From positions 1 through 35,835 of the forward strand of contig JAICXK010000018.1 in assembly GCA_025980435.1 (NCBI GenBank): a DNA stretch of 35,835 nt. The letters are read 5' to 3'. The notes beneath the pieces are model-generated. The model saw only the letters and a list, made by a program, of their open reading frames with translations, was not told the origin of the DNA and did no database searches. The DNA is from Bryobacteraceae bacterium. Lineage in GTDB: Bacteria > Acidobacteriota > Terriglobia > Bryobacterales > Bryobacteraceae. Below are positions 1-35,835 of the stretch, one piece after another; positions within the stretch are counted from its first letter, which is position 1, and every line of letters starts with the position of its first letter. The position numbers were made by a program, and so were the translations under genes.

Positions 1-213
1 AATTTGCTTGCCTTTTTCGTCCCGGTTGATATCAATCCAGTCCTGGGTTTTGGCCGTCCACTCCTCGTCGTCAGCCGCTGTCCAGGGAATGAAAACGACT
101 CGCGCAGCACCCTGAGCCCGTTTGCCTGGATTCGGGTCATTATGTCCCTTTTTGGCGCCGGAGAAGTAATCGTAATAGGTCCAGTCCATGGGATCCGGCC
201 GGTATGTTCCCAT
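1..213 (-). CDS. Partial CDS of unknown function, cut by left window edge
   Basis: An open minus-strand frame of 71 codons starts at an ATG (211-213) and runs off the left edge without a stop. The peptide begins MGTYRPDPMDWTYYDYF and is rich in Asp, Lys, Trp and Tyr, with no signal peptide or membrane segment. I do not recognise a family. It lies 28 bases downstream of the ADOP permease stop on the same strand, so it could be cotranscribed with the PadR-ADOP pair. The frame stays open upstream of this ATG, so a GTG a few codons earlier or the ATG at 187-189 are alternative starts. No clear ribosome binding site decides between them. The composition looks like real protein, but the short visible part limits confidence. 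Confidence 0.4.
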   Translation of the reverse strand, partial: MGTYRPDPMDWTYYDYFSGAKKGHNDPNPGKRAQGAARVVFIPWTAADDEEWTAKTQDWIDINRDEKGKQI

Positions 214-241
214 ATGTGGCGAGTCTATCACCGAATCGTGG

Positions 242-2914
242 CTACTCGGCCCGCAAGGTTGCGTAAGGATCGAGAGAAGCGGCGCGACGGGCCGGGAACC
301 AGGCTGCAACAAAGCAGACGAGCAGCAGCCCAAAGGTTGTAATGCCAAGCGCAAGCGGGTCCCAGGGCTGAAGTCCCGCAAGCATGCTCGACAGCAAATG
401 TCCGCACCAGATCACTCCCACGACTCCGCCAGTAAGGCCGATCGCGTACAGCAGGAGAGCACGGGAGAGGATCATCCGCACCACATCATCCCGGCTCGCG
501 CCTAACGCCATGCGTACCGCGATATCGCGCTTCCTTTGCGAAACCATGTACGAGAGAACGCCATACAATCCCGCCACGGCGACAACCAGCGCCAACCCAG
601 CAAACACGCTGAGCAGAATGGCGCCGAGCCGCCGGCCTTCGACCGAAGCCGAAACAACCTCCTGCATAGTCGCGATGTGGAATACCGTTTGACCCGGATC
701 CACACGGTGGATCACTTGCTGGACACTCTTGCTCACGGTAACGGGATCACCGCTAGAGACGCGTACAGCATACGTCATGATCTGCTTGAGTAAGAATTGC
801 GACCACAGTGTTGCAGGCGGCACCTGCCGGAAATCGAGATAGAGTTGAGCATCCGGCGGCTCCGCCAACCCGGTTTGCCGGGTGCTGTGCACGACGCCGA
901 CAATCGTGATCGGATCCGTTTTGAAATCGCCGGCGTCAAACGCGATCTGCTTGCCAACAGGGTTTTCTCCGGCGAAGCAGCGCCGCGCCAGAACATCGTT
1001 GACGATGGCCACGCGAGGCCGTCCCAGCGTGTCTGCCCGCGAAAAGAATCGGCCCTTTAGAAGCGGGACCCGGAGCGCGCTGAAGAAATGGTCGCTAGCC
1101 GCGTTCAACAAAGCACGCGGCTGGGAACCCGGACTTCGATTGGAACGGCCTTGGATGAGAAAGGATGCCGAAGCGCTTCCATTACTCAACGGCAGGAAGG
1201 TGACAAAGCCGGCGACCTTCACCCCCGGCAACTGTTCGATCTGATCGAGTTCCGGTGCGTAGACGGTTGTGGCAAGGTTCTGATCTTGAGGCTCTGTTCC
1301 GGAGACTGCCGTTTGCATGGTCAGCACCTGCTGAGCGGCAAAGCCGGCATCGGCATGCAACAGGCCGTATAGGGTCCGAAGCAACATGCCCGAACCGGCC
1401 AGCAGCATGATTGTCAGGCTCAACTGGGCAACTACCAGGACATCCCGGAGCTTTTGTTGATTATGGCCGCCCGCGACGGCGCCGACGCTCTCACGCAAAG
1501 CGGCCTCGATATCCCGGCGCGCCGCCTGCCAGGCGGGCGCCAGACCGAACAGCAGCGCCGACACTCCTGCGATGACCAGCAGGGCGAGGCAGACTTCGGG
1601 ACGCAGCGCAATCTCTTGAACGCGCGGGATCGCATCGGCGGCAATGCGTTTCAATAGGCCCAACGAGCCGACGGCCAGAATCAGTCCAGCGCCTGTTCCG
1701 ATCAACGCCAGCAGAATGCTTTCCGTAAAGAGCTGTCGCGCTACCCGCGTTCTGCCCGCGCCCAAGGCCGCTCGAATGGCCATCTCGCGTTTGCGGCCGA
1801 GCGCTCGCGCCAATTGGAGATTCGCGATATTGGCGGAGGCGATCAGAAGTAGAATGGCCACCGCTCCCAGCAGCGCGAGAAGGGCGGGCCGTACATCGCC
1901 GGTGACTCGATCCTGATAAAAGCGCGCGCCGAAGCCCAGTCCGTTATCATCGTCCGGATACGCCTTCTCGAGTCGGCTTGCGATGACCTTCAGCTCCGTC
2001 TGTGCAGCGGCAAGCGTTACACCCGGTTTGAGCCTGCCGATGATTTCAAGGAAGCTGGCGCCCCGATTCGCCGCATCCGGCGCGGGCTGGAGTGGAATCC
2101 AGAATTCGCTGTCACGCGCGGGGAATGCAAAACCGTCCGGCATCACCCCGGAGATGCTGCATGACTTTCCATCCACCGTGAGGCTCTGTCCGATTGCGCG
2201 AGGATCGCTCGAAAGATGTTCGCGCCAGAAATCCGCGCTCAGAACCACGCTGCAGGCCTCCCCCGCATGATCTTCTTCCGCCGGAAAGGGACTCCCTAGC
2301 ATCGGGCGAACCCGCAGAACCTCAAAAAGGTTTGGACTCGCCGCCGCGCCGCTACTGTGGAGCGGTTCGCCGCTCGGGAGCCGTAGTGAAGCGCTATTTT
2401 CCTCATACGCGGCCATCTTCGAGAACAACCGGCTCTGCCTTCGGATATCGAGAAAATTCGGAAGCGATATGGAACCCCGATCGCTTCCCGCCCGAACGGA
2501 ATCGATCGATACGAGCTGCGCTGAGTCGGGATATGGCAGAGGCCGCAGAAGGACCGAATCGATAACCGTAAACATCAACGCATTCACGCCCGCTCCCAGC
2601 GCAAGCGTGAGGATCGCGATCGCCGCAAACCCTGGCGCCCGGCGCAGCATGCGAAGAGCAAATCGCAAATCGCCAAGCGTGTCCTCAAACCATCGGATGC
2701 CACGCGCGTCGCGGCATTCTTCCTTTACGCGTTCCATTCCGCGCAGAGCGGATATTGCGGCCCTTCTCGCTTCCCCTGGAGAACCCCCCGCGGCCATCGC
2801 TTTATCGATTTCCCACTCGACATAGTCGCGCAACTCATCATCGAGGTCCGACTCCACTTGCGAGCGGTCTAGTAAGGACCGAAGCCGCAGGCGCCATTTC
2901 CGGAACGATCGCAT
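242..2914 (-). CDS. ADOP-family duplicated FtsX-type permease, PadR-linked
   Basis: This 890-residue inner-membrane protein has the ADOP layout (family described as TIGR03434). Residues about 1-75 form a charged soluble prefix found in PadR-linked members. A transmembrane helix follows at about 95-117, then a MacB-type periplasmic domain with LLRPLPYP near 125, an FtsX helix bundle at about 350-480, a second periplasmic domain, and a second FtsX bundle at about 770-885. The FtsX signature RMALGAS is visible in the second bundle. The end, DPYATLRAE, matches the tails of the other three ADOPs here. The ATG lies 5 bases after the PadR stop, so the two are an operon. No ATPase gene is adjacent, as is usual for this family. 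The transported substrate and function are unknown; relatives of the fold include LolC and MacB. Confidence 0.93.
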   Translation of the reverse strand: MRSFRKWRLRLRSLLDRSQVESDLDDELRDYVEWEIDKAMAAGGSPGEARRAAISALRGMERVKEECRDARGIRWFEDTLGDLRFALRMLRRAPGFAAIAILTLALGAGVNALMFTVIDSVLLRPLPYPDSAQLVSIDSVRAGSDRGSISLPNFLDIRRQSRLFSKMAAYEENSASLRLPSGEPLHSSGAAASPNLFEVLRVRPMLGSPFPAEEDHAGEACSVVLSADFWREHLSSDPRAIGQSLTVDGKSCSISGVMPDGFAFPARDSEFWIPLQPAPDAANRGASFLEIIGRLKPGVTLAAAQTELKVIASRLEKAYPDDDNGLGFGARFYQDRVTGDVRPALLALLGAVAILLLIASANIANLQLARALGRKREMAIRAALGAGRTRVARQLFTESILLALIGTGAGLILAVGSLGLLKRIAADAIPRVQEIALRPEVCLALLVIAGVSALLFGLAPAWQAARRDIEAALRESVGAVAGGHNQQKLRDVLVVAQLSLTIMLLAGSGMLLRTLYGLLHADAGFAAQQVLTMQTAVSGTEPQDQNLATTVYAPELDQIEQLPGVKVAGFVTFLPLSNGSASASFLIQGRSNRSPGSQPRALLNAASDHFFSALRVPLLKGRFFSRADTLGRPRVAIVNDVLARRCFAGENPVGKQIAFDAGDFKTDPITIVGVVHSTRQTGLAEPPDAQLYLDFRQVPPATLWSQFLLKQIMTYAVRVSSGDPVTVSKSVQQVIHRVDPGQTVFHIATMQEVVSASVEGRRLGAILLSVFAGLALVVAVAGLYGVLSYMVSQRKRDIAVRMALGASRDDVVRMILSRALLLYAIGLTGGVVGVIWCGHLLSSMLAGLQPWDPLALGITTFGLLLVCFVAAWFPARRAASLDPYATLRAE

Positions 2915-2919
2915 ACGCG

Positions 2920-3252
2920 CTAACTCCGGACCGGGAGTACGATCGCGGAGATGGCTCCTGACAGGCGCTTCCAGTCCGCGGTCTGAGCTTCTAACTGCTT
3001 GCGGCCTTCTTTCGAAAGCGAGTAGAACTTAACGCGGCGCTTGGTGTCGCTGATCAACCATTCGGCCGTGATCCAGCCTTCTTGTTCCAGTTTGTGCAGA
3101 GCCGGGTACAACGAGCCCGGGCCCACCTGCAGAACATCTTTTGACATCTGCTTCAGGCGCTGCGAAAGAGCCCAACCGTGCATCGGCTCCAGTGCCAGGA
3201 TTCTCAGGATGAGCAAACCGAGCGTGCCTTGAACGAGATCGTTGGGTTTCAT
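2920..3252 (-). CDS. PadR-family transcriptional regulator (acidobacterial ADOP-linked type)
   Basis: The 110-residue protein is a winged-helix PadR regulator. The N-terminal half shows the family pattern LGLLILRILALEPMHGWAL, followed by GPGSLYPALHKLEQEGWI, which is the recognition helix and wing. The C-terminal part continues with KRRVKFYSLSKEGRKQL and a short dimerisation helix. Length fits the compact acidobacterial type (TIGR03433), whose genes tend to lie beside ADOP permease genes, as here. It presumably represses its own operon through the palindrome just upstream of its ATG; that is inference. The ligand is unknown. Confidence 0.93.
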   Translation of the reverse strand: MKPNDLVQGTLGLLILRILALEPMHGWALSQRLKQMSKDVLQVGPGSLYPALHKLEQEGWITAEWLISDTKRRVKFYSLSKEGRKQLEAQTADWKRLSGAISAIVLPVRS

Positions 3253-3257
3253 CTCTC

Positions 3258-3274
3258 TTATCGATGTCCGATAA
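3258..3274. promoter_or_regulatory. Candidate PadR operator palindrome
   Basis: TTATCG-N5-CGATAA is a perfect 6-base inverted repeat with a 5-base spacer. It lies 5 bases upstream of the padR ATG and directly after a plausible -10 box. A repressor bound here would block the start of the PadR-ADOP operon. The symmetry is seen directly; binding by the adjacent PadR is inferred. Confidence 0.55.
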
Positions 3275-3275
3275 C

Positions 3276-3304
3276 AGGATACGTGTTTCCGGTCTCATAT
3301 GCAA
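3276..3304 (-). promoter_or_regulatory. Candidate promoter of the padR-ADOP operon
   Basis: On the minus strand, TTGCAT (3299-3304) and TATCCT (3276-3281) are separated by 17 bases, giving weak -35 and moderate -10 matches to the housekeeping consensus. The -10 is followed at once by the palindrome at 3258-3274. The position next to a likely operator is the main support. Confidence 0.4.
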
Positions 3305-3353
3305 GCGCGATTGTTTGATGCTTCAGATGGCTTCGGATGAGGCCCGGCGGGAG

Positions 3354-3827
3354 CTACGTCTTCGTTCGGGCTTCCACCCATTTCCGAACGACCGCGACCA
3401 GTTGTTCCGCCTGGAACGGCTTGGACAGATAATCGTCCATGCCGGCATTCAGGCAGCGCTCGCGCTCGCCGACCAGGGCGTTAGCCGTGACCGCTATGAT
3501 CGCAGGCTGCGGTTGCTCCAGGCGACGGATCTGCCGACTGGCTTCGAAGCCGTCCATGGTTGGCATCTGGCAGTCCATCAGGATCACATCGTAAGGATTG
3601 GAGCGGTGTGCCTCCAGCGCTTCGTTTCCGTCGGCCACGAGGTCGATGCTATATCCCGCACGCTGGAGAATGAGTTTACCCACACGCTGATTAATGCTGT
3701 TATCTTCCGCCATAAGGATACGGAGATGGCCGTTCTGGCGCGGATTTTCAATCGGCGCTTCGCTCGCTCTCAGGCCGGCATTTGATGTTGGCGGCGGCAT
3801 TACGGAAGTAGGGCGGAATTGTGGCAT
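3354..3827 (-). CDS. Stand-alone response-regulator receiver domain protein
   Basis: The 157-residue protein has about 35 low-complexity Pro/Ser/Asn residues followed by one CheY-like receiver domain. Visible active-site residues are the acidic pair E41-D42, the phosphoacceptor D85 in LMDCQMPTMDG, T114 in AVTANA and K136 in LSKPF. There is no output domain. The sequence style (AEDNSINQRVG, LMDCQMP) is that of receiver domains at the C terminus of hybrid histidine kinases. However, the frame closes with a stop shortly upstream of the ATG and no kinase precedes it. It may be a single-domain phosphorelay protein or the remnant of a hybrid kinase. It lies on the same strand as the ABC genes, about 157 bases after the ATPase stop, so cotranscription is possible but unproven. 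Confidence 0.85.
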   Translation of the reverse strand: MPQFRPTSVMPPPTSNAGLRASEAPIENPRQNGHLRILMAEDNSINQRVGKLILQRAGYSIDLVADGNEALEAHRSNPYDVILMDCQMPTMDGFEASRQIRRLEQPQPAIIAVTANALVGERERCLNAGMDDYLSKPFQAEQLVAVVRKWVEARTKT

Positions 3828-3984
3828 CGTACGAATGAACGGGCCAAACCTGAAAACCAGGCTCTGTAATGCTTATCGTTCAATTCCCGGCCCTTCTTCA
3901 CGAGTTAACATATCACCAATTTAGGCTGCGACAAGTTTTTTGGATGGGATTTATCCTAAAATATCAGGAAAATTGGGGATTTGA

Positions 3985-4758
3985 CTAGTTTTTGGAGCGC
4001 GAAGTGATCTCGTCCTGATCGACTTTGCCGTCGCGTATGTGAATGATCCTATGTGCCTGCGAGGCAATGTCAGGCTCGTGCGTGACCAGCACGATCGTAT
4101 TGCCCTCCTCATGCAGCCGCTCGAAAAGCAGCATGATCTCATTCCCCGTCTTCGTATCCAACGCGCCCGTCGGCTCGTCCGCCAGCAGAATTGACGGGTG
4201 ATTCACCAGGGCTCTTGCGATGGCGACGCGCTGCCGCTGGCCGCCCGAGAGTTCGTTCGGTTTATGGTGCATCCGCTGCTCTAAATCGACCGAGCTGAGC
4301 GCCCGCCGCGCCCGTTCCAGGCGCTCCTGCGAGGAAATTCCTGCGTAGATCAGCGGAAGTTCGACGTTGTGCAACGCCGAAGCGCGAGCCAGCAGATTGA
4401 AGGTCTGAAAAACGAAGCCGATCTCTTTGTTCCGGATTCGCGCCAGCTCATCATCTTCCATCTCGCTGGCTAATTTTCCGTTTAAATAGTAGAGTCCTTT
4501 GGTGGGCGTATCCAGGCAGCCAATCAGGTTCATCAGCGTCGATTTTCCCGAACCCGACGGTCCCATAATGGCAACGTACTCGCCGCGCCGGATCTCGATG
4601 TCTACCCCCGAAACAGCATGGATCTCCTGGTCGCCCATGATGTAGGTTTTCCAGAGATCGTAGGTGCGAATGACGATGCCCTCTTGCCGGAGTTGCTCGC
4701 CTCGCGCTTCTAGTTGTTTCGGATTCAGCTCCTGGATTGCGGTGTCCAAGCTCGCCAT
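3985..4758 (-). CDS. ABC transporter ATP-binding protein, MacB/LolD type
   Basis: The 257-residue protein is a cytoplasmic ATPase subunit of the MacB/LolD/FtsE group. Visible motifs are Walker [10 protein letters not shown] (66-74), Q-loop FVFQTFNLL (Q118), signature [15 protein letters not shown] from 170, Walker [13 protein letters not shown] from 191 and the switch histidine in VTHEPD (H227). An N-terminal extension of about 30 residues precedes the usual start of the fold. The gene follows the HlyD-type adaptor by 22 bases on the same strand, the order seen in MacA-MacB-like export systems. No FtsX/MacB permease gene follows it. The partner permease must therefore be elsewhere, possibly one of the orphan permeases. 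Confidence 0.93.
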
Positions 4759-4780
4759 TACGTAATTCCCGGCCTTGAAG

Positions 4781-6208
4781 CTAGCTGGCGATGACGCCGG
4801 AGGGCGCCACAGGCCGCTTATTATCTACCTTGATTTTGGCGTCATTCCGGATGGTTCGAATTACCTCGTAACTTCCGGTTACGATTTGATCTCCCTGATT
4901 CACCCCGCTGAGCACCTCGATATCGGTTGCTCCCGTGATTCCGGTCTTAACCTCGCGGAACTGAGCCTTCCCGCCGGAAACAAGAAATACACCCTGCAGT
5001 TCCTTCTTGGCCGCCTTTTGAGCCGCCGGACTGATCTCCTGCTTATCGCCCGGCTTAGGCGGATGCAACTGTCCCTCTTGCCGGACCGTCAAGGCCTGAA
5101 TCGGTATCGAAAGCACGTGATCCCGGGTTGCGGTGGTGATCTTCGCGGTGCAGGAAAGACCCGGCCTGACCAGATGTTGCGGGATTTCGAGCGCAATCAC
5201 GACCCGAAAATCCTTGGCCTCCTGGCTCGAGGTCTGGCTCTGCGAAGCCGCTACGCCGCTGGAGCGCACAATCGCCGTGTCCCCGATCTCCATCACCTTT
5301 CCTTTGAATATCCGATTCGGAATCGCGTCAATCGTAACGTCGGCCGGCTGGTCCAACTTTACGCTCACAATGTCCGTCTCATCCACGTTGACTTCAGCCG
5401 TAATGATCGACATGTCGGCGATAGTCATGATGGTGGATGCCGCCGAGTTCTGAATGCCCGGGACCACTGTTTCACCCACCCGCACCGGCAGGTTGGTCAC
5501 CACACCATCCAATGGCGCAGTGGCGTCGTACTGCTTCAGAATATCGTGTGAACGCACTACCATAGCCTGCGCCTGCGCCACTTTCTTCTGTGCGGAACCC
5601 AGTTGGGCAGCCGCTTGCGCGCGCTGCGCCTGCGCTTGTGAAACCTTCCGCTGCGAGGCGGTGAGCGTCGCTTGCGCCAGGTCGTACAATGCCTTCTTCG
5701 CTTCAAAGTCCTGGGGAGCCAGCAGCTTCGAATCGAATAGCTCCTGGCTGCGCTTTAGATCCACCTTCTTCTGCTCTACGTCGGCGCGGTCATGCTCTAC
5801 CTGCGCCTGCGCCACCGCTACATTATCTTCAGCCGATTTCTCTGCGGCTTCCCCTGCCGCGGAGTCCGCCAGCGCCGCATTGAGGGATGCCTGCTGCGCT
5901 TTGAGATCCGCCTCCGGCTGCACGTCCGCCAAGCGGGCCAGAACCTCGCCCTTTTTGACCGTGTCGCCTTCCTTGACGTAGATCGCCGTAATGGGCGCGG
6001 GTCCTTGCGTATTCGCCCCTATGTTGATGTAATTACGCGGCTTGACCTCGCCGGAAGCCGTCACCACAGAGGACAGATCCATCCGGGCTACTTTGCTGGT
6101 CTGTACCGTGACCACGCCCCGCTCGTTGATTTTGATGCTGGCCAGGACAGCGCCTGCTATGAGCACAAATATCCCCAGCAGGATGATGATTTTCCACTTT
6201 TTCTTCAA
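4781..6208 (-). CDS. HlyD/MacA-type periplasmic adaptor subunit
   Basis: The 475-residue protein has an N-terminal membrane anchor ([20 protein letters not shown]). A lipoyl-like half motif follows ([16 protein letters not shown]), then a long Ala/Gln-rich alpha-helical hairpin at about 105-220. The second lipoyl half ([12 protein letters not shown]), a beta-barrel domain and a membrane-proximal domain complete it. This is the order of membrane-fusion adaptors that bridge an inner-membrane pump and a TolC-like outer-membrane channel. The start is a TTG at 6206-6208 with GGGGAG about 11 bases upstream; no better ATG is in frame before the membrane anchor. An insertion rich in Lys, Pro and Gln lies near residue 385. 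It is cotranscribed with the downstream ATPase. The gene is clear; the substrate is not. Confidence 0.9.
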
Positions 6209-6303
6209 GAAGGCTTGTCTCCCCGCCCTTGTCCCAGACGGTTACCGGGCGGTGAATGTTCCCAGGTTTACAAGGATTAACTCAACTTTAGCATGCAATG
6301 TGG

Positions 6304-6331
6304 GGCAGGCGATCGCCCTGTGTCGCCTGCC
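6304..6331 (-). terminator. Strong hairpin after alanine racemase gene, probable terminator
   Basis: GGCAGGCGA and TCGCCTGCC form a perfect 9-base stem with a 10-base loop, 19 bases downstream of the alr stop codon. No U-tract follows on the minus strand, so it is not a textbook intrinsic terminator. Stem strength and position at the end of the glycosyltransferase-alr run suggest a transcription end or mRNA 3' stabiliser. Confidence 0.45.
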
Positions 6332-6350
6332 AAGCAAGCGGACTTCGGCC

Positions 6351-7547
6351 CTAGACATAAATTCGCTTCACCCGAGCGTGAATCCCGCACAGCACGCTGT
6401 ACGAAATCGTTCCGGCCAGCTTGGCGATCTGCTGGGCATCGATACTCACTTGCCCTTCCGAACCGAGCAGTGTGACCGGGTCGCCTACCTGCGTTTCCGG
6501 AGACTGGCTTACATCAATTGTCGTCAGATCCATCGAAACGGCGCCGACTATTGGGCACAGTTTTCCATCCACGATCACGCTTCCGCGATTCGATAGCCGG
6601 TGCGGGATGCCGTCCGCGTATCCGGCGGCCAGGACCGCAATGCGCATCGGCCGTGGGGCACGAAACATCCCGCCGTAGCCGATGAGCGCACCTGCCGGCA
6701 CCTCTTTGACCGACAACACGCTGGCCCGCCAGGCGAGCGCGGGTTTCACCTTCAAAATTCTTCCTGGCGCGTTGCCGCGCGCTGGAGAAACATACCCGTA
6801 AATCGCGTGCCCCGGCCGGACCATCCCGCGCCAGCACTGCCTTCGCCCGTACGCGACCGGAATTGTACTCGAAAGATGAATGAGGTTTGGATGGATGCCT
6901 GCCGTGTTCAAGGCGCTCACTACGGAATCAAACGTCCTTATTTGATCCTCGGTTTGGCTGCTCTGATAATTGCCGGCGGACGCAAAATGGCTCATCAAGC
7001 CTTCCACTTCCAGGTTTTTCGCTGCCCGGATCGCTTCACCGATGGCCTCGGCGTCCGCGCGTACGCCGAGGCGTCCCATGCCGCTGTCAATCTTCAAATG
7101 GCAGCGGCACCGCTGGCCGCGCGCCAGGGCGAGTTGATTGAGCGTAGCCAGACCTTCAAGCGAGTGAATCACGGGAGTAAGCCCGTGTTCCAGTAAAGCT
7201 TCCCGCGCGAAAGGCAGAAAATCAGCCATCACCAGAATGCGTGAACGAATCCCCGCGTCGCGCAGGGTCACGCCTTCTTCCGTGTTGCTGACCGCCAGCC
7301 AGCGCGCCCCCTGCTCTTCTAGCGTTCGCGAAACCTCGATGGCGCCGTGCCGGTAGGCATCCGCCTTCACTACCGGCATGATTTCCACTTCCGGGCCGAC
7401 GACATCCCGAATCGCCTGAAAATTCGCGGCAATCTGCCCTCTGGAAACTTCCACCCAGGAACGGTACGGCCGTGGCTCCGGTTTGGCAGCCGGTTCGATT
7501 GGCATCGGGTCCGCCGGACGTGGCACAACTAACGGCAACTCAGTCAT
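6351..7547 (-). CDS. alr: Alanine racemase
   Basis: The 398-residue PLP enzyme interconverts L- and D-alanine, supplying D-alanine for peptidoglycan. The PLP lysine is K61 in MPVVKADAYRHG. The catalytic tyrosine is Y291 in IGYGGMF. The region between has the expected alpha/beta-barrel pattern, with HLKIDSGMGRLGV and the C-terminal domain GAVSMDLTTIDV. A Pro-rich N-terminal tail of about 30 residues is longer than usual. The ATG overlaps the stop of the upstream glycosyltransferase by 8 bases, so translation is probably coupled. Placement of alr at the end of a glycosyltransferase run is unusual but consistent with an envelope role. Whether it is the only alr in the genome cannot be seen. Confidence 0.95.
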   Translation of the reverse strand: MTELPLVVPRPADPMPIEPAAKPEPRPYRSWVEVSRGQIAANFQAIRDVVGPEVEIMPVVKADAYRHGAIEVSRTLEEQGARWLAVSNTEEGVTLRDAGIRSRILVMADFLPFAREALLEHGLTPVIHSLEGLATLNQLALARGQRCRCHLKIDSGMGRLGVRADAEAIGEAIRAAKNLEVEGLMSHFASAGNYQSSQTEDQIRTFDSVVSALNTAGIHPNLIHLSSTIPVAYGRRQCWRGMVRPGHAIYGYVSPARGNAPGRILKVKPALAWRASVLSVKEVPAGALIGYGGMFRAPRPMRIAVLAAGYADGIPHRLSNRGSVIVDGKLCPIVGAVSMDLTTIDVSQSPETQVGDPVTLLGSEGQVSIDAQQIAKLAGTISYSVLCGIHARVKRIYV

Positions 7548-8625
7548 TCGGTAAAGCTAAACGCCGCAACAGCGCTTCATAAGCATCCGTCACTGCATTC
7601 CAACTGTAGAGCTTCTCTATTCTTTGCATAGCGCGGGCGCCCCACGCCACCCGCTCGGCCTCGCATAGATCGACGGCCCACTGCAGCTTTTCTCTCAGGT
7701 CATTCTCGAACGGAACGGCCGCATCACCCGCGACCTCAGCGCTTTCAGGCGTATTCAGATAGAGCACCAGAGCGCCGCGTCCCATGGCTTCGATCAGCGC
7801 CGGGTGCGTACCGCCCACTTCGGTAGCCTGGACATAAATAGCGCAATGCGATTGCAACTGCCGGTATCCTTCGCCATAAATCGCGCCTGGCATGATCACT
7901 CTCGGATCACGCGTGTCCTTCACCTGGCGTATATAATCGGCCGCGTAAGGGGCATCGCCAACCAGGACCAGCTTGTAATCTGTCCGCACCTGCTCGAAAA
8001 CCTGCCGGACCAGTAGCGCGTTGTTCTCCGGCTCCATGCGGCTGACGTACAGAACGTATTTACCGGGTTCCAGTCCGAGCGCGCGGATCTCACCTGATTC
8101 GGGGACCTTGCCGGCCTCCGCTCCATAGGGAATAAAGGTCGACTCTTTACCATAGCGATCCAAATAATACTTCCGGATTGCCTCGGCATCGGTCACGATC
8201 GCCGAGCAGCACCATGTTGCCATCCACTCCGAAATCAGGTACCAGTTCTTTGCGAGCTGGTTCCATTTCTTGCGACGGCGCTCCACGCCATCGACGTTCA
8301 GCGCCGTGGGCATTCCGAGTAGCCGCGGCCAGAGAGTGAAAATGGCGTTCGCCGCATTGCAGTAAAGCACCGCATCGAACCGGCGGAAAAGCAGATCGAC
8401 CGTCGAGATCGCAGTGTGCGCGACTGTATCCAGGTACTTGTGCCGTATGGTTGGCAAATAGCGCAGCCGCACGCCGCGATACACCTGTTCCCGATAGCGC
8501 TCGCGGCAGTACACGGTCACAGCATGACCACGCTCAGCCAGCCGGACCGAAATCTCTTCGGCGAAGGTTTCGAACCCGCCGTAGTTCGCGGGAATACCGC
8601 GCGTACCGAGCAATGCGATGCGCAT
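7540..8625 (-). CDS. Glycosyltransferase with DUF1972-type N-terminus (GT-B, GT1/GT4-like)
   Basis: The 361-residue protein starts MRIALLGTRGIPANYGGFET, typical of DUF1972-type glycosyltransferases of the GT-B fold, some of which are rhamnosyltransferase-like. The C-terminal Rossmann half carries VLYVSRMEPENN and the donor-binding region GGTHPALIEAMGRGALVLYL. No membrane segment or signal peptide is visible, so it likely works on the cytoplasmic face of the membrane. Its ATG shares one base with the stop of the upstream GT2 gene (TGATG), and its end overlaps alr. The acceptor and sugar cannot be told from sequence. It probably elongates a surface polysaccharide or glycolipid with the two GT2 enzymes. 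Confidence 0.9.
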   Translation of the reverse strand: MRIALLGTRGIPANYGGFETFAEEISVRLAERGHAVTVYCRERYREQVYRGVRLRYLPTIRHKYLDTVAHTAISTVDLLFRRFDAVLYCNAANAIFTLWPRLLGMPTALNVDGVERRRKKWNQLAKNWYLISEWMATWCCSAIVTDAEAIRKYYLDRYGKESTFIPYGAEAGKVPESGEIRALGLEPGKYVLYVSRMEPENNALLVRQVFEQVRTDYKLVLVGDAPYAADYIRQVKDTRDPRVIMPGAIYGEGYRQLQSHCAIYVQATEVGGTHPALIEAMGRGALVLYLNTPESAEVAGDAAVPFENDLREKLQWAVDLCEAERVAWGARAMQRIEKLYSWNAVTDAYEALLRRLALPND

Positions 8626-9617
8626 CAGTAAGGGAACCCATTGGAAAACCAGGCGGCCATCTGTTCATCCGGGACGCGCCTTCGCCGCATAATTTCGCGC
8701 CGCTTCGCCAGTGTGAGACGAAGCTTTCGCAAGACCAGCCAGAACGCCGGCAGAGAACTCCATTCGCGCAGCAGGCACCCGCCGATGACCGCCAGATCCC
8801 GCATTGTGATCGCTAGCCAGTAGCGCCGGTACACACCGGCTGTCATGTTCTTGATCCGCAGCAGCCAGCGATTCTTCACCGAATGCATGTTCAGGACAGC
8901 GGGAACAGCCCTGCGGTTTTCGGGCAAAACACTCCGCACGTGATAAGCCACGGCAAGCGGCGTATACAAGCATTTCCAGCCCGCCAATTGGGCCCGCCAG
9001 GCGACATCGGCATCTTCGCGGTAGGCAAAAAAATCGCTGTCGAAAAATTCGCCGTCAATGCTTATCTCTTCAATCATGCGGCGGCGATACAGGCACGCGG
9101 CGCCCGTTGCGCCAAACACATATTCGGGCTGATTGTACTGGCCTTCGTCCGCGACACGGCTGCCGCGGTCCAGATGCCGCAGGTTGCGCGTCATATAGAT
9201 TCCCGTCGAATCGAACACCGGGCGCTCGGGCACTCCAAAATCGTCTGTCATCCTGAGCAGCTTGCCGCAGGCGCTCCCCGCTGAGCCATCCGCCTCCAAT
9301 GCCGTAACCAATCTGCGGATAAAATCCGGCGTCAGCCGAACATCCGGATTTAACGTCAGAATCCAGCCGGCGTTCGTCAAAGCGATCGCCTGATTCTGTC
9401 CAGCGGCAAACCCGGTGTTTTCGTGGTTGTAAATTACGCGAACTCTGTCCTCGTATTCCCGCAGAATCTCAACTGTTCCGTCCATTGAAGCGTTGTCGAC
9501 AATGATCACTTCCGACTGCGAATAATCCTGTTCGAAGACATATTTCAGGCACTGCCGGATAAAAGCGCTGCTGTTGAAAGTGACGATCGTGATGGCGGCC
9601 AGGCCCGAATCGGACAT
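8625..9617 (-). CDS. Family 2 glycosyltransferase
   Basis: From the ATG at 9615-9617 the protein has 330 residues and begins MSDSGLAAITIVTFNSS, with the GT-A nucleotide-sugar fold. Family marks are VIIVDNASMDGTVEIL, NTGFAAGQNQAI and the divalent-metal motif region LNPDVRLTPDF. FFAYREDADVAWRAQLAGW supplies the acidic catalytic-base segment. The pattern resembles rhamnosyltransferase-like GT2 enzymes. A TTG three codons earlier (9624-9626) overlaps the previous gene's stop (TTGA) and is an alternative start. Basic residues at the C terminus suggest membrane association. It is the middle gene of a three-glycosyltransferase run. Confidence 0.9.
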   Translation of the reverse strand: MSDSGLAAITIVTFNSSAFIRQCLKYVFEQDYSQSEVIIVDNASMDGTVEILREYEDRVRVIYNHENTGFAAGQNQAIALTNAGWILTLNPDVRLTPDFIRRLVTALEADGSAGSACGKLLRMTDDFGVPERPVFDSTGIYMTRNLRHLDRGSRVADEGQYNQPEYVFGATGAACLYRRRMIEEISIDGEFFDSDFFAYREDADVAWRAQLAGWKCLYTPLAVAYHVRSVLPENRRAVPAVLNMHSVKNRWLLRIKNMTAGVYRRYWLAITMRDLAVIGGCLLREWSSLPAFWLVLRKLRLTLAKRREIMRRRRVPDEQMAAWFSNGFPY

Positions 9618-9622
9618 CGGTC

Positions 9623-10612
9623 TCAAGCGGGCGGCACCAGGCTGAAATACAAGCGCCAGTAAATATCGAACCCGATCTTCTTCTGCAGCTCGCGAATCTC
9701 GCTCTCGCTTTCTGAGATGGCCTCCTCAATCCGGCTCGCGCATTGCAAATCCTTTCGAAAGGCTCTCCATCTGACTAACGCCTCGATCTTGCCGCGCACT
9801 CCGGATAGAAAATGACCGTGCTTTGCGGTTGTGGCGAGGGAAAGCATCTGGCCGACGAAGATCGGCCAAGCAAAGCGCCGCAACGTGCGCGCCGGATAGT
9901 GCTTCGCCAGCAGCAAAACCTGGTTCCGCGCGCTCAGATACATAACGCGTGCGCCGTTCTTTCCGAGCGTAGCCTTACCCGAATGCAGCGCGACCGCCTC
10001 CGGCTCGTAGATACCCTCAAAGCCCGCTACGGCGCACCGCATTCCGAAGTCCACGTCCTCGTAGTACGATTCGAACCGAGTCTCCAGTAATCCCAGCGCG
10101 TCGAACACCCGCCGATGAAAAAGCGCCGCCGTCATGGGCGCCAGTTGAATTTTCCGCCTGACACGCCAGATACCTTCATCCTTTCGCCCCCAGCCGCAGC
10201 GCCATGCGTAGGCGGCCCGCGAGACCAGATCCCAGCTTCCGTCCAGGGTCGCTTGATCGTGTTCCTGCAGTAGCCGGCCGACTACAAATGCGGCGTTCTC
10301 CTGCTCGGCCGCCGACAATAAACGTTCAATCCAGTCCGGTTCCAGGCGAACGTCGTTGTTCAGTATCAGGATCCATTCTCCGTTTGAGCGCTGGATCCCT
10401 TCATTCACGGCGGCGGCGAATCCACGATTTTCCGGCAATGCTACCACTTCCGCTCCCAACCGCCGCGCGACGGCCTGCGTCTCATCCTTGCTGCCGTTAT
10501 CGACCACGATCACCTGGCCGGGCGGCTGCGTCTGCTCAGCCAGATTCGTAAGGAGAGACTCAACCAGGGCGGCTCGGTTCCAGGTTGGTATGATCGCCGA
10601 CACCGTTTCCAT
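9623..10612 (-). CDS. Family 2 glycosyltransferase, first gene of the glycan run
   Basis: The start is taken at the ATG 10610-10612 (METVSAIIPTWNR), because the longer open frame would run into the divergent oxidoreductase gene and adds no family sequence. The protein has 329 residues. GT2 marks are VIVVDNGSKDET, NRGFAAAVNEGI, LILNNDVRLEPDW and the catalytic segment FESYYEDVDFGMRCAVAG. It resembles the next gene in architecture, so the two may be ancient duplicates acting in sequence on one glycan. The C-terminal 60 residues include a predicted helical stretch (SRIEEAISESESEIRELQ). Its end overlaps the TTG start option of the next gene. Confidence 0.9.
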   Translation of the reverse strand: METVSAIIPTWNRAALVESLLTNLAEQTQPPGQVIVVDNGSKDETQAVARRLGAEVVALPENRGFAAAVNEGIQRSNGEWILILNNDVRLEPDWIERLLSAAEQENAAFVVGRLLQEHDQATLDGSWDLVSRAAYAWRCGWGRKDEGIWRVRRKIQLAPMTAALFHRRVFDALGLLETRFESYYEDVDFGMRCAVAGFEGIYEPEAVALHSGKATLGKNGARVMYLSARNQVLLLAKHYPARTLRRFAWPIFVGQMLSLATTAKHGHFLSGVRGKIEALVRWRAFRKDLQCASRIEEAISESESEIRELQKKIGFDIYWRLYFSLVPPA

Positions 10613-10654
10613 CACTTCGTTATAGACTGGCTTGGATCGGAAGAGTTGAAAATC

Positions 10655-12073
10655 ATGACACGTCGGGATGTATTGCAAATCGGAACGGGCGCGGGTCTGG
10701 CGCTGGCATCAAAGCAGGCGCAAGCAGCTCATAAGAAGAGTGTAGTGGTTGCGGGCGGCGGCATTGCGGGCCTGTGCTGCGCGTATGAATTAACCCGCCG
10801 CGGCCACGATGTCACGGTGCTCGAGGCGTCCGGGCGCGTCGGCGGTCATGTCAAGACCGTGCGCGACGATTTGCCCGACGGCTTGTACGTAGACGCCGGA
10901 GCCGAGCAGTTCACCAAACCCGGCTATGACCTCTACTGGGGTTACGTTCACGAGTTCAATCTCCCGCACATTCAGGACCACCGCCGCGACCACATGATGC
11001 GGCGCATCGGAGACCGGCTCTATTCAGAAGGCGAACTGGCAGACCCGAAGGTGCTCGCCGGATTTGGCTTCAATCAACGAGAAATCAAGTTCCTGACCCA
11101 GCACCCGTGGTGGGATCTGCCGCGTCTATATCTGGACAAATACAGCGACGCATTCCATGACGAATACCGGCCCTTCGATGCCGGACTGGACGATCTGGAC
11201 AACATCACCACCACCCAACTTTTGCAGCGAGAGGGTGCGTCCGATGCAGGCGTGCGATTCGCCGGCGGCTCATCCTCCGCCCTTCATACGGTCTGGCACA
11301 CGGCGATTCTGAAGCGGCGCGGTGTTCCACTCTGGCCTACCCAGGTGTTTCGCCTGAAAGGTGGAAACAGTCTGTTGCCCGAAACGTTTGCCGCGAAACT
11401 GGGCGATCGCGTCAAACTCGGCTGTCCTGTGACGGCACTTCGTCAGGGAAGCAGCGGTGTAACCGTGAACTACCGCGAGTTTGGAAAACCGGCGCAGATC
11501 TCGGCGGACTACCTGGTCTGCTGCATGTCGGCAGTCATGCTGCGTCAAATTCCCATCACGCCCGCTTTACCAGAAACGAAGCGCTGGGCAGTCGCCAACG
11601 TGCCCTACTACTCCGCTACTCGCCCCGTGCTACAGGCGCGAACGCGCTTCTGGCGGAACAACAAGACCGGGATCAATATCGAGTTCTCCGAACAGACTCT
11701 GGAGCACGTGTGGACCATGCCCGACGAGGTGCAAACACCGCGCGGTTTGATCGTGGGAACGGCTGCGCCGGGAGTCAAGGCGGAAACAGCGCTCGAAACA
11801 TTTCGCGCGACTTATCCCGAAAAAGATACGATCGAGTACGCCAGGATCATCGACTGGTCGAAAGATCCCTGGTGCATGGCTTGCGAAACGACGGAGTACA
11901 AACCAGGCGAGTTGAAAAAATTCTGGCCCGCCCTGATTGAGCCGCACGGCCGTATTCACTTCGCCGGAGCCTATTGTGACAATCTCAATTGGGGCCAGGA
12001 GGCCGCCACGCGCTCCGCCAATCGTGTGGCCCGCGCAATTGATTCCGCCACGAATGGCGCCAGCGATTTGTAA
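10655..12073 (+). CDS. FAD-dependent amine-oxidase-like protein with possible Tat signal
   Basis: The ATG at 10655 is chosen over the TTG at 10646, because GGAAGAG lies 9 bases before the ATG. The 472-residue protein begins MTRRDVLQIGTGAGLALAS, a twin-arginine-like leader ending near AQAA, which suggests export with bound cofactor. The dinucleotide-binding motif follows (VVVAGGGIAGLCCAYEL, then VLEASGRVGGHVKT). The C-terminal flavin motif is HFAGAYCDNLNWGQEAA. This is the layout of flavin amine oxidases, protoporphyrinogen-oxidase-like enzymes and desaturases. The substrate cannot be told. It is divergent from the glycosyltransferase run with only 42 bases between starts, and an ADOP permease follows on the same strand. 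Confidence 0.88.
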   Translation: MTRRDVLQIGTGAGLALASKQAQAAHKKSVVVAGGGIAGLCCAYELTRRGHDVTVLEASGRVGGHVKTVRDDLPDGLYVDAGAEQFTKPGYDLYWGYVHEFNLPHIQDHRRDHMMRRIGDRLYSEGELADPKVLAGFGFNQREIKFLTQHPWWDLPRLYLDKYSDAFHDEYRPFDAGLDDLDNITTTQLLQREGASDAGVRFAGGSSSALHTVWHTAILKRRGVPLWPTQVFRLKGGNSLLPETFAAKLGDRVKLGCPVTALRQGSSGVTVNYREFGKPAQISADYLVCCMSAVMLRQIPITPALPETKRWAVANVPYYSATRPVLQARTRFWRNNKTGINIEFSEQTLEHVWTMPDEVQTPRGLIVGTAAPGVKAETALETFRATYPEKDTIEYARIIDWSKDPWCMACETTEYKPGELKKFWPALIEPHGRIHFAGAYCDNLNWGQEAATRSANRVARAIDSATNGASDL

Positions 12074-12118
12074 GAAGTCTTATTGGTTACAAATCCGTCT
12101 GGAGGACGCATTCTGCTG

Positions 12119-14572
12119 TTGATTTTTGGCCGCAATCTGAAGTACGCGATCCGGGCTCTGCGCAGGCAACCGGGATTCGGGATTATCGCAATCGCAATAT
12201 TGGCGACAGGAATCGGATCGGCGCTCGCGGTATTCAACTTGTTGGATGGGCTCATGCTTCGGCCGCTGCCCATCCGGAATGCCAGTGAACTGGTAAGGAT
12301 CTCGGCGGTCCTCCGCGACGGTGGATCCGGCACGCTGCCTACGACGTTTCTCGATGTCCTCCGCGCAGTTCCGGACTACCGTTCAGTCTGCGGTTTCGAT
12401 ACCGGCTACCCGGGCGTGGAAGTGCAAGGTTCCATCACTTCTGTCGGAACGCTCGGTTTTTCGGGTGATTGTTTTTCTACTCTCGGGATCGACGTCCAAC
12501 TCGGCAGGCGGTTGACCCGGCGCGACGAACTGCCAGGCGTTGAACCTGTGGCCGTGATCACCGACGCGTTTTGGGAACGGCAATTCGACAGGCGGCCGGA
12601 CGCGCTGGGTCAGCGCATCCGCGTGGAAGGCCAGACTTACACAGTGGTCGGCGTGGCGGAGCCGCAATTTACCGGTTTGTTGGTCGGGTTCCCGGAAGGG
12701 TTGATCATCCCAGCAAGCCAGGAATACACCGAAAAGATGCCCAATGGCAGGCTGCCTACTTATTGGTGGGTGAACATTCTCGCTCGGCGTGCGCCAGGCG
12801 TTTCAGAACAGGAGGCTGCGGCCCGCCTGAAGGTACGCGCTCACCAACTGCTTGAAGCAAGTGTTCCTCCGCACTACAACGCCGAGCGCAGGAAACACTA
12901 CTTGGCCATGAAGATCACGGCTTCCTCGGGGCGAACGGGCGTCGATTATTTTTTGCGCCGCCGGTTCGGTGGTTCGCTCTACGCGGCAGCGGGCATCTGT
13001 GGCGCGATCCTGCTTATCGGCTGTACGAACCTGATCAATTTGCTGCTGGCGCGCAGCCTGAAGCGGCGTCACGAAATAGCGGTTCGTTTTGCGCTGGGTG
13101 CAAAACGAAGCCAGATCGCCGGCTTGTTCGCAACGGAGGCTTTCGTGCTGCTTGGAGCGGGAGTCGGTCTTGGGCTCCTATTGGCACGAGCACTGGATAA
13201 GTGGCTGATCGTTCGCGGAGCGCACATGTTCGGCAACTTCGACCCCGAACTAACATTCGATGGGCGGACCGCATTCTTTTTCGCTGCGACCGTTGCGGCC
13301 ATTGGGATTGTTTTCGCCGGAGCATCCGTCTGGCAGACGGGCAAGATGCGTGAGTCCGGATCTTTGAAAAAGAGCGGGCGCGGTATCGCCCGAGGCAGTG
13401 GCACGGCGCAGAAAATTTTGATTGGATTGCAGATCGCCCTCACTCTGGCATTAGTGTCCGGCAGCAGCTTGCTTACCGCTTCGCTCAAACATCTCTACTC
13501 CATCGATTTGGGCGTAACGACCCGGAACGTATGGGATGTGATGCTGTCCACTCGACCCGGCGCAAAGACCTACTTTGTCCGCGGACCGTACTATCGGGAG
13601 ATCCTGAGCGAAATTCGCGACATACCTGGAGTAGAGAGCGTCACTCTGGCGGATACCGTTCCATTCTTCACTTTTCCCGATCCGGAACCGATTGCGGGAG
13701 TGGATACCGGTCGAGCCCAGCAGGAGGTAAATGGAGCCATGCTGAGCGTCTCCGCCGATTTTTTTCGAACACTGGGCATCAAGCTGACTGCCGGCGACGG
13801 CTTCGAAGATCGTGAGGGCGGTAAACCGGCGGTTATCGTCAGTGAATCGCTGGCGGCACGGCTGGCTTCCCGGCCAAACGAATTGATCGGCCATTACATT
13901 CGCCTGGGAGCGGATTCACGCTACCAACGGCTTCGAGTGACCGGGATCGTGTCGAATGCCCAGATGAACCTGGCTCATCCGGAACAGATTGCGCCGTTCG
14001 TCGCGTACATCAACATCTGGCAGCATCCCGATACGCAAGGATATCCGGTGCTCCTGATGAAGACCGCAACCAACAGCTTAAACGTGAATGCGCTACGAAA
14101 GATCGTGGATTCCAGGGGGCGCGAGTACGTCGATCGCGTGAGAACGCTCGCCGATGAAAAGGATGGCGCGCTCATGGAGAATAAGCTGCTTGCCTATTTA
14201 TCGGAAGCGTTCAGCGGGCTAGCGCTCGCGATTGCCGCAACCGGATTGTTTGGCCTGCTCAGCTATCAGGTCGCCAACCGGACGAGCGAGATCGGCGTAC
14301 GCATGGCGCTCGGCGCCCGCCGCCGCCAGATCGAATGGATGATCTCGCGGCAAATTCTCGCGGTAATCGCGGTGGGAAGTTGCGCCGGCCTTTTCTGCAG
14401 TCTGGCTGTGGCCCGGATGATCCAGGGTTTGCTGTTCGGAGTCAGCCCATACAATCCGTGGCTGCTGGCGCTATCAAGCGGCGTCCTCGTTGCGACGGCC
14501 CTGATAGCAGCCTGGATTCCGGCACACCGCGCCTCCTCGATCGATCCGCTCACTGCGTTACGGCACGAGTGA
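12119..14572 (+). CDS. ADOP-family duplicated FtsX-type permease without PadR partner
   Basis: The frame is open from 12083 and encodes up to 829 residues. It has no ATG at the N terminus; GGAGGA at 12101-12106 points to a start near the TTG at 12119, 12 bases after it, with CTG at 12113 or 12116 or the TTG at 12083 as alternatives. From 12119 the product is about 817 residues. It lacks the charged PadR-linked prefix and begins almost at once with the first membrane helix (LKYAIRALRRQPGFG). Two FtsX bundles each follow a periplasmic domain; the second shows GVRMALGARRR. The end DPLTALRHE matches the other ADOPs. It follows the oxidoreductase by about 45 bases, so cotranscription is likely. 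No ATPase is adjacent. Confidence 0.88.
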   Translation: MIFGRNLKYAIRALRRQPGFGIIAIAILATGIGSALAVFNLLDGLMLRPLPIRNASELVRISAVLRDGGSGTLPTTFLDVLRAVPDYRSVCGFDTGYPGVEVQGSITSVGTLGFSGDCFSTLGIDVQLGRRLTRRDELPGVEPVAVITDAFWERQFDRRPDALGQRIRVEGQTYTVVGVAEPQFTGLLVGFPEGLIIPASQEYTEKMPNGRLPTYWWVNILARRAPGVSEQEAAARLKVRAHQLLEASVPPHYNAERRKHYLAMKITASSGRTGVDYFLRRRFGGSLYAAAGICGAILLIGCTNLINLLLARSLKRRHEIAVRFALGAKRSQIAGLFATEAFVLLGAGVGLGLLLARALDKWLIVRGAHMFGNFDPELTFDGRTAFFFAATVAAIGIVFAGASVWQTGKMRESGSLKKSGRGIARGSGTAQKILIGLQIALTLALVSGSSLLTASLKHLYSIDLGVTTRNVWDVMLSTRPGAKTYFVRGPYYREILSEIRDIPGVESVTLADTVPFFTFPDPEPIAGVDTGRAQQEVNGAMLSVSADFFRTLGIKLTAGDGFEDREGGKPAVIVSESLAARLASRPNELIGHYIRLGADSRYQRLRVTGIVSNAQMNLAHPEQIAPFVAYINIWQHPDTQGYPVLLMKTATNSLNVNALRKIVDSRGREYVDRVRTLADEKDGALMENKLLAYLSEAFSGLALAIAATGLFGLLSYQVANRTSEIGVRMALGARRRQIEWMISRQILAVIAVGSCAGLFCSLAVARMIQGLLFGVSPYNPWLLALSSGVLVATALIAAWIPAHRASSIDPLTALRHE

Positions 14573-14581
14573 GTCTTCTGA

Positions 14582-17500
14582 TCACCCGCCGAAGGTCGAG
14601 CGCTGGATCCAGGTCGGGAACGGCAGCGGCCACGACATCAGAGCCAGGTGATCGTACGCCCAAAGGTTAATAAGCCCCACGCCTCGCGTGCTGGCCAACA
14701 TGAACTCGCGCGGCCAGGGACACGTCCCGTTGAACCACGGGACCAGATACGCGATATCTGCCGTGTCCCACGACATGGGATTTGAGAGTGCAAACACAAT
14801 CGCCTGGTGCGCTAAGTCCATGTGCAGGTACGTCGCGCCCCAACTGAGCGCCTCTACCTTAAAGCGGTCGAGCCCGCTTCCCTGCTTTGTGCTCCATTCC
14901 GGCGGCAGATTAACGGCTGCATTCAGGCGTCCCCCTTGCGGAAATTGAACGCCGGGGCCGAGCAGGCAGACCGGATTGTTGACATCGTTCGGATAGAGGA
15001 TTTCAAATTTGGCATTCGGATATTGCGCAAGAACAGCGGTCCGTATGGCATCCACATGAGCCTTTAGACGACCGACCAGGAAACTTGCGTCCGCCCCGCC
15101 GTTCACCGAAGGATCATCGTCCTGACAGGTGAACTTGTACAGCGGCCGGCCGAGCGCAGACTGAGCGGCGTCGGCGGTGACCGGATCGTAATACGCCATC
15201 GAGCCGCCCCGCACTTGCCCCGAGCCGGCCAGCCACTGCCCATTCGCGGCAACCGGTATCGTGAAGTGCGTAGAATCCGTAACAATGACTGGCCACGTTC
15301 CGTTTGCGGACGTGCAGCCCAGAACCCCTGATATGACCACCCGATCGCCTGTCGCCATTCCGTGTGGCTGGGCAACTCCGATGCTAATCGGATCGGTAAA
15401 CGCACAGAACCCAACCGGCTGCGCCATCGAGGAATAGAACCACCAGAGAAACTCGCCGAATTGAAGCCACGGCGTAAGCCCCGCCGTATTTTGCAGACCG
15501 GCCATCACCGTGTAGACGGATTTCTGAAACTCCGTCATGTTATCGATGAACGCGCATTGAGACGATTTGAGATTCGCGAACCCCGTATCGGTCGTGACGG
15601 GAGTGCCGTCATAGAAGCGCGCCTGCCAGTCATCGGGTGGATTCACCAATTCCATGGAGAATGAGGTCGTAATCAGCAGGCCGGCGGCCTTCACCTCGTT
15701 GAACAGGTCGGCATGCCATTGGCGAATCGGGAAATTGATGGGGTTCGCCGCGGAGGGGTCGATCTCCCAGGTTCCGTTCAATCCTTGCGCGAGGGTACCG
15801 GACAGACTGATTTTGGAAGTCGGATTTGCCGACAGCGTGTCACCCCAGTTCGGGGTTCGCGTATGAATTGTAATTTCACCTGTGCCGGTCTTCTCGGCCC
15901 ACATCGAAACGCTGGCGGAGTTGATGTAGAAGACAAAATGTTGAGCGATCGTATCCGGCGTGTCCCAGGTGATGATCGACTTGGTCATGGTGAAGCCGCC
16001 GATACTTACCTGGGCGACATCGCCGTTCGCCCATGGCCCGGCGAAGGTCACCACCGCCGAATTCCACACACCTCCCACGCGCTTCCGCTGGTTCCACCAG
16101 AAGACGCCCAGATATTCGTTCAACTGTCCTCTGAACCCGAGCTTCTGCAGATGCCACAACAGCCGTTGCGGGCTCATCTTGTAGGTGGCATCGGTATCGA
16201 AATCGAGCGCCGGGCTTACCTTGCCGTACGTCACCATTGCATCGCTGATATCCGTCGCCGGCACCGCCGCCTCGATGTAGTCGAAGATGAAAGGGTTTGA
16301 AGTTTGAAGCGTTAGCGTGGCAGTGTGGGTTCCGGCCGGAACAGATTTGCGGAGAAGCCGGCGGGTAACCACTTCAGAGCCGGTGTTCAGGTAGCAATTG
16401 AGGCTCGTAGGCGCATCGCCGTCCAGGCTGGCCGAAACAGTTCCGCGATCCTGATATAACGAGGTCCCCAGATACAGATCATGAGTCTGATCGCACTTGT
16501 AAGAAACCGTGACCGAATCCCCTGCCTCGGCTGTGACGCGCGCGAAACCGTGCCAGTAGTTGTTGGCGGACTGCACTTTCCAACCCGCGCCCGAGTACGC
16601 AACCCGATTATCGTCATTCGCAATGCGGACGCTGCCAGGCCCCGCAATCTGTAGTGGCCTCACATTGTTCGGATCGGCGACTGTCCAGTTGCTGAAGATC
16701 GCGGTCCACTCCGTATCCTGATAAACAGCACCGTCCGGCAACCTTGGCGCAAATGTCAGCCATGCCTGCCGGATCTGATCGATACGCAGGGCCGAAAAGT
16801 CGAGCGCGACGTTCCAGACGACGTTATCCGAGTTGCCGCCGGCCAACTGCAAGACTGGATTGCCATTGTTTACTTGAAGTGCAATGTTGTCCGGCCTGAC
16901 GATCATGTAAACTGCAAGTCCGTTGCCATCCGAACCGCCGTATTCGGCAAGGTACGGAAAAGCGCCGGCTGGAGCAGCGGAGGCCAGGGTAAGAGAAATA
17001 TGGCTGGTTACCGCCGCGACAGTGTAGCCGGCGCCTCCGAGATAGATTGTCGAGCCCGGCGCGATGCCTGGAAACTTAACCCCATCTGACCACTCAACAC
17101 TGACGCCCGAAACATTCACATGCCCTGTTCGCGCATTCTTTAGAGTTAGATTTCCATTTCCATCGCTGGACGCAATTACCGAAACGCTGCTCTGCGCGAA
17201 AGTGGACCAGTCGTATGTATTAATCGCATTCGCAAACCATTGCGCGACGGCGGCCGCACTCTCGCCTCCGATTGCTACAAAATCGAACTCGGCATTGTTC
17301 ACGAACAGAGTCAGCCGGTCATAAATCGTGCATCCGCCCGGAGCGCTGAACGTGTAGGTTCCCTGCGCCACAGCGTAATTGCCTGAAAGGAGCGTGGCGT
17401 GATCCCAAAGCCGCACCTGGGTTGTTTGGCCGGCCGAATCGATCACATCGAGTTGCGCCCAGTCGATCCACGAGAATTTCGCGGAATCGATCGGCTGAAG

Positions 17501-17758
17501 CCCCTGATAGTTCAAGTCGAAGCTGAGCATCATCCCAGACAGATCAAAGCTGGGAAGATACTTGACCGAATAGTGCTCGAAGATATTATCTGCATCGTAG
17601 AGAATCAGAACGCAGAAATCCGCAATATCGCGGAAGACTCCGCAAACCGTGAAGCCGGTCGGGCTGGTTTGGCAGAGCGAAGCCGCGGCTCCGGCACCGT
17701 CGAACCCGCGCAAGTAAAGAGTTCTGTCCGGCTGCAGCTTCAGAATTTGTTCTGTCAT
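14582..17758 (-). CDS. Large phage/tail-like structural protein, possibly non-contractile tail sheath type
   Basis: The 1058-residue protein has no signal peptide or membrane helix and is rich in Trp, Asn, Thr and Gly. The N-terminal half is beta-rich, with a segment AVAQWFANAINTYDW reminiscent of repeated domains in phage tail proteins. A short insert at about 795-850 (HGMATGDRVVISG, ANGTWPV, DSTHFTIPV) has the pattern of small beta domains common in phage structural proteins. Residues about 677-1058 alternate helices and strands like a TIM barrel. This combination resembles non-contractile tail sheath proteins; that assignment is from memory of the family, not a search. No capsid, portal, terminase or integrase gene is nearby. 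It is convergent with the ADOP gene, 9 bases away. A secreted carbohydrate-active or cell-surface protein is the main alternative, though the missing signal peptide argues against it. Confidence 0.5.
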   Translation of the reverse strand: MTEQILKLQPDRTLYLRGFDGAGAAASLCQTSPTGFTVCGVFRDIADFCVLILYDADNIFEHYSVKYLPSFDLSGMMLSFDLNYQGLQPIDSAKFSWIDWAQLDVIDSAGQTTQVRLWDHATLLSGNYAVAQGTYTFSAPGGCTIYDRLTLFVNNAEFDFVAIGGESAAAVAQWFANAINTYDWSTFAQSSVSVIASSDGNGNLTLKNARTGHVNVSGVSVEWSDGVKFPGIAPGSTIYLGGAGYTVAAVTSHISLTLASAAPAGAFPYLAEYGGSDGNGLAVYMIVRPDNIALQVNNGNPVLQLAGGNSDNVVWNVALDFSALRIDQIRQAWLTFAPRLPDGAVYQDTEWTAIFSNWTVADPNNVRPLQIAGPGSVRIANDDNRVAYSGAGWKVQSANNYWHGFARVTAEAGDSVTVSYKCDQTHDLYLGTSLYQDRGTVSASLDGDAPTSLNCYLNTGSEVVTRRLLRKSVPAGTHTATLTLQTSNPFIFDYIEAAVPATDISDAMVTYGKVSPALDFDTDATYKMSPQRLLWHLQKLGFRGQLNEYLGVFWWNQRKRVGGVWNSAVVTFAGPWANGDVAQVSIGGFTMTKSIITWDTPDTIAQHFVFYINSASVSMWAEKTGTGEITIHTRTPNWGDTLSANPTSKISLSGTLAQGLNGTWEIDPSAANPINFPIRQWHADLFNEVKAAGLLITTSFSMELVNPPDDWQARFYDGTPVTTDTGFANLKSSQCAFIDNMTEFQKSVYTVMAGLQNTAGLTPWLQFGEFLWWFYSSMAQPVGFCAFTDPISIGVAQPHGMATGDRVVISGVLGCTSANGTWPVIVTDSTHFTIPVAANGQWLAGSGQVRGGSMAYYDPVTADAAQSALGRPLYKFTCQDDDPSVNGGADASFLVGRLKAHVDAIRTAVLAQYPNAKFEILYPNDVNNPVCLLGPGVQFPQGGRLNAAVNLPPEWSTKQGSGLDRFKVEALSWGATYLHMDLAHQAIVFALSNPMSWDTADIAYLVPWFNGTCPWPREFMLASTRGVGLINLWAYDHLALMSWPLPFPTWIQRSTFGG

Positions 17759-17990
17759 CCCGCCCGAGTATCGGCATGCCCGCGAACCGGGTACGACAAA
17801 AATCAGTAGTAACTCGCTGATTTCAGATCAGAAGACTTATTTCCGCCCGACGTGATCGACTTGCAAAAGGCTTTGGAAATAGGCTGGTGGCATCTTCTTC
17901 TGATGCTCTAATGCCCGAATTCATGTGGATGTATCGTCGGCCTTCCGTTCCTGTGGTCTGCAGGCTCCGCGGGTGCGTCTGATCCGCCCC
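17759..17990. other. Noncoding spacer upstream of the tail-like gene
   Basis: These 232 bases separate the propeller-like gene from the tail-like gene on the same strand. I see no convincing gene. A small inverted repeat, CTGAT-N5-ATCAG, occurs near 17820, and GGGCGGG just upstream of the ATG at 17758 may be a poor ribosome binding site. No clear promoter or terminator could be assigned. Confidence 0.4.
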
Positions 17991-18749
17991 TCATTCCGCC
18001 GTGGACCTGATAAACACCAGCCAATGTCCGTCAGCGGAGAGCGATGGCTGGCCGCAATTGACACCGGCGCACTGGCTCACATCTACCGCCGGCTGATTGC
18101 CCGCCTGTAGAAAGATGTCGCTCCATTCCACTGTTCCTGAGAGGGCCTGCTTGCTTTGCCGCTTCACATAGATGCGCTTGTCGGCGTAGGTACGCGACCA
18201 GCCCGCGAGATCTTCTACCATCTGAAGATCGTGGCTGGAGTTGGCGTCGTAAGGCACCGGGGTGATCGCTCCGGTGCTGATCTTTAGCAGCCCCACGCCC
18301 GGGCGGCCTCCGGCTTCGCCTCGCAGCAGGACGAGCACGGTTCCAGAGTCTGCAGAACTGGCCGCCACTAGCTTCAGGATGGCGTTCCCAGAGTAAAGTC
18401 TCCTGCCTTCGCCGCCGGTTGCGGGGATCTGCACCACGTCGCCGCGGCGTAGGGAAAGAACTTCCTTCGTGCCCGTCAGAAAAATGGGTGACTGATACCC
18501 GTCGCCGGAGGTCAGTGCATGCGTGGTTTGGGAATTCAGATCGGCCAGCCAAAGCTCTCCGCTTGCGACTTCATCGCCCGGACCTTTCAGGGTGCCGGGA
18601 CTATCAGAGATGCCCAGGAACTTCAGCAGTCTTTCGGTAAAGGAGGTTTGCTTCTGTTGCCTGGGTGGCGCACTTTTCTGCGATTGTCCGAAGGAGATGC
18701 TCAGGAACAAAGTCAGCCAAAGCACGCAAGCGATCAGCCGGTTCATCAT
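17991..18749 (-). CDS. Secreted protein with partial TolB-like beta-propeller
   Basis: The 252-residue protein begins with a signal peptide (MMNRLIACVLWLTLFLSISFG, cleavage near the following Gln-Ser). A Lys/Gln-rich linker comes next. The rest has TolB/WD40-like strand patterns: SGELWLADLNSQTTHALTSG, then YQSPIFLTGTKEVLSLRRGD, and at the end QPSLSADGHWLVFIRS. It is shorter than a full propeller, so it would supply only some blades or form a partner domain. It is the third gene of a run with the membrane protein and the CHAT protein; 6 bases separate it from the membrane-protein stop. A role in sensing or scaffolding outside the cytoplasm is inferred. The second Met is an equally good start. 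Confidence 0.72.
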   Translation of the reverse strand: MMNRLIACVLWLTLFLSISFGQSQKSAPPRQQKQTSFTERLLKFLGISDSPGTLKGPGDEVASGELWLADLNSQTTHALTSGDGYQSPIFLTGTKEVLSLRRGDVVQIPATGGEGRRLYSGNAILKLVAASSADSGTVLVLLRGEAGGRPGVGLLKISTGAITPVPYDANSSHDLQMVEDLAGWSRTYADKRIYVKRQSKQALSGTVEWSDIFLQAGNQPAVDVSQCAGVNCGQPSLSADGHWLVFIRSTAE

Positions 18750-18755
18750 GTTGTT

Positions 18756-19661
18756 CTACCTGGGACACGGGCGGAACTGGGCGCCATTCCCGCCAAACAG
18801 TATGCAAAAGATATCATCGTTGGCAACAATCCTGAGCGGCGCGTCCTTCCTCGGTACAGTGACGATCATGCGCAGCTCAACAGCATCGCGAACGAAATAG
18901 ACGATCGCTTCCTTGCTGTCCCACAGGAGCCATGCGGTTTGCCCGGATGTTGCCGGCTCACCGCTGATTCCCGCCACACGCGGGATCTGCCGCGTCGAGA
19001 TCAGCACGCCATAGTTGACTGGCAGCAGCAGAAACTCTACCGCAAACAGGAACACCAGCACGCTTAGCCACAAACGAGAAGCAGCGGTAGTCGCCGTTTG
19101 ATGGCGTATGACATAGACGAGAATGCAGCCGCTGACCAGGGCGGCGGCCACCAGTCCGCTGAAGTAGAGCGAAAGCTTACCGTCGCTGGCCAGCAGCAGC
19201 GCGCTGAGCCATTCGTCCGGCAATTCCTTGCGCAGCAGTAGATTGCCAAAGGCAAAGGCCCTGCGCAGCACGAACTGGATCATTGCCACCGCAAGCACCA
19301 CGCCCAGTAATGGAAGGTGCGCCGGAGCAGCGCACCACTCCGAGACCCGGCGCTTTACACTATCCTTAAGCGCGGCCGGCGTCAGCTTGTACGGCAGGTA
19401 GCCGATTGCCGCCAGGATCAAAAGAATGATCAGGATGTTTGGCACCGCTGACACCAGATACACCAGAAAGCGGCATCCGGCGAAAAGATATTTCTCATCG
19501 AACAGGTCCAGGTTGGTCGCGACGCCGTAGGTGGCGAGCTGAAAGCGCAGAGTCAGGTAGCCAAGCAGATAGAGCAGGAAGGAGCCGAACGCGGCGTAAG
19601 CGGTCCATTTCCCGGCTACACTGCCCAACTTTTCCGTAAAATCATTCCACGATTCGGCCAT
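18756..19661 (-). CDS. Five-helix membrane protein of unknown function
   Basis: The 301-residue protein has about five hydrophobic segments, near residues 18-40, 62-88, 115-135, 163-187 and 195-220. A C-terminal soluble part of about 80 residues follows. It contains no catalytic motif that I recognise. Its ATG lies one base after the stop of the CHAT gene, so the two are surely translated together. The soluble end (ATSGQTAWLLWDSKEAIVYF, then VPRKDAPLRIVAND) is a beta-type domain, probably outside the cytoplasm if the N terminus is inside. It could be the target or membrane partner of the CHAT protein, but nothing in the sequence proves that. Confidence 0.75.
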   Translation of the reverse strand: MAESWNDFTEKLGSVAGKWTAYAAFGSFLLYLLGYLTLRFQLATYGVATNLDLFDEKYLFAGCRFLVYLVSAVPNILIILLILAAIGYLPYKLTPAALKDSVKRRVSEWCAAPAHLPLLGVVLAVAMIQFVLRRAFAFGNLLLRKELPDEWLSALLLASDGKLSLYFSGLVAAALVSGCILVYVIRHQTATTAASRLWLSVLVFLFAVEFLLLPVNYGVLISTRQIPRVAGISGEPATSGQTAWLLWDSKEAIVYFVRDAVELRMIVTVPRKDAPLRIVANDDIFCILFGGNGAQFRPCPR

Positions 19662-19662
19662 T

Positions 19663-22230
19663 CTATTGTCCGGTCATGACAAACGGCGCCCAGAAGAAAG
19701 GATGACTGTACTCCGGATGCGCCTTAACCGCAACCAGCGCCCGCCGCGCTGCCTCCGCCGGAGAACTGTTCTGGGCTTGTTGATAGAAAGTCTCCATCCA
19801 CGATCGAGTGGAACCCGCATTCACCTCCCAGGAGGAAAGCACCAGCCGGCCAGCACCGGCATAGAGCAGCGAGCGGACCATCCCCAATACTTCGTTCGAG
19901 TGCGTGGCCTCGACGCGTCCGGTCTCGCAAGCGCTCAGGACCACCAGAGCGTTCTTCTGCAGACGCAGGCCGAACATCTCCGCGGCAGTGAGTCTTCCGC
20001 GATCGGGGGGAGCATCCTTGAATTGCAAGTAAGACAGCAAAGGATCAGCGCTGTCGAACTTGCCATGCACCGAAAGATGCACTACGTTGTAGTCACCAAC
20101 CCAGCTCTTGATGTCGGCCGTGCTCGCGACCTCCTCAGCGACTACTTTGCTGCGGCCCGGATAAAGCTTGCCGATCGCGTTCACTTCGCCGCTGGCCTCA
20201 TGGATGTTCCGATCGGCTACCGCCAGCAGCAGGCCATTCTTCAGGGTGGACTGCTTGCCTAGCGTCGACAGTACCGTAGCACTGGGCGCATACGAGATGG
20301 CGAAGGTCTCACCCAGGTATTTGCCCGTTGCCGGGTCTTGCAGCGCCTGGAACGGAATTGAGTTCAGCTCTTCGTGCGGCACCAGTACGAGGTGATGGCC
20401 TTTGAGAGAAGCGAGCATCGGCTGGATGAGAAAGAGAAACAACTGGCGCGAAGCGTCTTCGTCGAAGCGAGCGTCCGGCGTGTCACGGCGCGCGACCAGA
20501 CTCGCTCGCAGGGCAGCCGCCTTCTTGATGACCTCGACATGCGGCAGGAAAACGTCCTTTACTTCGACCGCGTCGCCACTGATGCGCCAGAGAATCAGGG
20601 CGTGCTCCATCACAACGTAGTAGAGGACCTCGTAGTTTCCTTCCGCGGCCGCCCGCTGAACACTTGCCAGCGTGACCGGCTGCGCGGATGTGAGCTCGTT
20701 GAGCTTGGGAGCCTCTCTGGCGATGCGGGCTTCCAGTTGCCCATACTGCTGCTGCAAGCTCGTAATGTTGCGCTGCAGCTCGATAATTCTTTTTGCGCTC
20801 TGGTCGCGGTCCTGGCTGCCGGTAAGATTGAACAGTTTTTCCTGTTGCGCGGCGATGTTCACCGTCAAGCTCCTCAGTTGCGAGTACAGTACGCGCTCCT
20901 GTCGGCTGCCCAAGCTCAAAGGACGGCTGGCCAATAAGTCAGCCATGGCGCGTGAGCGCGCGCGCTCGAACAGGGCAAAGGCCTCCGGGTAGCGTTTGGC
21001 CTGGAGCAGTATCAGTGCGGGCCGGTAGTAACAGGAGAGCTTGTCTTCCATAAAGGCTCCGCGCGCCTGCTCGTCTCCCAGCCTGCGGCGATCTTTTTCC
21101 AATAAGTTATCTGCCCGGGCGTACGCCTCGAGCGCAGCGTTTGTGTTGCCCTTCATGTCTTCGTACTGACCCTCCAGGCAAAGGTCCGACGGGTTGAGAT
21201 CGAGCACCGTGAGGCCCTGCTGTTGCATTCGGGCCTGCCAGCCGCGCAGTTCCTTGAAGGCGCTTTCGACAAAGGCCATCGCCGAAGCGTCCATTGGCCC
21301 GGAGCCGAAGTAATCGGTGACCAGCACGTCCTTAGGTTGTCGCGGATGGAAGAGATTTGCGTTGACGACTGTTGCGTCGTTCTTCTGCTTGGACAGGATC
21401 ATCGCCTTGCGGACGGCTAAGTTCTTCAGGAAATCCCGGAACATGTTTGTGAAATACGCGTAGCCAAGTTCCTGCGTGATTGCCAGACCCTTCTCATAAT
21501 CAGCGCGCGCCAGTTCGACCGACTGCAGGCAAACATCGAAGGTGCGGTCACTGTCGCATTTGCGGGCCACCTGCTCATACACGTCGGCACGGTCCATGTA
21601 GGCGATATACAGCTTCTTCTTGTCTACGTCGCCGCTCATCGCAAGGGCACGATCCAGAGCATCGCTCGCTCCCGCAAGATTGCCGCGTTTCACTTCGATC
21701 TCGGCTTCCGTATCCAGGGCCTCGAAGTAAAAGCCCTTGTTACCGCAGCCAGCTCCGATGCGCACTGCCTCACGAGCATGCTGTTCGGCCGCATCAACTT
21801 CGCCAAGCTGCATCTCGGTATATGCCAGATACGACAACGCAGTGGTTTCGTAATCGGCGCGGTTAGCCCGACTGGCCAGCTTAAGCGCCTCCTGGTAGAT
21901 CGTCGCTGCCTGCCGAAATTGGTTCATCATCCGTTGGATGTGGCCAATCTTGATGACGCTCAGCGCGGCGCCGGCAGCGTCCCGGCGTTGCGTGAAAATA
22001 TCCAAGCTCTCCTTTAGCTTGAACTGCGCCGCGGCGAGCTCGGAGGCTGTGCCTTTGGCGTCACCAGTGCGGCGGACATAATCCACCCAACGATCGATCT
22101 TTGCGATGCCCTCTTGCTGTAGTCGCTGCGGATCGTCGCTCTGTTGTGCAAACGACGCGCGTACTGTTATGGGCATCAGGCACAACAGCATCCAGCGCGC
22201 AAGCGTTTTGGTTCGACAGGTAACGTTCAT
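19663..22230 (-). CDS. Secreted TPR-CHAT caspase-like protein
   Basis: The ATG at 22228-22230 is chosen because AAAGGAG lies 6 bases upstream, giving 855 residues. A signal peptide ends near AQQS (LARWMLLCLMPITVRASFAQ). Tetratricopeptide-like helical repeats fill about 80-430 (YQEALKLA, AEQHAREAVRIG, DALDRALAMSG). A coiled-coil region follows at about 470-540. The C-terminal CHAT domain carries the caspase-like catalytic pair: H722 in VVHLSVHGKFD and C768 in VVLSACETGR. The usual end GAGRLVLSSWEV and HPFFWAPFV is present. CHAT domains are clan CD-like peptidases; here both dyad residues are intact, so activity is plausible. Export is unusual to reconcile with bacterial defence CHAT proteases. 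The gene heads a three-gene run. Confidence 0.9.
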   Translation of the reverse strand: MNVTCRTKTLARWMLLCLMPITVRASFAQQSDDPQRLQQEGIAKIDRWVDYVRRTGDAKGTASELAAAQFKLKESLDIFTQRRDAAGAALSVIKIGHIQRMMNQFRQAATIYQEALKLASRANRADYETTALSYLAYTEMQLGEVDAAEQHAREAVRIGAGCGNKGFYFEALDTEAEIEVKRGNLAGASDALDRALAMSGDVDKKKLYIAYMDRADVYEQVARKCDSDRTFDVCLQSVELARADYEKGLAITQELGYAYFTNMFRDFLKNLAVRKAMILSKQKNDATVVNANLFHPRQPKDVLVTDYFGSGPMDASAMAFVESAFKELRGWQARMQQQGLTVLDLNPSDLCLEGQYEDMKGNTNAALEAYARADNLLEKDRRRLGDEQARGAFMEDKLSCYYRPALILLQAKRYPEAFALFERARSRAMADLLASRPLSLGSRQERVLYSQLRSLTVNIAAQQEKLFNLTGSQDRDQSAKRIIELQRNITSLQQQYGQLEARIAREAPKLNELTSAQPVTLASVQRAAAEGNYEVLYYVVMEHALILWRISGDAVEVKDVFLPHVEVIKKAAALRASLVARRDTPDARFDEDASRQLFLFLIQPMLASLKGHHLVLVPHEELNSIPFQALQDPATGKYLGETFAISYAPSATVLSTLGKQSTLKNGLLLAVADRNIHEASGEVNAIGKLYPGRSKVVAEEVASTADIKSWVGDYNVVHLSVHGKFDSADPLLSYLQFKDAPPDRGRLTAAEMFGLRLQKNALVVLSACETGRVEATHSNEVLGMVRSLLYAGAGRLVLSSWEVNAGSTRSWMETFYQQAQNSSPAEAARRALVAVKAHPEYSHPFFWAPFVMTGQ

Positions 22231-22301
22231 CGCCCACTCCTTTGGCAGCCTGCCGGCTTCGATGTTGCAAACCAGTTTCCACCAGACTGGGCCCAAATGT
22301 C

Positions 22302-22330
22302 TTACAAATTGGCGGTTATTGTGAAATAAT
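22302..22330 (+). promoter_or_regulatory. Candidate promoter of the duplicated-domain secreted protein
   Basis: TTACAA (22302-22307) and AATAAT (22325-22330) are separated by exactly 17 bases; the -10 matches TATAAT at five of six positions. The ATG follows 29 bases later at 22360 with GGGGGG as a possible ribosome binding site. The 129-base spacer is shared with the divergent CHAT gene. Confidence 0.5.
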
Positions 22331-22359
22331 CTGTCAGAACATGTTGGGGGGTATCAAGC

Positions 22360-23733
22360 ATGCGAGGCGTGTTGTTGCTTGCAACGGCGCTGGGACTCGC
22401 CCAGACGGTCGCGGGGCAGACTGAAACCTTCGATGTTGCAACCTTCGCGGCGCCACAGGGATGGAGCCGCACGGAACAAAACGGCATTCTGATACTGCAG
22501 CAGCGTAAGGCGGTTCTCCGGCGGACGGAGTTCTGCCAGATTTACTTATTCCCGAGCCGGGCCAGTCAGGCTGGCGCGCAAGAGAACTTCGCCGATGAAT
22601 GGGCGGCCCGAATCCGCGGCACTTTCGGAGCGGCGGAGCAGGTCTCGCGGAAATCGGTTGAGACGAAGGACGGCTGGACCGTCGTGATCGGCGCCGCGGA
22701 TACCGTAACGCAAGGTGTGCCGATGCGCACTATACTTTCCACCGCGACGGGATTCGGAAGTGTTTTCAGCGTTATGGCAGTGGTTTCTCCCAACTCGTAC
22801 GTCAATGAACTTAACTCGTTTTTCCGCAGTCTGAAATTGCATAACCGCCACGGAGTAAATTCGTCAGCGGCAGTTACGGGAGAGAACAGGGCGGCAATCG
22901 GTGCGACGGGTTCGGTCAGGGGTGGCTCCCCTGGCGGCTATAACTTCACGCCTCCTGACCAATGGAGCGAACAGGAATTGCGCGGCCAGATCGTCCTGAC
23001 ATCGCCCGTGTACCAAAACGGAGAGCGCTGCCAGATCACAATTCTACCGATGCAGGAGGCCGGTTCGGCGCGGTTGCCGGATACCGCGATCGGCACATTT
23101 CGCAACATCTTCAGGGCGGACCCGCTCGCTTCATATCCGAGTCAGCCATCAAGACTGGCGAGCGGAATATCGTCCGGCGGCTGGGAGTTCTTCACGATTC
23201 GCAAGTTAGTAGGCGGGCAGGAAGGCGACGGTAAAGGGATCGGGACGATTCTTCTGACCGCGAAGGTCGGGGACCGGATCGCGACGATTTACGGAATATC
23301 GAAAGACTTCATCGTGAGTAACTGTTTCGGAGAACTGGTTCGCGATGTGTGGCCGGGATTCTTTTACAGCCTGACGTTTCAGGGTGCGCCATCCGGGCAG
23401 CAGAACCAGATCCGTCAAAAACTCGCAGGCACGTGGATAGCGGCTACAGGGATGGTCGGGAACAGATACGAGTTCCACTCCGACGGCCGTTACGCCGGGG
23501 CGGCTGCCCGGCGGCAACCTTCCCGCGATTCGATTACCACGACGGCCTTTTTCGGAGATGGCTCGTACTCGTTCGATGGAAATCAACTCATTCTGACCGG
23601 GGATGATGGCAGCAGAAGCACGTTCTTTTTCCGGCTCGAAGCCGCAAGCAGGGACAGTGGAGCAACGTGGGCCGACCAATTGTGCCTGCTCAGTCCAGGG
23701 ATGAGCGGAGAGGTCTGTTACCGAAAGAATTAA
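22360..23733 (+). CDS. Secreted protein with two repeated domains and lipocalin-like end
   Basis: The 457-residue protein has a signal peptide ending near VAGQ. Two related domains follow: one from FAAPQGWSRTEQNGILILQQ with RTEFCQIYLFPS, and one from YNFTPPDQWSEQELRGQIVL with NGERCQITILPM. Each has a Trp-containing start, a basic strand and a Cys-Gln-Ile strand at the same spacing, so they are an internal duplication. Residues about 350-455 (LAGTWIAATG, YEFHSDGRYAG, YSFDGNQLILTG) look like a lipocalin or META-like beta-barrel. Function is unknown. It is divergent from the CHAT gene with a compact intergenic region, so the two may be co-regulated. Confidence 0.78.
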   Translation: MRGVLLLATALGLAQTVAGQTETFDVATFAAPQGWSRTEQNGILILQQRKAVLRRTEFCQIYLFPSRASQAGAQENFADEWAARIRGTFGAAEQVSRKSVETKDGWTVVIGAADTVTQGVPMRTILSTATGFGSVFSVMAVVSPNSYVNELNSFFRSLKLHNRHGVNSSAAVTGENRAAIGATGSVRGGSPGGYNFTPPDQWSEQELRGQIVLTSPVYQNGERCQITILPMQEAGSARLPDTAIGTFRNIFRADPLASYPSQPSRLASGISSGGWEFFTIRKLVGGQEGDGKGIGTILLTAKVGDRIATIYGISKDFIVSNCFGELVRDVWPGFFYSLTFQGAPSGQQNQIRQKLAGTWIAATGMVGNRYEFHSDGRYAGAAARRQPSRDSITTTAFFGDGSYSFDGNQLILTGDDGSRSTFFFRLEAASRDSGATWADQLCLLSPGMSGEVCYRKN

Positions 23734-24005
23734 CCGATTATTCAAACGGTTCAGTCGGTATTCAGCGGATTTCGGATGCCGGCAGCCAAGCCGATGCGCG
23801 CGTTGCACGGACAAGTGGCGACACAATCGTGAGGTTGTCGGAAATAACGCTCATCTTGGAAAGGTTTAATTTACTTGACCGGAAGCCCGCACTGCGGCGA
23901 TTGGATGCCGCACGCCCGCATCCCGGTGGAATGCGCATTTGTCAAAGTGGTTCGAATACCAGTCACGCGGACTCGTGCCGAGCCTATGCTGATGCGGTGC
24001 GGCCG
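23734..24005. other. Convergent noncoding spacer
   Basis: These 272 bases lie between two convergent genes. The only clear structure is TGCGGC-N8-GCCGCA (23893-23912), a perfect 6-base stem that could help end transcription, although no U-tract follows. The rest shows no gene that I can support. Confidence 0.35.
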
Positions 24006-24572
24006 CTACTTTCGCACATCGTAGTAAAGCTCCACCATGCCGCTCTTGTACGCATTTACCTCCCGGAGATGCAGGGCGGTGTCCCGCTGGAGCCTATCGA
24101 AAAATGAGATCCCGTCCCCGATCAATACAGGCATGATCGAATAGCGCAATTCGTCCGCCAGCCCCAGACGAAGACACGCGCCGGACACGAAACCACCGCC
24201 GACGAACCAGATATTACGGAAGCTGGGTCTTAGTTGCTCATTCACAAGCTGCGTGAGATCTCCTGAGTAGAATTTGACCGAACTTCGCTTGTTCGGAAGA
24301 ACGCGGCTGGTGAGGACAATCGTCGGTGTGTCACCGTAGGCCCATCCGAAGCCCTTGGCCTCAAAAGCCAACGCTGTCTCATAGGTCCGCGAACCCATGA
24401 CATAGCAACCGATTGTGCTGAGGAATCGGCTGACCAGTTCGGGATCCATGCCCTTCCCGTCAGCGAACGTGTCGGTGATTTCGAGCCAGTCCACACTTCC
24501 GTCCCTTCGAGCAATGAAGCCGTCGAGGCTGGCCGCCATGTGGATGGTTACGCGCGACTCTATCTGATCCAT
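24006..24572 (-). CDS. RibD C-terminal/dihydrofolate-reductase-like protein
   Basis: The ATG at 24570-24572 (MDQIESRVTIHMAAS) is used, because a longer frame would overlap the divergent exporter gene and adds only unrelated sequence. The 188-residue protein has the RibD_C fold: VTIHMAASLDGFIARRDGSV, YVMGSRTYE, the nucleotide-binding segment IWFVGGGFVSGACL, and ELRYSIMPVLIGDGISFF. Such proteins are NADPH-dependent reductases of unassigned substrate and are often annotated as dihydrofolate reductase. It is probably not the housekeeping FolA. It is divergent from the exporter with 84 bases between starts. Confidence 0.88.
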   Translation of the reverse strand: MDQIESRVTIHMAASLDGFIARRDGSVDWLEITDTFADGKGMDPELVSRFLSTIGCYVMGSRTYETALAFEAKGFGWAYGDTPTIVLTSRVLPNKRSSVKFYSGDLTQLVNEQLRPSFRNIWFVGGGFVSGACLRLGLADELRYSIMPVLIGDGISFFDRLQRDTALHLREVNAYKSGMVELYYDVRK

Positions 24573-24656
24573 ACGGCAACCTGGCAGGGTGCTGGCATCG
24601 CTCCAGTGTAACGGCCAATCCGGCTTGACGCACACCGCCCGAGCAGAAAATGGGTC

Positions 24657-26186
24657 ATGCCCGATATGGCAAGGCCGCCTCGCGATCAGGGCGCGATTCG
24701 GGCCGCATCCGCCGCGCATCCTTCTATCGCCTGCGGCCCTTGGGTTCTTGCCGCTACGATACTCGGCTCCAGCATGGCCTTTATCGACGGCACAGTCGTG
24801 AATGTCGCTCTTCCGGCGCTTCAATCCGCTTTGGGAGCGACTGTATCCCAGGTTCAGTGGGTGGTCGAATGCTATGCACTTTTCCTGGCCGCTCTGTTGT
24901 TGGCAGGCGGCTCGCTCGGCGATCTCTATGGCCGCCGCAAGATCTTCGCAGTTGGTGTCATTCTCTTCGCTGGCGCCTCTTCCTGGTGCGGCCTTGCCGC
25001 CAATGTCGGCCAGCTCATCGCAGCCCGCGGATTACAAGGGATTGGCGGCGCGCTTCTTGTGCCCGGAAGTCTTGCCCTGATCAGCGCGTCCTTTCCTTCC
25101 GAAGAACGAGGGCGCGCCATCGGAACCTGGTCCGGCTTTACCGCCATCACTGCGGCCGTCGGTCCTGTTCTTGGCGGCTGGCTCATACAGCACGCATCCT
25201 GGCGCTGGGTATTCTTCCTCAACCTGCCGATCGCTGCGATTGTTCTTGGCCTGACGTTCTTTCGTGTTCCGGAAAGCCGTAACCAGGAACAGAAGGATGA
25301 GAGTCTCGATTGGCCCGGCGATCTGCTCGTCACCGTGGGACTTGGCGGCGTGGTGTTCGCGTTAATCGAACCTTCCCATGCCGTGATCGCAGGCGCTGCC
25401 GGCGTTGTGTCCCTGATAGCCTTCTTGCTAGTGGAAAAGCGTTCGCGGGCGCCGATGCTTTCTCTCGATCTGTTCCGCTCGCGCGATTTCACCGGCGCAA
25501 ACCTGCTTACTCTCTTTCTCTACACGGGCTTGAGCGGAGTATTTTTTTTCTTTCCCTTGAATTTGATCCAGGTTCAGGGATACACAGCTACCGAAGCCGG
25601 CGCCGCGCTTCTGCCGTTCATCTTGCTGATGTTTGTCCTCTCGCGCTGGTCCGGCGGGTTGGTGGACCGCTATGGCGCAAAGCTGCCGCTGATGATAGGC
25701 CCCACAATAGCCGCGGCCGGATTCGCGCTTTTTGCAAGGCCGGCAATCGGTGGAAGCTACTGGACGACGTTCTTCCCGGCGGTGGTCGTGCTTGGGTTTG
25801 GAATGGCTGTAAGCGTTGCGCCGCTCACGACAACAGTAATGAGCTCCGTTTCCCAAAACCGCGCCGGCGCCGCTTCGGGCATCAACAATGCGGTCTCGCG
25901 GATCGCGGGTCTGCTCGCCGTCGCCGTCCTTGGGTTTGTGCTGATCGGCGAATTTAATCGGGATCTCGATAGACGCCTGGATCGTCTTTCTGTCCCATCC
26001 GAACTCCGCCGGCAAATCGATTCGCAACGATCAAAACTTGCCGCAATTCAGACGACAGACTCTGACGTTCGTAAAGCCATCGGCGAATCTTTCGTTGTGG
26101 GGTATCGATCGGTAGTGTGGATCGCGGTGGCCCTGTCGATAGCAAGTTCTCTCAGCGGCGCGCTCTTTATTAAGCCGAAACGGTAG
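24657..26186 (+). CDS. MFS drug exporter, DHA2 (EmrB/QacA) type
   Basis: The 509-residue inner-membrane protein has about 14 hydrophobic helices, as in drug:H+ antiporters of the DHA2 family. Visible marks are the first helix motif ([16 protein letters not shown]), motif [15 protein letters not shown] between helices 2 and 3, motif C-like [10 protein letters not shown], and LDWPGDLL before helix 7. A charged segment near residues 430-475 precedes the last helix. The ATG at 24657 is used; a Met three codons later is equally possible and there is no decisive ribosome binding site. It probably exports a toxic small molecule; the divergent reductase could modify the same kind of compound, which is speculation. 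Confidence 0.93.
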
Positions 26187-26280
26187 CGCGCTCCGTCGAA
26201 ACGATTCCATCCTTCATTGCGGTACGAAGGACCATGCGTTCCACCTGCCGCCTGAACCGCGGCCCAGTCTACACCCACGG

Positions 26281-26334
26281 CGGCCCGGAAGTGGAGGATG
26301 AAATTCTCGAATCCTTAAGCGCGACTCCGGGCCG
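26281..26334. terminator. Long-loop inverted repeat in a convergent gap
   Basis: CGGCCCGGA (26281-26289) and TCCGGGCCG (26326-26334) are perfect 9-base complements with a 36-base loop. They lie between the stop of the exporter and the stop of the convergent secreted-protein gene. A bidirectional transcription stop is plausible, but the loop is large and there is no U-tract. Confidence 0.25.
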
Positions 26335-26346
26335 TCAAATAGTGCG

Positions 26347-26991
26347 TCACTGGTCTTCGATGAGTCGTGCGCCGGCCCCGTCAGCGACGCCGGCAATATA
26401 CGCCGATGGCGGCGCTGGCTGTGCGAGCTTTCCGTAGACGTTCAGCCGATAAATGCCTCCGTGATGACCCAAGCGGTAGGTCTTTCCGTCGATCTGGAAA
26501 GACTTGGCGGCGGTGATCGTAATGTCGAAGGTGGCGGTAAAGTAGCCGGTCGAGGTGTCGATAACGACCTGATGCCGCAACGTGAAGGTCTGGACCGGTG
26601 TGCCTTGCCGGAATGTGTCGGGATTGGTGAAGTTGCCGCAACCCGAGTCGAAATAGATGGCACCTGTCCCGGTTCTATCTATGACGCGAATCGGCCCGTT
26701 ATTGATGACCTGCTCTGTGGTCGTGTCGTTATAAAACGTGAACAGCGCCGTCGACTCGGAGACGGGCACACCCACTGATGTGGTAATTCGATCGAGGCCA
26801 CGCACCTGATTCAGGTAGCCATACTGCAGCGATTCCTGGGCTGAAGGATTCAGCACCTGACCCACTACTTCATATGCGATAGCCGAACTCGATACCTCTT
26901 CCGGTTCCGATCGAACGCCTGGCGGCAGCAGCAACAATCCCGCGCAGCCGAGGGTTGTCGTGATACGTCGAAAATGCGATTGGACTTTCAT
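26347..26991 (-). CDS. Secreted beta-rich protein of unknown function
   Basis: The 214-residue protein starts with a signal peptide (ITTTLGCAGLLLLPPGVRSE). The mature part is beta-rich, with AIAYEVVGQVLNPSAQES, ALFTFYNDTT, GAIYFDSGCGNF and TGYFTATFDITIT. The end is IYRLNVYGKL plus a short tail. I do not recognise the family with confidence; a small eight-strand barrel such as allene-oxide-cyclase-like proteins is one possibility. A strong ribosome binding site (AAAGGAG) lies 8 bases before the ATG, preceded by a second copy of the same 12-base segment. It follows the haloperoxidase on the same strand with a 212-base gap, so it may share its message. Confidence 0.72.
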   Translation of the reverse strand: MKVQSHFRRITTTLGCAGLLLLPPGVRSEPEEVSSSAIAYEVVGQVLNPSAQESLQYGYLNQVRGLDRITTSVGVPVSESTALFTFYNDTTTEQVINNGPIRVIDRTGTGAIYFDSGCGNFTNPDTFRQGTPVQTFTLRHQVVIDTSTGYFTATFDITITAAKSFQIDGKTYRLGHHGGIYRLNVYGKLAQPAPPSAYIAGVADGAGARLIEDQ

Positions 26992-27203
26992 ACGGTTCTC
27001 TCCTTTGGTTCTCTCCTTCTTTTTGCTTGGTCCGGCACATGATCCGGAGCGGCGCAGCAGCCGGACTCGATGCCGCGTTGCTAACTGAGCTTGGTAGCCT
27101 TTCTGGCCTCAGTGATTCCCGCGTGGCGCGCGGACGTGTAGAGCCGATAGTGGCGCTGAGGACCAAGTGAGGCAGGGTTGCGGGTTGAGAGAGTAGCGGG
27201 AGA
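26992..27203. other. Spacer between haloperoxidase and secreted protein genes
   Basis: A 12-base direct repeat, GGTTCTCTCCTT on the plus strand, occurs at 26994-27005 and 27007-27018, so the minus strand reads a ribosome-binding-type AAGGAG twice. A small stem, CCGCG-N5-CGCGG, lies at 27119-27133. No gene was found in the rest. Confidence 0.5.
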
Positions 27204-28739
27204 TCAGTGCAGCAACGGCGGCGCGGTCTCACGTTCGGGGCCGCGACCGCTCCATAAAGCTTCCGCTTTGATCCACGCCTGCACAGCAACCGCTCTTCCA
27301 GCGGAGCGACCGGCGAGATCTCCCTCTTTGAAATGGATTCCGCCGTATCGCCGTGAAATCCCCGCCTGATTCGCGGCATCCGTGAAGGTTTCCCAGCGCA
27401 AGGTCACGGAAGCAGCCGGTGTGATTCCCGGTTCAACAGTGGAAGTCCCGGGAGCGAACGTGGCGGAATATCCGAAGTGATCGCTACCAGTAAAAAGCTT
27501 CAGAACTGTCGCTCCCGCGGCACTGAATGTACTGTGACCGGAAATGAATTCAGGGAACGGCGGTGTTGGGAAGCTAGCCGGCTGGTACGGTGCCCAGTCC
27601 TGTCCGTCCATGACGACGGTGCCCTTCCCGGGGCCGCCCCAAGAACGGATCTGCTGCCCATGAAAAAGAAAACAAATCGCCGTTGCGGGGCGGACCGAGT
27701 CGAATGCCCGTTTTGCATCCCACCCTGCAATGCTCCCGTCGAATATGGCATTTGCTAACGCGAAGAACATTTTGACGTCCTGATCGAGCGTGTGATGATC
27801 GCGGTATGACACAAACTGCCCGAAAAGGGCCCAATGCCCTGGCGGTGTCTCGGAGTGCGGCCCATCTTTCCAGTATTCGGCGATCATCTTTTGTTCGTCC
27901 GTGAGGTTCGCGCTGATTTGGATCAACTCTTCGGCTTGTTCCAGATAAGCAGTAGAACCAAACTGCGCGGGACCGAACAAACCGAGCTTATCTCGTAATT
28001 GATCGTCAGATCGCAGGGCAAACGGTTTGACCTGGCCCCACTGAGCGCCTAGAAATGTTTGCGTCACAAAATTGCCGCTTGCGTCCGTGTACTGCAGGGG
28101 CTGCCACCGGTTCGGGTCAACAATGGTCGACGGAATGACAGGCACTGTCGAGGGAGGATTTACCGGTTCGTAGCCCGTATAGTCCGAATAAGGCAGTCCG
28201 GTTGGTGATAGCGTGCCAAGTTGATTGGAGCCGTCATCATGACGAAAATCGAGAACGGCCGAGCATGCTGTATTCCCGACTCCCGCGGGCGTTGTCGTAT
28301 CCGTGGTCGTGTTATCCGGGTCATATCCAAGATTAAGCATCAGTGGCCGATACACGGTGGCGTCGTCTAACGCAAAAAGATCGGCCACCGCACGATAGGC
28401 CGCAAAGCTGATTGCTTCGTTCTTATTTGCGGGAGTCCTCAAACGGTGAGGTTGGCTCAACTTCCTGCCCAGTTGCGTACCTAGTGCCCGATCGTCATAA
28501 GCAGCCCAAGCATCGTAAATGCAGGTGTGGACGATTGCGAGTGCACGCGCCACCATAGGCGGTCCAATCTTCGAATCTCTGACGCCTTGTAAGGCGGCGT
28601 TATTCCACTGAATGACAACATTCGGCTCGACCCTGTTGCGGTCGTCATCTGACCGGGGAAACAAGGAGCCGGCTGTCGCCAGCATTCCGGTCACACCTAC
28701 AATTTGGAATCTGCGTTTGCTAAAGATTTTCCGATTCAT
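27204..28739 (-). CDS. Vanadium-haloperoxidase-type PAP2 enzyme, exported
   Basis: The ATG at 28737-28739 with GGAG 6 bases upstream gives 511 residues. The N terminus KIFSKRRFQIVGVTG resembles a Tat or Sec leader, so it is likely exported. Motifs of the vanadate-dependent haloperoxidase/PAP2 superfamily are all present: K343 and R350 in KRAFDSVRP, S400-G401-H402 in FISGHSTFSAAGA, and R463 with H469 in SRRYGGIHF. Vanadium enzymes of this group oxidise halides with hydrogen peroxide; phosphatases share the site. Length and the N-terminal helical domain fit bacterial haloperoxidase-like proteins. Halide specificity is not readable. It lies between two other exported-protein genes in one direction. 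Confidence 0.9.
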   Translation of the reverse strand: MNRKIFSKRRFQIVGVTGMLATAGSLFPRSDDDRNRVEPNVVIQWNNAALQGVRDSKIGPPMVARALAIVHTCIYDAWAAYDDRALGTQLGRKLSQPHRLRTPANKNEAISFAAYRAVADLFALDDATVYRPLMLNLGYDPDNTTTDTTTPAGVGNTACSAVLDFRHDDGSNQLGTLSPTGLPYSDYTGYEPVNPPSTVPVIPSTIVDPNRWQPLQYTDASGNFVTQTFLGAQWGQVKPFALRSDDQLRDKLGLFGPAQFGSTAYLEQAEELIQISANLTDEQKMIAEYWKDGPHSETPPGHWALFGQFVSYRDHHTLDQDVKMFFALANAIFDGSIAGWDAKRAFDSVRPATAICFLFHGQQIRSWGGPGKGTVVMDGQDWAPYQPASFPTPPFPEFISGHSTFSAAGATVLKLFTGSDHFGYSATFAPGTSTVEPGITPAASVTLRWETFTDAANQAGISRRYGGIHFKEGDLAGRSAGRAVAVQAWIKAEALWSGRGPERETAPPLLH

Positions 28740-28849
28740 CTTGCTCTCCGGGAACGTTAAACGAAGTCTCAGGGCTCGTGTTGAGGACTCATGCGGCGCA
28801 ATCAAAGGCCATGCGATCGTCGGCTTCCGACCACGTCGCAGCCATGCTT

Positions 28850-29587
28850 TTACGGAATCTGAAAGAAGGCTATGGCCACAGGATTGCCGATTTTGCCGTC
28901 CGCAAGTGTGCCGAGCCCCGGAGTGCCAAGCCCCGGATCTTGCGGCGTGAGAAGTTGCCGCGCGAGAAAACGAGCGTCCATTGTGCTGGCCGGGCCATGA
29001 CTGAAGAAAACCAGCCAGATCATAGAACCCGGTGAAACTTTCAAACCGCGGACCGAGCCCGAGAAAGTCAACGCCCCACGGCGTCCCGCGACGGCGCTGT
29101 CCAGTCTGCCGAACGCGACAGCTGGATTAACACCTTCAAAATCGGCGGGACTACAGCCCGGGGTTAAGCAATCTTGCGGCCGGTCTATATAAGAGAACCA
29201 GACCGTGTAGGCATCGCCTGGAGTCAAACTCGTCCCTCTCAACAACGCCGTGACTCCCTCATCTCCAAAACAAATGTCCGCATGTCCCTGGACGTGCGAT
29301 CCCGTCGGCGTGAGTTGTACTCGCATCGACTGGCAATCATCATCGTCCCGATCGTGGTCTGCGGCCTGGCTAGTCCCAACCATGAGTTGTAACAGCAGGG
29401 CCATACCTACCGCCTTGCTGCCTGTTAGCGCAATCTTTCGAATATCCATACCTTGTTCCTTTCTTTCGAAGCCCCGCGCCCACGATTCGTAACCAAAGCA
29501 GTGCTTCTTCTGTCTGCGTTCCATTTGCCGTGGCTGGTTTAGGCGCCCGCGAGAACTCAAATTCGTCTTAATATCTGGTTTCTGCAT
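28850..29587 (-). CDS. Secreted protein of unknown function, start uncertain
   Basis: The protein ends VAIAFFQIP. Two in-frame starts have ribosome binding sites: the ATG at 29585-29587 has AAGGAGG 5 bases upstream (245 residues), and the ATG at 29447-29449 has AAGGA 7 bases upstream (199 residues). The shorter form begins MDIRKIALTGSKAVGMALLL, a clear signal peptide cleaved near QAAD. The mature part has an Asp-rich start (DHDRDDDDC), then LTPTGSHVQGHADICF, TPGDAYTVWFSY, paired cysteines in DCLTPGC, and SMIWLVFFSHGPAS. It looks like an all-beta exported domain; I cannot name it. It is the first gene of the haloperoxidase run, 110 bases upstream. Confidence 0.72.
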   Translation of the reverse strand: MQKPDIKTNLSSRGRLNQPRQMERRQKKHCFGYESWARGFERKEQGMDIRKIALTGSKAVGMALLLQLMVGTSQAADHDRDDDDCQSMRVQLTPTGSHVQGHADICFGDEGVTALLRGTSLTPGDAYTVWFSYIDRPQDCLTPGCSPADFEGVNPAVAFGRLDSAVAGRRGALTFSGSVRGLKVSPGSMIWLVFFSHGPASTMDARFLARQLLTPQDPGLGTPGLGTLADGKIGNPVAIAFFQIP

Positions 29588-29608
29588 TGGTTCCTCCTTG
29601 GTGCGGTG

Positions 29609-29627
29609 CATCCGAATATGCCGGATG
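29609..29627. promoter_or_regulatory. Candidate operator palindrome before the haloperoxidase run
   Basis: CATCCG-N7-CGGATG is a perfect 6-base inverted repeat centred about 30 bases upstream of the ATG at 29587. It sits in the divergent region shared with the winged-helix regulator, which makes that regulator a candidate binder. The repeat is seen directly; function is inferred. Confidence 0.35.
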
Positions 29628-29755
29628 AGCCGCAGAAAGCAAAATACCCAGTCCGCAAATGTGCAACACGAGGCAGGCTTCTGATTTCATTGGGCGTTAA
29701 AGGCACCGCAAAGATTTGCAGCACGGGGCAAGTGATGGTGGTAAACTGACCCCTC

Positions 29756-31693
29756 ATGAACGCGGCGGCAGAATCCAAGGCGAAAGTCTTCCGATTCGGT
29801 CCGTTCAAGCTGGACACGAACCTGGGTCAGCTCCGGAAACATGAGATGCCGATTCGTTTGCAAGAGCAGCCATTCAAGCTGTTACTTTGTCTGCTCGAAA
29901 ATCCTGGAACTCTGGTATCGCGCGAGGAACTCGGCCACAGGCTGTGGGCTGACGGAACATTCGTTGATTTTGATCACGGCGTCAATGCGGCCGTCACCCG
30001 CCTTAGACGGGTCCTTTCCGACTCCGCCGAAAGCCCTCGCTACATAGAAAGAGTTGCGGGCAAAGGCTATCGCTTTATCGCTCCGGTATCTGAGTTTTCC
30101 CCATTACAGCCGGCACAAGAAGTCGAGATTACCCCACCGCCACAAGCAGCATCTGAACACCGGACTCGCCGCGCGTCCTCGAGGCGTTTGCGCATCCTCC
30201 TATTGCATGCTGCCAGCTCACGTGTCCGGCGGCCCGCACTGCTCGCCGGGGTTACCTCTTTGTTTATCGCAATACTGGCGATGGAGTGGATGGCTTTACG
30301 AACGCCGCATGACCCTCGGCTCATAGCCGTCCTGCCATTCGATGACGTGAATGGAGATTCCGCACGGGCATATTTGAGCCGGGGACTCACGGAGGAAGTC
30401 ATCACCCAGCTTGGGCGGGTCGCTCCAGCAGGATTCGGAGTGATCGCGGGACCTTCGGTCTGGCGGTACGGCGGGGCGCATCCCGCGCCGCAAAAAGTCG
30501 CATCTGAGCTGGGAGCCGGATACATCCTCACGGGCGCAGTGCAGCGCGAGGCATCGCATGTGCGAGTCTCGGCGCGGCTGATTCGCGCTCGGGACGGATT
30601 GCAGCTATGGGCTGACACTTTCGACGGAGCGGCCGACGCGGCGTTGACAATGCAGGCCGATGTCGCGGCTTCGGTGGCGCGCGCGATACGCGGCCGTTTC
30701 GCACCGGCACTGGCGCTGGCGCATCCGCAGCCAATCGATGGCGAAGCCGCGGACCGTTACCTTCGAGGTCGCTTCTACTGGAACCAGCGTACCGAGGTAA
30801 GCCTGAAGCAGGCGATCGAATATTTTCAGCAGTCGATCGCGCGAGCGCCCGCCTACGCGCCGGCATATGCCGCACTGGCGGATTGTTACGCCGCCATGGT
30901 CTACAGCTGTTACGTTGCGCCGTCAACCGGATTTGCGAAAGCCCGGGCTGCGCTGGAGCGCGCCAGCCAGCTCGATCCGGAAGCTCCTGAGGTTCTGGCT
31001 TCCGAAGGCTATTTGAATATGTATTTCGATTGGGATATGGACAAGGCCGCCCACAACCTGGAGCGCGCGGTTGCCGTCAATCCGAACTACGCAACTGCGT
31101 ACGACTGGCTGGGCGTACTAAACACGGCCGCGAAAAGATTCGCCGCTGCGCGAACCGCGTTCGAGCACGCACGGCGCCTGGATCCGGCTTCTTTGCCGAT
31201 CTGGACCGATCTGGCGTTCCATCTTCACTACAGCGGCCGGAATGAAGATGCCCGGCAGGAATTGCAGAAGATCTTGAACATGGACCAGAATTTTCCGCTC
31301 GCTCATTTCTGGATGGGGCGGGTGTTAAGCTCCGAATCCAACTGTTCGGGCGCGCTGTCGGAGCTCGAGACTGCGTCGGCTGGTCTGCGTGATTGGCAGC
31401 CCGTAATTGCCGCTCACGGCCACATTGCGGGTTCGTGTGGACAGCCGTCGCGTGCGCTCGAAGACCTCCGCCGGTTCGACGAAATTGCTCGGAGCAGATT
31501 TGTCACCTCTTACGGTTACGCGCTGATTTATGCAGGGTTGAAGGATAAGAAGCAGGCTCTGATCTGGTTAAGAAGAGCGGTTGAAGAGCGCTCACACTGG
31601 CTGGTGTGGATTAGAGTGGATCCACGATTTGACACGCTGCGGAGCGACCCCCAGTTTCAGCAAATTGTTGCTGCTGTCTTTCCGCGGAAGTGA
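29756..31693 (+). CDS. Winged-helix / TolB-like / TPR membrane regulator (CadC-like layout)
   Basis: The 645-residue protein has an OmpR-type winged-helix DNA-binding domain at about 10-110 (FRFGPFKLDTNLGQL, LVSREELGHRLWAD, and the wing YIERVAGKGYRFIAP). A single membrane segment near 170-190 follows (LLAGVTSLFIAILAMEWMAL). Next comes a TolB-like N-terminal domain (IAVLPFDDVNGDSARAYLSR, GLTEEVITQLGRV, GYILTGAVQREASHVRVSAR). TPR repeats occupy about 340-600, with APAYAPAYAALADCYAAMV and YATAYDWLGVLNTAAKRFA. This layout matches membrane-bound one-component regulators that read an extracytoplasmic signal. It is divergent from the haloperoxidase run, with the ATG only about 170 bases away, so control of that run is likely but unproven. 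Confidence 0.9.
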   Translation: MNAAAESKAKVFRFGPFKLDTNLGQLRKHEMPIRLQEQPFKLLLCLLENPGTLVSREELGHRLWADGTFVDFDHGVNAAVTRLRRVLSDSAESPRYIERVAGKGYRFIAPVSEFSPLQPAQEVEITPPPQAASEHRTRRASSRRLRILLLHAASSRVRRPALLAGVTSLFIAILAMEWMALRTPHDPRLIAVLPFDDVNGDSARAYLSRGLTEEVITQLGRVAPAGFGVIAGPSVWRYGGAHPAPQKVASELGAGYILTGAVQREASHVRVSARLIRARDGLQLWADTFDGAADAALTMQADVAASVARAIRGRFAPALALAHPQPIDGEAADRYLRGRFYWNQRTEVSLKQAIEYFQQSIARAPAYAPAYAALADCYAAMVYSCYVAPSTGFAKARAALERASQLDPEAPEVLASEGYLNMYFDWDMDKAAHNLERAVAVNPNYATAYDWLGVLNTAAKRFAAARTAFEHARRLDPASLPIWTDLAFHLHYSGRNEDARQELQKILNMDQNFPLAHFWMGRVLSSESNCSGALSELETASAGLRDWQPVIAAHGHIAGSCGQPSRALEDLRRFDEIARSRFVTSYGYALIYAGLKDKKQALIWLRRAVEERSHWLVWIRVDPRFDTLRSDPQFQQIVAAVFPRK

Positions 31694-31857
31694 GTCAACT
31701 CCGGACCTGCAGATCCCGAAGGCCTGTGCCTACACCAGCGCTTTCCCTTAAGGCTCCAGACCCTTCCCGGCCCTGCTGAGGCGCCGCCCCTGCACCCCCA
31801 GCAAAGAGGCCATCGTGCGACCGACTATACGTCGATGGTTTGTCGTTTGTGATTAGC
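31694..31857. other. GC-rich spacer before the second PadR promoter
   Basis: A 164-base spacer lies between the TPR regulator and the padR promoter. It has several C-rich runs and short imperfect repeats but no open frame with a convincing start, no tRNA fold and no clear terminator. I see no gene in it. Confidence 0.4.
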
Positions 31858-31886
31858 TTGACTTTTGGCTCTTACCTGTTTACTCT
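31858..31886 (+). promoter_or_regulatory. Candidate promoter of the second padR-ADOP operon
   Basis: TTGACT (31858-31863) matches the -35 consensus at five of six positions. TACTCT (31881-31886) stands 17 bases downstream as a weak -10. The inverted repeat at 31872-31892 covers this -10. Confidence 0.5.
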
Positions 31887-31892
31887 AGGTAA
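31872..31892. promoter_or_regulatory. Candidate PadR operator over the promoter
   Basis: TTACCT-N9-AGGTAA is a perfect 6-base inverted repeat spanning the -10 box of the second padR gene. Its outer half-sites (TTAYC and GRTAA) are the same as those of the palindrome at 3258-3274, with a longer centre. Autoregulation by the adjacent PadR is inferred. Confidence 0.5.
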
Positions 31893-31908
31893 TGTTGGAC
31901 AATGCCTG

Positions 31909-32271
31909 ATGAAAAATAACATGGACGTCTCGCGCGATCTGTTTCCCGGCGCACTGGAGATGATGATTCTCGAATCGCTGCGCCGCCAGCCGGCGCACGG
32001 CTATGCCCTGGTGCAGCACATCCAGCAGCGCTCGCAGAACCTCCTTCAGGTTGAAGAGGGTTCGTTGTATCCAGCCCTCCAGCGGCTGCTGAAAGCAAAA
32101 CTCGTAAAGGCCGAGTGGACTGTTTCGGCTTCCACCAACCGGCGCGTACGCGTCTATCAGATCACCGCGATAGGCTTGCGCCACCTCGATCGTGAGATTT
32201 CCAGCTTCGACCGAATGCTCGAAGGAATCCAGATGGTGCTCGGGCCTGCGAGACGCGCAAAAAGTTCCTAA
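31909..32271 (+). CDS. PadR-family transcriptional regulator, second copy
   Basis: The ATG at 31909 gives 120 residues; an ATG at 31921 is the other option. The frame is open further upstream, but that part is the promoter. The winged helix shows LEMMILESLRRQPAHGYALV and EEGSLYPALQRLLKAKLVKA, then RRVRVYQITAIGLRHLDR and a C-terminal dimer helix with SFDRMLEGIQMVL. It is slightly longer than the PadR at 2920-3252 and clearly different in sequence. Its stop (TAA at 32269) is part of the ribosome binding site TAAGGAGG for the downstream ADOP gene, so the two are an operon. Confidence 0.93.
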   Translation: MKNNMDVSRDLFPGALEMMILESLRRQPAHGYALVQHIQQRSQNLLQVEEGSLYPALQRLLKAKLVKAEWTVSASTNRRVRVYQITAIGLRHLDREISSFDRMLEGIQMVLGPARRAKSS

Positions 32272-32286
32272 GGAGGACTCACTCGG

Positions 32287-34980
32287 ATGAGTTGGCTTCA
32301 ACGAATTTTCCGGAGGCGGCGCCTTTACGACGAACTGGCCGAAGAAATGCGCGAGCACATCGAAGAGAAGACCGAGCAGCTTATGCGCCTCGAGAATCTA
32401 TCGCGCGATGAGGCCCGCCAGGCAGCCCTTCGTGCGTTTGGAAATCCGACCCTTGTGGAGACGCGAAGCCGCGAGGTCTGGCAGTGGTCCAGACTTGAAT
32501 CGTTTTTTACCGACCTCAAACTTGCCCTCCGCCGCTTGAAGAGATCGCCGGGTTTTCCAGCGACGGTCGTTCTCACGCTGGCCATCGGCATTGGCGCCAA
32601 TACGGCAGTTTTTACCATCGTCGACAGTATTCTGCTCAAGCCGCTGCCCTATCCACAGCCGGAACAACTGGTGGCGGTGTGGCTGCACGCTCCTGGAGCA
32701 AGCGGCTTGGCCAATTTCGCCGAGGGGTTACGCCTTTCGCCGTCGATGTATTTGACCTTCGCCGAACATAACCGCACATTGCAGTCCATCGGAGTGTGGG
32801 TTTCAGGTACAGCCAACGTCACCGGGATCGCGCAGCCCCAAGAGGTACACACAACGTACATCAGCGATGGGGTGCTCCAGACGCTGGACGTTCCGCCAAG
32901 AGCCGGGCGCTGGATACTGACGGCCGACCAGGTTCCGGGCAGCCGCAAGGTCGCGGTGCTGAGCTACGACTACTGGCAGCGCCGTTTTGGAGGCGAACCG
33001 TCGGTGATCGGAACAAACATCCAAGTCGACTCCCAGGCACGGGAGGTCGTCGGCGTGATGCCTCAAGGTTTTCAGGTCGAAAACCAGGATTTCGACTTGC
33101 TTATCCCGCTGGGGTTCGATCCGCGACACCAGATCCTGGCAGGCTTCGGCTATAACGGCATAGCCCGTCTGAAACCAGGCGCGACGATTGGCGAGGCAGA
33201 CGCGGACATCGCGCGCATGCTCGAGATTTGGATGGATTCGTGGACCAACAACGACGGCGGCGACCCGCACTTCTACCGGGCGTGGAGGATCTCGGGCGCC
33301 ATTCGCCCCATGAAACAGGAAGTGATCGGCAACGTTGGCAGCGTGCTGTGGGTGGTGATGGGCACCATCGGCGTGGTGCTGCTGATTGCCTGCACCAACC
33401 TGGCGAACCTGCTGCTGGTGCGTATCGAAGGGCGTCAGCAAGAACTGGCGATTCGCGCGGCGCTGGGCGCAGGACGGGCGCGCATAGCACGCGAGGTGCT
33501 GAGCGAATGCGTGCTGCTCGCGCTGATGGGCGGCGTGACCGGCATTTGGATTGCGCAGGCTGGGTTGTGGTTCCTGGCGACAATTGGCGCTGCCAACCTT
33601 CCGCGTCTGCACGAGATCTCGTTCGATGCGCGGTCGATTGCGTTCACGCTCGGGCTTTCGCTGGTTTCGGCGCTGCTCTTCGGGACGATCGCGGCGCTCA
33701 AGTCAATGCGGCCGGCGGCCTCGCTGGCGCAGGCCTCCGCTGGGCGGACAGCGAGCACAAGCCGCGAGCGGCAACACGCGCGCAATCTGCTGGTGGTTGC
33801 GCAGGTAGCGATGGCGATGGTGCTGCTGGTCAGCGCGGTGCTCATGATTCGTACGCTGGCGGCGCTTCGCGGCGTTGACCCTGGATTTGCCGACGCGAAC
33901 AACGTGCAGACTCTGCGCATCGCGATTCCGCAGCAGCTCATTGCCGACGCGCAGAGGACCACGCGCGTCGAAAACAGCATTGCCGATAAGCTGGCAGCCA
34001 TTCCCGGCGTGGAGTCTGTCGGGTTTGCGCGGGGCGTGCCCATGGATGGAATCGACCCGGACTGGAATAACATTTTCATCGAGGGTAAGGACGAGCGGCC
34101 GGGATCCGCACCGATGCGGCTGTTCAACTACGTCTCGCCTGGATACTTTCATAGCGTGGGTACACACTTGGTGGCCGGTCGCGACTACACGTGGACCGAT
34201 ATCTACGGGCTGAGGCCGTTCGCCATCGTCTCCGAGAACCTGGCGCGTGAGTCGTGGGGGTCTACCGCAGCGGCCATTGGCAAGCGGTTCCGCATTTTGC
34301 CCACTCAGGCGTGGCAGGAGGTGATTGGCGTGGCTGAAAATGTCCGGCAGAACGGGGTCGATGAAGCGGCGCCAGCGATCGTCTACTGGCCGGCGATGAT
34401 GCCGAATCCGTTTGTAGCCGGACAGATTAATTCGACGCGCGCGGTCACCTTCGTCGTACACACCGGCCGCACGGAAACCGAGAGCCTGCGCAGCGAGATT
34501 CAGCAAGCAGTGTGGCAGGTGAATGGCAGTCTCCCCGTAGCGTCGATGCAGACTTTGGGCGCGATCTACAACCGCTCGATGGCGCGCACCTCGTTCACAC
34601 TTGTCATGCTGGCAATTGCCGGGGCCATGGCATTGGCTCTCAGCCTCGTCGGCATCTACGGGGTGATTTCGTACGCTGTGTCGCAGCGTACCCGTGAAAT
34701 CGGCATTCGCATGGCGCTCGGCGCACAGAAGGGCGAGATGCGCTGGATGTTCGTGCGCGTCGCTCTGGGATTGGCGGCGGCCGGCATCGTCATCGGCCTC
34801 GGAGCGGCGGCCGCAGTCGCGCGACTCATGACTGCGCTGCTGTTTGGCATCAGCCCTCTCGATGTATTGAGCTTCGGTGTTGTGCCTTTCGTCCTGGCTG
34901 CAGCGGCGGCCCTTGCGAGCTACTTACCCGCTTCTCGCGCCGCCGCTGTCAATCCTGTGGATGCGCTCAAAGCAGAGTGA
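32287..34980 (+). CDS. ADOP-family duplicated FtsX-type permease, PadR-linked, second
   Basis: The 897-residue protein has the full ADOP layout. The charged prefix (residues 1-80) includes LYDELAEEMREHIEEKTEQL and RQAALRAFGNPTLV. The first membrane helix follows, with VLTLAIGIGANTAVF and LLKPLPYP. A MacB-type periplasmic domain, an FtsX bundle with AIRAALGAGRARIA, a second periplasmic domain and a final FtsX bundle with GIRMALGAQKGEM complete it. The end NPVDALKAE matches the shared tail. The ATG is 10 bases after the AAGGAGG that overlaps the padR stop. No ATPase gene is present nearby. Confidence 0.93.
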   Translation: MSWLQRIFRRRRLYDELAEEMREHIEEKTEQLMRLENLSRDEARQAALRAFGNPTLVETRSREVWQWSRLESFFTDLKLALRRLKRSPGFPATVVLTLAIGIGANTAVFTIVDSILLKPLPYPQPEQLVAVWLHAPGASGLANFAEGLRLSPSMYLTFAEHNRTLQSIGVWVSGTANVTGIAQPQEVHTTYISDGVLQTLDVPPRAGRWILTADQVPGSRKVAVLSYDYWQRRFGGEPSVIGTNIQVDSQAREVVGVMPQGFQVENQDFDLLIPLGFDPRHQILAGFGYNGIARLKPGATIGEADADIARMLEIWMDSWTNNDGGDPHFYRAWRISGAIRPMKQEVIGNVGSVLWVVMGTIGVVLLIACTNLANLLLVRIEGRQQELAIRAALGAGRARIAREVLSECVLLALMGGVTGIWIAQAGLWFLATIGAANLPRLHEISFDARSIAFTLGLSLVSALLFGTIAALKSMRPAASLAQASAGRTASTSRERQHARNLLVVAQVAMAMVLLVSAVLMIRTLAALRGVDPGFADANNVQTLRIAIPQQLIADAQRTTRVENSIADKLAAIPGVESVGFARGVPMDGIDPDWNNIFIEGKDERPGSAPMRLFNYVSPGYFHSVGTHLVAGRDYTWTDIYGLRPFAIVSENLARESWGSTAAAIGKRFRILPTQAWQEVIGVAENVRQNGVDEAAPAIVYWPAMMPNPFVAGQINSTRAVTFVVHTGRTETESLRSEIQQAVWQVNGSLPVASMQTLGAIYNRSMARTSFTLVMLAIAGAMALALSLVGIYGVISYAVSQRTREIGIRMALGAQKGEMRWMFVRVALGLAAAGIVIGLGAAAAVARLMTALLFGISPLDVLSFGVVPFVLAAAAALASYLPASRAAAVNPVDALKAE

Positions 34981-35044
34981 TTGTAGCCGCCAGGAGCTTC
35001 CTTTCATGCGGACCGTCACTTTGCTCTAGCTACGTGACTGAGAA

Positions 35045-35075
35045 GCTGTGAAAAAATTGCGGTTTTCTTAACAGC
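35045..35075. terminator. Hairpin in the convergent ADOP gap
   Basis: GCTGT pairs with ACAGC and the inner GAAAA pairs with TTTTC, giving about 10 pairs with a 3-base bulge and an 8-base loop. It lies between two convergent ADOP genes, a sensible place to end both transcripts. No U-tract follows on either strand. Confidence 0.3.
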
Positions 35076-35102
35076 GTCTGACGTCGGCACGAAGAGCATG
35101 TC

Positions 35103-35835
35103 TTACTCCTGCCGCAGAGCCGCCACCGGATCAATTCGGGACGCTCGCCGTGCCGGCGCATAGCCGGCGAGAATCGCGGCGATTAGGAGGATGACACCGG
35201 CCAGCGCCAGGGTTCCCGGATCGTTGGGCCGAGTCTCGAACAGAAACGATTTGACAAGCCGGGACGCGATGAACGCGGCAGGCACGCTAATCGCGAGCCC
35301 CACCCCGGCCAATAGTAGAACGCGGCGCAGAACCATCCATATCACGGCGCCGCGTTGCGCGCCGAGCGCCATACGGATTCCGATCTCGCCGACCTGCCGC
35401 GTGACGCTGTAGGACATCGTTCCGTAGAGTCCCACACAGGCGATCAGGAGAGCGAGAACCGCGAAACCCGTACACAATTTCGCGAACATGACTTCGTGGC
35501 TGATCGTCCGATCGATTTCCGCTGCCTGCGTGATCACGTTGGTAACGGGTATGCGTGAATCTGCCTTCCGCACAAGGTCATACACAGTCTTGACATACCT
35601 CAGCGGATCACCGGCAGTACGCAGCGAGTAGGTCACTCCGTCCGGAGAAGTCTGGCCGGCCGCCACGAACACGGTCATTGGACTGTCGTCCTCTTTCAGA
35701 CCGCCGTACCGCACGTTAGCCGACACGCCGACGATTTCGAGATCGCGGTTCTCGTCCACGAACGTGATGCGCCGGCCCAACGGATTCTCATTCCCGAAGT
35801 AAGTCCGCGCCAGCCGCTCGCTGACGACTGCGACC
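35103..35835 (-). CDS. ADOP-family permease, C-terminal part, cut by right window edge
   Basis: The minus-strand frame enters from the right edge and stops at 35103. The first visible residues, VAVVSERLARTYFGNENPLG, are the typical end of the second periplasmic domain. The strand VDENRDLEIVGVSANVRYGG follows, then the second FtsX bundle with GIRMALGAQRGAV and the tail DPVAALRQE. About 244 codons are visible. The beginning of the gene, any padR neighbour and any prefix domain lie outside the window. Confidence 0.9.
   Translation of the reverse strand, partial: VAVVSERLARTYFGNENPLGRRITFVDENRDLEIVGVSANVRYGGLKEDDSPMTVFVAAGQTSPDGVTYSLRTAGDPLRYVKTVYDLVRKADSRIPVTNVITQAAEIDRTISHEVMFAKLCTGFAVLALLIACVGLYGTMSYSVTRQVGEIGIRMALGAQRGAVIWMVLRRVLLLAGVGLAISVPAAFIASRLVKSFLFETRPNDPGTLALAGVILLIAAILAGYAPARRASRIDPVAALRQE

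Follow-up and report, generated by a model that had tools for sequence, protein, structure and literature searches.

Why does a gene of phage-tail character stand by itself among ordinary chromosomal genes of a Bryobacteraceae bacterium? In the window (the whole stretch of 35,835 nucleotides that was analysed), an open reading frame on the minus strand (14582..17758, including the stop codon) starts with ATG and encodes 1058 residues, exactly as an earlier note on this DNA had described. We do not consider this a chance frame, because homologues are encoded at 23 loci from other Acidobacteriota MAGs, the 19 aligned are 43–75% identical, and pN/pS is 0.22–0.36. The earlier note had placed the gene between an ADOP permease and a CHAT operon, with no capsid, terminase, integrase or other tail gene nearby. 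Both points held, as the neighbours are an amine oxidoreductase, a MacB/FtsX permease of ADOP type, two unassigned genes, a TPR-CHAT gene and an MFS transporter, and no phage genes were recognised within the window. Since these flanks are ordinary chromosomal genes, the gene stands alone, and a search of the genome found no second copy. ADOP-type permease paralogues of one family lie at 242-2914, 12083-14572 and 32287-34980 of the window.

Domains, fold and possible catalysis

The guess that this is a non-contractile tail-sheath protein (NCTSP) had been made without any search, and both Pfam and structure prediction bore it out. Pfam placed PF23845 (TIM-barrel_NCTSP) at E 2.8e-17 and 63.2 bits against a cut-off of 27, and PF23844 (NCTSP_N) below its cut-off of 27 (E 0.0026, 17.4 bits). 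The AlphaFold2 model built with 38 homologues was confident (mean pLDDT 91.7, pTM 0.90), and together with Pfam it supports the expected layout of a beta-rich N-terminal half and a C-terminal TIM barrel. Its closest match in the PDB is N4 gp64, a tail chain of 415–417 residues (Z 27.6, 2.5 A over 297 residues), which also matches the family profile (E 3.8e-13); top structural matches also include phage proteins annotated as NCTSP. Glycosidase barrels (Cwp19, PgaB, GH35) come next, and the viral models that align over most of the length include those of Acinetobacter phage IMEAB3 and Aeromonas phage MJG. In PHROGs, the matches are phrog_6040 (3e-21) and, weakly, the tail sheath phrog_165 (5e-5); another weak tail-sheath match is to Milano gp20. 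We regard family and fold as established.

All domains are encoded on the minus strand. The NCTSP N-terminal domain region (residues 25-123, 17390..17686), which carries the sub-cut-off PF23844 match, is conserved in phage, GTA-like and stand-alone homologues. A carbohydrate-binding-module-like region follows at residues 415-489 (16292..16516), where a single-sequence phmmer search against PDB gave only a weak match to MiXBM, a family profile reached E 1.8e-6, and Foldseek returned MiXBM and CBM folds. The TIM barrel spans residues 511-1048 (14615..16228), with PF23845 at 15428-15754, and is interrupted by the small beta insert that had been noticed before; by Pfam and the model it is E1_FCCH-like (residues 797-835, 15254..15370), and it is missing from most distant homologues. 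By eye, a second FCCH-like beta module may lie at about residues 213-272, and an FCCH-like module also occurs in the hub of one phage-type locus (L008). Weak FCCH-like matches in frames of about 1650 aa in the genus suggest a mobile structural insert, judging by sequence.

Five acidic residues (E703, E769, D925, E969 and D1036) do not vary across 38 sequences of the phage, GTA-like and stand-alone kinds, and in the model the last four, including E769 (codon at 15452..15454), sit at C-terminal ends of barrel strands, with no superposition made on a known active site. Because of this location, a catalytic barrel is plausible on the model, although activity has not been shown and Pfam matched the window protein to no glycoside hydrolase family by sequence. 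No signal peptide is evident, as had been noted, judged from the sequence without a predictor; the N-terminus (MTEQILKLQPDRT...) lines up with the starts of the phage homologues.

A GTA-like cluster lacking only this gene

Partner genes lie elsewhere in the same genome. Contig C142 carries a head and tail cluster of about 14 kb (L164 1378-14999) that we call GTA-like. Pfam and PHROGs identify a terminase (1378-2703), a portal (2726-4111), a scaffold (4119-4700, weakly), a P22-type coat protein (4821-5732), two DUF2460 proteins and a tail hub (11046-14999), and Phage-tail_3 proteins accompany the DUF2460 proteins in the tail tip. Small head/neck genes lie between coat and tail tube. The tail tube (7425-8576) and a short tape-measure-like gene (9205-9891), which the DUF2460 genes separate from the hub, were inferred from position and weak matches, as were the terminator and chaperone labels. 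A 388-aa gene of the cluster was considered as the capsid and rejected, as it looks like a tail tube and the capsid lies upstream of it. Between species of the genus the coat protein is 87–91% identical and the tail tube 47–66%. No integrase or replication genes were recognised in the gene lists adjoining the cluster. A 344-aa frame just upstream of terL (L164 1-1032) is IS110-type transposase-like by sequence reading, and permeases related to those of the window also occur downstream of the cluster in the genus.

What this cluster is demonstrably without is an NCTSP gene, and nothing else. In most relatives, an in-cluster NCTSP type of about 900–950 aa is the last gene of the conserved cluster, as in G002 and other congeners, where NCTSP comes after the hub and before genes of 473, 419, 260 and 334 aa. 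In the genome of the window (G000), the hub is followed directly by the same 473-419-260-334 aa order, with the transporter-like 473-aa gene immediately 3' of the hub at C142 15048; the counterpart of that gene comes after NCTSP in G001, G002, G005, G011 and G013. NCTSP is likewise missing from this position in G006, G009, G010 and G012, where similarly sized genes follow the hub (in G010 without the 473-aa one). In three other genomes the in-cluster copy is broken: in G107 (L230, contig C138) some 12 kb of intervening sequence separates a 534-aa part from a 419-aa part, and the copies in G084 and G226 are broken as well.

Across 200 family genomes, an NCTSP C-terminal match was found in 173 and a GTA-type hub match in 167, with both in 163, hub only in 4, NCTSP only in 10 and neither in 23 (Fisher p 1.5e-18, uncorrected for phylogeny). 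Among the NCTSP-only genomes, some contigs are fragments and some copies may be prophage; in at least three of the four hub-only genomes, the hub match is weak or partial or the assembly is fragmented. NCTSP lies in the cluster in about 93 genomes and elsewhere in about 50. Among 121 listed genomes with both matches, 89 have it in the cluster and 32 do not, and the other 28 divide into 4 in-cluster, 22 elsewhere, one adjacent but inverted and one absent; about six of the placements on different contigs look like contig breaks. The closed genome G189 removes assembly doubt about remote placement, since its hub lies at 4.40 Mb and its sole NCTSP at 0.43 Mb; in G146 and G200, NCTSP lies about 2 kb past the hub, inverted. 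Both co-occurrence and alternative placement are, in our judgement, secure. Some genera include genomes that have lost both NCTSP and the cluster (e.g. G172, G179, G040), which is no more than suggestive, because linkage in the ancestors of these genomes is unknown. In the window's own genus, stand-alone and in-cluster genomes are interleaved, which requires repeated gain, loss or exchange.

A candidate regulatory element (GATCACG...AAATCAGCGAGTTAC, 17804..17857, minus strand) begins 97 nt before the NCTSP start codon, and its copy on C142 begins 96 nt before terL. No exact 8–10-mers are common to the stand-alone and terL upstream regions; only a gapped pattern (TCAC[AG], 8–18 nt, A/T run) revealed the element. 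Among stand-alone genes, it was found within 260 bp upstream of 16/24 seen first (shuffled mean 1.4) and 13/16 fetched later (shuffled mean 0.7). Of 20 terL genes, 12 have it in the 900 bp before the gene (shuffled mean 1.7, maximum 5), and of 201 control genes, 17 have it upstream. As the pattern was spotted by eye after part of the data had been viewed, it is the later-fetched sets that carry weight. The pattern is loose, with 16 chance matches elsewhere in the window. Extended by eye, the element is roughly GTCACA-N13-TTTTTTCTTCC-N5-AATCAGC-N3-TTA, and the sites before the stand-alone gene of G092 and terL of G187 are closely alike. In a genome-wide scan for further co-controlled loci, an extended form of the pattern matched once in G189 (upstream of NCTSP), seven times in G000 and 13 times in G144, mostly by chance. 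Since the element is common to both, co-regulation of the stand-alone NCTSP genes with the terL operons is supported statistically, with no bench test. The same kind of element precedes orthologous genes of about 800 aa in two genomes, G089 and G228 (loci L276 855-3227 and L274 reverse complement 828-3257), and the CHAT part of the G089 protein is similar to that of the window's TPR-CHAT protein; this is possibly another co-regulated locus, or chance.

Phage relatives and origin

The earlier note had asked whether homologues in other Acidobacteriota stand alone or beside phage genes, and both kinds were found. At seven loci (L008, L016, L018, L020-L022, L025) the homologue directly follows a large tail hub, mostly in the order tape measure, DUF2460, hub, NCTSP. 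Because of this position, we take NCTSP to be a normal tail-tip gene of Acidobacteriota siphophages. One Solibacteraceae genome carries prophage-type tape measure, hub and NCTSP operons on three contigs (L021, L022, L025). No adjacent tail genes were found at the window or at L004, L005, L007, L009, L010, L012-L014, L017, L019 and L023. Flanks of the stand-alone gene vary among genomes of the window's genus, and in Bryobacter its synteny is vertically kept (L011-L013, L015, L023). A further 79 homologous loci came from IMG/VR. By tblastn, the window protein matched none of 50,697 phage records, and a prophage homologue used as query gave only weak matches limited to the TIM-barrel part. Second NCTSP copies in four in-cluster genomes (G080, G101, G111, G128) all proved, on checking, to be prophages with their own hubs.

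In a 100-sequence tree, the in-cluster NCTSP type forms a single clade (support 100), and the stand-alone copies are all on the phage side, where they make up two clades. The gene of the window belongs to a clade of five copies (100) nested among viral contigs, and the wider stand-alone clade holds 15 (97). Details may shift, as the tree was quick and has long branches; the phage-side placement also shows in identities, about 51% to viral copies and about 30% to in-cluster copies. Since both clades of stand-alone copies lie among phage versions, we interpret these copies as captured phage tail tips, and it looks as if the tip was swapped in from phages at least twice. Phage-type NCTSP genes inside the cluster at L068, L095, L119 and probably G120 point to further replacements. 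The phage origin of the gene is, in our view, demonstrated.

Weighing the readings

We consider that the window gene most likely (probability about 0.73) encodes, in trans, the tail-tip protein of a GTA-like particle of Acidobacteriota that has not been described before; this protein would be of phage origin and bind carbohydrate, while production of particles and transfer of DNA are only inferred. The earlier note's option of a domesticated tail-like device is thereby the best-fitting one, with its partner genes on C142. The protein would be a distal tail component of the non-contractile tail-sheath or receptor-binding type, with a CBM-like module and a glycosidase-like barrel, and the particle's other structural genes would lie in the separate, vertically inherited cluster. 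By inference, NCTSP would be made together with the particle, dock on the hub, and bind and perhaps trim exopolysaccharide on recipient cells, with the particle carrying host DNA. The phage-derived version would have taken over as the ancestral in-cluster gene vanished, so that the adhesin changed and the particle core was kept. However, particles, DNA packaging and the presence of the window protein in a virion are all without experimental evidence, and by sequence comparison the stand-alone protein is only about 30% identical to the in-cluster type it is supposed to have replaced. The NCTSP-only and hub-only genomes, the looseness of the upstream element and the interleaving within the genus also speak against this reading.

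We used published GTA features as criteria (PMC9662315). The particle proteins derive from tailed phages (terminase, portal, scaffold, P22-type coat and tail proteins), they are endogenized over several loci (the chromosomal cluster plus a remote NCTSP, as in closed G189), and inheritance is mostly vertical. For the last, distances of the cluster and rpoB correlated in 23 genomes (r 0.53–0.75, p 0.0005 each); both trees also contain, with support, the clades G043/G045/G096/G041, G028/G095/G146/G189 and G024 with the window's genus, with deep branches unresolved. The stand-alone gene correlates less well with rpoB (0.39, p 0.009), as expected of a swapped part. With head size unknown, the remote tail-tip locus merely hints that the particle may be unable to package its own genome in full. 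Without tests of its DNA content, packaging limit or delivery, we say only "GTA-like". The cluster might instead be a defective prophage that is conserved and tied to its host, or a capsid device serving another purpose such as protein delivery, with the stand-alone gene still supplying its tail tip. This is a real though less likely possibility: transfer of random host DNA cannot be demonstrated from sequence and three IMG/VR contigs (L068, L095, L119) hold such clusters, but the cluster is single-copy in most of the family in clades matching rpoB, it retains terminase and portal, and integrase or replication genes were not recognised beside it.

Considerably less probable is that the protein came from phages but has nothing to do with the cluster, and works on its own as a polysaccharide-active enzyme, at the surface or secreted, or as a decoy phage receptor. 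The barrel near PgaB, Cwp19 and GH35 glycosidases, the CBM-like module and the five invariant acidic residues would suit this, yet a secretion signal is not evident, the gene is missing from most cluster-less genomes, it complements the cluster copies, and it shares its upstream element with terL operons. The earlier suggestion of an unrelated cell-surface enzyme is thus left without support, though the barrel resembles glycoside hydrolases and may be catalytic. Least credible is a now functionless phage remnant, an orphan tail gene that stayed behind when a prophage decayed or cargo was transferred, which the phage-side tree position, the absence of phage genes around it and the differing flanks between genus genomes allow, but which is opposed by its intact, full-length state in several species, host-like base composition, presence where the cluster has no copy of its own, the kept synteny in Bryobacter, and the pN/pS values among five genus orthologues (0.22–0.30 for the window gene against its congeners). 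On these sequence comparisons the stand-alone genes are evidently under purifying selection, so of the earlier "phage remnant" idea the origin stands and the decayed state does not.

Returning to the trans-encoded tail tip of a GTA-like particle, the N4 sheath is a gp64-gp65 heterodimer in which gp65 is the receptor-binding protein (PMC12633501). The window barrel is homologous to gp64; it differs in lying within one 1058-aa chain with a CBM-like module, in its association with siphophage-like tail genes, and in being chromosomally alone. In Acidobacteriota siphophages and prophages (L016, L018, L020-L022, L025 and IMG/VR contigs), the same protein ends the tail operon; there the tape measure has 1050–1650 aa, whereas the GTA-like cluster has a protein of about 200–280 aa at that place and no long tape measure. 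RcGTA of Rhodobacterales encodes receptor-binding proteins at ectopic loci (PMC13420450). Like the acidobacterial cluster, it consists of phage-derived particle genes fixed in the host chromosome, and a TIM-barrel domain protrudes from its baseplate. Its tail tip contains DUF2460 and Phage-tail_3 proteins, as in the acidobacterial cluster. The differences are the phylum, the P22-type coat protein of the acidobacterial cluster, and the ectopic part, which here is an NCTSP that most relatives have inside the cluster and that phage versions have replaced repeatedly.

GTAs have been shown experimentally only in alphaproteobacteria, one deltaproteobacterium, a spirochete and a methanogen (PMC9662315). 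Judged by title and abstract, the open-access papers that were found to mention both Acidobacteria and GTAs do not report an acidobacterial one, and PMC5900883 describes prophages only. As a broader proposal, to which we give even odds, most family members would have a GTA-like system, so far undescribed, whose capsid is P22-type, whose tape measure is very short and whose tail-tip adhesin is exchangeable: lineages would repeatedly have dropped the cluster's own tip and adopted phage tips, expressed in trans at a distant site but governed by the same control element, so that gene exchange is retargeted while the core is left untouched. If a GTA-like cluster is indeed conserved in this family of soil Acidobacteriota, GTAs would be extended to a phylum with poorly understood gene exchange, and the split, phage-swapped tip would offer a direct handle on selection for GTA maintenance and on the recipients of the DNA.
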